Source: Lachnospiraceae bacterium (GTDB taxonomy: Bacteria > Bacillota > Clostridia > Lachnospirales > Lachnospiraceae). From it: a stretch of DNA of 51,554 nt. Below are positions 1 to 51,554 of this stretch, piece after piece (the stretch's first letter is position 1; each line of letters begins with the position of its first letter). Location of the stretch: the NCBI GenBank assembly GCA_017889125.1, contig JAGHER010000067.1, forward strand, positions 1 through 51,554, in the 5' to 3' direction. Below the pieces are notes generated by a model. It did no database searches. It saw nothing but the letters and a program-made list of their open reading frames with translations, and was not told the DNA's origin. Made by a program: the position numbers and the translations under genes.

Positions 1-1
1 A

Positions 2-439
2 CAGGAAAATGGAGATACGTATGCGGATTTTGTAAAGGATATCGACACCATTCTGATGGGATGGAATACGTATCATCAGGTAGTTACGGAGCTCTCGCCG
101 GAGGAATGGGTATACGAAGATTTCACTACCTATGTGTTTACTCATAATAAGCAGGAGTCCACAGAGAAAATCCGTTTCACCGATGCCAGTCCGGCAAGGC
201 TTTTGAAAAAGCTGCGAATGGAAGAAGAAAAGGATATCTGGATCTGCGGCGGGGCAAAGCTTGTGGAACAGTTAATGGACAGTGATGAGATCGACCGGTA
301 CCATATTTCCGTTATTCCTACGCTCTTGGGAGAGGGAATCCGCTTATTTGGACAATTTGCCAACGAGAGGAAGCTGTCGCTGGTTAAGGTGCAGCGCAGT
401 AATGGGATTGCGGAGCTTGTTTATGAGCGCAGGCCATGA
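2..439 (+). CDS. Dihydrofolate reductase / RibD C-terminal family protein (5' end missing)
   Basis: The frame is open from the first bases of the window, so the N-terminus lies upstream and only about 145 residues are visible. Motifs fitting the DHFR/RibD C-terminal fold are a D-T-I-L-M-G-W-N-T-Y stretch near the start (the family's MGRxTY-like element), then I-W-I-C-G-G-A-K-L-V-E-Q-L (nucleotide-binding glycine pair) and I-S-V-I-P-T-L-L-G-E-G-I-R-L-F near the end. Stand-alone proteins of this size in Firmicutes are usually annotated 'dihydrofolate reductase family protein' and are probably NADPH-dependent reductases of unknown substrate. It ends just before an independent promoter, so it is probably not co-transcribed with the next genes. 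Confidence 0.85.
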   Translation, partial: QENGDTYADFVKDIDTILMGWNTYHQVVTELSPEEWVYEDFTTYVFTHNKQESTEKIRFTDASPARLLKKLRMEEEKDIWICGGAKLVEQLMDSDEIDRYHISVIPTLLGEGIRLFGQFANERKLSLVKVQRSNGIAELVYERRP

Positions 440-481
440 CGTAATAACACGAAAAGAATAAAACTAAAATGTCAAAAACTC

Positions 482-510
482 TTGACACATTTCTCTTGTC
501 CTGTTACGAT
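482..510 (+). promoter_or_regulatory. Sigma-A promoter for the membrane protein / XRE pair
   Basis: TTGACA at 482-487 and TACGAT at 505-510 are separated by 17 bases, about 50 bases before the ATG at 562. An inverted TGTCAA (470-475) faces the -35 TTGACA across six bases, and another TTGACA lies at 528-533. These half-sites could be the operator of the XRE regulator encoded downstream; that is inference. Confidence 0.6.
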
Positions 511-561
511 AAAAATGTAAAGAAGATTTGACATCTCACAGACAGAGAGAGGAGAAAACTT

Positions 562-852
562 ATGGATAAGATGATATTGATTGTTTTTGGAATTTTCCTG
601 CTGGCGTTGATTATCCTGGATTTTTCTATGGTAATTTCCCTGCTGAAAACGGGAGATGAGAGAAGGCAGATTATTGTCTGGAAAGCAAGCACATTTACGC
701 TTCTTATCGTTGTGCTTACGTTGATTGTTGATGTGGTGGAATCCATTATCCGGGGAGAAGCTATGCTGATTAACCCCTTCATTAAACTCACCGTTACGGC
801 AATGCTTTATTTTATTGAGATTTTGTATTATAAGAAAAGGTACGGCGGCTGA
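562..852 (+). CDS. Small three-helix membrane protein, partner of XRE regulator
   Basis: The 96-residue protein is almost all hydrophobic, with three predicted membrane segments at about residues 4-27, 41-62 and 70-90 and a short basic tail (Y-K-K-R-Y-G-G). A clear ribosome site (GAGAGGAGAA) precedes the ATG. Only one base separates its stop from the ATG of the XRE regulator, so the two are translated together. Small membrane protein plus compact XRE regulator pairs are common in Firmicutes; in some the membrane protein relays an envelope signal or is the regulated product. I do not recognise a named family, and a function cannot be given from sequence. Confidence 0.75.
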   Translation: MDKMILIVFGIFLLALIILDFSMVISLLKTGDERRQIIVWKASTFTLLIVVLTLIVDVVESIIRGEAMLINPFIKLTVTAMLYFIEILYYKKRYGG

Positions 853-853
853 T

Positions 854-1045
854 ATGGAAAATATAATCCGAGAACGGCGGAAGGCTTTGGGATTGTCCCA
901 GGAAGAGCTGGCCAGAAGATGCGGTGTCTCCCGGCAGACGGTAAATGCCATTGAGAATGACAAATACGATCCCACCCTGTCTCTGGCTTTCCGGCTGGCA
1001 GATGAGCTGCGGCTTACAGTTGATGAACTGTTTACGCCGTCATAA
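854..1045 (+). CDS. XRE-family transcriptional regulator (minimal HTH)
   Basis: The 63-residue protein is little more than a Cro/C1-type helix-turn-helix domain. Residues 5-60 read R-E-R-R-K-A-L-G-L-S-Q-E-E-L-A, then V-S-R-Q-T-V-N-A-I-E-N, then P-T-L-S-L-A-F, the classic pattern of this family. The start at 854 is chosen over an in-frame upstream codon at 815 because the HTH begins immediately after it and it follows the previous stop by one base. It probably controls its own promoter; paired TGTCAA/TTGACA half-sites lie around that promoter at 470-533. Confidence 0.9.
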   Translation: MENIIRERRKALGLSQEELARRCGVSRQTVNAIENDKYDPTLSLAFRLADELRLTVDELFTPS

Positions 1046-1069
1046 TGTTTGTTTAATATATTGATCAGA

Positions 1070-1219
1070 TTAAAGAAATTCATTGGCCATGTTCTTTCGA
1101 TTTGATATAGATATGTAAGCGATCTTCAGATCTTCATTTTCAACATGTTCATAAACGTAGTGATGCCTATCTAACAGAAAAGAATAATCTTGTGTCGGAA
1201 AGTACTTCAATCTGCACAT
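1070..1219 (-). CDS. Possible small or remnant ORF, 49 residues
   Basis: The stretch between the XRE gene and the MBL gene (1046-1407) has no confident gene. On the minus strand, an ATG at 1219 opens 49 codons with a plausible mixed, charged composition (K-Y-F-P-T-Q-D-Y-S-F-L-L-D-R-H-H-Y then V-E-N-E-D-L-K-I-A-Y), ending TAA at 1070. It has only a weak ribosome site (GAAAGAAG directly before the ATG), and a stop codon lies in frame just upstream. It could be the 3' end of a decayed gene or chance. No family is recognised. Confidence 0.3.
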   Translation of the reverse strand: MCRLKYFPTQDYSFLLDRHHYVYEHVENEDLKIAYISISNRKNMANEFL

Positions 1220-1330
1220 CTTCTTTCATTTTTTGATAGCTCTATCAGACCATCGCCAGTTTGCAGTGAAAATTTTGTAATTTTAGCAAAAGATAAATGG
1301 ATATGGGTGGATAAATGGATGTTTAGACAA

Positions 1331-1359
1331 TTGACTTTTTCCCAGCTATAGTATATGAT
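1331..1359 (+). promoter_or_regulatory. Sigma-A promoter of the MBL-SDR-IclR-GH10 operon
   Basis: TTGACT (1331-1336) and TATGAT (1354-1359) are separated by 17 bases, about 50 bases before the MBL gene start. The palindrome at 1381-1395 begins 21 bases after the -10, so a repressor bound there would block transcription just after initiation. Confidence 0.7.
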
Positions 1360-1380
1360 GAAGTTAAAAATGGAATTGCA

Positions 1381-1395
1381 TTTTAATAATTAAAA
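1381..1395 (+). promoter_or_regulatory. Perfect 15-bp palindrome, candidate IclR operator (site 1)
   Basis: TTTTAAT-A-ATTAAAA is a perfect 7+1+7 inverted repeat. Near-identical copies lie at 5350-5364 and 5423-5437, each with one arm mismatch, in front of the sugar-binding protein. The shared sequence, its position downstream of both promoters and the IclR gene in this operon make it a candidate operator. The link to that regulator is inference. Confidence 0.6.
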
Positions 1396-1407
1396 GAAGA
1401 GGGCGAA

Positions 1408-2142
1408 ATGAAGCTGACAGAGGGGATTTATCTATGCGGCAGCGGTGCATATGGCCTGACGCCGGAGGGGGATTGTCACTGTTATGTTATTGACGGAGGA
1501 GAAGAACTGGCGATGATTGACTGCGGGCTGCAGAATGATCCGCAGGCGATCTTGGCGGAAATGGAAAAGGACGGCCTGGATCTGGGACGGTTGCGATATT
1601 TATTTTTGACGCATGTTCATCCGGACCATGCCGGTGGCTGCCAGTGGCTTCAGAAAAACTGTGGAGTTTGTGTTATGGCGGGAGAGGAAGAAGGGAAAGT
1701 CCTTGAATCTGGCTTGCAGAAAGCCTTTAATCTGGAAAAGATTCCAGACGGATTTGCGTCATATACGAAAATTTTGCGGGCTGTGCCTGACCATATCCTG
1801 CATGACGGGGAAGAGATTGCTGTGGGAGCGCTGAAGGTAACTGCGGTGCACAGCCCGGGGCATACGCCGGGTTCTTACAGCTTTTTTACCGATACACGGG
1901 GAGGCAGGCAGCTTTTTTGCGGGGATCAGGTGTTTTATCATGGATTTATCAGTCTTTTGGCACCGCCGTTTTCCGCATATGGGCAATATTTACAGGGACT
2001 GAAAAAGTTAAGTGCGCTGAACGCAGATGGACTTTTTCCGGGGCATTTGCTGTGGACGCTGAGAAATGGGCACAGACATATCGATGAAGCAGTATGGAAT
2101 ATGGAGTCGGGTCAGAGGCCTGAGCTGAAGCCATTTTCATAG
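1408..2142 (+). CDS. MBL-fold metallo-hydrolase
   Basis: The 244-residue protein carries the metal-binding signature of the metallo-beta-lactamase fold: H69-x-H71-x-D73-H74 in T-H-V-H-P-D-H-A-G-G, H152 in S-P-G-H-T-P-G, D173 in C-G-D-Q and H213 in F-P-G-H. This is the arrangement of glyoxalase-II-like hydrolases, with two metal ions cleaving a thioester, lactone or ester. There is no signal peptide, so it is cytoplasmic. It is the first gene of an operon with an SDR dehydrogenase, so lactone hydrolysis after sugar oxidation is one reasonable guess, but the substrate is not visible. The ribosome site is AGAGGGCG before the ATG. Confidence 0.85.
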   Translation: MKLTEGIYLCGSGAYGLTPEGDCHCYVIDGGEELAMIDCGLQNDPQAILAEMEKDGLDLGRLRYLFLTHVHPDHAGGCQWLQKNCGVCVMAGEEEGKVLESGLQKAFNLEKIPDGFASYTKILRAVPDHILHDGEEIAVGALKVTAVHSPGHTPGSYSFFTDTRGGRQLFCGDQVFYHGFISLLAPPFSAYGQYLQGLKKLSALNADGLFPGHLLWTLRNGHRHIDEAVWNMESGQRPELKPFS

Positions 2143-2218
2143 AGGAGCGAGTTATCATCGTCTCCCGGATAAAGACAATACTGTTCAAGAGGAATGGATA
2201 AGATTGGGGGTATGCAAA

Positions 2219-3088
2219 ATGGGAGAACGAGTAAAGGGAAGGGCCGCTCTGGTTACCGGGGCCGGCAGAGGGATTGGACGGGCAGTGGCTTTGACGCTGG
2301 CCCGGGAGGGGGCGGATGTCCTGGTCAATGAGAAAGAGGAGCGTGCTCTGGAGAAGGTATATCAGGAGCTGAAAGAGGAGGCCCGAGGCGGAAAAGTGGC
2401 CAGATTTGCAGCAGACGTCAGTGATGAGAAGCAGGTAAATGCGATGATGGATTACCTGTTGGCGGAGTTTGGGAAGATTAATATCGTGGTGAATAATGCG
2501 GCGGTAACCATTCCCCGTCCGGCGCTGACTTATACAACGGATTTCTGGGATGAGACAATCCGCACGAATCTCTATTCTTCTTACTTTACGTGCCTTCGAG
2601 CTGCCAGGGAAATGATTTCCCGGGGAGAGAAAGGGAGTTTCATTAATTTTTCTTCCATAGGAGCGCAAAAGCCACACCGGCAGCTTATGGCCTATGACAC
2701 CAGCAAGGGCGCGCTGGATTCCTTTACCAGAGCACTGGCCTTAGAACTGGCGCCCTTTGATATTACGGTAAATGCGGTGGCTCCGGCATCGATCCTGGGC
2801 GCCAATGTACGGCCGATGGATCCCAAAGTAGCGCAGCGGCGGGAACCGGTTGATTTTGCGACGCCGGTCACGAGAGAGGGAGAACCGCAGGATGTAGCGA
2901 ATCTGGTATTATTTCTGGCTAGCCCGGAGGCTTCGTTTATCACCGGTCAGATTATTGCGGTGGATGGCGGTTTGAGCGTGCAGGCAAGGCCGGTAACTAT
3001 GGCTCCGCTGGAGATTACGCCGCAGAATATCCATGAGGTGTATTTTAAAGATAAAAAGGAAATAAAGGTGGGCATTAACAATGAATAA
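2219..3088 (+). CDS. SDR family NAD(P)-dependent oxidoreductase
   Basis: Classical short-chain dehydrogenase of 289 residues. It has T-G-A-G-R-G-I-G at 13-20 (cofactor binding), N-N-A-A-V at 92-96, a serine in F-S-S-I-G near 145, and Y159-x-x-x-K163 in the active site. An in-frame TTG at 2204 would add five residues, but the G-rich ribosome site (2206-2210) fits the ATG at 2219 better. The C-terminus runs about 30 residues past the usual V-D-G-G end. It overlaps the IclR start by eight bases, so translation is coupled. It probably oxidises a sugar or reduces a keto-sugar derived from the imported glycan; the substrate is unknown. Confidence 0.9.
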   Translation: MGERVKGRAALVTGAGRGIGRAVALTLAREGADVLVNEKEERALEKVYQELKEEARGGKVARFAADVSDEKQVNAMMDYLLAEFGKINIVVNNAAVTIPRPALTYTTDFWDETIRTNLYSSYFTCLRAAREMISRGEKGSFINFSSIGAQKPHRQLMAYDTSKGALDSFTRALALELAPFDITVNAVAPASILGANVRPMDPKVAQRREPVDFATPVTREGEPQDVANLVLFLASPEASFITGQIIAVDGGLSVQARPVTMAPLEITPQNIHEVYFKDKKEIKVGINNE

Positions 3089-3896
3089 GACGGTATCTGC
3101 AGGGGTGAAAACCAATCAGTCATCAGAAAAATTATTAAAAATGATCGAGTATCTGGCTGGACAGAGAGAACCGAAGCGCCTTTTGGATATATCCCGGGAG
3201 ATGGGGATCAACAGCAGCACGGCGCTCCGCTTTTTGACTGCTTTAGTGGAAAATGGCTATGCGGCTCAGGATGTGGAATCCTCCCGGTATTACCTTACCT
3301 GCAAAATATGCGGTTTGGCCAATCAGGTTCTGCAGAATACAGATATCCGAACGATCGCCCGGCCCTATATGATGGAGATATCCAGCATGTTTGGGGAGAC
3401 CGTCTGTCTGGCGGTGGAGAAGGATATGAAGGTGGTTTATATTGATGTAATCGAAAGTCCCAATTCCATTATCCGCTCTATGCAGCGAATTGGAAATATA
3501 GCGCCTATGCACTGTACAGGAATCGGAAAGCTTTTGCTGTTAAATTATACGGAGAAGGATATCGACCGGCTGATCTTTAAGGAAGGGCTGACGCGCTTTA
3601 CCGAGCATACACCGGCAAGCAAATGGGAACTTATGGAACTGCTGAAGCAGGTGAAAAGAGAAGGAGTAGCCTACGACAATGAGGAATGTGAAATCGGCGC
3701 TAGGTGCGTGGCAGCACCGGTATACGATGCTTCTCAGAGGGTGGCTGCCGGGATCAGCGTAACCGGGCCGGTGAGCAGGCTTACGGATGAGCTGATCGAG
3801 CCAAGGCTGGAAAAATTTAAAGAGATAACGATGGAAATTTCGCAAAAGCTGGGCTATCGGGCACTTGAAAATGGAGAGGCCTGTGCCGGAGACTGA
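3081..3896 (+). CDS. IclR-family transcriptional regulator
   Basis: The 271-residue protein has an N-terminal winged helix at about 15-75 (R-L-L-D-I-S-R-E-M-G-I-N-S-S-T-A-L-R-F-L and E-N-G-Y). The effector-binding IclR domain follows, with I-A-R-P-Y-M, A-P-M-H-C-T-G-I-G-K-L-L-L and the D-N-E-E-C-E-I-G-A-R-C-V-A-A-P-V-Y-D block near 190-210. Family members bind short palindromes and are released or activated by small acids such as keto-sugar acids. It is co-translated with the SDR and followed after 11 bases by the GH10 gene. The palindromes at 1381, 5350 and 5423 are its most likely targets. Confidence 0.93.
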   Translation: MNKTVSAGVKTNQSSEKLLKMIEYLAGQREPKRLLDISREMGINSSTALRFLTALVENGYAAQDVESSRYYLTCKICGLANQVLQNTDIRTIARPYMMEISSMFGETVCLAVEKDMKVVYIDVIESPNSIIRSMQRIGNIAPMHCTGIGKLLLLNYTEKDIDRLIFKEGLTRFTEHTPASKWELMELLKQVKREGVAYDNEECEIGARCVAAPVYDASQRVAAGISVTGPVSRLTDELIEPRLEKFKEITMEISQKLGYRALENGEACAGD

Positions 3897-3907
3897 GAGG
3901 GAAAAGA

Positions 3908-5140
3908 ATGTCGGAGGGAGAAGGATTCAGAAAAATCAAAGAAACGCTGCAGATTATGGATGAGTCTGGCAGACCGCAGTGCGGCTGCCAGGTAAGATTT
4001 CGTTTAAAACAGCACAAATTTCTTTTTGGCTGCGGAGCCTTTGAAGCCGTAGACTGGCTTAACCCCGGGCCGGATACCGATGGTTCATTTTATGGGGATA
4101 TGATGGAAAAATGGTTCCGTTTGTTTAATTTTGCCACCCTTCCTTTTTACTGGGGGTATTTTGAAAAAAAAGAAGGGGAGCCGGAGACGGCAAAGCTTCT
4201 GAAAACGGCGCAGTATATGGCAGGCAGAGGGATCGCGCTTAAGGGGCATCCTCTTTGCTGGCATACGAATTGTGCAGACTGGCTTTTGCAGTACCCGGAC
4301 CATGTAATCTTTCAGAAGCTGCTGGAACGGATATATCGGGAGATCAGTGACTTTAAGCCGTTTATTCATTTCTGGGATGTGATCAATGAGACGGTGATCA
4401 TGCCGGAGTTTAACCGGTATGACAATGCCGTTACCAGGATCTGCCGCAGATACGGAAGAAATACCCTGATCAAGGAGGTTTTTGCGGCAGCAAGAGCGGC
4501 GGATCCGAATGCATTTCTGCTGATTAATGATTTTAATACTAGCCATAAGTATGAGGCAGTTATTGAGGAGGCGTTAGAAGGCGGGGTGTCTGTTGATGGC
4601 ATCGGCATTCAGTCTCATCAGCATCAGGGGTACTGGGGGCGGGAGAAGCTTACGGATGTGATCGCCCGCTTTTCCCGTTTTGGGCTTCCCCTGCATTTTA
4701 CGGAAAATACGCTGACTTCAGGGCATTTGATGCCGCTGGACATTGTGGATCTTAATGATTATCAGGTGGAAGAATGGCCCACAACCCCTGAAGATGAACG
4801 CCGTCAGAGTGAGGAGACAGAGGAGATGTTCAGGATCCTCTGGGAGTCGCCTGCGGTGGAGGCAGTTACGGAATGGGATTTTGCGGACAATGCATGGCTT
4901 CATGCCCCGGCGGGCCTGGTAAGGGAGGGAGATAACAGCCTGAAGCCGGCTTACGATAAGCTGGATGAGCTGATCAACCGGGAATGGCATACAGAATTGT
5001 GTGAAATGACGGATGAACAGGGCTTTATTGTGTTCGAAGGCATCCAGGGGCTTTATCATATTGAGGCCGGTGGAAAAGCTGCAGACGCAAAGCTTGCAGA
5101 TGGTCAGGAACGTCGGATATTGCTGCGTGCCTGCGAATAG
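3908..5140 (+). CDS. GH10 endo-1,4-beta-xylanase-type enzyme, intracellular
   Basis: GH10 family hallmarks are present in order: K-G-H-P-L-C-W-H at 112-119, W-D-V-I-N-E with acid/base E161, G-I-G-I-Q-S-H near 231-237, and nucleophile E266 in L-H-F-T-E-N-T-L. The 410-residue length suits a single catalytic domain with a short C-terminal extension. There is no signal peptide, so it should act on imported xylo-oligosaccharides rather than polymer. The nucleophile context T-E-N lacks the usual T-E-L/M-D, so substrate preference may differ from textbook xylanases. It is the last gene of the operon from 1408, before a strong terminator. Confidence 0.88.
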   Translation: MSEGEGFRKIKETLQIMDESGRPQCGCQVRFRLKQHKFLFGCGAFEAVDWLNPGPDTDGSFYGDMMEKWFRLFNFATLPFYWGYFEKKEGEPETAKLLKTAQYMAGRGIALKGHPLCWHTNCADWLLQYPDHVIFQKLLERIYREISDFKPFIHFWDVINETVIMPEFNRYDNAVTRICRRYGRNTLIKEVFAAARAADPNAFLLINDFNTSHKYEAVIEEALEGGVSVDGIGIQSHQHQGYWGREKLTDVIARFSRFGLPLHFTENTLTSGHLMPLDIVDLNDYQVEEWPTTPEDERRQSEETEEMFRILWESPAVEAVTEWDFADNAWLHAPAGLVREGDNSLKPAYDKLDELINREWHTELCEMTDEQGFIVFEGIQGLYHIEAGGKAADAKLADGQERRILLRACE

Positions 5141-5166
5141 CCCGCTGCAGGAAAACGGGAGAAACG

Positions 5167-5216
5167 ATACGGTTGAAATGGATATAAGACTATGTCCATT
5201 TCAGCCGTATTTTTTG
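5167..5216 (+). terminator. Rho-independent terminator after GH10
   Basis: An 18-base stem runs from 5167 (ATACGGTTGAAATGGATA) to the right arm at 5193-5210 (TGTCCATTTCAGCCGTAT), with G-T pairs allowed, and is followed by six Ts. It separates the IclR operon from the transporter operon. The gene-free stretch 5141-5450 otherwise holds the next promoter and two copies of the palindrome. Confidence 0.9.
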
Positions 5217-5296
5217 TGAAGAGAAGGAAAAAAACATAGCCCAAAAATGGGAAAGCAAAAATATACAGAAAAGCGGTAAAAAAGAGAAAAATATTG

Positions 5297-5325
5297 TTGA
5301 AAAATACAGAAGCATGCAGTATAAT
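5297..5325 (+). promoter_or_regulatory. Sigma-A promoter of the xylan-locus transporter operon
   Basis: TTGAAA (5297-5302) and a perfect TATAAT (5320-5325) are separated by exactly 17 bases. The first downstream palindrome starts 24 bases after the -10, nearly the same geometry as at the MBL promoter, pointing to shared control. Confidence 0.85.
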
Positions 5326-5349
5326 GAGGATGTAAAAAGTAAAACTAAA

Positions 5350-5364
5350 TTTCAATAATTAAAA
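5350..5364 (+). promoter_or_regulatory. 15-bp palindrome, candidate IclR operator (site 2)
   Basis: TTTCAAT-A-ATTAAAA has one mismatch between the arms. It lies just downstream of the promoter at 5297-5325, in the transcribed leader of the sugar-binding protein. Confidence 0.58.
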
Positions 5365-5422
5365 CCAAAAGGATAAATCGCCGCGATACACTGTCCTAAT
5401 AAGAAATGATAAGAAAAATAAA

Positions 5423-5437
5423 TTTTAATAATCAAAA
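5423..5437 (+). promoter_or_regulatory. 15-bp palindrome, candidate IclR operator (site 3)
   Basis: TTTTAAT-A-ATCAAAA has one mismatch between the arms. It sits immediately before the ribosome site of the binding-protein gene and 73 bases after site 2, about seven helical turns, so cooperative binding or looping is possible. Confidence 0.58.
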
Positions 5438-5450
5438 TAAGGAGGGCCTT

Positions 5451-6887
5451 ATGAGAAGAAGATTTTTGGCGCTGTTGATGGCGTCCACAATGACAGCAGG
5501 TATGCTTAACGGGTGTTCCGGTTCAGGTGCAGGTACTGCCTCTTCACCGGCAGAGAATGGGAATGCGGCGCAGACAACGGCTGACGCTGACGGAAGCGGC
5601 CAGATGGAAGCTGCGGAGATGACGACCATCACCGTCTGGAACAATGCCGCTCATGAGACAACGATCCGCGAAAAGCAGATTGAGGAGTTCAACAATGGAG
5701 AGGGAAAAGCGCTGGGGATCTACATTGATTACCAGACCTACGGCGACAACTATGCAGACACCATTAAGATTGCGGCACAGGCGGGAGAAGCGCCGGAGCT
5801 GTTTTCCTATGATTCAAAATGGGGAATGGATTTCATTGATGCAGGCTACCTGGTTCCCCTTGAGGATCTTCCGGGAAGCGAAGCTCTGATCGAGAAGTTT
5901 AAGCCGTATCTGTCCAACCAGGGCCAGGTATTTAATGGAAAAACGTATACGCTGCCGTATTCGCTGACAACCTACGGTTTTGTGATCAATAAGGATCTGT
6001 TTGCGCAGGCAGGAATGACGGAAGAGGATTATCCCACCACCTGGGAGGAGGTTAAGGAATGCGCCAGAAAGATTACTGACGCTTCCGGCGGCAAGGCCTA
6101 TGGCCTGGGCCTTTCTAGTACGCTGTGGACGGTAAGCTCCTTCTATACGATGGGAAATGGGCGAAATATAGGCCATTACGGCTATGACTGGAATAACCGG
6201 CGTTTTAACTATTCTGCTTATAATCCTATGGTAAAAGCAATCGATGAGATGTCCGCTGAGGGCACGATCTTCCCGGGCTTTGAGAATCTTGACGGCGATT
6301 CTGTTCGGGCACAGTTTGCGGCAGGCAATATTGGAATGATGGGAGCGGCCAGCTTTGACTGTTCTGTTTATACCAACCAGTTCCCGGCTGTGTGCGACTG
6401 GACGGTGATCGACATTCCTAAATTTGAGGAGGATGCAAAGCAGTACAAGCCTTTTGGCAATTCGGTGAATCTGTTATGTGTCGGGACCAAGGGACTGGAG
6501 CATCCGGAAAAGGTGCTGAAGGTGCTGGAATTCTTCTACGATGATGCTAATGCTGCAGAGATGTACGAAAACGGCATTTATATTCCGGTAAGGCCGGAGG
6601 CCATTGAGATGGTTGAAACTGAGCCGACGTTAAAGGGATGGGCAGAATTTGCAGATTTTGACGAGATATTTGCGATGCCTCCGGTTCCGGATACACTGAT
6701 CAATGTGGAAGGGACCACCTATCGAGAGGCGATGGTAAACATTTGGACGAATCCCGATCTGGATGATGTAGAGGGGATCATGGCTGATATAGATCAGCGC
6801 TATAATGATGCGCTTTCCAAGGCGGATCAGGCTACGGTAGACCTTTATGTGCTGCCGGAGGGGGTAACGCCTGAGTCTGGCAAATAA
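5451..6887 (+). CDS. ABC transporter sugar-binding lipoprotein (family 1)
   Basis: The 478-residue extracellular solute-binding protein begins with a lipoprotein signal peptide (M-R-R-R-F-L-A-L-L then L-N-G-C, with lipidated Cys22) and a Ser/Gly/Ala-rich linker. The type I carbohydrate-binding body then starts at T-I-T-V-W-N-N-A-A-H. The start at 5451 is set by GGAGGGC six bases upstream; an upstream in-frame ATG at 5406 would spoil the signal peptide. It captures an oligosaccharide, probably xylan-derived, for the permeases at 8345 and 9274. No ATPase is encoded nearby, so a shared MsmK/UgpC-type ATPase is expected elsewhere. A terminator directly after it should keep its level above the downstream genes. 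Confidence 0.92.
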   Translation: MRRRFLALLMASTMTAGMLNGCSGSGAGTASSPAENGNAAQTTADADGSGQMEAAEMTTITVWNNAAHETTIREKQIEEFNNGEGKALGIYIDYQTYGDNYADTIKIAAQAGEAPELFSYDSKWGMDFIDAGYLVPLEDLPGSEALIEKFKPYLSNQGQVFNGKTYTLPYSLTTYGFVINKDLFAQAGMTEEDYPTTWEEVKECARKITDASGGKAYGLGLSSTLWTVSSFYTMGNGRNIGHYGYDWNNRRFNYSAYNPMVKAIDEMSAEGTIFPGFENLDGDSVRAQFAAGNIGMMGAASFDCSVYTNQFPAVCDWTVIDIPKFEEDAKQYKPFGNSVNLLCVGTKGLEHPEKVLKVLEFFYDDANAAEMYENGIYIPVRPEAIEMVETEPTLKGWAEFADFDEIFAMPPVPDTLINVEGTTYREAMVNIWTNPDLDDVEGIMADIDQRYNDALSKADQATVDLYVLPEGVTPESGK

Positions 6888-6896
6888 GCGCTGAAG

Positions 6897-6938
6897 GGCC
6901 ATATCTTTTTGAAAAACGCATAAAGATATGGCCTTTTT
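6897..6938 (+). terminator. Terminator inside the transporter operon (attenuating)
   Basis: A 12-base perfect stem (GGCCATATCTTT, 6897-6908, with AAAGATATGGCC, 6922-6933) is followed by TTTTT. No new promoter is obvious before the next gene at 6972. Partial read-through would give much more binding protein than enzyme and permease. Confidence 0.85.
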
Positions 6939-6971
6939 ATCTAAGGAGAAGAATTACAGGAGGAGAAGAGA

Positions 6972-8330
6972 ATGGGCGTTGTAAGACCGGAAAAGGAAAT
7001 TGAAATTTATAAGTCTGCAGATGTGCTGGTTGTTGGCGGGGGGCCGGCGGGCATCGGAGCTGCGGTGGCTGCGGCACGCCAGGGAAGGAGCGTTCTGCTT
7101 CTGGAAAAGAGAGGATTTTTAGGCGGCAATGTAACTGCCTGTTACGTGGAAAACTGCAACTATTTTCTGGCGGGCACTGGCTTTTCGGCAGAGGGGATTT
7201 ATGCGGAAATCGAGGATAAGGCTTACCGGGAATTTGGAAACGACAACATAAGAGAAAAAAATAAATACGCATTTTCCAGTGAGTATCTGAAAGTGTTTCT
7301 GGACGGATTCCTTCAGAGGGAAGGGGTAGAGCTGCTTCTGCATTCCTTCGTGAATGAGGTGATCATGAACGAGGACCGGATCGAGGCCGTGATCATTCAG
7401 ACCAAGAAGGGGGCGGCAGCGGTGAAGGCCAATATGGTCATTGACGCTACCGGTGATGGCGATGTGGCCTTTGCCGCAGGTGTTCCTTATGAGCAGGGAC
7501 GGGAAAAGGACGGCTTATGCCAGCCGGGAACGGTTTCCCTGCGGCTGGCCGGCGCAGATCCTGCGGTGCTTTTGAGAAACGGGGACCGGCTGTCGGAGAT
7601 TGGAAGGATTTTCAAGCAGGATTATCGTGCCGGAAAGACGGGGCTGGCCTGTAAAAGACAGGATCTGCCTTTTGGAAGACTGACAAAGGGCGGACAGATT
7701 TCCTATGTGAATTATGCGTGTGCTTACGGCATCGATCCCACGGATATTGCCGATCTTACTCGGGGGGAGATGGAATGCAGAAGGTATGATATTGAAATCT
7801 GGAAGTATTTAAAGACGCACTTTGAAGAGCTGAAGGATATTGAGATCGCGTCCATTGCCCCGGAGATCGGATTCCGGGACAGCCGGCGCATTGAAGGACT
7901 GTATAAGCTGACCATAGACGATATGGAGAGCCGCCGGCATTTTGACGATGTTATTGCGGTGTTCCCCAGATTTTACGATATGCTTTCTCCGGACGCCAAT
8001 ATGGATGGGGACGGCAGCGTTGAGGGAAAGGGATATGCAGGCCACATCTTTGAACCGGTGAAGGATCAGAGAACCTTTGAAATCCCGTATCGTTCACTTA
8101 TTCCGGTTAATGTGCGGAACCTGATCGTAGCGGGGCGCTGCATCAGTGCGGATCATGTGGCAGAAAGCGGCACAAGAGCAGTTTCCCTCTGTATGATGAC
8201 CGGACAGGCCGCAGGAACGGCGGCAGCCCTTGCGGCGCGGGATGGAGCAAGCCCGGATAAGATCCAGATTCGTGAGCTGCAGACGCTTCTGACAAAGCAG
8301 AAAATAAAACTTCCTGTTGACCTGGGATAG
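6972..8330 (+). CDS. FAD-dependent oxidoreductase
   Basis: The 452-residue flavoprotein has a clear N-terminal dinucleotide fold: V-V-G-G-G-P-A-G-I-G-A-A near 20-31 and L-L-L-E-K at 42-46 (E45 for the ribose), followed by G-F-L-G-G-N-V-T. Further FAD contacts read V-I-D-A-T-G-D-G-D-V-A near 160 and L-I-V-A-G-R-C-I-S-A-D-H near the C-terminus. The pattern fits the FAD_oxidored group often found beside glycan transporters, where it may oxidise a sugar or sugar acid; the substrate is not known. It lies between the binding protein and the permeases of one operon, which implies a role on the imported compound. Confidence 0.88.
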   Translation: MGVVRPEKEIEIYKSADVLVVGGGPAGIGAAVAAARQGRSVLLLEKRGFLGGNVTACYVENCNYFLAGTGFSAEGIYAEIEDKAYREFGNDNIREKNKYAFSSEYLKVFLDGFLQREGVELLLHSFVNEVIMNEDRIEAVIIQTKKGAAAVKANMVIDATGDGDVAFAAGVPYEQGREKDGLCQPGTVSLRLAGADPAVLLRNGDRLSEIGRIFKQDYRAGKTGLACKRQDLPFGRLTKGGQISYVNYACAYGIDPTDIADLTRGEMECRRYDIEIWKYLKTHFEELKDIEIASIAPEIGFRDSRRIEGLYKLTIDDMESRRHFDDVIAVFPRFYDMLSPDANMDGDGSVEGKGYAGHIFEPVKDQRTFEIPYRSLIPVNVRNLIVAGRCISADHVAESGTRAVSLCMMTGQAAGTAAALAARDGASPDKIQIRELQTLLTKQKIKLPVDLG

Positions 8331-8344
8331 GGGGAATGAATGGA

Positions 8345-9259
8345 ATGAAAAAAAGAATAGGAAAGTATCGCCGAAGTACGGATTCTACACAGGCATTAAT
8401 CATGCTTGCCCCTATGTTTATCGGGTTTGTTATTTTTACCTATGTACCGATCATTTACATTTTAAGGTATGCTTTTTATCAGTCTAATGGATTTTCGGAA
8501 GAATGGATCGGGATCCGGAACTTTGTCCGGCTGTTTACCCGGGATACCATGTACTGGACTTCGGTAGCCAATACCTTTATCCTTGCCTTTGGCAAACTTC
8601 TTCTGGAGATCCCCCTGGCCCTTCTGCTGGCTGTCCTGCTGAACCGGGGGCTGAAGGCGACCGGATTTTTCCGGGTGACGCTGTTTCTCCCGGCAATTAT
8701 CAGTACGGCAATTACCGGTTTGATCTTCTCTCTGATGTTTGCGGCATACAACGGCATCATCAACGATATGCTGATGAACGCAGGATTGATATCGAGGGCC
8801 ATTAACTGGTTCGGCAATAAATGGACGGCGCTGTTTGTGCTGGGACTGGCTTCTGTGTGGAACAATTTCGGGATTAATATGATCTTTTTCCTGATGGCGC
8901 TGCAGAGCGTGCCCATGGAATTGTATGAATGCGCGGAAATCGATGGGATCACTCCGTTAAAGAAGTTTTTCTACATTACCCTTCCGATGATCGGGCCGAC
9001 CTTCCAGGCGGTATTGCTGATGGCGATCGTAGGAAGCCTCAAGGTTGCGGATCTGATCCTGGCATCGACAAATGGCCAGCCGGCAGGCGGGACGGAAGTG
9101 GTGATGACGTACGTATTTAAATACTTCTTTGGCTATGACGGAAGAAACATCGAGGTAGGCTATGCATCCGCCATGGCGGTAATCACCGGCATTATCCTGG
9201 CGATCGTTTCGTTCATTTACATGAAATCAACAAACAAGCTTGGACACAGCACAGAGTAA
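8345..9259 (+). CDS. ABC sugar transporter permease, MalF-like
   Basis: The 304-residue protein has six or so membrane segments and the permease EAA loop (E-C-A-E-I-D-G-I-T-P-L-K-K-F-F-Y-I-T-L-P near 200-220) that docks to the ATPase. It begins with a basic tail and L-I-M-L-A-P-M-F-I-G-F, as in MalF/UgpA-type subunits. ATG codons occur in frame at 8336 and 8345. The AGGGGG ribosome site (8329-8334) is too close to the first, so 8345 is preferred. It pairs with the MalG-like subunit that follows after 14 bases. Confidence 0.9.
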   Translation: MKKRIGKYRRSTDSTQALIMLAPMFIGFVIFTYVPIIYILRYAFYQSNGFSEEWIGIRNFVRLFTRDTMYWTSVANTFILAFGKLLLEIPLALLLAVLLNRGLKATGFFRVTLFLPAIISTAITGLIFSLMFAAYNGIINDMLMNAGLISRAINWFGNKWTALFVLGLASVWNNFGINMIFFLMALQSVPMELYECAEIDGITPLKKFFYITLPMIGPTFQAVLLMAIVGSLKVADLILASTNGQPAGGTEVVMTYVFKYFFGYDGRNIEVGYASAMAVITGIILAIVSFIYMKSTNKLGHSTE

Positions 9260-9273
9260 AGGAAAGGTGGAAA

Positions 9274-10125
9274 ATGATGAAAATAAAGAAAAAGACAATT
9301 TCCGCGGCGATAATTTATCTTGTGCTTTCGGTGATCTTTGTGATCGTGATCTTCCCGGTTCTTTATACGATCCTGGGTTCATTTAAGGGGAATATGGAAT
9401 TGCTGACAGAAGGAAACAGCTTATTTCCCAAGCGGTTTGTTCTGGAAAATTATGTCCAGGCATGGAACATGGGCAATTTTGCAAAATACACCTGGAACTC
9501 GATCTTTATGTCGGGAACCATTGTCCTGGGAACGATTTTTACCAGTACGATCGCTGGCTATTGCTTTGAACGGGGCAAATTTCCCTTTAAAAATTTCCTG
9601 TTTCTCATGGTGGTTTCCTCCATGTTCGTGAACCTGGGAAGTCTGACGCTTTATCCGCAGTTTGCCATTGCCAAGGTGTTTGGGATCAACAAATCCCTCT
9701 GGGGCGTGATCATTATCCGGGTATTTGGCCTGAACGTGACGAACCTGTTTATTACCCGGTCATACATTCGCTCGATCTCTGTGGAGATCGATGAATCGGC
9801 AAAGGTGGACGGATGTTCCTTTTTCTCCATATATGTGCGGATCATCCTTCCCCTGCTGAAGCCTTTGATTGCCACTATTGCCATTCTGGAGTTCCGCCAT
9901 TCGTGGAATGATTATCTGATGCCAATGGTATTTACCCTGTCGAACCCGGACAGAATGCCGTTAATCGTAGGGATCATGAACCTGAAGGGATCGGGCGTGG
10001 CCGCCTCTTCCTGGAACCTTATGCTGGCCGGTTCCGCCATCGCGCTGGTTCCCATGATCGTGGTGTACCTGATCTTCAACCGGTATTTCATTGAAGGACT
10101 TACCGCCGGAGCAGTAAAGGGATAA
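9274..10125 (+). CDS. ABC sugar transporter permease, MalG-like
   Basis: The 283-residue membrane protein has an N-terminal membrane anchor (about residues 8-32), a periplasmic-side stretch with F-V-L-E-N-Y, then further membrane segments. Its EAA motif reads D-E-S-A-K-V-D-G-C-S-F-F-S-I-Y. The end Y-F-I-E-G-L-T-A-G-A-V-K-G is typical of the CUT1 MalG/UgpE group. AAAGGTGG precedes the ATG pair. It forms the membrane channel with the preceding permease; the ATPase must be supplied from elsewhere. Confidence 0.92.
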   Translation: MMKIKKKTISAAIIYLVLSVIFVIVIFPVLYTILGSFKGNMELLTEGNSLFPKRFVLENYVQAWNMGNFAKYTWNSIFMSGTIVLGTIFTSTIAGYCFERGKFPFKNFLFLMVVSSMFVNLGSLTLYPQFAIAKVFGINKSLWGVIIIRVFGLNVTNLFITRSYIRSISVEIDESAKVDGCSFFSIYVRIILPLLKPLIATIAILEFRHSWNDYLMPMVFTLSNPDRMPLIVGIMNLKGSGVAASSWNLMLAGSAIALVPMIVVYLIFNRYFIEGLTAGAVKG

Positions 10126-10161
10126 TAAAGAAGGAATGGCCGATACAAAGGAGACGGCAGT

Positions 10162-12264
10162 ATGGAAAAGACGGACAGAGAAAAGGAGAAATCTTCGGCG
10201 GTGAAGACAGCGCTGGGTCTGCTGGATAGGGTGTATCCGGGGATTGCGTCTTACCTGCGGGAGCGGCTGGTTCTCCGGGAAGATCCGGGACTCCCCTCTC
10301 AGGGGTATCGCTGCTGGACGCAGGAGGAAAAGGTATTTGTGGAGGCGGCGGACCGGGCGGGATATCTGTATGGGATCCTGGCGATCCCGGAACAGATGCC
10401 GGAAGCGATTGGAGAGCAGTCCTTCTGCATTCCGGAGGGAAAATGCTTTCAGGAAACGCCCTATATTCTGAAGCGGGGGATCAAATTTAATCTTCCCCTG
10501 GACGCCAGGACGCCCAGCTACTCAGATGCGTCAGATTCGGCCTTTGAAACGATCCCGCTGGTGTGGACGAAGGAATTCTGGAGAAGATTTCTGGATGAGA
10601 TGGCGTCAAATCGATACAACGTACTTACCTTATGGTCACTTTCACCTTTTCCTTCGATGGTGGTCATCCCGGAGTTCCCCAGGACGGCTCTCTGGGATGT
10701 AAAGCGCTCGTCCATTCCGCCTAAGCCGGAAATGAGCGGGAGATCCATGTTTTCGGCGGATATGAAGGCAGGCCTTTATCCGGTAAAGAAGCTGTCTCCA
10801 GAAGAGAAGGTAAACTTCTGGAGATGGGTAATGGAGTACGCCGCAGAACGGTGCATAGAAGTGTATCTGTTCACCTGGAATCTCTTTGTCTATGGAACGG
10901 AAGACAGCGGGTACGGCATCACGGAAAGCCAGAGGAATCCTGTTACAAGGGCGTATCTGTACTGTGCGGTGAAAGCCATGTTGGAGACGTATCCTCTTTT
11001 GAGGGGAATTGGGATTACCGCCGGTGAAAATATGGAAAAAAGCAGTGCAGACCTGGAGTTTCTGCGGGATACATACGGCCGTGCGGTGGAGGATTTCCAG
11101 AAAACCCATCCAGAGCGCAGGATCAGCCTGATCCACCGGCTTCATTATTCAGAAGCAGAGCGGATGGAGCAGCTGTATGAGGGCTTTTCGGCGGACTTTG
11201 CCGTCAGCTTTAAGTATTCACAGGCACATATGTATTCTTCTCCGGATCCGGATTTCTTCCGCCAGTTTGTCCGTGAGCATCCGGGCCGGTACCCGTACTG
11301 GCTGACTCTGCGGGATGATGACAACTACCTTTACCGGTGGGGAGACTGGGAATATGCCAGGGCATATGTAAAGAACCTTCCGGTCCGGCAGATAGAAGGC
11401 TTTTATATGGGTGCGGACGGATTTACCTGGGGAATGGATTTTACCTCCAGGGATCCCCAAAAGCGGCAGCTTTATCTGGAAAAGATGTGGTTTAAGCTTC
11501 GGATCTGGGGACAGCTGGCCTTCTGCCCGGAGCGAAAGGCGGAAAGCCTGTGGATGCCGGCAAAGAGACGTTTGGGAGCTGCCGCAGATATGGAGTTTGC
11601 CGATCTGTGGCGGGAGGCTTCGGGAATCCTTCCCCTGGTAAATTGTGTTCACTGGCATGATTACGATTTCCAGTGGTATCCGGAGGGCTGCTGCTGCTTC
11701 CTTCATCCGCCCGTCGGCAAGCTGGTATTTGCCAGTATCCGTGAGTTTATGTCCTGCCCGGCCATGCCGGGAAGCGGCTTTCTTTCGGTAATGGAATACT
11801 GCCGGAATAAAGGGCGCTGCCGGGATGAACAGACGGAAGAAGGGAAGATTACGCCGCTGCAGGCTGCCAGTGAGATTGGACAGAAGGCGCGGCGGGTGCT
11901 CCGTGAACTTGCAAAGCGCTGGGACAGCGCGACGGGAACGGAGGAATATCAGGATACGCTGGCGGATATCCGGGCAATGGCCCTGCTGGGGCTTTATTAC
12001 AGCCATAAGCTGGAGGCCGCAGTGGAACTGTGCCGGTTTCGCCTGGAACCGGATCATCCGGAGGCAAAGGAAAGAAGCGTGGCTCTTTTAAAGCAGGCAG
12101 CCGGGGAGTGGTGCGCCTACTCGGCACACGCCATGGGCATTTACCGGCCGCAGCGGCTTTCGAGGCTGCGAAGCTATGTGGATTTTTCCATGTTTGACCG
12201 GGCGGCCTGGCTGGATGTAGAACTTGCTGAGACAGAAGAGGGCGGGCAGGAGGTGTGCGAATGA
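10162..12264 (+). CDS. Putative glycoside hydrolase with alpha-glucuronidase-like layout
   Basis: Large cytoplasmic protein of 700 residues with no signal peptide. The first ~110 residues look like the small alpha/beta domain that precedes GH20/GH67 barrels (V-E-A-A-D-R-A-G-Y-L-Y-G-I-L-A-I-P-E-Q). A barrel-like body follows, starting K-R-G-I-K-F-N-L-P-L-D-A-R-T-P-S-Y, with acidic and aromatic strand ends such as G-I-T-A-G-E-N-M (near 288), T-L-R-D-D-D-N-Y and G-A-D-G-F-T-W-G-M-D-F. The C-terminal ~200 residues are helical. Beside GH10 and GH3, removal of a glucuronic-acid side chain would make sense, but family membership is not certain. Its stop overlaps the next start by four bases (ATGA). 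Confidence 0.65.
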   Translation: MEKTDREKEKSSAVKTALGLLDRVYPGIASYLRERLVLREDPGLPSQGYRCWTQEEKVFVEAADRAGYLYGILAIPEQMPEAIGEQSFCIPEGKCFQETPYILKRGIKFNLPLDARTPSYSDASDSAFETIPLVWTKEFWRRFLDEMASNRYNVLTLWSLSPFPSMVVIPEFPRTALWDVKRSSIPPKPEMSGRSMFSADMKAGLYPVKKLSPEEKVNFWRWVMEYAAERCIEVYLFTWNLFVYGTEDSGYGITESQRNPVTRAYLYCAVKAMLETYPLLRGIGITAGENMEKSSADLEFLRDTYGRAVEDFQKTHPERRISLIHRLHYSEAERMEQLYEGFSADFAVSFKYSQAHMYSSPDPDFFRQFVREHPGRYPYWLTLRDDDNYLYRWGDWEYARAYVKNLPVRQIEGFYMGADGFTWGMDFTSRDPQKRQLYLEKMWFKLRIWGQLAFCPERKAESLWMPAKRRLGAAADMEFADLWREASGILPLVNCVHWHDYDFQWYPEGCCCFLHPPVGKLVFASIREFMSCPAMPGSGFLSVMEYCRNKGRCRDEQTEEGKITPLQAASEIGQKARRVLRELAKRWDSATGTEEYQDTLADIRAMALLGLYYSHKLEAAVELCRFRLEPDHPEAKERSVALLKQAAGEWCAYSAHAMGIYRPQRLSRLRSYVDFSMFDRAAWLDVELAETEEGGQEVCE

Positions 12265-14330
12265 AATGGTGGAAAGGTACGCCATGGAGGCTGATCCAGA
12301 CAAACTTAAGTGAAATGGACTTTAAGGGACTGGATCCGGAGCGGTATGCGGCGGATGCAAAAGAATTTGGCGCTACGGTAGTAATGCTCAGTGCAGGAGG
12401 GATCAGCGCCCATTATGATTCCTCATTGACCTGGCAGGGGAGAAACTCCTGGGCGGAAGACGGGGTACTTGAACAGGTGGTGAAATGCTGCCACGAAAGG
12501 GATATCCACGTTATCGCCAGAGTGGATTTCTCCAAGGTAAAAAAAGAAATCTTTCTTAAAAACCCCCAGTGGGCCTTTCGGACTGCAGGGGGAGAGATCA
12601 TGGAATACAATGGCTATGTGCAGACCTGCATCAACAGCGATTATCAGCAGGAATACGCATTTCATATTCTTGAGGAAATCTTTACCCGGATCCCCTTTGA
12701 CGGCCTTTACTGCAATATGGGCGGGTTTCAGACAAAGGATTACGATTTCCGGGATTACGGGTTCTGCCATTGCGCGGCCTGCAGAGCGCAGTTTCGCGCC
12801 GCGTTTGGAAAGGAGATCCCTGAGCAGGCGGATCTGACGGATGCCGGTTATCGGGACTATCTGGATTTTCAGCGAGGGGTCGTGGCAGGATACCGGAAAA
12901 AGATGGCGGAATATCTGCGGCAGCTTGGAAAGCGGCTTTCACGGGATCTTTGCTTTGATGATGTGGATTATGGCCGGATCGAGGCTTCTACGGAAATTTC
13001 CCGAAGGCTTCCCCACTGGCCGTACCATGCTTCCAGCAACTGCAGGGCCGTCTTGGGTGACGGGAGCAGCGGGATCATCTGTTCGGATGCCTCTGTGGAC
13101 TTTATGGGCTATGCCCTGCGGAATGTGGGGGTAAGTCCGTGGCTTCAGGCTCTGCGGGAGTGGCAGAATCTGGCCAATCTGGGCGGGCTGGATTACTATC
13201 TCATGGGCCGGATCGATAATCATGAGGATAGGAGAGGATTTTCGGCGGTAAAACGGGTATTCCAGTTTCAGAAGGCGCACGAGCAGGCTTATGCAGGGCT
13301 TAAAAATAAGGCAAAGGTTCTTCTGCGGCGCAGTGCCAGATGGGAGATCACCGATGAGGAAAAAGGCTGGGTGGGGACACTGACGGAAAGGCACATCCCG
13401 TTTGGAGAGATCCTTCCGGAAGAGTATGAGACGGCTGACTTAAGCCGGTATTCCGTGGTTATCCTTCCGGACAGCCGGAATATCACTGACCGGGAAATGA
13501 GACAGTCGGAGGAGTTTGCCCGGGATGGCGGAACGCTGATCGTGTCCGGACAGACCGGCTATCTCTGCCCGCCGTCAAAGGAAAGAGAGGATTTTCTCCG
13601 CTGTCTGGGAATACGTCAGGTGAAGGATTTCTGCACAGATATGCTTTCTGCCTGCTTTCAGATCCGCGATACGGAAAAACGGGTATTTTCTTCATTTGCA
13701 GATTGTGATGTGGCAGCGCTGGGAGACCGCTATCAGTTTTTGGAGATGGAGCCGGAGGCAAAAGGCTTTCTGGCCATGGTACCGGCGCATACCTATGGGC
13801 CGCCGGAATGCTGCTACTATACAGCGGTGACAGGGGAGCCGGCCTGTATCGAGTTTGCCTGGGGCAGGGGAAAGACGATAACCGTTCCCTGGTTTCCGGG
13901 AGAATTATACAGCCGCACAGGGTTTGACAATCCTGCCCTGTTCATGGGGGATGTGCTGAAGAATCTGGGCGGATGCGAAAGCCTCTCAGAGAGCCTTTCT
14001 CCCATGGTGGAGGTAACCTATGCAGAAAAGGGAACCGATTGGGATATGGTGCAGCTGGTGAATACCAGCGGATGCTTCAGCTTAAGCTTTTTTGCACCTG
14101 TTCCCATGGAGGCAATTGAATTGCAGATTCCCTGTCAGGAACCGCCCGAACAGGTATTTGCTCTGGCGGGAGGGAAAACAGAGTGGAGGCTGGAAAAGGA
14201 CAGGCTGGTCATTCAATTGGATATTCTGCGAGAGTATGAAGCAATTTTGATAAAAAAGCACGGTACGGATAGCGGTAGCTGCGATCAACTGGAAAATCCC
14301 GCAGGTACAGATATCCGCAGCGATAAATAA
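12261..14330 (+). CDS. GHL6 / beta-galactosidase-trimerisation-like glycosyl hydrolase
   Basis: The 689-residue protein begins W-W-K-G-T-P-W-R-L-I-Q-T-N-L-S-E-M-D and continues G-A-T-V-V-M-L-S-A-G-G-I-S-A-H-Y, the look of 'hypothetical glycosyl hydrolase 6' barrels. C-H-C-A-A-C-R-A-Q-F near 172-181 could bind a metal. A glutamine-amidotransferase-like domain follows around 370-520 (S-V-V-I-L-P-D-S-R-N-I-T, then G-G-T-L-I-V-S-G-Q-T-G), as in the trimerisation domain of GH42-type proteins, and a small beta domain ends it. GCAGGAGG precedes the ATG at 12261. The four-base overlap with the previous gene implies matched amounts and perhaps a joint task. Substrate unknown; no signal peptide. Confidence 0.7.
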   Translation: MKWWKGTPWRLIQTNLSEMDFKGLDPERYAADAKEFGATVVMLSAGGISAHYDSSLTWQGRNSWAEDGVLEQVVKCCHERDIHVIARVDFSKVKKEIFLKNPQWAFRTAGGEIMEYNGYVQTCINSDYQQEYAFHILEEIFTRIPFDGLYCNMGGFQTKDYDFRDYGFCHCAACRAQFRAAFGKEIPEQADLTDAGYRDYLDFQRGVVAGYRKKMAEYLRQLGKRLSRDLCFDDVDYGRIEASTEISRRLPHWPYHASSNCRAVLGDGSSGIICSDASVDFMGYALRNVGVSPWLQALREWQNLANLGGLDYYLMGRIDNHEDRRGFSAVKRVFQFQKAHEQAYAGLKNKAKVLLRRSARWEITDEEKGWVGTLTERHIPFGEILPEEYETADLSRYSVVILPDSRNITDREMRQSEEFARDGGTLIVSGQTGYLCPPSKEREDFLRCLGIRQVKDFCTDMLSACFQIRDTEKRVFSSFADCDVAALGDRYQFLEMEPEAKGFLAMVPAHTYGPPECCYYTAVTGEPACIEFAWGRGKTITVPWFPGELYSRTGFDNPALFMGDVLKNLGGCESLSESLSPMVEVTYAEKGTDWDMVQLVNTSGCFSLSFFAPVPMEAIELQIPCQEPPEQVFALAGGKTEWRLEKDRLVIQLDILREYEAILIKKHGTDSGSCDQLENPAGTDIRSDK

Positions 14331-14348
14331 AACTGCAGGAGGTTTTTT

Positions 14349-15293
14349 ATGAACATCGTTTTTTTGGAGCCGCTGGGGATTAAGCAGGAACAGCTGGCAA
14401 AGATTGTGGAAGAGTCTGTGGGAACGGAGGCGTCTGTCCGCTACTATCCGGACAGAGTGGAGGATGCTGAGGTACTGACCGAGAGAAGCCAGGGAGCAGA
14501 CTGTGTCGTTCTCTCGAATATGAAATATGGCAAAGACATTATTTCCAGGTGCCCGCAGCTGAAAATGATCTGCGTTGCGTTCACCGGCGTGGATTTGGTC
14601 GATATTGACTACTGCCGGGAGAGAGGAATACGGGTGTGCAACTGCGCCGGATATTCCACTGTGGCCGTGGCAGATCTGGTATTTGGCTTTGCCATCGATC
14701 TGGCCAGAAATATTCTCCCCTGCGATCAGGCGGTCCGTCAGGGCGGCACGAAGGCGGGGCTGGTGGGCTTCGAACTTGAGGGAAAGCGTTTTGGCGTGAT
14801 CGGCGCCGGGGCTATCGGTACCAGAGTGCTGAAGCTTGCCCAGGCATTTGGCTGCGAAACTTACGCATACAGCAGGACGAAAAAGCAGATTGAGGGAGTT
14901 TCCTTTGTGGAGCTTAATGAGCTTTTGCAGACCTGCGACATCATTTCTGTCCATGTTCCGCAGACGCCGGATACCGTGGGGTTGATTGGGAAAGAGCAGT
15001 TTGCCATGATGAAGAATACCGCATTGTTTATCAACACGGCCAGAGGGCCGATCGTGGACAGCAGTGCCCTGGCGCAGGCTTTAGACAGCGGGGAAATCGC
15101 CGGTGCGGCGGTGGATGTGTTTGAGATGGAGCCTCCTGTGCCGCAGGAGCATGTGCTTTTGCACGCCAGAAATTTGATCGCGACGCCGCATGTGGCTTTT
15201 GCATCGGCGCAGGCCTTTGAAAAGAGGGCGGTCATCGTAGCGGAAAATATCCGAAAATGGATGGATGGAGAACCGCAGAATGTAATCTGCTGA
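14349..15293 (+). CDS. D-isomer-specific 2-hydroxyacid dehydrogenase
   Basis: The 314-residue protein has the family's NAD-binding motif G152-A-G154-A-I-G157 followed by acidic/aromatic residues. Catalytic elements are R232 in N-T-A-R-G-P-I-V-D, the D-V-F-E-M-E-P-P block at 256-263, and H281 in A-T-P-H-V-A-F. It interconverts a 2-oxoacid and a D-2-hydroxyacid with NAD(H) in the cytoplasm. AGGAGG precedes the ATG. With an RraA-type aldolase next door, which releases or uses pyruvate-like acids, it may reduce the 2-oxoacid product (glyoxylate, hydroxypyruvate or similar) to recycle NADH. That step is inference. Confidence 0.9.
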   Translation: MNIVFLEPLGIKQEQLAKIVEESVGTEASVRYYPDRVEDAEVLTERSQGADCVVLSNMKYGKDIISRCPQLKMICVAFTGVDLVDIDYCRERGIRVCNCAGYSTVAVADLVFGFAIDLARNILPCDQAVRQGGTKAGLVGFELEGKRFGVIGAGAIGTRVLKLAQAFGCETYAYSRTKKQIEGVSFVELNELLQTCDIISVHVPQTPDTVGLIGKEQFAMMKNTALFINTARGPIVDSSALAQALDSGEIAGAAVDVFEMEPPVPQEHVLLHARNLIATPHVAFASAQAFEKRAVIVAENIRKWMDGEPQNVIC

Positions 15294-15321
15294 TCTTGTG
15301 AAGCTTATCGTGGAGGGGTAT

Positions 15322-16029
15322 ATGACGGATAAAGAATTAATTCAGGAAATCAGAAAATATCGCTGCGCAGACCTGTCTGACGGGATGGATGCCATCGGAC
15401 TTGTGGATAAGGGAACGATGAATGAGTCCATGCGTCCTCTGCGCCCGGGAATCGAGTTTAAGGGATTTGCTTATACCGTTAAGCTGCTGCCGAAGACGGA
15501 CGGCGTTAAATGCTGCAGCACCATCGAAGAATGGCGGGAGGAGCTGGGAAAAGGCTGCAATGACATTTACAATTTTGTGGATGAGATAACGCCGGAAACG
15601 GCAAAGGATACGGTTATTGTGATTGACATGGACGGGATCCGGGGCGGAATCTGGGGCTCGGAGATTGCTATGAATATGATGATCCGGGGGATCGAGGGAG
15701 CCGTTGTGGATGGAGGCTGCCGGGATTCCTATGAGGTCAATCTGGAAAAAGCACCGGTATTCTGCACAAAGCGCACATTTACCCACGCCTACGGGCGGGT
15801 TCAGCGGGGAATGCTCAATGTTCCCATAAACTGTGCCGGTGTAACGGTGAATCCAGGGGATATTATCTGTGCAGATGACGACGGCGTACTGGTGATCCCC
15901 AGAGACAGGGCGGAGGAAGTGATCCGGTTTGCCCACATGCAGCTGGAAGATGACATTGAAACCCGATCCAGCCATTATGAAAAGCTGGGCTATGGCCATG
16001 ACGATACGCTGGACCGTCTGAAAAAATAA
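15322..16029 (+). CDS. RraA-family aldolase/decarboxylase-like protein
   Basis: The 235-residue protein shows the RraA-fold signature: G-G-I-W-G-S-E-I-A at 108-116, then G-A-V-V-D-G-G-C-R-D with R134-D135, the residues that bind the oxo-acid and metal in 4-hydroxy-4-methyl-2-oxoglutarate aldolase and oxaloacetate decarboxylase. The ATG at 15322 follows GGAGGGG and is preferred over a GTG at 15298. Stand-alone RraA-like proteins in catabolic operons are usually metal-dependent class II aldolases giving pyruvate, not RNase E regulators. It sits four genes from the end of the operon, between a hydroxyacid dehydrogenase and a carboxylate-type carrier, which favours an organic-acid pathway. Confidence 0.85.
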   Translation: MTDKELIQEIRKYRCADLSDGMDAIGLVDKGTMNESMRPLRPGIEFKGFAYTVKLLPKTDGVKCCSTIEEWREELGKGCNDIYNFVDEITPETAKDTVIVIDMDGIRGGIWGSEIAMNMMIRGIEGAVVDGGCRDSYEVNLEKAPVFCTKRTFTHAYGRVQRGMLNVPINCAGVTVNPGDIICADDDGVLVIPRDRAEEVIRFAHMQLEDDIETRSSHYEKLGYGHDDTLDRLKK

Positions 16030-16033
16030 AGCG

Positions 16034-16957
16034 ATGACAATACTGGTAGCGCAAAAAATAACGGTTATGTTCCTTATCCTGCTCCTGGGCGTATTTTGCT
16101 GCCGGAAAGGCTTTTTGGGCAGGGAGATAAATGGCCGGCTTTCTAATTTCCTGCTTCAGATCGTAAATCCTATAGTGATTTTTGTTTCCTACCAGATGGA
16201 TTTTGCGCCGGGACTGCTCTGCAATCTCGGCGCAGCCATGGCCCTGGCTGCGGCAGGATTTGTCCTTCAGATTTTTCTGATCCGGCTTTTCGTCCCGGAG
16301 AAAAATCCGCACTGGGCGGTGGAGCGGCTGAGTGCGGTTTACGGAAACTGCGGATTTATCGGCATTCCTCTGATCAACGAGCTTTTTGGCCGGGAAGGCG
16401 TCTTTTACATGACGGCATATCTGACGGTGTTTTATCTGTTTTTCTGGACGCACGGAGTTCTCCTGATGAGCGGGAAGACCTCGGCCAGAGAAACGGTAAA
16501 AAATCTGCTGAGTCCGGCAGTTATGGGGGTGATCGCAGGGCTGGCCTGTTTCCTGCTGCAAATCCGGATTCCGGGGCTTTTGGTGGAAGCGATGGATTCT
16601 GTGGGGAGCATGAATACTCCTCTGGCCATGCTTGTGGCAGGAGCGGAGCTGGGACAGGCGGGGCTGCGGTCGGTGCTTCACTGTCCAAGAGCATATTATG
16701 TGTCGTTTTTGAAGCTGGTGGCGGTTCCGGCGGTGATGCTGCCTCTGCTGCTGCTTCTCTCCCTTTCGCAGGAGGTGAAGGTAACCCTTCTCCTGGCTTC
16801 CGGCTGTCCTGTAGGCGCATGCTGTACCATGTTTGCCATGCGGTATAAAAGCGATGGGGAATACGCATCGATTGTTTTTGCTGTCTCTACGATATTAGCG
16901 GGAATAACGATCCCCGCGCTGATCGCGCTGTCGGAAATACTGGGGATTCTTTCTTAA
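16034..16957 (+). CDS. AEC-family transporter (auxin efflux carrier family)
   Basis: The 307-residue protein has about ten hydrophobic segments and AEC-type motifs: N-P-I-V-I-F in the first half, Y-G-N-C-G-F-I-G-I-P-L near 108-118 and A-S-G-C-P-V-G-A-C-C-T-M-F near 255-267. Characterised bacterial members move malate, malonate or related carboxylates. It starts four bases after the aldolase stop with a weak ribosome site, implying coupled translation. In this operon it could export an organic-acid end product or import a co-substrate. Confidence 0.88.
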   Translation: MTILVAQKITVMFLILLLGVFCCRKGFLGREINGRLSNFLLQIVNPIVIFVSYQMDFAPGLLCNLGAAMALAAAGFVLQIFLIRLFVPEKNPHWAVERLSAVYGNCGFIGIPLINELFGREGVFYMTAYLTVFYLFFWTHGVLLMSGKTSARETVKNLLSPAVMGVIAGLACFLLQIRIPGLLVEAMDSVGSMNTPLAMLVAGAELGQAGLRSVLHCPRAYYVSFLKLVAVPAVMLPLLLLLSLSQEVKVTLLLASGCPVGACCTMFAMRYKSDGEYASIVFAVSTILAGITIPALIALSEILGILS

Positions 16958-16977
16958 TTGCGGAGGAGGTTTTGCAT

Positions 16978-18450
16978 GTGCAGTTTTTACATACCAAAGG
17001 CAAGAAGATTGTAGATGAAAGGGGAAGAGAGGTCCGCCTGCGGGGAATCTGTGTGGGAGGCTGGATGAATCTGGAAAATTTCATCAACGGCTACCCGGGG
17101 ACGGAGACTTCTCTACGGGAACAGATGGTCCGAAGCCTGGGAGAGGAGAGGGGAAAGCAGTTCTTTACGTATATGCTGGATTCCTTTCTCCGGGAGGAGG
17201 ATATCGCCTTTATTCGCTCCTTTGGAGGGAATTGCATCCGTGTGGCCTTAAATTACCGGCATTTTGAAGCGGATGAAACCCCCTTTTGCTATAAGAAGGA
17301 GGGATTTGCGCGTCTGCACAGGCTGGTTTCCTGGTGCGAAAGGCAGAAGGTCTACGTTATTTTTGACATGCATGCGGTGCAGGGCTGGCAGAATACCCAT
17401 TGGCACAGCGACAATGACGGCGGGATCTCCCTGCTGTGGGGAGACGGAGGGTATCAGGAGCGGTATCTGGCTCTCCTTAGGGAAATTGCCCGGCATTTTC
17501 AGGATTGTCCGGCAGTGGCAGGGTATGAGCTGATGAATGAACCCAGTTCCAGCTGCCGCCCTGGAGACTACCCCTACAACATGTATGAAAATTTCCGCCC
17601 GGATTATGTTCGTTTTAATGGATTGATGAAGCGGGCGGCAAAGGCCATCCGGGAGATCGACAAGAGGCATTTGCTCTTTATTGAAGGCGATGGGTACGGG
17701 CACAATTTTGCGGGAATGGAGCCGCCCTGGGAAGATAATCTGGTTTATTCCGCCCATGATTATGTTGTGTCCGGCTTTGGCCCAGGGAAGTATCCGGGGC
17801 ATTTTGAGGAGCTTCACAATGACCGGGTAGAAGCTTCCGGATACTGGGATGAAGAAAAGCAGATCCAGCATATTCTGGAAACGGAAGGATGGAAATTTAC
17901 GGAGAAGTATCAGGTGCCATTGTGGATCAGCGAATTTGGTTCGCAGTACTGTACCGGCGAGGAGGACAATGTATACCGGCTAGCATCCATGGATGATCAG
18001 CTGAAGGCCATGAACCAGTTGGGGATCCACTGGACGCCGTGGACCTATAAGGACTGCGGAACGATGGGGCTGGTCACGCTGAAGGAAGACAGCGAATACC
18101 GGAAGCGGATCGAGCCAGTGCAGCGGATGAAGGGGCTGCTGGGAGCTGAAAATTTCACTGCCTGGAGGAGCGTCTGCCCGGGCAGGCAGGTGACGGCGGA
18201 ATTTACCGATTATATGCTGTCCCTGCTGACGCAGGCGGGGAGCTATACCAGGGAAACTTTTCAGAAATGTATGAATTATAAGCTCCTTACCGGATTTGCA
18301 GCCGGAGTGCTGCAGCCAGAGTATGGGGCGGTATTTGCAGGATGTACAGCAAAAGAGCTGGAACAGATAATGAGATCCTTTCGTCTGGAAAACTGTACAG
18401 TCAATGCGCCGTATCTTGCTGTACTGAAAAAGAGAACGCAGGATGCCTGA
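16978..18450 (+). CDS. GH5-family glycoside hydrolase, intracellular
   Basis: The 490-residue enzyme starts at GTG 16978, eight bases after GGAGGAGG; a TTG at 16972 is too close to that site. GH5 features are R-G-I-C-V-G-G-W-M near 22-30, F-G-G-N-C-I-R-V-A-L-N near 82-92, acid/base E188 in E-L-M-N-E-P, H-D-Y near 260 and nucleophile E319 in L-W-I-S-E-F-G-S-Q. It resembles the glucosidase/endoglucanase-like clade with a C-terminal extra region of ~130 residues. No signal peptide. As last gene of the operon it probably trims imported oligosaccharides; beta-glucan or glucoside specificity cannot be settled here. Confidence 0.88.
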   Translation: MQFLHTKGKKIVDERGREVRLRGICVGGWMNLENFINGYPGTETSLREQMVRSLGEERGKQFFTYMLDSFLREEDIAFIRSFGGNCIRVALNYRHFEADETPFCYKKEGFARLHRLVSWCERQKVYVIFDMHAVQGWQNTHWHSDNDGGISLLWGDGGYQERYLALLREIARHFQDCPAVAGYELMNEPSSSCRPGDYPYNMYENFRPDYVRFNGLMKRAAKAIREIDKRHLLFIEGDGYGHNFAGMEPPWEDNLVYSAHDYVVSGFGPGKYPGHFEELHNDRVEASGYWDEEKQIQHILETEGWKFTEKYQVPLWISEFGSQYCTGEEDNVYRLASMDDQLKAMNQLGIHWTPWTYKDCGTMGLVTLKEDSEYRKRIEPVQRMKGLLGAENFTAWRSVCPGRQVTAEFTDYMLSLLTQAGSYTRETFQKCMNYKLLTGFAAGVLQPEYGAVFAGCTAKELEQIMRSFRLENCTVNAPYLAVLKKRTQDA

Positions 18451-18511
18451 TCCTTCCTGAGACGGCAGAAAAAGCCCTGGAGATGGCCGAGAGGACAGGG
18501 GAAGAAATGGG

Positions 18512-18551
18512 AAAGCGGGAATCCAGAAGAATACTGGATATCCCGCTTTTT
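18512..18551. terminator. Bidirectional terminator between GH5 and GH3
   Basis: AAAGCGGGA-ATCCAG (18512-18526) pairs with CTGGATA-TCCCGCTTT (18534-18549) with one bulged base. The loop is seven bases, and A and T runs flank the two sides, so it can end transcripts from both converging genes. Confidence 0.8.
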
Positions 18552-18552
18552 C

Positions 18553-20697
18553 TTAGGAAAGGCTTGGGGCCTGCAGGGTACATTCCAGACGCAGAGGCGT
18601 TTTCCCGGTAAGCCTTGCACTGCAGGCATCCGGTTGTGAAAATCCGGCAAAAATGGCAAATCGGCTGCCATCCTGGAAACGTCTTCCCTTCTCATCCACC
18701 ACAGTGAAGCGGGAGGAAGGCAGGGAGATCTGGATGGTCTGCTTTTGGGCGCCGGAGAAATGGATGCGGTGAAAAGCGGCCAGATGGGGATGAGGCGTCT
18801 CCCACTGGGATTCCAGATCCTGTACGTAAATCTGCAGAACATCATCTACCGGCTGTTGGCTTTGGTTTTCCGTCTCAATGAGCAGAGAGAGGACAGCGGC
18901 GTCTGATTTTGGCGGCAGATCCAGCGAGACAGGCTCTGCCAGACGTACAGAGCAGACGCGGGTGTCCCCATAATTCAGGCCGAAGCCAAAGGGGAACTGG
19001 GCTTCGCCTTCTAAGTAGCGGTAAGTTCTTCCCTTCATGGAATAGTCGGTAAAGTCCGGGAGCTGCTTTAAGGAAGAATAAAAGGTGACGGGCAGCTTGC
19101 CGGACGGTGATGTTTCGCCAAAAAGAAGGTCTGCTGCAGCTTTTCCGCCTTGCGCGCCAGGATACCATAAATCCAGGATAGCGTCGAAATGCTCCGCGGC
19201 AAAGGAGAGATCCAGATCGCTTCCTGCCAGCAGGCACAGGATGATCGGACGTTTTTCTGCCGCAACGGCTTCCATCAGCCGCCGCTGGGGTTCGGGAAGA
19301 AGCAGATCCGTTTTATCTCCGGAGGCATAGCTGTTCCCGGTATCGCCTTCTTCGCCTTCCAGTGTTTCGTCCAGCCCAAGGCAGAGAATGACAACGTCGC
19401 TGTTTCGGGCAACCATGCGGGCTTCAGCGATCCGGTCATCATCCTGGGCAAGGTTTTCTGTTTTGCTGCGGTACAGATGACATCCTTCTGAATACAGGAT
19501 CCTTACGGTGTCTCCGGCATACTGGCGGATTCCCTCCAGAACGGTGATGTATTCGGAAGCTGTTCCGTGATAATTTCCCATAAGAGCGGCGCGGCTGTCT
19601 GCGTTCGGTCCAATGACGCCGATGGTTTTTAACTGGTCTTTTTTCAGCGGAAGAATGCCGTTATTTTTTAGAAGCACTGCAGATTCTTTTGCTGCACGTT
19701 GGCAAAGGGCAAGATGCGCAGGGCATTCTACTGCTGTGTAAGGGATCTGATCATATTCGCTTCCATCGAAAAGACCCAGGAGGAAGCGGGTAGTAAACAG
19801 ACGGACTGCCGATTCCGTGATCTGCTCTTCGGTGACAAGCCCCTTTTGCTGCGCGTTCAGGATATGCAGGTAAGTGGAGCCGCAGTTTAGATCGCATCCG
19901 GCATCCAGCGCCAGGGCGGCAGACTGGGCGGCAGTATAGGTGACCATATGGTGCTCGTGAAAGTCACGGATAGCCCAGCAGTCAGATACCACATGTCCCT
20001 GGAAGCCCCAGTCCCTGCGGAGAATATCCCGCAGAAGGCGGTAGCTGCCGCAGCAGGGTTCGCCGTTTACCCGGTTGTAAGCCCCCATGACGGCTTCCAC
20101 ATTTCCCTCCTGCACACAGGCTTTAAAGGCCGGCAGATAGGTCTCCTGAAGATCTTTCTCGCTGACCTCGGCATTAAATTCATGGCGGAGCGCTTCCGGG
20201 CCGGAGTGGACGGCAAAATGCTTGGCGCAGGCTGCCGCTTTCATGGTTTCACCGTCGCCCTGCAGGCCTTTGATATAGGACACGCCCAGACGGGCGGTGA
20301 GATACGGATCTTCTCCGTAGGTTTCATGTCCGCGTCCCCAGCGGGGGTCACGGAAAATATTTACGTTTGGTGCCCAGAAGGTCAGGCCTTTATAGATATC
20401 GCGGTCATCCAGCTGGGATAAGCCATTGTATTTTGCCCGGCCTTCTGTGGACACGGCGCTGCCAATAGATGAGATGAGCTCTTCATCAAAGGCTGCGGCC
20501 AGACCGATGGCCTGGGGAAATACAGTTGCCGTGCCGGCGCGCGCCACGCCGTGCAATGCCTCATTCCACCAGTTATAGGCGGGAATATTGAGCCTGGGAA
20601 TTGGCGGGGCATTGTAGCGCAGCTGGCTGGCCTTTTCTTCGAGAGTCATTTGGCTGACAAGTGCCAGAGCTTTTTGGCGTGCGGTTTTCCTGTCCAT
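18553..20697 (-). CDS. GH3 beta-xylosidase / beta-glucosidase, intracellular
   Basis: The 714-residue enzyme has the full GH3 layout. The N-terminal barrel carries Y-N-W-W-N-E-A-L-H-G-V-A-R-A-G-T near 41-56, a K-H-F motif at 159-161 and nucleophile D239 in V-V-S-D-C-W-A-I. An alpha/beta sandwich with acid/base candidates (E-G-E-E-G-D near 440) and a fibronectin-III-like C-terminal domain follow. The W-W-N-E-A-L-H-G-V-A-R and S-G-P-E-x-L-R-H patterns resemble the xylan beta-xylosidase branch, fitting the GH10 gene nearby. There is no signal peptide, so it finishes imported oligomers. Its ribosome site is AGGAGG, and its start is divergent from the AraC regulator. Confidence 0.92.
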   Translation of the reverse strand: MDRKTARQKALALVSQMTLEEKASQLRYNAPPIPRLNIPAYNWWNEALHGVARAGTATVFPQAIGLAAAFDEELISSIGSAVSTEGRAKYNGLSQLDDRDIYKGLTFWAPNVNIFRDPRWGRGHETYGEDPYLTARLGVSYIKGLQGDGETMKAAACAKHFAVHSGPEALRHEFNAEVSEKDLQETYLPAFKACVQEGNVEAVMGAYNRVNGEPCCGSYRLLRDILRRDWGFQGHVVSDCWAIRDFHEHHMVTYTAAQSAALALDAGCDLNCGSTYLHILNAQQKGLVTEEQITESAVRLFTTRFLLGLFDGSEYDQIPYTAVECPAHLALCQRAAKESAVLLKNNGILPLKKDQLKTIGVIGPNADSRAALMGNYHGTASEYITVLEGIRQYAGDTVRILYSEGCHLYRSKTENLAQDDDRIAEARMVARNSDVVILCLGLDETLEGEEGDTGNSYASGDKTDLLLPEPQRRLMEAVAAEKRPIILCLLAGSDLDLSFAAEHFDAILDLWYPGAQGGKAAADLLFGETSPSGKLPVTFYSSLKQLPDFTDYSMKGRTYRYLEGEAQFPFGFGLNYGDTRVCSVRLAEPVSLDLPPKSDAAVLSLLIETENQSQQPVDDVLQIYVQDLESQWETPHPHLAAFHRIHFSGAQKQTIQISLPSSRFTVVDEKGRRFQDGSRFAIFAGFSQPDACSARLTGKTPLRLECTLQAPSLS

Positions 20698-20743
20698 ATA
20701 GAGTACCTCCTTGTGCTTCTGCAGTACCGTGCAGCTTATTCTC

Positions 20744-20772
20744 AGTGTAGCAGAAAACCGGCTGCCTGTCTT
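20744..20772 (-). promoter_or_regulatory. Candidate promoter for GH3
   Basis: On the minus strand, AAGACA (20767-20772) and TACACT (20744-20749) are 17 bases apart. The -35 is weak, as expected for an activator-dependent promoter, and a direct repeat lies four bases upstream of it. Confidence 0.45.
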
Positions 20773-20805
20773 GTAAATTCTTGTGGGATTATGTGCAATT
20801 CTTGC
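20773..20805 (-). promoter_or_regulatory. Direct repeat with 21-bp spacing, candidate AraC sites
   Basis: AATTCTTG occurs at 20776-20783 and again at 20797-20804, 21 bases apart, two turns of the helix. This is the usual arrangement of AraC-family half-sites, ending next to the GH3 -35. It is probably the site of the divergently encoded regulator. Confidence 0.5.
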
Positions 20806-20876
20806 AGCATGGAAAAGGAGAAACGCGGTTTGCCAGGGGGTTCACGAAAAGAAAAAGAGTAAACGAGGTGAGAAGG

Positions 20877-21779
20877 GTGAAAAAGGAATGGGAACAATTC
20901 CGTGAAGCGGTAGAGTTTCATGGAGGAAGCCATACGAAAATATTTATCAATGCACAGACGGACTGCTACGGCCCGCACTGGCATATTCCTCTGGAGGCAA
21001 TCATGCCGCTGGAAGGCGGATATACGGCAGTGTGCGGCGAGCTTCGCCAAAAGCTGGAGGAAGGAGATATTGCCCTGATCGCGCCTGGTGCGGTACATGC
21101 GCTGGAAGCGCCGCCTCGGGGACGGCGCCTGTTTCTTCAGGCGGATATCTCCTGCTTTGCGGAAATCCAGGAGCTGGACAGTTTGTTTCTGCGTCTTCCA
21201 CCCCTTGTTGTTCTGAGAAAAGACCATGCTTCGGCGATTTATGAGGATGCAGTCCGATGCATGGAAAGGATCTGTGCAGAGCATAAGGCGGGGTATGCTT
21301 TTACGGAATTATCCATATATTCCGAATTGTTCCGACTGCTGACGCTGGCAGGCAGGTATTTTGCATGCGGGCAGGCAGAGGGGGAGAGCGGGAATCCGGG
21401 GATATACCGATATAAGGAGCGGATACTGCACAGCTGCAGCTATATAAAAGCCCATCTGGAAGAGCCGCTTACCCTGGAACAGGCAGCCGCCGCTTCCGGA
21501 TTCAGCAAGTATCACTTTGCCCATATATTCCGCGAGTTTATGGGGATATCCTTTTATCAGTACTTGAATCAGAAACGGATGGATAATGCCCAGATGCTTC
21601 TTGCCAATCCGGACTGCACCGTGACAGAGGCGGCCATGCGGTCTGGATTCACATCCATTTCTTCCTTCAACCGAATGTTTCGCAAATGCAGGGGATGTAC
21701 GCCCACCATGTACCGGGAACGTTATTTTAAGATCCGTACAGGATCCCACTCGGTCCCTGGCTTTCCTTCTGGCAGATGA
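20877..21779 (+). CDS. AraC-family transcriptional regulator
   Basis: The 300-residue regulator has an N-terminal cupin-like sensing half (G-P-H-W-H-I-P-L-E-A-I-M-P-L near 35-48, then E-G-D-I-A-L-I-A-P-G-A-V-H near 66-78). The C-terminal double HTH includes L-E-Q-A-A-A-A-S-G-F-S-K-Y-H-F-A-H-I-F-R and a second helix set ending C-R-G-C-T-P-T-M-Y-R-E-R-Y. The GTG at 20877 is chosen because it follows GAGGTGAGAA and because upstream codons give no cupin-like sequence. It is divergent from GH3 and probably activates it when sugar is bound. Its 3' end overlaps the convergent YesN-type gene by 58 bases. Confidence 0.88.
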   Translation: MKKEWEQFREAVEFHGGSHTKIFINAQTDCYGPHWHIPLEAIMPLEGGYTAVCGELRQKLEEGDIALIAPGAVHALEAPPRGRRLFLQADISCFAEIQELDSLFLRLPPLVVLRKDHASAIYEDAVRCMERICAEHKAGYAFTELSIYSELFRLLTLAGRYFACGQAEGESGNPGIYRYKERILHSCSYIKAHLEEPLTLEQAAAASGFSKYHFAHIFREFMGISFYQYLNQKRMDNAQMLLANPDCTVTEAAMRSGFTSISSFNRMFRKCRGCTPTMYRERYFKIRTGSHSVPGFPSGR

Positions 21780-23389
21780 ACTGCGGCTTCACTCAACGCC
21801 AATACCCGATATTCTGCAGGCGTCATGCCGGTAACCTTTTTAAACTGCCGGGAAAAGTATTTCTCATCTTCAAACCCCACGTCATGGGCGATCTGGCGGA
21901 TCCGGATGCCCGGATCCGCCAGCAGATAACGGGCCTGGGTGATCCGCAGGTTATTTAGATAGGTGACCATGCTGACTCCAAAGGTCTGCTTGAATTTCCG
22001 GCAGAGATATTCCTTATTGACAAAGAACATCTGGGCGCAGGCAAACTGGCTGAAGGGCTGGCTGTAGTTAAGCTCCAGGTAGTGGGCCACCTGATAGATC
22101 ATATCCGCCTCCGGGGAACGGAGGTTTTTTAATTCCTGGTACAGAAAGAAGATATCCATATGGATGCGCTGCAGGAACCGTTCCATGGAAAGACGCATGT
22201 GGGGCGTACTGATATCCGGAAAGCGAAGGAGGCGGTAGCTGTTCTGGTGGAAGAAGCCTTCATGGCGCCGGGAGAAAAGCTCGACCCAGCCGGAAAACAG
22301 GGCGTGCTCTTCCTCAATGACCCGAAAAACCGCAGAGAGGCTGGGAGAGGGACTGCCCAGGCGATGCTCCAGCCAGAGGGCGGCAGACTGATCGACCAGG
22401 GCCTCGTTTCCGGTAAGGAGGGCGGAAAGGAGCATGCGCCCGTCTGCTTCCGCAGAGGGAGAGGAGGCCAGGTCTGCAGGGGAAAGGGCATCCCGGCAGA
22501 GAAGCGGCGTCATGGTCAAAGCGTCGATCGCGCCGTAAGCGGTGCGGGCCCCGTACAGCGTCTCCGAAAGCTTTTTGGGAAAGGCGCCGGAGGAGGCAAA
22601 GCCCATGGTGGTCGGAAAGGAAAATTTTCCGTCCAGAGAGGTCAAAAGGGCCGTTAGGGCTTCGGTAAGATCTGTGTCCACACGGGACAGGAATATGCGG
22701 ATCTCTCCGGTGGAGGCGGCGGGAAGGAGAAAGCCGCTGTTGTTTTTCGCAAAAAATTCTGCCAGCGCAGCGGAGAAACGGGAAATCTCTTCGGCGTGCT
22801 CCTCTGGGGCCTGGGGCAGGAAGGGTTCCAGATTGCAGTAGGCGAAGCCGAAAGCGGTCTGGTTTCCCAGCTCAGGACAGAGCTGAAGGAGCTCCCGGTA
22901 AGGCTGCCCTTCTGGTTCGCCGGCAAGCATCCGGGACAGCAGGTTTTCCCGGCACAGGCTGGTCATGGAATCGATCTGCTCCCTGTGGGACTGGACGGTG
23001 GAGAGAAGGGCTGTCTCCTGGTTCCAGGCATCCACCGCCTTTTTGACTGCGGCGATCAGCTGTTCCTGGTCCAGCGGCTTTAAGAGGTAGTCTACCCCGC
23101 CATTCTGCAGGGAACCCCGGACATATTCAAAATTATCGTAGCCGGAGATGACGACCACCTTGCTGCGGAGTGCGGAATGGTTAATGTAGGACATCAGGTC
23201 GATGCCGCTCAGATCCTGCATGACGATATCCGTAATGAGGATTTCCGGCTGCCATTCCTCCATCAGACGGATGGCTTCCTGAGGGCTTGAGGCCTCGAAC
23301 AGCTGGGTGATCCCCAGACTTTCCCAGGGGACTAAGAGACGTACGGCTTTGATCACATGGGCCTCGTCATCAACGATCAGCGCTTTCAT
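21722..23389 (-). CDS. Response regulator, YesN/AraC type
   Basis: The 555-residue protein has a receiver domain with the acidic pair D8-D9, phospho-acceptor D54 in L-I-T-D-I-V-M-Q-D and K in L-L-K-P-L-D near 104. A ~300-residue linker of low similarity follows, then a C-terminal AraC double HTH (V-N-K-E-Y-L-C-R-K-F-K-Q-T-F-G-V-S, then D-V-G-F-E-D-E-K-Y-F-S-R-Q-F-K-K-V-T-G). The ATG at 23389 follows GAGAGG and is preferred over one ten codons upstream. It overlaps the kinase gene by 20 bases. Partner of the kinase at 23370; likely activates the pectin-type transporter operon that starts at 25647. Confidence 0.92.
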   Translation of the reverse strand: MKALIVDDEAHVIKAVRLLVPWESLGITQLFEASSPQEAIRLMEEWQPEILITDIVMQDLSGIDLMSYINHSALRSKVVVISGYDNFEYVRGSLQNGGVDYLLKPLDQEQLIAAVKKAVDAWNQETALLSTVQSHREQIDSMTSLCRENLLSRMLAGEPEGQPYRELLQLCPELGNQTAFGFAYCNLEPFLPQAPEEHAEEISRFSAALAEFFAKNNSGFLLPAASTGEIRIFLSRVDTDLTEALTALLTSLDGKFSFPTTMGFASSGAFPKKLSETLYGARTAYGAIDALTMTPLLCRDALSPADLASSPSAEADGRMLLSALLTGNEALVDQSAALWLEHRLGSPSPSLSAVFRVIEEEHALFSGWVELFSRRHEGFFHQNSYRLLRFPDISTPHMRLSMERFLQRIHMDIFFLYQELKNLRSPEADMIYQVAHYLELNYSQPFSQFACAQMFFVNKEYLCRKFKQTFGVSMVTYLNNLRITQARYLLADPGIRIRQIAHDVGFEDEKYFSRQFKKVTGMTPAEYRVLALSEAAVHLPEGKPGTEWDPVRILK

Positions 23390-25394
23390 GTTTTTCCTCT
23401 CTTTCTCGTTCATGTTCACTTTCTTCGCTGCGCCGGGAATTTTCCCCGGTGTTCAGCATTCGATGATCGATCTGGATATGGACTGTGGTTCCGCAGTCCT
23501 GGTTGCTTAAATATTCCATGGTACACTGGTTTTGAAAATACAACAGAAGCCGCTGATATACATTGGGTACGCCGATCCGGTTGGAGACAAAACGCTGCCT
23601 TTTTGCCTGGTCAAGCTGTTCGTCGGCCGGATTATGCTGCGCGGTGTTCGCCGCTTCCGCGTTAGTGTTCGGTGAATCCAGGGAGGTAACAAAAGCCTGG
23701 ACGTCGGCGTTGGCCATAGATGCGCGCACCTCGCGAAGGGAGGCGTTTAAGGCATTGAGCTTTTCAAAGGTGATCCCCGTGCCGGTATCCTCCACCCAGA
23801 TGTGAAGGATGTGGCCGTTTAAGGCGGTCCGGATGGTCAGACAGCTGTTTTCCAGCTTCAGAAGGTTTCCGTGAAGGATGGAATTCTCCACCAGAGGCTG
23901 AAGGGTCATTTTGGGGATCAGCAGTCCTTTCGTCTCTTCCGGGATAATAAACCGGGAGGTCATGGTGCTGGGAAACCGAAGTTTCTGGAGCCGCAGGTAC
24001 AGGTCGATGTAGCGGAGGGCGTCCGTTATGGGGACCAGGCTGCGCCGGGTATCCATGGAGTAGTGCATCATCTGGCCAAGATCCGTGATGGACTGGTAGA
24101 GGGAAACATTTCCGCCTTCCAGGGCGCTGGTGGCCAGGCACTGTAGGGTGTTATGGATAAAATGCGGATTGATCTGGGCCTGAAGGGCCTTCAGCTCGCT
24201 GGTTCGGTTGGCCAGCTCCAGCTGGTATTGACGGATCGTAAAGCTGCGGATGGAGTGGATCATTTTTCGGATCGCCACCAGCAGGCTTCCGATCTCATCG
24301 TTTTGGGAATAGGTGATGTAGTCGGACATTTTCGCGTTTAAGTTTCCGGCGGTAACGGCCCTGGCATAGACAGTGGCCTTTTTTAAGGGGGAGGTAAAAT
24401 GAAACACCGCAATGCAGATCAGCAGGACCTCCGCCGCGGTCACAGCCAGAAAGGAGTACAGCATCAGGTTGAAAAAATGGTTGGCTTTGGCATAAACGAA
24501 GCTTTTGGGGGAAATCTTAATGAGATACCAGTCTGCGGGCTCTAAGGGGATCCGGCTGCAGATGATGATGTCATCAGAATCCGACTCGGCTACCTGGGCA
24601 TTTTCCGTAGACAGCTCCATACTGGCCAGCTCCTGGAAAAGCGGATTTTTTACCTGTGTGGTGATATCCGCGGGGCGGCTGCTGTAAATAAAATTTCCGT
24701 TCCCGTCGATAATGCAGAGGGTTTCCTGGCTCTGATAAAGGGGATCGCAGATCTCCTCCAGCACAGAGATGGGGATATCGATGGAGATCTCCCCCAGCAC
24801 ATCGGTGGTGGAGGGAATCTGGTAGATCGGCAGGTTGACAGAGAACACTAGGCTGAATTCCCGCTCCGGCAGGTTCACAAAGTTGTAATCGGACTGCATG
24901 TGGGTGGCGGAAATATAGGAGTGGTACGGCGCGCAGGGGAATGTGCGCTCCTGGCTCAGATATATATGGCTTTTTTCGTACCGCTGCATATCCGCCTGGA
25001 GAAGCAGGGATTTTTTCAGGTGAAAGGCGGACAGATGGATCTGGGAGGCATCCGGCACGCTGGAGTAAAGCATCTGCATAAAATCAAAGATGCGGGCTTC
25101 CGTCTGAAGCTGCTGGTAGGAGGAGTCGTCCGGATCCTGGTCTGCCAGGATATCCATGACCTCAGAATTAAAGTAAAGGCCCCGGGCGGTGTAGTCGGCC
25201 AGCTCCAGATAGTCGGAGATGCTTGCCCCGGCGGCGGTCATGGTGTTTGTGGTCTGAGAGACAAATTCCTCGTCTAACGAGGTGCGGATATAGTAGTAAG
25301 AAAAGAACCAGTAAAACAGAAAAGGGACCAGGATACAGAAAAAGAGCAGGACAAGTACCTTGACCCGTATGCTGACAAACCGCTTCGTGTTCAT
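23370..25394 (-). CDS. Sensor histidine kinase, YesM type
   Basis: The 674-residue membrane kinase has a membrane segment at about 9-32, a ~250-residue extracellular Cache-like sensor, and a second membrane segment near 305-330. HAMP follows (T-V-Y-A-R-A-V-T-A-G-N-L), then the His_kinase box Q-I-N-P-H-F-I-H-N-T-L with phosphorylated His near 412, and an ATPase domain (P-L-V-E-N-S-I-L-H-G, D-T-G-T-G-I, I-G-V-P-N-V-Y-Q-R). Between the last two boxes lies an extra Asn/Ala/Thr-rich stretch of ~45 residues. The ATG at 25394 follows GGAGGAGG. It probably senses an extracellular oligosaccharide, perhaps through one of the nearby binding proteins. Confidence 0.92.
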   Translation of the reverse strand: MNTKRFVSIRVKVLVLLFFCILVPFLFYWFFSYYYIRTSLDEEFVSQTTNTMTAAGASISDYLELADYTARGLYFNSEVMDILADQDPDDSSYQQLQTEARIFDFMQMLYSSVPDASQIHLSAFHLKKSLLLQADMQRYEKSHIYLSQERTFPCAPYHSYISATHMQSDYNFVNLPEREFSLVFSVNLPIYQIPSTTDVLGEISIDIPISVLEEICDPLYQSQETLCIIDGNGNFIYSSRPADITTQVKNPLFQELASMELSTENAQVAESDSDDIIICSRIPLEPADWYLIKISPKSFVYAKANHFFNLMLYSFLAVTAAEVLLICIAVFHFTSPLKKATVYARAVTAGNLNAKMSDYITYSQNDEIGSLLVAIRKMIHSIRSFTIRQYQLELANRTSELKALQAQINPHFIHNTLQCLATSALEGGNVSLYQSITDLGQMMHYSMDTRRSLVPITDALRYIDLYLRLQKLRFPSTMTSRFIIPEETKGLLIPKMTLQPLVENSILHGNLLKLENSCLTIRTALNGHILHIWVEDTGTGITFEKLNALNASLREVRASMANADVQAFVTSLDSPNTNAEAANTAQHNPADEQLDQAKRQRFVSNRIGVPNVYQRLLLYFQNQCTMEYLSNQDCGTTVHIQIDHRMLNTGENSRRSEESEHEREREEKHESADR

Positions 25395-25426
25395 AAATCC
25401 TCCTCCAGCGTCTTCGTATTTTCTGT

Positions 25427-25456
25427 AGTATACACCGAACCGACAGGAAAAGTCAA
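25427..25456 (-). promoter_or_regulatory. Sigma-A promoter of the kinase-regulator operon
   Basis: On the minus strand TTGACT (25451-25456) and TATACT (25427-25432) are 18 bases apart, about 30 bases before the kinase ATG at 25394. Confidence 0.7.
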
Positions 25457-25646
25457 AATAATCCACCTAAGTAATCAAAAACGTGAGTGTAAATGCGGAC
25501 GCTCATCCGATAGAATATAGCCATGGATGACAGAGAGTGACAGACCAAAGCGGACAGGCATCCAATTCCCGGCGGTTCAGCTGTTCACTGGCTGCGGCGA
25601 GTGCTACAATGGCGGTATAACGAAAAGCGTATCAGGAGGTTTGCCG

Positions 25647-26867
25647 ATGAAACGGATTGTGGGAGTGGGAATGACTGTGCTGCTTTTAGTAGCCGCAGCA
25701 GGCTGCAGGCAGCAGAAAGCACCGGATAAAGGGGAGACAGAAGGGATCGTGCTGACCATAAGCCTTCCGGAAGCGGAGTGGAATGGCTACACGGAGGAAC
25801 TGACAAAGCTTTACCGGCAGGAGCGGCCGAAAGTGGAAGACATCCGATGGAACCTGGTAGACCGAAGTATGTATGAAGATCTTCTGGGGGTCAATCTGGT
25901 GTCCCAAAACCTTCCGGACATTATCAGCGTGGGAAATCAGGTCCCTCTGACCGCATGGAGCGAGCATCTGGTGCCTCTTGATCTGGAGGCGGAAAAGGAA
26001 GGCATTTCCGAAAGGATCGTATCCTGGGGAAGGGTAGGCGAAAGCCTGTATTCCCTTCCGGTCCTGATCCAGGGGAAAGGCATTTTCTACAACACCGGAC
26101 TGCTGGAGGAGAATGGGATAAGACGTCTTCCACAGACCCGGTCAGAGCTTCTGGCCCTCTGCGGCACGCTTCAGGAGGCAGAGGTAAAGCCCATCATGAA
26201 TTATTACAAGGAAACGCTCCTTACCGATACCAGCTATCTGTTCTTCCTTCCGGCAATAGCGGGAGGAGCCAGGGAGGATTGGTACGCCCTGGCGGATTTC
26301 CTGGATCTGACCCTGGAATACGGGAACCGGAACGCGCTGACTACCGGAGTAGATACGGCCAGAGATTACTTTTTCATTGAAAAGTACGCCATGCTCAATA
26401 ATGAAGGGAGCTGGATGGTGCCTGCGATGCGCAGAAGCGCTCCGGAGATGGAGGAAAAGACCATCATCGGCTCCATTCCCCTTTATGAGGAGGCGGAGAG
26501 GAACCGGCTTCCGGTGGAAATCCTGTCCCTGTCCGTGACGAAGAGCAGCGAACACCAGGAGGAGGCCAAGGCCTTTCTGCTCTGGCTGGCTACCTCGGAG
26601 ACGGCCAGGGATTACCTGGAAAGGACCATGGGCTGTCTGACGGTTTCCGGAATGGAACGCGGGGATGACAAGGCGCTGTCGCCTGTCGCCGTCCAGGTAA
26701 AGGAAGCCATCCTGACCGGGCAGGCAGTTATTGATCAGTCGGGAAGCCTGCCGGAGGAGCTAAAGAGCGGTATCGCCAGTGTCTGGGCCAAATACATCAC
26801 CGGCCAGCTGGACCGGGATGCGGCGGCAGAAACGGCCTGCGCGCTCTGGAATTACGAGAAAAACTGA
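25647..26867 (+). CDS. Extracellular solute-binding lipoprotein (first of two)
   Basis: The 406-residue binding protein has a lipoprotein signal (M-K-R-I-V-G then V-A-A-A-G-C, lipidated Cys20). Its body begins L-T-I-S-L-P-E-A-E-W and shows family 1 features (L-P-D-I-I-S-V-G-N-Q; G-I-F-Y-N-T-G-L-L-E-E-N-G; N-N-E-G-S-W-M-V-P). AGGAGG precedes the ATG; upstream in-frame codons from 25527 give no signal peptide. It is divergent from the kinase gene. It may serve transport with the permeases at 30217/31159, or sensing with the kinase, since a second binding protein (27666) follows. Confidence 0.9.
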   Translation: MKRIVGVGMTVLLLVAAAGCRQQKAPDKGETEGIVLTISLPEAEWNGYTEELTKLYRQERPKVEDIRWNLVDRSMYEDLLGVNLVSQNLPDIISVGNQVPLTAWSEHLVPLDLEAEKEGISERIVSWGRVGESLYSLPVLIQGKGIFYNTGLLEENGIRRLPQTRSELLALCGTLQEAEVKPIMNYYKETLLTDTSYLFFLPAIAGGAREDWYALADFLDLTLEYGNRNALTTGVDTARDYFFIEKYAMLNNEGSWMVPAMRRSAPEMEEKTIIGSIPLYEEAERNRLPVEILSLSVTKSSEHQEEAKAFLLWLATSETARDYLERTMGCLTVSGMERGDDKALSPVAVQVKEAILTGQAVIDQSGSLPEELKSGIASVWAKYITGQLDRDAAAETACALWNYEKN

Positions 26868-26893
26868 ACAAAGAGAAAATGGAGGAAAAGCAC

Positions 26894-27637
26894 ATGTCGG
26901 TTATTCGCTATCAGAAGAAAGAGGATATGGTATTTACGGATTTAGGCAACGGGATTTCCCGCGCGGAAATGCTGCCGGGAATGGTAGAGGGCGTCCACAC
27001 CTGGAAATGCCAGGTAAAGGCAGGAACGGTAGTGACTTTGGAAACCTTCGGGGACCAGACGCAGATTTATTACTTTACCAGCGGCCAGGGCTTTGTGGTG
27101 ACGCCGAAGAAGGCCTTCAATATCGATGAGCCGTCTCTGTTCATTCCCCGGATGGATGAGGAAGAGAACGTGCTTCACGCGGTGACGGACATGGAGTTTT
27201 TGCAGCTGACCTGCGTGATGCTGCCGGAGGATGTGGAGCAGTTTGGCCACTGGCACATTGCCCTTCCCCGCTTCTGCCCATTAAGCGGATGCATCGAGTA
27301 TGTAGAGGGCTTCCGGCCGGAGGGGATCAAGGCTCTGTCCATCCTGGATACGCATTTCCTCACCAGAATGACCATGGGCGCCATCATTGGAAAGGGCCCC
27401 AACAAAGCGGAGCCGCACAGCCACAACGATCTGTATCAGTGGTATTACGGTATGCCGGGGACCAAGTTCATTTATCGGGCTGCCGGGGAGGAGATCGAGC
27501 TTCATGAAGGCGACTGGGCATTCATCCCCACGGATATTGAGCACGCCATTGAGATCAAAGAGAACGAGAACGTAAACTATGTATGGTTTGAGATTGAGCT
27601 GACGAAAGCAGAGCTGGAAGCGAAGAAGGCCAAGTAA
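26894..27637 (+). CDS. Cupin-domain protein (probable bicupin)
   Basis: The 247-residue cytoplasmic protein appears to hold two cupin barrels. The first (about 20-110) has F-T-S-G-Q-G-F-V-V-T-P-K-K-A-F but few metal-binding histidines. The second (about 140-240) has the clear motif E-P-H-S-H-N-D-L-Y-Q-W-Y-Y-G and E-G-D-W-A-F-I-P-T-D-I-E-H-A, which can bind a metal. GGAGG sets the start at 26894. Such proteins beside pectin genes may isomerise or bind uronates, as KduI does, but this is shorter and not clearly KduI. It lies between two binding-protein genes. Confidence 0.8.
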   Translation: MSVIRYQKKEDMVFTDLGNGISRAEMLPGMVEGVHTWKCQVKAGTVVTLETFGDQTQIYYFTSGQGFVVTPKKAFNIDEPSLFIPRMDEEENVLHAVTDMEFLQLTCVMLPEDVEQFGHWHIALPRFCPLSGCIEYVEGFRPEGIKALSILDTHFLTRMTMGAIIGKGPNKAEPHSHNDLYQWYYGMPGTKFIYRAAGEEIELHEGDWAFIPTDIEHAIEIKENENVNYVWFEIELTKAELEAKKAK

Positions 27638-27665
27638 TCAGAACAGGGGAAAGGGGAGTTTACTT

Positions 27666-29012
27666 ATGCGAAAAAAGCAGATAACTGCAGCGGTACTGGC
27701 GGCAATGGCACTGTCCATGACGGCGTGCGGCGGGGGAAACACAGCAGAGAGCGGAGCGGACGCCCAGGCAGGCAAAGATAAGCAGGAGGCGGATGCTTCC
27801 GGAAACGGGCAGGTGACTCTGCGGTTCAGCTGGTGGGGCGGAGAAAGCCGCCACAATGCCACCATGGCTGCGGTGGAAGCCTTTGAGGAGGAATATCCCT
27901 GGATCACCGTAGAATGCGAGTATTCCTCCTGGGACGGCTGGGTGGATAAGGTAGCCACGCAGCTGGCCGGAGGCACGGCCCCGGATCTGATGCAGATCAA
28001 CTGGGACTGGCTGTATCAGTTTTCTTCTGACGGTTCGAAATTTGTGGATTTAAATGAATACAGCGATGTGATCTCTCTGGACAACTGGTCCGAAGCCAAT
28101 CTGCAGGCCATGACGGTGGCGGGAAAGCTGCAGGGCGTGCCGATCTCAATCACAGGAAAGTTGCCGATGTACAATAAAACCACCTTCGACAAAGCCGGTG
28201 TTCCCATTCCCAGCACCATAGAAGAGCTGCGGGAAGCGGGAAAAGCCTTCCAGGAAAAGCTGGGCGAGGACTATTATCCGCTGGCAGAGGAAGGCTACGA
28301 GAGAATGCTCTGGATGGTGATGTACCTTCAGGAAAAGTACGGAAAAGAGTGGATCAAGGATCTGCAGGTGAACTATACCGTGGAAGAGGTTACCGATGGC
28401 ATGAACTTTATCAATTCCCTGGAGGAAGATCACGTATGGCCGAAGATCGAGACGATCATCGGAGATGGCGCGGAGAACTTCCTGTCCAATAAAAAGTGGA
28501 TGGACGGCCACTATGCAGGTCTGACCGAATACGACTCCAATGTTCAGGAGATCGCGGAATCCCTGGACGAGGGCCAGGAACTGGTGCTGGGTGAGTATCC
28601 CACAGACATGGGGCAGTATCCGGCAGGCATGAGCAAGGTATCCCAGGGCTTTGCGATCACGGAGACTTCGGAGCACAAGGAGGAGGCAGCGCTTCTTCTG
28701 GAATATCTGACCTCCAACGAAAACGGTATCCGGCTGATGGGAACCGAGAGAGGAACGCCCTGCAACACCGCGGCAAAGAAGGTTCTGGAGGACGAAGGGA
28801 TCCTGGGCGGCCTGACCCTGGAGGGCAATCAGAAGGTTCTGGATTTTTGCCACTACACCTTTGATCCCAACTTTGAAAATTCTGCCCTGAAGGAACGGAC
28901 GGGCGTCTACTATGAAGTATTTGACAATTTAAGCGCAGGGGCGGATCCGGCGGAAATGGCGCAGTATCTGATCGATTCCATTAACGATGTAAACGCAGCG
29001 AATCCATATTAG
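27666..29012 (+). CDS. ABC transporter sugar-binding lipoprotein (second)
   Basis: The 448-residue family 1 binding protein has a lipoprotein signal (M-R-K-K-Q-I-T, S-M-T-A-C with Cys21), then a Gly/Asp/Ala linker. The body starts V-T-L-R-F-S-W-W-G-G-E-S-R-H-N and includes A-P-D-L-M-Q-I-N-W-D-W-L. The W-W-G and W-D-W residues are typical sugar-stacking positions. It is the likely capture subunit for the permeases at 30217 and 31159 and, with GH105 and GH28 around it, probably binds pectic oligosaccharides. A terminator follows directly, as after the binding protein of the xylan locus. Confidence 0.93.
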   Translation: MRKKQITAAVLAAMALSMTACGGGNTAESGADAQAGKDKQEADASGNGQVTLRFSWWGGESRHNATMAAVEAFEEEYPWITVECEYSSWDGWVDKVATQLAGGTAPDLMQINWDWLYQFSSDGSKFVDLNEYSDVISLDNWSEANLQAMTVAGKLQGVPISITGKLPMYNKTTFDKAGVPIPSTIEELREAGKAFQEKLGEDYYPLAEEGYERMLWMVMYLQEKYGKEWIKDLQVNYTVEEVTDGMNFINSLEEDHVWPKIETIIGDGAENFLSNKKWMDGHYAGLTEYDSNVQEIAESLDEGQELVLGEYPTDMGQYPAGMSKVSQGFAITETSEHKEEAALLLEYLTSNENGIRLMGTERGTPCNTAAKKVLEDEGILGGLTLEGNQKVLDFCHYTFDPNFENSALKERTGVYYEVFDNLSAGADPAEMAQYLIDSINDVNAANPY

Positions 29013-29032
29013 GCTGATGCGCGGTTCATGTG

Positions 29033-29060
29033 AAGGGGCGCTGCAGAAGCGCCCCTTTTA
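29033..29060 (+). terminator. Terminator inside the pectin transporter operon
   Basis: AAGGGGCGCT (29033-29042) pairs with AGCGCCCCTT (29048-29057) across a five-base loop, followed by TT. No promoter is obvious before GH105, so read-through probably sets a lower level for the genes behind it. Confidence 0.8.
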
Positions 29061-29084
29061 AAAACCCAAAAGGAGGAGAACGCC

Positions 29085-30206
29085 GTGGAATTAACTTCCT
29101 ATTTTAAGCAGTTTATGAAAACGTATCAGGGGCTGGACGAGTATCTGGTGGAGATCGAGGGGAAGCTCCTGCATGAGTGGAACTATGAGGACGGCTGCGC
29201 GTTTTTAGGGGCGGCGGCCATGTACCAGGAGACCAAAGATAAGGAGTATCTGGAGTTTATCGAAAAGATGGTCAGCCCTTACATAAAAGAGGATGGAACG
29301 ATCATCAGCTATCATATTGAGGAGTACAATCTGGATTTTATCAACGCGGGGAAAATCTTTTATTTCCTGTATGATCTGACGGGGGAAGAACGGTACCGCA
29401 AGGCATGCGATACGCTGATGACCCAGCTGACTTATCAGCCCAGGCTGACCTGTGGGAATTTTTGGCATAAGCTGATCTATCCGTTTCAGGTCTGGCTGGA
29501 TGGCCTGTACATGGCGCAGCCCTTTTATCTGGAATACGACAACCGGTGGGGCGGCCAGACCCGCTGCTATGATGTGCTGAATCAGTTTAACCAGGTGCGG
29601 CGGATCCTTTACGATGAAAAGAGCGGCCTGTATTATCACGCCTATGATGAGTACAAAGACCGGAAATGGGCGGATCCGGAAACGGGACTTTCTCCGAATT
29701 TCTGGCTGCGCTCCATTGGCTGGTATCTGATGGCGCTGGTGGACTGCTATGATCTGATGTCAGAGGAATTATACGATGTTAAAGCACGGTTTGGGGAGCT
29801 TTTGCGGGAGGCGGTCCGCGGGGTGCTCAAGTACCAGGATAAGGAAAGCAAGCTGTTTTACCAGCTGATCGCCCTTCCGGAGGAGGAGGGCAATTACCTG
29901 GAAACCTCCGGCTCGCTGATGATCGCCTATGCGATCATGAAGGGCTGCCGGACAGGCGCGCTTTTGGAGGAGAAGTATCTGGAGAAGGGAAAAGAAATCT
30001 ACCATGCGGTGCTGGCGGAAAAACTGACTGCAGGTGAAGATGGGGTCTTCCATTTATCCGGGACCTGCGCATCGGCGGGACTTGGCCCGAGAGAGGAGCG
30101 GGATGGAAGCAGAAGCTATTACTTATCTGAGCCGGTAGTGGATGATGATGTAAAGGCGGTCGGGGTGCTGATGATGGCCGCTGCAGAAGCAATGAAGGAA
30201 GGATAA
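29085..30206 (+). CDS. GH105 unsaturated rhamnogalacturonyl hydrolase (YteR/YesR-like)
   Basis: The 373-residue (alpha/alpha)6-barrel enzyme carries the GH88/GH105 catalytic block F-W-H-K-L-I-Y-P-F-Q-V-W-L-D139-G-L-Y-M-A-Q-P-F. Further conserved parts are N-F-W-L-R-S-I-G-W-Y-L-M-A-L-V-D near 205-220 and L-E-T-S-G-S-L-M-I-A-Y-A near 268-279. Family members hydrate and release the 4,5-unsaturated uronic acid left by pectin lyases. There is no signal peptide, so it works on imported oligomers. It is preceded by AGGAGG and followed closely by the two permeases, which links the operon to lyase-cut rhamnogalacturonan or galacturonan. Confidence 0.92.
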   Translation: MELTSYFKQFMKTYQGLDEYLVEIEGKLLHEWNYEDGCAFLGAAAMYQETKDKEYLEFIEKMVSPYIKEDGTIISYHIEEYNLDFINAGKIFYFLYDLTGEERYRKACDTLMTQLTYQPRLTCGNFWHKLIYPFQVWLDGLYMAQPFYLEYDNRWGGQTRCYDVLNQFNQVRRILYDEKSGLYYHAYDEYKDRKWADPETGLSPNFWLRSIGWYLMALVDCYDLMSEELYDVKARFGELLREAVRGVLKYQDKESKLFYQLIALPEEEGNYLETSGSLMIAYAIMKGCRTGALLEEKYLEKGKEIYHAVLAEKLTAGEDGVFHLSGTCASAGLGPREERDGSRSYYLSEPVVDDDVKAVGVLMMAAAEAMKEG

Positions 30207-30216
30207 GGGTGAGGTT

Positions 30217-31146
30217 ATGGACGGAGTGCCGGTTTCATACAAGATGGAAAAAGCAAAAAAACGCAGGGAGCTGTTTCGCAGATACCGGGGATTTTTTTAC
30301 ATCCTCCCGTGGATCATCGGATTTCTGGTATTTAAGTTTTACCCGTTCGTTATGTCGCTGGTCTACAGCTTTACCGATTACAGTTTATTTAAAACGGGAA
30401 CAGAATTTATCGGACTGGACAATTACGTTGAGATCTTTCAGACGAAAAAATATATGTCTGCCTTTAAGGTTACCTTTCAGTACGCGTTTATCACGGTGCC
30501 CCTTAAGCTGGCGTTCTCTCTGTTTATCGCGTACATTCTGAATTTCAAATTAAAGTTTGTCAAGCTGTTCAGGACAATCTACTACATTCCCTCTATTCTT
30601 GGCGGATCGGTGGCCATTGCGGTGGTATGGAAATTCATTTTCCAGAGCGACGGTCTCATTAACCAGATCATCACCCTTTTTGGCGGGGAGAAGATCAACT
30701 TCCTGGGAAATACCCACTATGCGCTGGCCGTGATCTGCCTGCTGCGGGTATGGCAGTTTGGCTCGGCCATGGTGATCTTTTTAGCGGCCTTAAAAGGCGT
30801 TCCCCAGGAATTGTATGAAGCGGCGGCGATTGACGGAGCAGGCAAGTGGCGTCAGTTCTTTTCCGTTACCGTGCCCCTTATCACGCCGGTGATCTTCTAC
30901 AATCTGATCACCCAGCTGTGCGAGGCATTCCAGGAGTTCAACAGCGCCTTTATCATCACCAAGGGCGGCCCGTTAGGCTCCACCACGCTGATCTCCCTGC
31001 TGATCTATCAGAATGCGTTCCGGACTTACGAGATGGGGCAGGCCAGCGCTATGGCATGGCTGCTGTTCGTGATCATTACGGTGCTTACGATCGTATCCTT
31101 TGCCAGCCAGAAGTACTGGGTCTACTATTCGGATGATGGAAACTAA
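30217..31146 (+). CDS. ABC sugar transporter permease, MalF/UgpA-like
   Basis: The 309-residue membrane protein has a basic N-tail, I-L-P-W-I-I-G-F-L-V-F-K-F-Y-P-F in the first membrane segment and about six segments in all. The EAA loop is Y-E-A-A-A-I-D-G-A-G-K-W-R-Q-F-F-S-V-T-V-P. The ATG at 30217 follows GGGTGAGG. It couples with the next gene to carry ligand from the binding protein at 27666. As in the xylan locus, no ATPase gene is present. Confidence 0.92.
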   Translation: MDGVPVSYKMEKAKKRRELFRRYRGFFYILPWIIGFLVFKFYPFVMSLVYSFTDYSLFKTGTEFIGLDNYVEIFQTKKYMSAFKVTFQYAFITVPLKLAFSLFIAYILNFKLKFVKLFRTIYYIPSILGGSVAIAVVWKFIFQSDGLINQIITLFGGEKINFLGNTHYALAVICLLRVWQFGSAMVIFLAALKGVPQELYEAAAIDGAGKWRQFFSVTVPLITPVIFYNLITQLCEAFQEFNSAFIITKGGPLGSTTLISLLIYQNAFRTYEMGQASAMAWLLFVIITVLTIVSFASQKYWVYYSDDGN

Positions 31147-31158
31147 GGGGGAGAAAAA

Positions 31159-32007
31159 ATGAGCAGACGAACAAGAGAACGAGTGAGCACCGTCCTGCGC
31201 TACACGGTGCTGGTGCTGGTGGGGATCATTATGTTTTATCCCATGCTCTGGATGGTAGGCGCGTCCTTTAAGGCCAGCAATAATGAAATCTATTCGACCA
31301 TCAGCTTTATTCCCAAAAGCCCGTCCATTCAGCCCTATATCGACGCATGGACGGCTACCGGGAATCCATACAGCATGTATTTGATCAATACCTTTAAGAT
31401 TGTCATTCCCAAGGTGATCGGCGCGGTAGTGTCCAGCGTTGTGACGGCCTATGGCTTTTCCCGGTTTGACTTTCCGCATAAAACCTTTTGGTTTTCTATC
31501 CTGCTGGCCACGCTGTTTTTGCCGCAGGTGGTCTTAAACATTCCGCAGTTTCTGCTGTTCAGGGACTGGGGCTGGACCAACTCCTTCCTTCCACTGACGG
31601 TGCCGGCATTTTTCGGCGCGGAGCCGTATTTTATCTTTATGCTGGTACAGTTCATGCGCTCCGTCTCGAAAGAACTGGAGGAGGCGGCAGAGATCGACGG
31701 GTGCAATTCCTTTCAGCGCCTGTTATACATCGTGGTGCCCATGGTGAAGCCCACCATTGTTTCGGTGGCTCTGTTCCAGTTTATGTGGGCATTTAATGAC
31801 TTCCAGGGCCCGCTGATCTATCTGGACAGCGTGAAAAAGTATCCGACCTCCCTGGGCCTGCGCCTGCTGACCGATGCGGAGACCGGGTTTGAATGGAACA
31901 AGGTTCTGGCCCTGTCGGTGATCACCCTGCTTCCGTCGCTGATCGTCTTCTTCCTGGCTCAGGATCAGTTTGTGGAAGGAATTGCCGCAGGAGGTGTTAA
32001 GGGCTGA
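31159..32007 (+). CDS. ABC sugar transporter permease, MalG/UgpE-like
   Basis: The 282-residue subunit has an N-terminal anchor (V-L-V-L-V-G-I-I-M-F-Y-P-M-L), about six segments and the EAA loop E-E-A-A-E-I-D-G-C-N-S-F-Q-R. The end reads D-Q-F-V-E-G-I-A-A-G-G-V-K-G as in CUT1 MalG-type permeases. It starts 12 bases after the previous stop with AGGGGGAG as ribosome site. Confidence 0.93.
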   Translation: MSRRTRERVSTVLRYTVLVLVGIIMFYPMLWMVGASFKASNNEIYSTISFIPKSPSIQPYIDAWTATGNPYSMYLINTFKIVIPKVIGAVVSSVVTAYGFSRFDFPHKTFWFSILLATLFLPQVVLNIPQFLLFRDWGWTNSFLPLTVPAFFGAEPYFIFMLVQFMRSVSKELEEAAEIDGCNSFQRLLYIVVPMVKPTIVSVALFQFMWAFNDFQGPLIYLDSVKKYPTSLGLRLLTDAETGFEWNKVLALSVITLLPSLIVFFLAQDQFVEGIAAGGVKG

Positions 32008-32058
32008 TTGGCCAAAGGAGTTTCCATTAAACACACGTGAATTTGAGAGGGGATTGAA

Positions 32059-33630
32059 ATGACGGCGAAAGTGATCTTTAAAACCTCCCGCAGCTTCGTC
32101 ATCGAGTGGGAAGGATTTGGAATTTATCATACGGACAAGGAATATGAAATCTGGCTGGATGGGGAATTGAAGCAGAAAAGCAGAAAGGCCATCCAGACGG
32201 TATACGGGCTGCTGCCGGATACGGAGTACCAGGTAGAGCTGAAGGTGGACGGCCAGACTGCGGCAGCATTTTCCGTACATACCGATTACGAATTTGTCAC
32301 CTTAAATGTACGGAAATTCGGGGCTAAGGGGGACGGCATTCATGACGATACTCTGGCTGTACAGACGGCTATCTGCTCCTGCCCTAAAGGCGGCCGGGTC
32401 TATATCCCGGCAGGAATCTACCGGATCACCAGCCTTTTCCTGGTAAACGATCTGGTGCTGGATATCGGAAAGGGAGCCGTGCTGCTGGGCCATGCGGACC
32501 GGGAGCGGTTCGGCATCCTGCCGGGCATGATTCAAAGCTGGGATGAGAAGGAGGAGTACAACCTTGGCTCCTGGGAAGGAAATCCTCTGGATATCTTTAC
32601 CAGCATGATCACGGGAATCCATGTGTCCAATGTGGTGATTACCGGTGAGGGAATGCTGGACGGAAATGCCACCTTTGAAGACTGGTGGGAGGATGACCGG
32701 GCCAAGATCGGCGCATTCCGGCCCAGGATGGTCTTCTTAAACCACTGTGAAAATGTGGTGATCCATGGAATCCGCCTGCAAAACAGTCCCTCCTGGAATC
32801 TTCATCCCTATTTTTCCAATCAGCTGCGGTTTTTGGATCTGCACATTGAAAATCCCTGGGATTCGCCAAATACCGACGGCATGGATCCAGAATCCGTAAA
32901 CGGCTTAGAGATCGCCGGGGTGTATTTCTCCTTGGGGGACGACTGCATTGCCGTGAAATCTGGAAAATACTATATGGGACACAAATATAAGGTTCCCTCC
33001 CAGAATATCTCCGTGCGCCAGTGCTGCATGAACAATGGCCACGGGGCGGTGACCATCGGAAGCGAGATGGCTGCCGGTGTGCGGGGGCTGCACGTGGAAA
33101 ACTGTCTGTTTTCCCATACGGACCGTGGGCTTCGGATTAAGACCCGGCGGGGCCGGGGAAAGGATGCGGTGGTGGAGGATATCCGCTTTGAAAACATCCT
33201 TATGGATCATGTGCTGACGCCCTTTGTGCTCAATTCCTACTATAACTGCTGCGACCCGGACCGTCATTCCGATTATGTGAAATGCAAGTCCCCACTTCCT
33301 GTGGACGAGCGGACGCCGGAGGTAAAGCAGCTGGTGTTCCGCAATATTCAGGCAGAAAACTGCCATGTAGCCGGAGCATTTCTCTACGGCCTTCCGGAGA
33401 AAAAGGTAGATTATGTGGAATTTGACCATGTGACCATTACCTACGCAGAAAACCCGGAGCCGGACGAGCCGGCCATGATGGACGACATCCAGCTGGTGGC
33501 CAAGATGGGGGTATTTATCCGCAATGTGCAGAAGCTGGTGATGAAGGATGTGCGGGTGTTCGGGTGTGAAGGGGAAGCATTCCTTTTGGAGGATATTGAC
33601 GAGCTGGAAGCGGAGAGGATAGAAGGCTGA
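32059..33630 (+). CDS. GH28 polygalacturonase-family hydrolase with N-terminal Fn3-like domain
   Basis: The 523-residue beta-helix enzyme shows all GH28 motifs: S-P-N-T-D-G-M-D at 269-276 (D273), G-D-D at 293-295, N-G-H-G at 326-329 with H328, and R-G-L-R-I-K at 356-361. Residues 1-80 form a fibronectin-III-like domain (A-K-V-I-F-K-T-S-R-S, L-L-P-D-T-E-Y-Q-V-E), often seen in front of exo-acting and rhamnogalacturonan-specific members. There is no signal peptide, so it most likely trims imported galacturonides or rhamnogalacturonides. It follows the permeases by 50 bases and is followed two bases later by the isomerase gene. Confidence 0.92.
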   Translation: MTAKVIFKTSRSFVIEWEGFGIYHTDKEYEIWLDGELKQKSRKAIQTVYGLLPDTEYQVELKVDGQTAAAFSVHTDYEFVTLNVRKFGAKGDGIHDDTLAVQTAICSCPKGGRVYIPAGIYRITSLFLVNDLVLDIGKGAVLLGHADRERFGILPGMIQSWDEKEEYNLGSWEGNPLDIFTSMITGIHVSNVVITGEGMLDGNATFEDWWEDDRAKIGAFRPRMVFLNHCENVVIHGIRLQNSPSWNLHPYFSNQLRFLDLHIENPWDSPNTDGMDPESVNGLEIAGVYFSLGDDCIAVKSGKYYMGHKYKVPSQNISVRQCCMNNGHGAVTIGSEMAAGVRGLHVENCLFSHTDRGLRIKTRRGRGKDAVVEDIRFENILMDHVLTPFVLNSYYNCCDPDRHSDYVKCKSPLPVDERTPEVKQLVFRNIQAENCHVAGAFLYGLPEKKVDYVEFDHVTITYAENPEPDEPAMMDDIQLVAKMGVFIRNVQKLVMKDVRVFGCEGEAFLLEDIDELEAERIEG

Positions 33631-33632
33631 GA

Positions 33633-34523
33633 ATGGAAAAGACAGTTGAGATGGAAAAGATAGCAGGAGCGGAAAGCAGCGCGTCGGGAGTAGTGGCAGC
33701 GGAAATGAAAATCGCGGCCACGGCATCTGTTGACGCTTCTGGGGATGACCCTATACTCTTTAGGGGCCCTTTCGAAGAAACGATCCCCCAGATGGCCCGC
33801 ATGGGATACCGGGCTGTAGAGCTTCACATTTATGATTCTGATGAACTGGACCGGGAAAAGCTGTGGGCACTGCTGCGGAAGAACCAGGTGGAGCTGACTT
33901 CCATCGGCACAGGCTCCGCCTACGAAAGAGACGGGATCTGTCTGGGGAGCGGCGATCCTGCAAAACGGAAGGCGGCCATCCGCCGTCTGGAAGGACATAT
34001 GAAGACAGTTTCTCCCTGGGGGGCGGTGGTGATTGTGGGGCTGATTGCCGGGCGCGTGGCGGACTGCGGCGGGAACCGGGAGGAATTTATCTGCAATTTG
34101 ACCGAGAGTCTGAAGCAATGCGGCGAGTTGGCAGAGAAGTATGGAGTCTGGCTGGGGTTTGAGGTGATGAATCAGTTTGAGAGTGATTATGCCGTTACTA
34201 TTGCGGAAGGCAAAGAGCTGCTCCGACAGGTGGGTTCCCGGCGGGTAAAGCTGCATATTGATACGGTTCACTTAAATATTGAGGAGGATGATATCGCGGC
34301 GGCCGTGCGGAATGGCGCCGGGTATATTATCCATGTCCATATTGCGGACAACAACCGCTGGTATCCGGGTCATGCTCACTATGATTTTAAGGAGACCCTG
34401 AAGGCTTTAGCGGAAATTGGCTATTGCGGAGCTCTGGCGCTGGAGATAACCAATTTCCCGGATACCGAAACTGCCGCCAAACGGAGCCTGGCTTACCTGA
34501 ATGGAATTTTGGCGGTTCTGTAA
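33633..34523 (+). CDS. Sugar phosphate isomerase/epimerase (xylose-isomerase-like TIM barrel)
   Basis: The 296-residue protein has features of the AP-endonuclease-2/xylose-isomerase-like barrel: M-G-Y-R-A-V-E-L-H-I-Y, then W-L-G-F-E-V-M-N-Q-F near 173-182, K-L-H-I-D-T-V-H near 207-214, H-V-H-I-A-D-N-N-R and L-A-L-E-I-T-N-F. The Glu, Asp and His residues in these strands normally bind one metal ion. The first 24 residues are a Glu/Ala/Ser-rich extension outside the fold; translation might instead begin at M25 (33705), but the better ribosome site (GAAGG) precedes 33633. It is last in the pectin operon and probably isomerises a released sugar or uronate. Confidence 0.85.
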   Translation: MEKTVEMEKIAGAESSASGVVAAEMKIAATASVDASGDDPILFRGPFEETIPQMARMGYRAVELHIYDSDELDREKLWALLRKNQVELTSIGTGSAYERDGICLGSGDPAKRKAAIRRLEGHMKTVSPWGAVVIVGLIAGRVADCGGNREEFICNLTESLKQCGELAEKYGVWLGFEVMNQFESDYAVTIAEGKELLRQVGSRRVKLHIDTVHLNIEEDDIAAAVRNGAGYIIHVHIADNNRWYPGHAHYDFKETLKALAEIGYCGALALEITNFPDTETAAKRSLAYLNGILAVL

Positions 34524-34569
34524 AAGGGGCAGCAGTTTACCTGCTGTCTGGACAGTAGGAGGTATTGAA

Positions 34570-35886
34570 GTGCTGCTAAAAAAATTTTTTCGATTTGTAC
34601 TGCCGTCAGTGGTTTCCATGTGGATTTTTGCCTTATACACGATCATCGATGGGATGTTTGTGGCCCGCGGTGTAGGCGAGGAGGCGCTGGCGGCAGTAAA
34701 TCTGTCGACGCCTTATGTGATTTTTATTTTTACCATCGGCCTTTTGACGGCAGCAGGGACGTCCACCTTGATTTCCATTGCCCTTGGACGACAGCAAGAG
34801 GAGGAGGCATCCGGGCTTTTTACCATGAATCTGGCTGTGATGACGGTGTTTTCTCTGGCTGTAACGGCTGTGTCGCAGATTTGCCTGGAGCCTTTGGTTT
34901 TGGTTCTGGGAGCAACGGAAAGCACTATGGAATACGTGAAGGATTACGTAGGAACAATTTCCTGTTTTGCGGTATTTTTTATTCTGTCATACAACATGGA
35001 AGCATTGGTAAAGACTGATGGGACGCCAGTTGTATCGGCCGTGGGAGTCTGTGCCTGCGGCCTGACGAATGTGGTGCTGGATTATGTATTTGTGATGAAA
35101 CTGCACTGGGGTGTGTTCGGGGCATCCTTTGCCACAGGCCTGGCCCAGATGGCATCCACGATGATCTTTTTGCTGTATTTTGCAAAATTCCGAAAAACTC
35201 TTCGGTTCCGAAAATTCAGACTGAACCTCCAAGTTTATCGACAGATTATCCCTTTAGGACTTTCAAGCGGCTTTACTGAACTGTCCGGCGGGATTGTAAT
35301 CTTTCTGTTTAATCAGGCGATTCTGCGTGTAATTGGTGAGTCGGGGATTGTCAGCTATACGGTGATTTCTTATGTGAATACGCTGGTGCTGAACACCATG
35401 TCGGGAATTGCCCAGGGAATCCAGCCGGTGATCAGCTTTCACTATGGGGCGGAAGAGCATTATTTATGCAGAAAATTTCTCAGCTATGCCATGAAGATGA
35501 CTTTGGCAGTAACTGCTGTTTGTTTTCTGCTTCTGGAATTATTTCCCGGGATGTTTGTGGGGATTTTCCTGGATAAAGGAAACGGAGTGTTGTTTTCTTA
35601 TACAGAAAAGGCCCTCCGGCTGTATGCGTTATCCTTCCTTTTTCTGGGCTTTAATGTGGTATCGGCCGGATATCTTACGGCCATAGAAAAACCGGCATTT
35701 TCCTTCACTATTTCTATGGGGCGGGGGCTGGCTGCAATCGCTCTCTCATTGGGGATAATGACGGCGCTGTTTGGGGAAAGCGGGATCTGGTGCGCTCCAT
35801 TCTTTTCGGAAGCCTTCTGTGCCATTATGTCGGCTTTGTTTTTAAAAGCCGTTTTTCATTTAACAGGAAACTGCGTTTCCTGTTAA
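34570..35886 (+). CDS. MATE-family efflux transporter
   Basis: The 438-residue membrane protein has 12 hydrophobic segments and MATE-type sequence (F-A-L-Y-T-I-I-D-G-M-F-V-A-R-G-V-G-E-E-A-L-A-A-V-N near the start; G-I-A-Q-G-I-Q-P-V-I-S near 285). Proteins of this family exchange cations for drugs or metabolites. The GTG at 34570 follows TAGGAGG at good spacing; an ATG at 34501 overlaps the isomerase and has no ribosome site. Its stop codon lies inside a perfect 18-bp inverted repeat that separates it from a second MATE gene. Confidence 0.88.
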   Translation: MLLKKFFRFVLPSVVSMWIFALYTIIDGMFVARGVGEEALAAVNLSTPYVIFIFTIGLLTAAGTSTLISIALGRQQEEEASGLFTMNLAVMTVFSLAVTAVSQICLEPLVLVLGATESTMEYVKDYVGTISCFAVFFILSYNMEALVKTDGTPVVSAVGVCACGLTNVVLDYVFVMKLHWGVFGASFATGLAQMASTMIFLLYFAKFRKTLRFRKFRLNLQVYRQIIPLGLSSGFTELSGGIVIFLFNQAILRVIGESGIVSYTVISYVNTLVLNTMSGIAQGIQPVISFHYGAEEHYLCRKFLSYAMKMTLAVTAVCFLLLELFPGMFVGIFLDKGNGVLFSYTEKALRLYALSFLFLGFNVVSAGYLTAIEKPAFSFTISMGRGLAAIALSLGIMTALFGESGIWCAPFFSEAFCAIMSALFLKAVFHLTGNCVSC

Positions 35887-35893
35887 ATGAAAA
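35853..35893. repeat. Perfect 18-bp inverted repeat at the end of the first MATE gene
   Basis: TTTTCATTTAACAGGAAA (35853-35870) pairs with its exact complement at 35876-35893 across the loop CTGCG. It covers the MATE stop codon. No T-run follows on either strand, so it is more likely an mRNA hairpin that blocks decay or separates the two genes than a typical terminator. Confidence 0.75.
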
Positions 35894-35967
35894 TGCTCCG
35901 CAAGGAGGCGCACACTTTTTATAATCCGTTTCAAAGACGAAAATTGCGTAAAAATGGAGGGAAAAGT

Positions 35968-37295
35968 ATGCTTTTTTCCAAAAGAAATCTGGCAGGTCTG
36001 ATTTTGCCGTTAATGTTGGAGCAGATCATCATGGGTACCATCGGCATGGCAGACATGCTGATGGTGGCTTCGGCAGGAGAAGCCGCAGTGTCTGGCGTTT
36101 CCCTGATTGATTCAATTAATATGTTATTTCAAAGCATGTTTTCGGCCTTGGCCACCGGCGGGGCTATTATCTGTACCCAATATATTGGAAAGGGAGAAAA
36201 ACGTCAGGCGAATCTTGCGGCCAAACATCTCCTGGCAGAGTCCGTGGTTCTCTCTATGGGGATTTTTCTTCTGTGCTTAGGCTTCCGGAATCAGATTCTG
36301 AATGGCTTGTATGGTTCTGCGGAGAAAAGGTTTTGGAACAGGCGATGATCTACTTTTATTTTTCTATGGCATCTTATCCCTTTCTTATGCTGCTGGACAG
36401 CTGTTCTGCCATATTCCGCGCCATGGGAAATGCCCGCTTTCCATTTCTTGTATCCCTGGAAATGAGCCTTTTCAATATTTGCCTGAATGCGATTTTTATT
36501 TTTTGCTTTGGCTGGGGTGTATTTGGGGCGGGACTTGCCACCATGACAGCCCGGATGATCAGCAGTCTGGTGATGTTCATTTTGCTTTTGCGCTCCAAGG
36601 GAATAATCAGTGCCCGGCATTTCTGGAGAACAGGATGGAATCTGCCAATGGCAAAGAATATTCTGCGGCTGGCAGTTCCCACAGGCTTGGAGGACAGTAT
36701 TTTCCATATTGGAAAGCTTCTAGTTCAGGGAGTAGTCACTTCCTTTGGAACAGCAGCCATTGCAGCCAATGCCGTAGCTTTGTCGGTATCAGAGTTTACC
36801 CACATGCCGGGATACGCAATCGGCCTGGCACTGCTGACTGTAGTGGGACGGTGCATAGGGGCCCGGGAAAATGAACAGGCGGAATATTACATACGTAAGA
36901 TCGGAATGTTTTCTCTGGCCGTCACAGCAGTAACTGCAGCATTGTCTGCTTTTCTGGCATCTCCCATTGCCGGATTGTACCAGCTTCCCCTGGAAACCAG
37001 GAAGACTGCGGTGGAAATAATCCGCTGGCAGGCCCTCGCCTGCGCCCTTGTGTGGGTGCCTGCATTTAATCTCCCTGACGCGCTCAGGGCAGCCAGCGAT
37101 GTGCGGTTTACCATGGCCGTGTCCATGATTTCCATGTGGGTTTTTCGGGTGGGATGCAGTTATCTATTCCGAGAAATCCTTTCTTTAGGTGTTATCTGTG
37201 TCTGGCTGGCGATGTTTCTGGATTGGGGATTTCGGGCAGCAGTGTTTTTTGTGCGGGTGAAAAGTGGGAAGTGGAAGGGGAAAATGTTTTTGTGA
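35968..37295 (+). pseudogene. Second MATE-family transporter, frameshifted
   Basis: The first part (35968-36348) reads as MATE N-terminus (R-N-L-A-G-L-I-L-P-L-M-L-E-Q-I-I-M-G-T then G-M-A-D-M-L-M-V-A) and hits a stop. The rest continues in the -1 frame (to 37295) with M-I-Y-F-Y-F-S-M-A-S-Y-P-F-L and later membrane segments. Adding one A to the four-A run at 36325-36328 joins the frames cleanly as G-S-A-E-K-K-V-L-E-Q, giving a normal ~440-residue transporter. So it is a one-base deletion: a real inactivation, phase variation by slippage, or a sequencing error. AGGGAAAAG precedes the ATG. Confidence 0.8.
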
Positions 37296-37327
37296 AGCCT
37301 ATAAAATCAAGGCTTCACAAATTTTTT
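37291..37327 (+). terminator. Terminator after the MATE genes
   Basis: TGTGAAGCCT (37291-37300) pairs perfectly with AGGCTTCACA (37310-37319) across a nine-base loop, followed by AA and six Ts. It insulates the MATE genes from the heat-shock promoter downstream. Confidence 0.92.
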
Positions 37328-37335
37328 ACAGAAAA

Positions 37336-37362
37336 TTAGCACTCGCCCCTTGACATGGCTAA
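37336..37362 (+). promoter_or_regulatory. CIRCE-like HrcA operator before clpB
   Basis: A perfect left CIRCE arm TTAGCACTC (37336-37344) is followed after nine bases by CATGGCTAA (37354-37362), which matches six of nine positions of the expected right arm GAGTGCTAA. It overlaps the -35 of the promoter below. HrcA control of clpB is therefore likely, with a weak right half-site. Confidence 0.7.
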
Positions 37363-37378
37363 CAACATGTGTTATATT
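37350..37378 (+). promoter_or_regulatory. Sigma-A promoter of clpB
   Basis: TTGACA (37350-37355) and TATATT (37373-37378) are 17 bases apart. The transcript would have a leader of about 125 bases before the ATG at 37511, which includes a hairpin with CACCGG/CCGGTG arms near 37448-37472. Confidence 0.85.
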
Positions 37379-37510
37379 ACGCCTAGAACAGAAACGAGGA
37401 ACACATTTTCCCCACTGTTTTCACATAGATCACAACCCCTTATTTCCACCGGTCCACTTAGCTGGCCGGTGTTAAAACGTATTGACCCAACTCGTAAGGG
37501 AGGCGAGGAT

Positions 37511-40105
37511 ATGAACATTAATAAATTTACCCAGAAATCAATGGAAGCGGTGCAGGCCTGCGAGAAGCTGGCCTACGAATATGGAAACCAGCAGGTCGAG
37601 CAGGAGCACCTGCTTTTTGCTCTGCTTGATTTAGAGGACAGCCTGATTTTCAAGCTGATCACCAAGATGGAAATCAATGGAAATCAGTTTAAGGATGAGG
37701 CAAAGCAGGCCCTGACCCGCCTGCCCAAGGTAAGCGGAGGCGGCCAGCTTTACATCAGCAATGATTTAAATAAAGTCCTGGTAAACGCAGAGGACGAGGC
37801 CAAGGCCATGGGCGATGAGTATGTGTCTGTGGAGCACCTCTTCCTTTCTATGTTAAAGCAGCCGGACCGGACCATGAAGGAGATGTTCCGCCAGTACGGC
37901 ATTACCAGAGAGAAGTTCCTGCAGGCTTTGTCCACCGTCCGGGGAAACCAGCGGGTAGTCAGCGACAATCCGGAGGCCACCTATGACACCCTGGAAAAGT
38001 ACGGCTATGATTTGGTGGAGCGGGCCAGAGACCAGAAGCTTGATCCGGTGATCGGCCGTGACGGCGAGATCCGAAATGTGGTCCGCATCCTTTCCCGGAA
38101 GACGAAGAATAACCCGGTGCTGATCGGCGAGCCTGGCGTAGGCAAGACCGCCGTGGTGGAGGGACTGGCCCAGCGGATTGTCCGGGGCGATGTGCCGGAG
38201 GGATTGAAGGATAAGAAGCTTTTTGCTCTGGATATGGGGGCGCTGGTGGCTGGTGCCAAGTACCGGGGCGAGTTTGAGGAGCGGCTGAAAGCCGTTCTGG
38301 AGGAAGTGAAGAAGAGCGAGGGAAAGATTATTCTTTTCATCGATGAGCTGCATACCATCGTGGGCGCCGGAAAGACCGAGGGCTCCATGGATGCGGGAAA
38401 TATGTTAAAGCCTATGCTGGCCCGGGGCGAGCTTCACTGCATCGGCGCCACCACTCTGGATGAGTATCGGAAGTACATTGAAAAGGACGCGGCTCTGGAG
38501 CGGCGGTTCCAGCCGGTTATGGTGGATGAGCCTACGGTGGAGGATACCATTTCCATCCTCCGGGGCATAAAGGAGCGGTATGAGGTCTTCCACGGGGTGA
38601 AGATCACCGACTCGGCCCTTGTTTCGGCAGCTATGCTTTCTGACCGGTACATTACCGACCGGTTCCTGCCGGATAAGGCCATCGACCTGGTGGATGAGGC
38701 CTGCGCCATGATTAAGACGGAGCTGGATTCCATGCCTGCGGAGCTTGACGAGCTGTCCCGGCGGATTATGCAGATGGAGATTGAGGAGGCCGCCTTAAAG
38801 AAGGAGACCGACCATTTAAGCCAGGACCGTTTGGCGGATCTGCAGCGGGAGCTGGCGGAGCTTCACGATGAGTTTGCGGCGAAGAAGGCCCAGTGGGAGA
38901 ATGAAAAGGCTTCCGTGGATAAGCTTTCCGCTCTCCGTGAGGAGATCGAGGCGGTGAACCGGGAGATCCAGGACGCCCAGCAGAAATACGATTTAAACCG
39001 GGCGGCGGAGCTGCAGTACGGAAAGCTTCCGCAGCTGCAGAAGGAGCTGGCTGCCGAGGAGGAGAAGGTAAAGGGCGAGGATTTGAGCCTGGTGCATGAG
39101 AGCGTTACCGACGATGAGATTGCCCGGATTATCTCCCGGTGGACGGGAATCCCCGTGGCAAAGCTTACGGAGAGCGAGCGGAGCAAGACCCTTCATCTGG
39201 ATGAAATCCTCCACAAGCGGGTGATCGGCCAGGATGAGGGCGTGGAAAAGGTGACGGAGGCCATTATCCGGTCAAAGGCCGGCATCAAGGATCCCACCAA
39301 GCCCATCGGCTCCTTCCTGTTCCTGGGCCCCACCGGCGTGGGCAAGACGGAGTTAGCAAAGGCCCTTGCAGAGGCATTGTTTGACGATGAGGGCAATATG
39401 GTTCGTATCGACATGAGCGAGTACATGGAGAAGCATTCCGTGTCCCGGCTGATCGGAGCGCCTCCAGGATATGTGGGCTACGATGAGGGCGGACAGCTGA
39501 CCGAGGCCGTGCGCCGCAAGCCGTATTCCGTGGTGCTTTTTGACGAGGTGGAAAAGGCCCATCCCGATGTGTTCAATGTGCTTTTGCAGGTGTTGGATGA
39601 CGGGCGGATTACCGATTCCCAGGGACGCACCGTGGACTTTAAGAACACGATCCTGATTATGACCTCCAACATTGGCTCACAGTATCTGTTAGACGGCATT
39701 GACAGCCAGGGCAATATCACGAAAGAGGCAGAGGATCTGGTGATGAATGACCTGCGGATGCATTTCCGGCCGGAATTTTTGAACCGTCTGGACGAAACCA
39801 TCCTCTTTAAGCCGCTGACCAGAGACAATATCGGCGGAATTACCGACCTGCTGATTGCCGATGTGAACCGGCGTCTGGCTGACCGTGAGCTGGCGATCCG
39901 CCTTACGGATGCGGCCAAGGCTTATGTGGCGGAGAACGGCTACGATCCGGTATACGGCGCAAGGCCCTTAAAGCGTTATCTGCAGAAGAACGTGGAGACG
40001 CTGGCGGCGCGGCTGATTTTAAGCGACGGCGTCCGTGCCGGAAATACCATCGTGATCGATGTAAATCCGGACGGCAGGGGCCTGTCTGCCCGGGCAGAGG
40101 GATAA
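37511..40105 (+). CDS. clpB: ATP-dependent chaperone ClpB
   Basis: The 864-residue protein has the full ClpB layout. The N-domain (1-145) is followed by AAA-1 with G-E-P-G-V-G-K-T at about 206-213 and [11 protein letters not shown] middle coiled coil spans roughly 410-530 (long runs of E, K, L, R). AAA-2 carries G-P-T-G-V-G-K-T-E near 606-614, [10 protein letters not shown] and a C-terminal D2-small domain. It untangles protein aggregates with DnaK using ATP. The coiled middle domain marks it as ClpB rather than ClpA or ClpC. The start at 37511 follows GGGAGGCGAGG; upstream in-frame ATG 37355 lies inside the promoter. A CIRCE-like site suggests heat induction through HrcA. Confidence 0.97.
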
Positions 40106-40166
40106 AAAATAAGATGCCCCAGGAATATTTATTTTCCCCTTCTCTGCGGCAATTGCAAACTGCCTG

Positions 40167-40195
40167 TTGCGAATCAGGACGGAATTCGCTATAAT
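40167..40195 (+). promoter_or_regulatory. Sigma-A promoter for DUF4250 and pilus operon
   Basis: TTGCGA (40167-40172) and a perfect TATAAT (40190-40195) are 17 bases apart, about 60 bases before the DUF4250 ATG. It may drive the entire run of genes to 45564. Confidence 0.75.
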
Positions 40196-40257
40196 TGTAC
40201 AGGAATGCAGGGCGAGACTTTGCCCGTGTGACTTCGAATCAGGAAAGGAAGACCTTT

Positions 40258-40431
40258 ATGATACCAAAGGATCCGGTAATGCTCTTAAGCTATCTGAATA
40301 CGCAGCTTCGGGATCATTATTCCAGCCTGGAGGATTTGTGCCGTTCTCTTGATCTGGATGAACAGCACATTACGGCTTCGCTGGCATCCATCCAGTATGT
40401 CTATGATGCAGGCAGGAATCAGTTTATTTAA
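40258..40431 (+). CDS. DUF4250 domain-containing protein
   Basis: The 57-residue protein reads M-I-P-K-D-P-V-M-L-L-S-Y-L-N-T-Q-L-R-D, followed by S-L-E-D-L-C-R-S-L-D and A-S-I-Q-Y-V-Y-D-A-G-R-N-Q-F, the pattern of the small DUF4250 family found in Clostridia. Its function is unknown; the last two-thirds resemble a winged-helix-like fold. AGGAAAGGAAG lies before the ATG. Longer in-frame starts upstream fall over the promoter. The pilin gene follows after 24 bases, so the two are probably co-transcribed. Confidence 0.85.
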   Translation: MIPKDPVMLLSYLNTQLRDHYSSLEDLCRSLDLDEQHITASLASIQYVYDAGRNQFI

Positions 40432-40455
40432 GGCGGAGGTTCAGGAGCAGGCAGG

Positions 40456-40848
40456 ATGACAGAGAAACGAATGAAAAGGGCGGGCTTTACGCTGATCGAG
40501 CTGATTGTGGTGCTGGCCATACTGGCAGTGCTGGCCGGGATTGCAGTTCCCTCCATGGTCGGATGGGTGGACCGGGCCAGAGAAAGCCAGGTGCTTTTGG
40601 AGGCCAGAAACGCCTACATTTCCCTGGAAACCCTGGTGGCGGAGGCCTCCATCGAGAAGGACGTTTCCCAGATTGTCACCGAGGATATTGATGAAGAGGT
40701 GCTGTGGGAGATGGCCGGGATCACGGATGATCAGGTTATCCTGGAATTTCAGGTGGAGGAAGGCGAGATAACCGAGTTTCGCTATGAGAAAGGCGGCCGG
40801 GCGGCAGTTCTCGGGGACGAGGGCCTGGAGCTGGAAACAATAGAATAG
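40456..40848 (+). CDS. Type IV prepilin-like protein (main pilin candidate)
   Basis: The 130-residue protein has a short basic leader, cleavage after G10 (R-A-G then F-T-L-I-E) with the conserved Glu five residues in, and the hydrophobic helix L-I-V-V-L-A-I-L-A-V-L-A-G-I-A-V-P. This is a textbook type IV pilin or pseudopilin N-terminus. The rest is acidic with no cysteines, unlike ComGC, which usually has a disulfide. It is first among the pilus genes and the best candidate for the main fibre subunit. It would be cut and methylated by the peptidase encoded next. Confidence 0.92.
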   Translation: MTEKRMKRAGFTLIELIVVLAILAVLAGIAVPSMVGWVDRARESQVLLEARNAYISLETLVAEASIEKDVSQIVTEDIDEEVLWEMAGITDDQVILEFQVEEGEITEFRYEKGGRAAVLGDEGLELETIE

Positions 40849-40878
40849 CAATGCGATTGAAAAAAGGCAGGTGCTTTG

Positions 40879-41688
40879 ATGCAGAAAATGACAGAGGTGA
40901 TTTGGCTTTTGTTCATTTGGCTGACAGGCGCCTGCATTTTTTCGTTTGCAGATGCAGCTGCCTGGCGGCTGGTGAGAAATATGGATATTTTGCGGGACCG
41001 CTCCCGCTGCGATTCCTGCGGCCGTGTGCTGTCCTTTTGGGAAATGCTTCCCGTGGCAGGATGGCTTTTGTGCCGGGGAAGGTGTGCCTTCTGCGGCCGG
41101 AGGGTTTCTCTGCGCCATCCGGCTGCAGAGCTTGCAGGCGGTTTCACAGCATGGCTTTGCGCAGCCTATCTGGGAATTTCAGCGGAGAGCGTGCTGACAT
41201 TCCTTTTTCTTAGCGTGCTGGCGGCGGTGACTATGGCGGACCTGGATGTCATGGAAATTCCCGACTGCTTTCACGCGGTCATTTTGATTTTAGCCGGCCT
41301 GTCCATGCTTTTTTCGATGCTGGATGCGGCAGTTGGTCAGGGATCGAGCTGGATATCAGCCCCCTCTCTTCTTTCCCGGATCACAGGAGGGCTCTGCGTA
41401 AGTCTGCCCATGTGGCTTCTCACCATGAAGATTCCCGGGGCCTTTGGCGGAGGGGATATTAAGCTGTCGGCAGTCTGCGGACTGTTCCTGGGATGGCGCC
41501 GTATGACGGCAGCCGTGATTCTGGCCGTCTTAAGTGCAGGGGCATGGGGCGTGTTTCTGCTGGCAGGAAGACGGGCGGGGAGAAAGGATCATTTTGCCTT
41601 TGCACCCTTCCTCTGCGGAGGAATGTTTGCGGTGATATTCTGGGGCGGGCCGCTCTGGGCCTGGTACAAGGGCCTTTTGCTGCCGTAG
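40879..41688 (+). CDS. Prepilin peptidase (A24 family, PilD/ComC type)
   Basis: The 269-residue membrane protein has two C-x-x-C pairs in the N-terminal loop (C-D-S-C-G-R and C-A-F-C-G-R) that bind zinc. The A24 catalytic aspartates follow in M-A-D-L-D-V-M-E-I-P-D and G-G-G-D-I-K. About seven to eight membrane segments follow the loop. It cleaves the leader of the pilins in this operon and probably N-methylates them. The ATG at 40879 follows AGGCAGG. Full-length with both domains, so it should act as peptidase and methylase. Confidence 0.93.
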   Translation: MQKMTEVIWLLFIWLTGACIFSFADAAAWRLVRNMDILRDRSRCDSCGRVLSFWEMLPVAGWLLCRGRCAFCGRRVSLRHPAAELAGGFTAWLCAAYLGISAESVLTFLFLSVLAAVTMADLDVMEIPDCFHAVILILAGLSMLFSMLDAAVGQGSSWISAPSLLSRITGGLCVSLPMWLLTMKIPGAFGGGDIKLSAVCGLFLGWRRMTAAVILAVLSAGAWGVFLLAGRRAGRKDHFAFAPFLCGGMFAVIFWGGPLWAWYKGLLLP

Positions 41689-41703
41689 GAGAGGAGAACG
41701 TGG

Positions 41704-42771
41704 ATGAAACTGAAAATAAGACGTCCGCTGCCGGAGGGAAGATTGTCTGAGCTTTCTAAAGAGCTGGGCACTATGCTGAATGCCGGTGTGCCCCTTGTGC
41801 GGGCTCTGCTTATTTTTTCTCAGGAGGAGCAGAATGGGACAGCTGTCCGCAGGATTCTTGGGAAGGTTTATGGGTCTGTGTGCAGCGGCAGCAGCCTCTG
41901 GCAGGCTATGGAGGAGCAGGCGCCTGCCTTTCCGCCGGTGATGGTTCAATGTGTGCGTGCGGCGGAGCAGTCAGGAAGTCTGGGGCAGACCTTTCTGGAG
42001 CTTTCTCAGGATTACTGGCAGGAGCATGAGCTGAAAAGCCAGCTTCGGACGGCACTCTTGTATCCCAAACTTCTTTTGGTGCTTCTGGCCGGGATGCTCT
42101 GGCTGATGGTGTACATCATCCTTCCGCAGTTTCAGCCGCTGTTTGCCTATCTGGAGGAGCTTCCCTGGCCCACCAGGGTGCTTTATGCCTTTGTGGATTT
42201 GGTCCGGCATTGGTGGCAGGTTTTCCTGACTGTGGGCCTGGCGCTGATTCTCCTTGAGCGGACGGCAGGCCGGAGGGGAGCGGTGAAGCTCCAGCGTGAC
42301 CGGCTGCGCCTTAGTTTTCCCGTTGTGGGACCTTTGCGGCGGATGCTCTGCACGGCTCGTTTTGCCAGGACGCTGAGCTCCCTTTATGAGGCGGGGATTC
42401 CCCTGCCGAAGGCACTGGTTATAGCCGGAGGGGCGTCGGGAAATGCATGGATGGAAAAGCAGGTGCGGCAGGCAGCTGTGTCGGTGGAGCAGGGCTGGAG
42501 CCTCGGTCAGGCGCTGGCAGGGGAAAAAGGATTGATAAAGAAGCTGATATTCATTGCCCAGGCAGGTGAAGAGGCGGGACAGCTTGGCACAATGCTGCGG
42601 GCAGCTTCCCACTCCATGGAGTATGATGCAAGGCAGTCTCTGCGGCGTCTGGCCGCTCTTGCGGAGCCGGCAATGATTCTGGTCATGGCGCTGCTGACCT
42701 GCTTTGTCATGGCAGCGGTGCTGATGCCTGTTTACGCTTCCTATGACGGAATCGGCCGGCTGATTTACTGA
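41704..42771 (+). CDS. Type II secretion / pilus inner-membrane protein, PilC/ComGB (GspF) family
   Basis: The 355-residue protein has two repeated GspF domains (about 15-135 and 215-340) with three membrane segments: near 117-142, 165-185 and 320-345. Typical sequence is L-S-K-E-L-G-T-M-L-N-A-G-V-P-L-V-R-A-L and its second copy A-R-F-A-R-T-L-S-S-L-Y-E-A-G-I-P-L-P-K-A-L. It forms the membrane platform on which the ATPase assembles pilin subunits. It lies between the peptidase and ATPase genes; its size matches ComGB or PilC. Confidence 0.93.
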   Translation: MKLKIRRPLPEGRLSELSKELGTMLNAGVPLVRALLIFSQEEQNGTAVRRILGKVYGSVCSGSSLWQAMEEQAPAFPPVMVQCVRAAEQSGSLGQTFLELSQDYWQEHELKSQLRTALLYPKLLLVLLAGMLWLMVYIILPQFQPLFAYLEELPWPTRVLYAFVDLVRHWWQVFLTVGLALILLERTAGRRGAVKLQRDRLRLSFPVVGPLRRMLCTARFARTLSSLYEAGIPLPKALVIAGGASGNAWMEKQVRQAAVSVEQGWSLGQALAGEKGLIKKLIFIAQAGEEAGQLGTMLRAASHSMEYDARQSLRRLAALAEPAMILVMALLTCFVMAAVLMPVYASYDGIGRLIY

Positions 42772-42864
42772 ACTGCCGGATACCGAATCTGCTGCCTTTG
42801 ACAGGGCGATTCCTTTTGGTTTATCGATGAATCTTCCGAAAAGGAGGAGAAAGGACGGAGCAGG

Positions 42865-44064
42865 ATGAAGGCGGGAAATATGGAGCCGGGCAGCTTTATG
42901 GAATGGGAAGATGGTTCTGCGGTCAGCCTTGTGGAAAGGCTGGTGGAGAGCGCCTGGAGGAATCATGCCAGCGATATTCATATCGAACCATTTGCCGACA
43001 GGGTGCGGATCCGGATGCGGCTGGACGGAAGCCTTACGGAATGGGCTCTGTTTAAAAAGGAGATGCATCCGCCGGTGGCTGCCAGAGTAAAGGTTCTGGC
43101 TGGCATGGATATTGCGGAGCATCGGGTTCCCCAGGACGGGCATTTCCAGATGGAGGTGGACGGCTGCCCAGTGAATATGCGGGTGTCGGCAGTTCCCACG
43201 GTCTTTGGCGAAAAGCTGGTGATCCGCCTTCTGGCATCGGGAAGCATCATCGATCATGGGGAAACCTTCGGCATGGAGGAGGGGGATTACCAGGTAGTGC
43301 GGGACCTTTTGGAGGCGCCCAGCGGCCTTTTGTATCTCACCGGCCCCACTGGCTCTGGAAAGACCACCACACTGTACATGATTCTGGAATTTCTGGCAGA
43401 CCGGCCGGTGAATATTGCCACCATCGAAGATCCGGTGGAAAAGAATCTGCCGGGCATCAGCCAGTGCCAGGTAAATTATCCGGCAGGCTTTGGTTTTGAA
43501 AACGGCCTGCGCGCTCTGCTCAGGCAGGATCCGGATATTATTATGGTGGGCGAGACCAGGGATAAGGAGACGGCGGCTATTTCCATGCGCGGCGCCATTA
43601 CCGGCCATCTGGTCCTTTCCACACTGCACACAAGAGATGCGGCTTCTGCCATTCCCCGTCTCCGGGATCTGGGCATGGAACCCTACCAGATTGCCGGGTC
43701 TATTCTGGGCATTGTGGCTCAGCGGCTTCTCAGAAAGCTTTGCCCGGACTGCGCAGAGGAAGGAGAGGCCAATGAAGAGGAGCGGCGGATCCTGGGGGCA
43801 GAGATAAAGAAAATACGGCGGCCAAAGGGCTGTGCCAGATGCAGCTATACCGGCTACCGGGGACGGACGGCCATCCACCAGATCCTCCCTGCCGACCGGA
43901 AGCTCAGGGCGATGATCAGCCGGGATGCCGGTGAGGAGGAGCTGCGGGAATATGCCAGGAGAGAGCTGGGAATGGCTTCATTGAAGGAGCAGGCAGCCAG
44001 ACTGGTGGCGGAGGGCATTACCTCCCTGGAGGAATACAAAAAGGCGGTTTATTATGACGAATAG
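42865..44064 (+). CDS. Pilus assembly ATPase, PilB/ComGA (GspE) family
   Basis: The 399-residue ATPase has Walker A G-P-T-G-S-G-K-T-T near 160-168, an Asp box and M-V-G-E-T-R-D-K-E-T near 225 (Walker B region), a His box (S-T-L-H-T-R-D-A), and a C-terminal C-x-x-C zinc finger (C-P-D-C, C-A-R-C). It lacks the long N-terminal domain of PilB and so is closer in size to ComGA, favouring a competence or short-fibre system. ATP hydrolysis powers pilin polymerisation. Its end overlaps the next gene by 11 bases. Confidence 0.93.
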   Translation: MKAGNMEPGSFMEWEDGSAVSLVERLVESAWRNHASDIHIEPFADRVRIRMRLDGSLTEWALFKKEMHPPVAARVKVLAGMDIAEHRVPQDGHFQMEVDGCPVNMRVSAVPTVFGEKLVIRLLASGSIIDHGETFGMEEGDYQVVRDLLEAPSGLLYLTGPTGSGKTTTLYMILEFLADRPVNIATIEDPVEKNLPGISQCQVNYPAGFGFENGLRALLRQDPDIIMVGETRDKETAAISMRGAITGHLVLSTLHTRDAASAIPRLRDLGMEPYQIAGSILGIVAQRLLRKLCPDCAEEGEANEEERRILGAEIKKIRRPKGCARCSYTGYRGRTAIHQILPADRKLRAMISRDAGEEELREYARRELGMASLKEQAARLVAEGITSLEEYKKAVYYDE

Positions 44065-44710
44065 ATTGGGAAAGAAAGGCTCAGCGCTGGTGCTGGTCAT
44101 GTGCCTTATGGCCGGGATCACCGTGCTGTGCCTGGCCGTTCTTCTGGCGGCATATTCCCTGAGTCTGCGGGTGCACCTGCGCGGGGAGCGGGAGACCGCC
44201 AGGATTCTTGCGGAGTCAGTCAGCCGCCGCCTTTCAAGAGAGCTGACCGGACAAATCTATGAGGGACGGCCGCAGGATCCGGAAGCTTCTGTCTTTGCCT
44301 ATGTGGGCTTTTGGATTCTGGATCCGGAGGAGGATGCTTCTTCACAAAACCGGCGAAGCTTTCAGGTCTCAGGTGACTGGCCGGATGAGGCAGGACAGGT
44401 GCAGGTTGATCTTAGGTGGAGTGCAGAGGAAGGGGATACCTTTGCGGACACCGCGATTTATCTTACGGCGGAGGTTACCTGCTTTTTCGGAGAACGGTCT
44501 GCTGGCGTCACACAGAGCTATGAAAAGATTAATCTGGAAGATGCGGCCTCGAAAAGCAGTGCTTTCCGGCGGAAGCCAGAAGCTTCTGGTTCTGCGGGGA
44601 GCAGGAGATCTCAGGAGATGGATTGGAAGGAGGAGGGCGCTGGTGCACGGTGGAAATGGGCAGAAAGAAATGGCACAACCGCCGATGAAATGGATGCGAA
44701 GGAACCGTAG
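44054..44710 (+). CDS. PilX-like membrane-anchored pilus protein
   Basis: The 218-residue protein begins with a G-S-A-L-V-L-V-M-C-L-M-A-G-I-T-V-L-C-L-A hydrophobic segment preceded by basic residues, as in PilX/GspK-like minor components, and has no classical prepilin cleavage with Glu+5. The remaining part is hydrophilic, ending in a Lys/Arg/Glu-rich tail from about residue 175. It overlaps the ATPase gene by 11 bases and the following pilin-like gene by 68, so all are tightly coupled. A role as minor pseudopilus or tip subunit is likely but inferred from position. Confidence 0.75.
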   Translation: MTNRLGKKGSALVLVMCLMAGITVLCLAVLLAAYSLSLRVHLRGERETARILAESVSRRLSRELTGQIYEGRPQDPEASVFAYVGFWILDPEEDASSQNRRSFQVSGDWPDEAGQVQVDLRWSAEEGDTFADTAIYLTAEVTCFFGERSAGVTQSYEKINLEDAASKSSAFRRKPEASGSAGSRRSQEMDWKEEGAGARWKWAERNGTTADEMDAKEP

Positions 44711-45071
44711 CTTAAAGGGAAAACGGGCGGGAAGCACCATAACCGAGGTGGTGGTAAGCTTTGCGGCACTGATGCTGCTGGCGGCCATGGCTGCGCAGGT
44801 CTTTCTGACTGCATGGCAGCTGACTTTGGATGCAGTCAGCCGGATACGGCAGCTGGAGGCTGTCCAGGAGGCCGTCTATCTGGATAAATATGGAGACATG
44901 GTGAAAAGATCCCGCCTTGGCACAGGAAACGCTCTTTATTTTGCGCTGACGGAAAAGTCCGATGAGGGAGGGGCCGATGGATTTTATCTGGAGGGAATGG
45001 CGGTGTATCGGTATGGAACAGCGAAAGAGGATCCGGCTCTGTACCGGCTGGAAGAAGAGAACGGACAATAA
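44643..45071 (+). CDS. Prepilin-like minor pilin
   Basis: The 142-residue protein starts at GTG 44643, five bases after a strong AAGGAGGAGG; ATG at 44670 is an alternative. A basic leader ends R-A-G, then S-T-I-T-E with Glu at +5, followed by the hydrophobic helix V-V-V-S-F-A-A-L-M-L-L-A-A-M-A. The rest is soluble and variable. It is one of two minor pilin-like proteins at the end of the operon. Its gene overlaps the preceding one by 68 bases in another frame. Confidence 0.78.
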   Translation: MHGGNGQKEMAQPPMKWMRRNRSLKGKRAGSTITEVVVSFAALMLLAAMAAQVFLTAWQLTLDAVSRIRQLEAVQEAVYLDKYGDMVKRSRLGTGNALYFALTEKSDEGGADGFYLEGMAVYRYGTAKEDPALYRLEEENGQ

Positions 45072-45564
45072 AAAGGGCTATACCCTGACCGAAGTCATGG
45101 TAACCATGGCCCTGACCTTGATCGTCACCGGGGCAGCCCTGTTTTTCCTGGAGCGGGGACTTTTTCTGTACCGCCGGATTCAGGGGGCCGGTGATGTGAT
45201 TGCGGTCAGTGATATGGCCCTTTCCCGCATTGCCGGGCAGATTAAACAGGCCGGGCCGGACAGCGCAGTGGAAATCGGCGGCGGTGAAGATGGCTGCCAG
45301 TACCTTGTGCTGTCCGGCCCGGATGGGTCTGTCAGTATTCAGGTGTCTGCGGATGAGGATGGGCTGATATTTACGGAGCCCTCCGGCACAGAGGAAGAAT
45401 GGCTCTTTGCATCCCAGGTACCGGCGGCCTGCCGGGTGGAAGGCCTGTCCTTCTTCCTTTATGAAGATGAGGAGGGGAGGCGCCTGCAGGTCTGCCTTTC
45501 CCTTCATCATGAGAACACCGGATTCTCCTTCTCCTCCTCCCGCTTTGTGGAGCTTGGCGGATAA
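45013..45564 (+). CDS. Prepilin-like minor pilin
   Basis: The 183-residue protein has a basic leader ending N-K-K-G, cleavage before Y-T-L-T-E (Glu at +5) and a hydrophobic helix M-V-T-M-A-L-T-L-I-V-T-G-A-A-L. Its soluble part (about 50-183) has acidic and beta-strand-like stretches, as in PilW/GspJ-like minor pilins. The ATG at 45013 overlaps the previous gene by 59 bases; no better start lies in between. It closes the pilus operon and ends only four bases before the convergent signal peptidase gene. Confidence 0.78.
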   Translation: MEQRKRIRLCTGWKKRTDNKKGYTLTEVMVTMALTLIVTGAALFFLERGLFLYRRIQGAGDVIAVSDMALSRIAGQIKQAGPDSAVEIGGGEDGCQYLVLSGPDGSVSIQVSADEDGLIFTEPSGTEEEWLFASQVPAACRVEGLSFFLYEDEEGRRLQVCLSLHHENTGFSFSSSRFVELGG

Positions 45565-45568
45565 ATCC

Positions 45569-46180
45569 CTACTCCACCCGCCCCATCTTGTTTAAGGGCC
45601 AGTAGCGGAAGAGAACTTTTGCAATAATTTTATCCCGTGCCACATAGGTGTTGGTCCAGTAGCGGGCGTCATAGGAATAATTCCGGTTGTCGCCCATCAT
45701 AAAATAGCTGTCCTCGGGAACTTCAAAATGCATATCCTCCTCGGGAACCATGGTTTCCTTTAAATAAGGCTCATCTAAAGGCGTCTCGGAGCCATTGATG
45801 TATACGGCGCCGTCCTTAACATCCACCGTCTCGCCGGGAAGGCCGATGATCCGCTTAACGTAATAGATGGATTCATCATCGGGGAAGCGGAAGATGGCAA
45901 TGTCGCCCCGCTCCGGATCGGAGAATTTGTAGGACAGCCGGGAGCCGATCACCCGGTCATTGGTCATGATGGTGTTTTCCATGGAACCGCTGGGAACCCG
46001 GCTGTTGGCGATGATGCAGGTGTTGAGCACCAGCGCAATACACATGGCCGCCAGAAGGATCTGGATCCAGCTGATGATTTCATTTCGGATAGGGTGATTT
46101 TGTTTTGATGGTTTCTGTTTTCTGGATCTGCTGGGTTCGTGGTGAACAGGAGATCCTAATCTGCGATTTTCACTACTCAT
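45569..46180 (-). CDS. lepB: Signal peptidase I
   Basis: The 203-residue enzyme has one membrane segment (about 36-58), catalytic S66 in P-S-G-S-M-E-N-T, and K109 in Y-Y-V-K-R-I-I-G-L-P-G-E, plus M-M-G-D-N-R-N-Y-S near 172. It removes signal peptides on the outer face of the membrane. A preferred start at 46180 follows GAGGCAAACGAA. The more upstream ATG at 46270 lies before the promoter -10 found at 46214-46219, so it cannot be used from that transcript. The hydrophilic N-terminal tail of 30 residues is typical of Gram-positive SipS-like forms. Confidence 0.93.
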   Translation of the reverse strand: MSSENRRLGSPVHHEPSRSRKQKPSKQNHPIRNEIISWIQILLAAMCIALVLNTCIIANSRVPSGSMENTIMTNDRVIGSRLSYKFSDPERGDIAIFRFPDDESIYYVKRIIGLPGETVDVKDGAVYINGSETPLDEPYLKETMVPEEDMHFEVPEDSYFMMGDNRNYSYDARYWTNTYVARDKIIAKVLFRYWPLNKMGRVE

Positions 46181-46213
46181 TTCGTTTGCCTCGATTTCTG
46201 GAATTTCAGTTAC

Positions 46214-46242
46214 AGTATATTTTAGATTATGATTTTCTGCAA
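46214..46242 (-). promoter_or_regulatory. Sigma-A promoter of lepB
   Basis: On the minus strand TTGCAG (46237-46242) and TATACT (46214-46219) are 17 bases apart. The transcript would start near 46207, which rules out the ATG at 46270 and supports the start at 46180. Confidence 0.7.
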
Positions 46243-46370
46243 GGGATTTTAGAAAAACATAAGAAATCATAAGAAAATCCCATGACTTTCCAGAAGAAAG
46301 GACTGGAAAAGTCTGGGGAATTGCGGTAAACTGGAAGGAGAAAATACGGAATCAGAGGAGGGCGGCCGCC

Positions 46371-47459
46371 ATGAAAGGTGACGGAAGGAAGAAGAACAGG
46401 TGCAGGGCGGCGGCCCTTCTTTCGTCTGCCGTCCTCCTGTCTGGTGCTCTTCTCCTGCAATGGCTGTCCAGGAATGTAAATGGCTTTGGCCAATGGTATT
46501 CTGTGACCGTCTATCCCCTGCTGGTGGGAAGCATTGGACGCCTTTGCGGCCTTCTTCCCTTTTCTGTGTCGGAGGCAGGACTGTATCTTTTGCTTTTGGG
46601 GATTTTCTGGTACGGCATCCGAAATCTCCGCAGGCCTGCCGCCATCGTCAAAGGGGGCCTTTTTACTGCTGCCCTTCTTTTTTTCCTCTACACAGCAAAC
46701 TGCGGCGTTAATTATTACCGGCAGCCCTTTTCCGCTTATCTGGGGCTTTCCCTGGGAGAGTCGTCGGCAGAGGAGCTGCGGCGCCTGTGCCTGCTTTTGG
46801 AGCAGAAGACGGCGGAAGCGGCAAAGCTTCTTCTGGAAGAAGGAAGCCTCTTGCCGGATGACCAGCAGAAAAGGGAATTTCCGGCGCTGGCCCGCCAGGC
46901 GATGGAGGAGCTGGGCGAGACGTATCCAGAGCTTTCCGGGTATTATCCCAGGCCCAAGCCGTTAGTACTGTCGCAGATTTTGTCGGTGCAGTCCCTGTCC
47001 GGCATCTACTCGCCCTTTACCATTGAGGCCAATTATAATGAAGATATGACGGCATACAATATCCCCCACACGGCCTGCCATGAGCTTTCCCACCTGCGGG
47101 GCTTTATGCGGGAGGATGAAGCCAATTTTATCGGTTTTCTGGCCTGTGTTGGCTCAGATTCGGTATATTTTCAATACAGCGGTTATCTGACGGCTTACGT
47201 GTACGCCCACAATGCCCTCTGGAAGCTGGATCCTGAGAGCGCGCTGGAGATTTACCGGAGCCTTCCGGAGGCGGTGCTTTCCGACCTTTCTGCCAATAAT
47301 GCTTTCTGGCAGCAGTATGAAGGCCGGATCGCGGAGGTATCCTCCCAGGTAAATGATACGTATCTGAAGGCCAACAGCCAGACGGATGGAATCCAAAGCT
47401 ACGGCCGGATGGTGGATCTGCTTCTTGCCTATTATGCCGACCAGATTTTGGACAGCTGA
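46371..47459 (+). CDS. DUF3810 domain-containing membrane protein, probable metalloprotease-like
   Basis: The 362-residue protein has three N-terminal membrane segments (about 13-30, 40-60 and 67-110 region) followed by a soluble domain with H237-E238-L-S-H241 in A-C-H-E-L-S-H-L-R-G-F-M. E-D-E-A-N-F follows, the pattern of a zincin active site (HExxH, then a downstream Glu). DUF3810 proteins are of unknown role; the motif suggests a membrane-anchored metallopeptidase. It is divergent from lepB. The likely operator-like inverted repeat at 46284-46313 lies just upstream. Confidence 0.85.
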   Translation: MKGDGRKKNRCRAAALLSSAVLLSGALLLQWLSRNVNGFGQWYSVTVYPLLVGSIGRLCGLLPFSVSEAGLYLLLLGIFWYGIRNLRRPAAIVKGGLFTAALLFFLYTANCGVNYYRQPFSAYLGLSLGESSAEELRRLCLLLEQKTAEAAKLLLEEGSLLPDDQQKREFPALARQAMEELGETYPELSGYYPRPKPLVLSQILSVQSLSGIYSPFTIEANYNEDMTAYNIPHTACHELSHLRGFMREDEANFIGFLACVGSDSVYFQYSGYLTAYVYAHNALWKLDPESALEIYRSLPEAVLSDLSANNAFWQQYEGRIAEVSSQVNDTYLKANSQTDGIQSYGRMVDLLLAYYADQILDS

Positions 47460-47518
47460 CAGGCGCTTTTGGGGACAAAGCAGCGGTAAAGTTACCCCGT
47501 CCGCAGGGCGAAAAATGA

Positions 47519-47547
47519 TTGCTATTCAGATACTGAGATGGTAAAAT
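47519..47547 (+). promoter_or_regulatory. Candidate promoter of the branching-enzyme gene
   Basis: TTGCTA (47519-47524) and TAAAAT (47542-47547) are 17 bases apart. An 8-2-8 inverted repeat (TAACAGCC/GGCTGTTA, 47560-47577) follows, just before the ribosome site, and could fold in the leader or bind a regulator. Confidence 0.55.
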
Positions 47548-47614
47548 GGAGATAATTAGTAACAGCCCAGGCTGTTAACGAGGATTATAAAAAGGAGCAA
47601 GGGGGCACGCATTT

Positions 47615-50401
47615 ATGGAAAAAACATTGTATGATATGTTGGATTGGGCAGGGATTGAAGAGCTGGTATATTCCGAATCATCGGACCCCCACCGGCTGCT
47701 GGGGCCTCATGTGACGGAGGCAGGCATCTTTGTCCAGGTATTCATGCCGGGGGCAAAGACCGTGACTATCCGCCTGGCCAATGGAAAGCGCTATGAGATG
47801 GAGGATGTGGATCCCGACGGCATGTACCAGGGGGTTTTCGCCGGACTGATTCCCAGGAAGACTATTCCGGACTACACCTATGAGGTGGTTTATGAGAACG
47901 GAGCTACGGAGGAGATGAAGGATCCCTACGCCTTCGAGCCGCAGTTTACGGAAAGCGATCTGAAGAAATTTGAGGGCGGCATCCATTACAGCATTTACGA
48001 GAAGATGGGCGCTCATCTGATGAAGATTCAGAATACCGAGGGCGTTTACTTTGCCGTCTGGGCGCCGTGCGCCATGCGTGTCAGCGTAGTGGGTGATTTT
48101 AACCTGTGGGACGGCCGCCGCCACCAGATGCGCCGTCTGGGCGATTCCGGCATCTTTGAGCTGTTTGTGCCCGGCATCAAGGAAGGCACCATTTACAAGT
48201 ACGAGATCAAGACCTACAAGGGCGAGCCGATGCTGAAGGCCGATCCCTATGGAAATTATACGGAGCTTCGTCCCAACAATGCATCCATTGTCTGGGATCT
48301 GAACCAGTATCAGTGGAATGACCAGGACTGGATGGCAAAGCGGGCCAAGCTGGATACCAAGGACAAGCCCATGAATATTTATGAGGTGCATTTAGGCTCC
48401 TGGATCCGCAAGCCCACCGCGGTAAATGAGGACGGCACCGACGTGATCGGCTCCGAATTTTACAACTACCGGGAGATTGCTGTCAGACTGGCTGAGTATG
48501 TGAAGCAGATGGGATACACCCATATTGAGCTGCTGCCGGTGATGGAGCATCCCCTTGACGCTTCCTGGGGCTACCAGGTGACCGGCTACTATGCGCCCAC
48601 CAGCCGCTACGGCACGCCGGACGATTTTATGAATTTCATGGACTACATGCATGAGCAGGGCATCGGCGTGATTCTGGACTGGGTTCCCGCCCACTTCCCC
48701 AGAGACGCCCACGGACTTGCCTGCTTTGACGGAACCTGCGTTTACGAGCACGAGGATCCCCGCAAGGGCGCTCATCCCCATTGGGGCACCCTGATTTACA
48801 ATTACGGACGTCCCCAGGTCAGCAATTTTCTGATTGCCAATGCCATCTTCTGGGCAGACAAGTTCCACGCTGACGGCATCCGCATGGACGCAGTGGCTTC
48901 CATGCTGTATCTGGATTACGGAAAGAATGACGGCGAGTGGGTTGCCAATATGTACGGCGGCAATGAAAACCTGGAAGCCGTAGAATTTTTAAAGCACCTG
49001 AACACCGTATTTAAGGGCAGAAAGGACGGCGCCATCCTCATTGCTGAGGAGTCCACCGCGTGGCCCCAGATCACCGGCGATGTGAAGGACGGCGGCCTGG
49101 GCTTTGACTACAAGTGGAACATGGGCTGGATGAATGACTTCCTCAGCTACATGAAGTGCGATCCTTATTTTCGGAAGAATAATTACGGCTCCCTGACCTT
49201 CAGCATGCTGTACGCCTACAGCGAGGACTTTATCCTGGTATTCTCCCATGACGAGGTGGTCCACGGCAAGGCCTCCATGCTGGGAAAGATGCCCGGCGAG
49301 TCCTTAGAGACCAAGGCGCAGAACCTGCGGGCAGCTTACGGCTTCTACATGGGCCATCCCGGCAAGAAGCTTCTGTTTATGGGCCAGGAGTTCGGACAGG
49401 TCCATGAGTGGAATGAAAATGACGATCTGGACTGGGATATCCTGCAGTTCCCGGTACACCGCCAGATGCAGGACTATGTAAAGGCTCTGAATGCTTTCTA
49501 CGCCAGCCATCCCGCCATGTATCAGGAGGACTATTATCCCGACGGCTTCCAGTGGATCAACTGCACCTATCATGAGGAGAGTCTGGCCATGTTTATCCGC
49601 CGGACGAAGAAGCCGGAGGAGACCCTGCTCTTTATCTGCAACTTTGACAATATGGCCCACGAAGGCTTCCGGGTAGGCGTTCCCTTCTATGGAAAGTACA
49701 AGGAAGTATTGAGCAGTGAGGACGAGAAGTTCGGCGGCCAGGGCGCGGCAAATCCCAGAGTGAAGACCGCCAAGGCCATCGAGTGGGATGGACGGGATTA
49801 CTCCATCGAGATCAATATCCCCGCCATGAGCACCATGATCTTTACCTGCACGCCTCTGGAGGAGGAAAAGCCCAAGAAGACGGTGAAAAAGGCTGCCGCT
49901 AAGACGGAAAAGGCAGGAAAAGCCAGCACGAAGAAGGCGGAAAAGCCGGTGAAGGCTGAGACGAAAGCGGATGCAGCTGAGACGAAGGCCGATGAGGTTG
50001 AGGTGAAGGCTGATGTGGCAGAGGCCAAGGCAGCTTCTGCAGAAACTAAGACGGCTTCGGAAAAAGCGGCGGCTGCTGAGGCTCCGGCAAAGGAGGCCAA
50101 GGCTGCTCCGGTTAAGGAGAAGGAAGCCAAAGCGGAGGCCGAGGCCCCGGCAAAGGCGGAAGCAGAAGCTCAGGCAAAGGCGGAAGCAGAAGCCCCGGCA
50201 AAGGCTGAGGCAGCAGCTCCGGCAGAAGAAGCTGCTGAGGCTCCGGCCAAGAAAGCCGCCCCCAGGAAAAAGGCTGCAGCAAAGAAGCCTGCAGCAAAGA
50301 AGCCTGCAGCAAAGAAACCTGCAGCAAAGAAGCCTGCAGCTTCCAAGACCACAACGAAAAAGGCCAGTACGGGAAAGCGGACGAAAAAAGAGACCAAATA
50401 A
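47615..50401 (+). CDS. glgB: 1,4-alpha-glucan branching enzyme with long Ala/Lys/Glu-rich tail
   Basis: The 928-residue protein has an N-terminal domain plus CBM48 (about 1-250; F-A-V-W-A-P near 147). A GH13 barrel follows with D-G-I-R-M-D425-A-V, E478 in I-A-E-E-S, and D546 in S-H-D-E-V, then a C-terminal beta domain to about 748. This matches GlgB, which moves alpha-1,4 chains to form alpha-1,6 branches in glycogen. Residues about 749-928 are an added tail of Ala, Lys, Glu and Pro, ending in four exact P-A-A-K-K units, like histone H1 or AlgP tails. That tail is not part of normal GlgB. ATG follows AAAGGAGCAAGGGGG. Confidence 0.95.
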   Translation: MEKTLYDMLDWAGIEELVYSESSDPHRLLGPHVTEAGIFVQVFMPGAKTVTIRLANGKRYEMEDVDPDGMYQGVFAGLIPRKTIPDYTYEVVYENGATEEMKDPYAFEPQFTESDLKKFEGGIHYSIYEKMGAHLMKIQNTEGVYFAVWAPCAMRVSVVGDFNLWDGRRHQMRRLGDSGIFELFVPGIKEGTIYKYEIKTYKGEPMLKADPYGNYTELRPNNASIVWDLNQYQWNDQDWMAKRAKLDTKDKPMNIYEVHLGSWIRKPTAVNEDGTDVIGSEFYNYREIAVRLAEYVKQMGYTHIELLPVMEHPLDASWGYQVTGYYAPTSRYGTPDDFMNFMDYMHEQGIGVILDWVPAHFPRDAHGLACFDGTCVYEHEDPRKGAHPHWGTLIYNYGRPQVSNFLIANAIFWADKFHADGIRMDAVASMLYLDYGKNDGEWVANMYGGNENLEAVEFLKHLNTVFKGRKDGAILIAEESTAWPQITGDVKDGGLGFDYKWNMGWMNDFLSYMKCDPYFRKNNYGSLTFSMLYAYSEDFILVFSHDEVVHGKASMLGKMPGESLETKAQNLRAAYGFYMGHPGKKLLFMGQEFGQVHEWNENDDLDWDILQFPVHRQMQDYVKALNAFYASHPAMYQEDYYPDGFQWINCTYHEESLAMFIRRTKKPEETLLFICNFDNMAHEGFRVGVPFYGKYKEVLSSEDEKFGGQGAANPRVKTAKAIEWDGRDYSIEINIPAMSTMIFTCTPLEEEKPKKTVKKAAAKTEKAGKASTKKAEKPVKAETKADAAETKADEVEVKADVAEAKAASAETKTASEKAAAAEAPAKEAKAAPVKEKEAKAEAEAPAKAEAEAQAKAEAEAPAKAEAAAPAEEAAEAPAKKAAPRKKAAAKKPAAKKPAAKKPAAKKPAASKTTTKKASTGKRTKKETK
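50144..50215 (+). repeat. Three 24-bp tandem repeats in the GlgB tail
   Basis: Units of eight codons starting at 50144, 50168 and 50192 encode A-P/Q-A-K-A-E-A-E/A. They differ by a few bases, consistent with slippage growth and drift. Confidence 0.75.
50281..50340 (+). repeat. Four 15-bp tandem repeats in the GlgB tail
   Basis: Four copies of AAAGAAGCCTGCAGC (one with a single change, GAAACC) fill 50281-50340 and encode repeated K-K-P-A-A. Such exact short repeats usually vary in number between strains. Confidence 0.88.
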
Positions 50402-50432
50402 CGGCTGATTAAGGCTGAACAAAAAGATAAAT

Positions 50433-50476
50433 AGGCTGCTGTGAAGGCGGGAGTGCCTGCTTTTGCAGCAGCCTTT
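50433..50476 (+). terminator. Terminator after glgB
   Basis: AGGCTGCTG (50433-50441) pairs with CAGCAGCCT (50466-50474), with an internal AGGC/GCCT helix in the loop, followed by a short T run. It separates glgB from the MscS gene. Confidence 0.7.
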
Positions 50477-50518
50477 CTGCCCGGGCCGGAAAATAAGCCA
50501 GACCAGAAGGAGATCGAT

Positions 50519-51554
50519 ATGACATCTTGGATTTTAAGTCAGGCGGGGGCAGCGGCGCCTGCCGCCGCCAAAATAGCAGTAGAACGGTTCACCCATATGG
50601 CTTCTGCTGCGGGGACAGCAGCAGGCCAGCTGACGGAGACAACTGCAGAAGCTGCCGCGGAGACATCGGCGGAGTTTCTTCAGGAGACGCTTCCCCTGGT
50701 ACAGGAGGTGGCCGAAGACATTAACCAGCTGAATCCCAACACAATTCTTGAGACACTGCGCTCCATGATCCCGGGGCTGATGAGCCTGGGCTACCGCCTG
50801 CTGATGGTGGGCCTGATTATCGTCATCGGAATGCGGGTGATCGGCACGCTGAAAAAGATGCTGTCCAGAAGCTTTGTGCGGATGGAAATGGAGATCAGCC
50901 TGCAGAAATTCCTGATGTCAGTGCTGTCAGCCGCCATGTATCTGATTTTGATTCTCATTGCGGCGGACAAGCTGGGCTTCAATCCCACATCGCTGATTGC
51001 TCTGGTGGGCTCTGCCGGTGTAGCGGTGGCCTTGTCCCTGCAGGAGAGCCTTTCGAATTTTGCCGGAGGAATTATCATTATGCTTATGAAGCCCTTCCGG
51101 GTGGGGGATTATATCGTCACTACCACATCGGGAATTGAGGGCACGGTAAAGGTCATCGGCCTGATTTACACCAGCCTCCTGACGCCGGATAACCGGATGG
51201 TGGTGATCCCCAACGGCGGCCTGGCCAACTCCTCCATAACTAACGTGACAGCTGAGGACAAGCGGCGGCTTGAACTGCTGATTAACATCAGCTATGAGTC
51301 GGATTTGCGGAAGGCCAAGGAGCTTCTTCTGGAGATCATCGATTCCCATCCCATGGCTCTTCATGAGGAGGGGCAGATGCCTCAGGTTTTCGTGTGGGAG
51401 CTGGGAGACAGTGCGGTGGTTTTAGGCGGCAGAGTCTGGACCAGGATGGAGGATTACTGGACCGCCAGGTTTGAGATTACGGAAGAAATCAAGCTTACCT
51501 TTGACCAGGAGGGAATCGAGATTCCTTACCAAAAGGTGGATGTGAGAGTGGAGG
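50519..51554 (+). CDS. Mechanosensitive ion channel, MscS family (3' end missing)
   Basis: The reading frame starts at ATG 50519 after AAGGAGATCG and runs off the window end with at least 345 residues. After an Ala/Thr/Glu-rich N-terminal stretch of ~75 residues there are three membrane segments (about 90-115, 130-150 and 158-185). The MscS pore helix and domain follow: L-V-G-S-A-G-V-A-V-A-L-S-L-Q-E-S-L-S-N-F-A-G-G, F-R-V-G-D-Y-I and V-V-I-P-N-G-G-L-A-N-S-S. It is a small-conductance channel that opens under membrane tension to release solutes during osmotic downshock. Confidence 0.92.
   Translation, partial: MTSWILSQAGAAAPAAAKIAVERFTHMASAAGTAAGQLTETTAEAAAETSAEFLQETLPLVQEVAEDINQLNPNTILETLRSMIPGLMSLGYRLLMVGLIIVIGMRVIGTLKKMLSRSFVRMEMEISLQKFLMSVLSAAMYLILILIAADKLGFNPTSLIALVGSAGVAVALSLQESLSNFAGGIIIMLMKPFRVGDYIVTTTSGIEGTVKVIGLIYTSLLTPDNRMVVIPNGGLANSSITNVTAEDKRRLELLINISYESDLRKAKELLLEIIDSHPMALHEEGQMPQVFVWELGDSAVVLGGRVWTRMEDYWTARFEITEEIKLTFDQEGIEIPYQKVDVRVE

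Follow-up and report, generated by a model that had tools for sequence, protein, structure and literature searches.

Three copies of a short palindrome in a 51,554-nucleotide stretch of Lachnospiraceae DNA (hereafter the window) are very probably binding sites of the IclR-type regulator encoded at the same locus, because the loci of its relatives in other Clostridia hold similar sites at matching positions. The best reading of these sequences is a new IclR-family regulon, which is probably repressed and would have a 2-oxo acid as its effector; a literature search for this regulator clade in Clostridia found no description. The regulator gene (3081..3896), assigned by its domains and by a tree, encodes HTH_IclR and IclR_C (38.5 and 154.2 bits, over the Pfam cut-offs of 22 and 24). 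It shares the first operon with genes for an MBL-fold hydrolase (PF00753; 1408..2142), an SDR oxidoreductase (PF13561; 2219..3088) and a GH10-family protein (PF00331; 3908..5140), all on the forward strand like the other window genes, promoters and terminator described here, and the operon is followed by an intrinsic-terminator-like hairpin (5166..5211; a 20-pair stem and then a T run, by consensus only).

Palindrome 1 (TTTTAATAATTAAAA; 1381-1395) is perfect about its central base and stands immediately 5' of the RBS-like sequence of the hydrolase gene, while palindromes 2 (TTTCAATAATTAAAA; 5350-5364) and 3 (TTTTAATAATCAAAA; 5423-5437), each with one mismatch, lie 73 bases apart before the transport operon that starts at 5451, palindrome 3 being just 5' of its RBS-like sequence; all three are predicted IclR operators, the latter two as a pair. 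The original prediction had placed a promoter before each operon, with a copy of the palindrome 21-24 bases past the -10 element, and both were found: TTGACT-17-TATGAT for the first operon (1331..1359; 10/12 consensus matches) and TTGAAA-17-TATAAT for the transport operon (5297..5325; 11/12), recognized by consensus only, as is an overlapping and equally good alternative for the first operon (TAGACA-17-TATAGT, 1324..1352; 10/12). Palindrome 1 starts 21 bases past the first -10 element (28 past the alternative) and palindrome 2 starts 24 bases past that of the transport operon, whereas a promoter closely upstream of palindrome 3 was looked for and none was found.

The position that fits the suggested roadblock by bound protein is seen again in other species, though not in all cases (related loci are designated by L numbers). 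Among 24 hand-chosen sites, 12 are associated with promoter-like sequences scoring at least 9/12, and in 8 of these 12 the site starts 20-28 bases past the -10 element; several sites deviate, namely that of L104, which overlaps the -10 element, and those of the L016 iclR gene, L058 and L056, with distances of 9, 34 and 35 bases. In L103 a -10 element read by eye lies 21 bases before the site, the best scripted promoter reaching only 6/12. With an IclR dimer on a site 20-28 bases past the -10 element, RNA polymerase would be stopped while escaping from the promoter or within the first bases that it transcribes. The iclR-containing operon (by autoregulation) and the transport/catabolic operon would then both be kept off. 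A tetramer may hold both sites of the 73-base pair, and IclR is probably freed from DNA by a small 2-oxo acid resembling glyoxylate or hydroxypyruvate. Pairs also occur elsewhere, with spacings of 72 (L016), 74 (L056), 80 and 95 (L058), 81 (L104), 83 (L066), 91 (L019) and 98 bases (L020), and of 20, 40, 54 and 229 for weaker sites; strict helical phasing was rejected, since no pairs other than those of the window, L016 and L056 have a spacing near seven turns.

The sites of activators are usually found at the -35 element or farther upstream, whereas both window promoters and six others have the site 20-28 bases past the -10 element, and the window promoters are near consensus (11/12 and 10/12). 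It is therefore improbable that IclR binds the palindromes as an activator, or with both signs, although a dual role is proposed for BhcR (PMC11323563), the spacing within pairs is not constant, and some sites overlap a promoter or are distant from one. We infer binding by the window IclR, repression, looping and an effector, and we regard it as quite likely that the whole holds together, i.e., that the palindromes are operators of the IclR encoded at 3081, by which both operons would be repressed through a roadblock, with release probably by a 2-oxo acid.

That the palindromes belong to the encoded IclR is argued for by the upstream regions of related iclR genes, the comparison in relatives for which the original prediction had called. 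All 19 ortholog loci (6 plus 13 at E<=1e-60; 43-69% identity to the window IclR) were used, and as controls all 18 matches below 40% identity from one search. A significant site (shuffle p<0.05) was found in 12 of the 19 ortholog upstream regions (Fisher 3e-12) and in 1 of the 18 upstream of the more distant iclR genes (Fisher 0.97), so that a trait of the IclR family, a conserved palindrome near the regulator's own gene, is seen here as well. Seven of the 19 miss p<0.05 by shuffling and nine miss by permuted matrices, and the independent cases are fewer than the count, as the tree shows L018 and L021, and likewise L019 and L020, to be nearly identical. Site presence tracks the IclR subclade in the tree, and in many species the site adjoins iclR itself, as in L016, where TTTTAATAATCGGAA lies just 5' of the gene; L060 is a member of the motif clade, yet has no site. 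The control L070 sits on a long branch and groups with the orthologs in the tree. The family consensus is ATTTYAATWATTRAAAT (29 sites with a score of at least 10), which leans to the window matrix because its sites were chosen with that matrix. The sites, their conservation, their clade specificity and their geometry are established computationally.

AT-rich palindromes serve many regulator families, and the three copies might be operators of another, unlinked regulator. A strict pattern (TTTYRATNATYRAAA) was searched in 13 of 20 IclR-bearing genomes, the own genome among them, and gave 17 places against 3 for the reversed control; 8 of the 17 adjoin iclR relatives, while 7 are without evident link to any target. 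Within the same genus, the window IclR is without a match at E<=1e-60 in 10 of 11 genomes, which hence served only as background, and these ten hold 11 strict matches, which would speak for an unlinked regulator, but the reversed control gives 9, so that the matches look like background. As the sites track the IclR subclade and adjoin iclR in many species, an unlinked regulator is very unlikely.

Chance and an RNA-level role fare worse still. The intergenic stretches with palindromes are 68-70% A+T, and at <=2 mismatches the whole genome (3.99 Mb) holds 41 places against 50 for the reversed control, hence no enrichment, which leaves only the strict pattern informative. Yet the three palindromes, present at the coordinates originally given, exceed chance when each region is shuffled by itself: at least one site with <=1 mismatch arose in 21 of 5000 shuffles of 1046-1407, and two sites were reached in 0 of 5000 shuffles of 5141-5450. 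At <=2 mismatches the window has 4 places against 0.15 expected; the fourth, at 3043, is inside the SDR gene. The genome scan that had been proposed found the motif to be rare and clustered here (5 places with <=1 mismatch, 3 of them at this locus; 4 matches to the strict pattern against 0 for the reversed control), and significant sites also occur in relatives of 56-60% GC, so that chance AT-rich sequence of AT-rich promoter regions has a negligible probability. Equally negligible is an RNA-level element of 5' leaders: all three copies would be transcribed if the promoters are right, and two stand just before RBS-like sequences, but a one-base centre is unable to close a hairpin loop, and the motif occurs between divergent genes in relatives such as L019, L020 and L104.

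Beyond iclR itself, similar sites also stand before the transport operon in some relatives. In the window this operon encodes an ABC solute-binding protein (SBP; 5451..6887; 69-75% identity in L016, L103 and L104, 49% in L105), an FAD oxidoreductase (FAD_oxidored, PF12831; 6972..8330; 70-75% in L016 and L103-L105) and two ABC permeases (8336..9259 and 9274..10125, the second with 88% identity in L016), all of which recur in related stretches. It continues with the 700-aa protein u10162 (10162..12264; no Pfam match, an N-terminus weakly matching alpha-galacturonidase, relatives in L055, L103 and L104), a GHL6/GH42M-type glycosidase-like protein (12255..14330; relatives in L103 and L104), a D-2-hydroxyacid dehydrogenase (HADH; 14349..15293) and an RraA-like aldolase-family protein (15322..16029; 82% identity in L103, 73% in L104), which recur in some. 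L016, the closest relative, has the same transport operon with an alignable promoter (8/12) and two copies of the site 72 bases apart, palindrome 2 being aligned with TTTTAATAATTGAAA and palindrome 3 with TTTTGATAATTAAAA, and a site also precedes the related operon in L104; together with the rarity of the strict motif and its enrichment near related iclR genes, this supports the originally suggested IclR regulon at the level of sequence. Candidate unlinked targets are seen as well. In L092, an operon of an isomerase-like gene and HADH on contig C34 has TTTTAATAATTGAAA 19 bases upstream of its isomerase-like gene (p 0.001), with iclR on C75. A weaker case is L103, in which the perfect palindrome TTTCATTTAATGAAA precedes the orthologous SBP operon (p 0.055 with the window matrix) on contig C89, with iclR on C103; the sequence that scores upstream of the orthologous SBP gene of L105 (p 0.056 with the same matrix) is not clearly palindromic.

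The label "xylan locus" that had been attached to these genes was rejected, because the called genes of related stretches contain no relatives of the window GH10, MBL and SDR genes, whereas SBP, FAD oxidoreductase and permeases recur. The window GH10 has no match among the called genes of the 19 related IclR loci or of L103-L105, and no GH10 was found in the fetched operon stretches of four relatives. The gene caller was simple: antisense frames won in L019-L021 and some genes were miscalled, and re-calling L019 and L020 by ORF listing raised the HADH count from 8 to 9, so that 2-hydroxyacid dehydrogenase genes are present in at least 9 of the 19 loci. Glyoxylate-carboligase-like (gcl-like) genes occur in 7 of the 19, and several sites in other Clostridia adjoin glyoxylate-metabolism genes; in the own genome, the best match to TIGR01504, the glyoxylate carboligase model, reaches 325.6 bits, compared with 525-551 in three relatives, and does not indicate a gcl regulon. 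A small 2-oxo acid appears more likely as the effector than a xylan sugar.

The effector-site residues of the protein itself are compatible with a 2-oxo acid but not specific for one. Where BhcR of Paracoccus denitrificans has G-I-D-S-S for contacts to the glyoxylate oxygens, the window IclR has G-I-D-S-T (Gly160, Ala or Ile161, Asp212, Ser239 and Ser241 in E. coli IclR numbering, mapped here); 17 of the 18 control IclRs keep G, D, S and S at four of them, so that these residues discriminate poorly. Two signatures of the recognition helix were discarded, as neither alone separates the motif clade, outer and control groups: N at residue 44 is found in 12/15, 0/5 and 7/18, and F at residue 51 in 15/15, 3/5 and 0/18, respectively. 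The window IclR scores below the NCBIfam equivalog cut-offs for BhcR (170.5 of 350 bits, its best match), KdgR (156.5 of 275), IclR (136.9 of 380) and AllR (118.1 of 406).

Comparison with known systems gives both similarities and differences. The E. coli IclR operator (TGGAAATNATTTCCA; PMC8222616) is likewise a 15-base odd palindrome, the outer T/A and central AATNATT being common to TGGAAATNATTTCCA and TTTYAATNATTRAAA, and its effector residues contacting oxygen are largely retained, whereas half-site positions 2-4 are TTY here and GGA in E. coli, the hydrophobic patch at the pyruvate methyl is I, S, A, A instead of L, M, L, L, and the sites adjoin a transport operon instead of aceBAK. With BhcR (PMC11323563) the protein shares Ile161 and a patch in which most positions lack the large hydrophobic residues seen in IclR; it differs in having Thr for Ser at 241 and in its gene set, a sugar-type ABC operon. 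The gcl promoter of E. coli is a binding target of AllR, the allantoin/glyoxylate repressor, and relatives of the window IclR are encoded close to gcl-like genes and, in L059, allantoinase genes, but the AllR operator (KTTGGAAWAWTWTTCCAAC) differs. Among Group 1 IclR motifs, the subgroup WTT-11-AAW (WTTYCRYW3RYGRAAW) resembles the 17-base frame ATT-11-AAT, and the distance of about 20 bases from site centre to start codon (two copies are at -20 and -21; commonest in Group 1, -22) is similar; the outer frame of ATTTYAATWATTRAAAT fits, while two inner positions differ (A and T here, Y and R in the subgroup), two others are only partly C/G, and pair spacings are mostly 72-98 bases, in contrast to the 18-22 stressed for Group 1.

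A broader proposal is tentative, and we put it at somewhat below even: the clostridial IclR clade with ATTTYAATWATTRAAAT may be an analogue of AllR/BhcR for a glyoxylate-to-glycerate route (glyoxylate-carboligase-like enzyme, TIM-barrel isomerase and 2-hydroxyacid dehydrogenase). In some Lachnospiraceae-type bacteria this regulator could have come to control an undescribed pathway instead, with ABC uptake, FAD oxidoreductase, RraA-type aldolase, u10162 and GHL6, in which a sugar or sugar acid would be turned into a 2-oxo acid that acts as the inducer. For this regulator clade, the analysis provides a testable operator sequence, a target list and a likely effector class; the genes for SBP, FAD oxidoreductase, permeases, RraA, u10162 and GHL6 emerge as a catabolic operon that recurs and is probably regulated, and the focus of assays moves from xylan to 2-oxo/2-hydroxy acid chemistry.

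Three palindromes occur in the window as originally predicted, one of them perfect (1381-1395) and two with a single mismatch each (5350-5364 and 5423-5437). When the AT-rich intergenic stretches were shuffled alone, 21 of 5000 shuffles of 1046-1407 reached one site, and none of 5000 shuffles of 5141-5450 reached two. A scan of the whole genome (3.99 Mb, 266 contigs) placed the palindrome with at most one mismatch at five positions, three of which are at this locus, while with up to two mismatches 41 places were found, compared with 50 for the reversed pattern. From spacing, promoters and a terminator-like hairpin (5166-5211) we infer two transcription units, the first encoding an MBL-fold protein (from 1408), an SDR (from 2219), IclR (from 3081) and, before the hairpin, GH10 (from 3908). 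The second encodes a solute-binding protein (SBP; from 5451), FAD_oxidored (FADox; from 6972), a pair of permeases, u10162 (10162-12264; 700 aa, matching no Pfam family), GHL6/GH42M, a D-2-hydroxyacid dehydrogenase (HADH), an RraA-like protein, Mem_trans and GH5. A dihydrofolate-reductase-like gene, recognized by eye at 1-439, is already under way at the contig start.

Upstream of iclR relatives, the motif was sought in 300 bases with a matrix derived from the three window sites alone. The neighborhoods of 13 orthologs and 18 controls were retrieved, the controls being matches of <40% identity from one scan; six IclR relatives (45-69% identical) came from one genome scan. The motif is found near iclR in relatives, as 12 of 19 ortholog regions, which include the near-copy pairs L018/L021 and L019/L020, beat dinucleotide shuffles (p<0.05; Fisher 3e-12) and 10 beat matrices with permuted half-site columns (Fisher 1.2e-10), whereas only one of the 18 controls beat the shuffles and none the permuted matrices (Fisher 0.97 and 0.97). 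In the tree, the window IclR falls within a supported set of 15 (support 99/95), and 11 of the 14 other members reach p<0.05, leaving L017 (site at -329), L055 (p 0.0565) and L060 (no site); L066 alone does so in the next set of five (L061, L063-L066). The 29 sites scoring ≥10 yield the consensus ATTTYAATWATTRAAAT.

The locus with the closest IclR (L016, 69% identical) has the order SBP-FADox-permease-permease-HADH-IclR, with 68-88% identity to the window. Two predicted operators precede its SBP gene, 72 bases apart compared with 73 in the window, together with an alignable promoter-like sequence, and a third, weaker copy precedes iclR. No GH10 is seen in this 12.8-kb stretch, and the earlier label of a xylan locus should be dropped. 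In L104, an IclR gene (46%) and the series SBP-FADox-permeases-RraA-u10162-GHL6-isomerase-HADH diverge from each other, and the region between them contains two sites at a spacing of 81 bases (best p 0.014). L103 carries a perfect palindrome, TTTCATTTAATGAAA, before SBP, which deviates from the window matrix (p 0.055), and an IclR relative is on another contig of that genome; no convincing site precedes SBP in L105 (p 0.056). Relatives of u10162 (40-52% identity) occur in L055, L103 and L104; its N-terminus weakly matches alpha-galacturonidase (60.4 bits, cut-off 1300), and it possibly represents an undescribed glycosidase family.

Thirteen of the 20 IclR-bearing genomes were searched for the strict pattern TTTYRATNATYRAAA without mismatch, which gave 17 places, versus three for the reversed control. 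Eight adjoin iclR relatives (three in G000, two in G1014 and one each in G1017, G253 and G149), and seven are without evident link to a target. In L092, from the same genome as L018, a strict site on contig C34 (iclR being on C75) is located 19 bases upstream of a gene for a TIM-barrel isomerase-like protein, with HADH next (p 0.001). The remaining strict site, the perfect palindrome TTTTAATAATTAAAA at L085:1501-1515, is on contig C53 of the genome of L020, where iclR is on C42; the gene that starts 19 bases after it resembles a sugar ABC permease and is a candidate further target.

Among 24 sites that we picked, 12 have an upstream promoter-like sequence (≥9/12 matches), and eight of these begin 20-28 bases after the -10, namely the first window site (28, or 21 for an equally good alternative), the second (24), and those of L055 (24), L054 (26), L059 (25), L092 (22), L019 (20) and L020 (20). 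The L016 SBP site also starts at 24, after a promoter of 8/12. Such a position would suit a repressor that hinders promoter escape or serves as a roadblock; the roadblock proposed in the original prediction is compatible with these eight, while L104 (-1), L016 iclR (9), L058 (34) and L056 (35) deviate. Similar reasoning was applied to Caldicellulosiruptor bescii, where regulators whose sites fall in 5' leaders or overlap promoter elements, including the IclR-family KdgR, were interpreted as repressors (PMC8579813). The core of the prediction, an IclR-family operator set, appears right, and this set is probably repressive.

Glyoxylate-carboligase-like enzymes are encoded in 7 of the 19 related loci, and three of them scored 525-637 bits to two NCBIfam carboligase models, the best of all models yet below their cut-offs. 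HADH is present in at least 9 of 19, and TIM-barrel isomerase-like genes in L017, L019 and L055 (PF01261), in L104 (by similarity) and in L020 and L092 (by eye). Above curated cut-offs are two allantoinases in L059, a glycerate kinase in L063 and the lactate racemase LarA in L061; class V aminotransferases occur in L064 and L066, with which L065 clusters, and L061 and L063-L066 belong to the outer tree set mostly without the motif. When the alignment is read with the residue table of PMC11323563, with numbering carried over by us, the window IclR has G, I, D, S, T at the effector site, versus G, I, D, S, S in BhcR, while the hydrophobic patch is replaced by I, S, A, A. As 17 of 18 control IclRs keep G, D, S, S, these residues would argue for a 2-oxo acid effector in general, not glyoxylate in particular. 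The best carboligase-model match of the own genome is 325.6 bits versus 525-551 in three relatives, hence glyoxylate itself is uncertain as the effector at the window locus.

Besides the own genome, IclR matches at E<=1e-60 were found in 5/299 genomes of the family sample, 7/391 of the class sample and 1/392 of the order sample, and within the genus the own genome alone among 11 has one; given this sparse distribution, the locus looks accessory. FADox is present in 4/397 family genomes, own counted. Elsewhere in the window, a second sugar locus (25527-34523) looks pectin-directed by eye (SBPs, cupin, GH105-like, permeases, GH28-like), and the window scan found no palindrome copy there within two mismatches. 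A group of genes resembling those of type II secretion or type IV pili, prepilin peptidase included (40876-45564), and a glycogen branching enzyme-like protein (47615-50401) were also recognized by eye from translations; the long C-terminal tail of the latter is rich in Lys, Ala and Glu and resembles histone H1.

According to PMC8222616, the operators of Escherichia coli IclR and AllR are TGGAAATNATTTCCA and KTTGGAAWAWTWTTCCAAC, and a group 1 subgroup has the motif WTTYCRYW3RYGRAAW; the window-type motif is of the same general kind. Site pairs here are mostly 72-98 bases apart, longer than the 18-22 stressed there. Literature searches, with most subscription papers outside their coverage, yielded no account of this regulon in Clostridia. 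This would be a new regulon within the well-known IclR family, and it is worth following for its link to 2-oxo acid metabolism and for the recurring unnamed operon.
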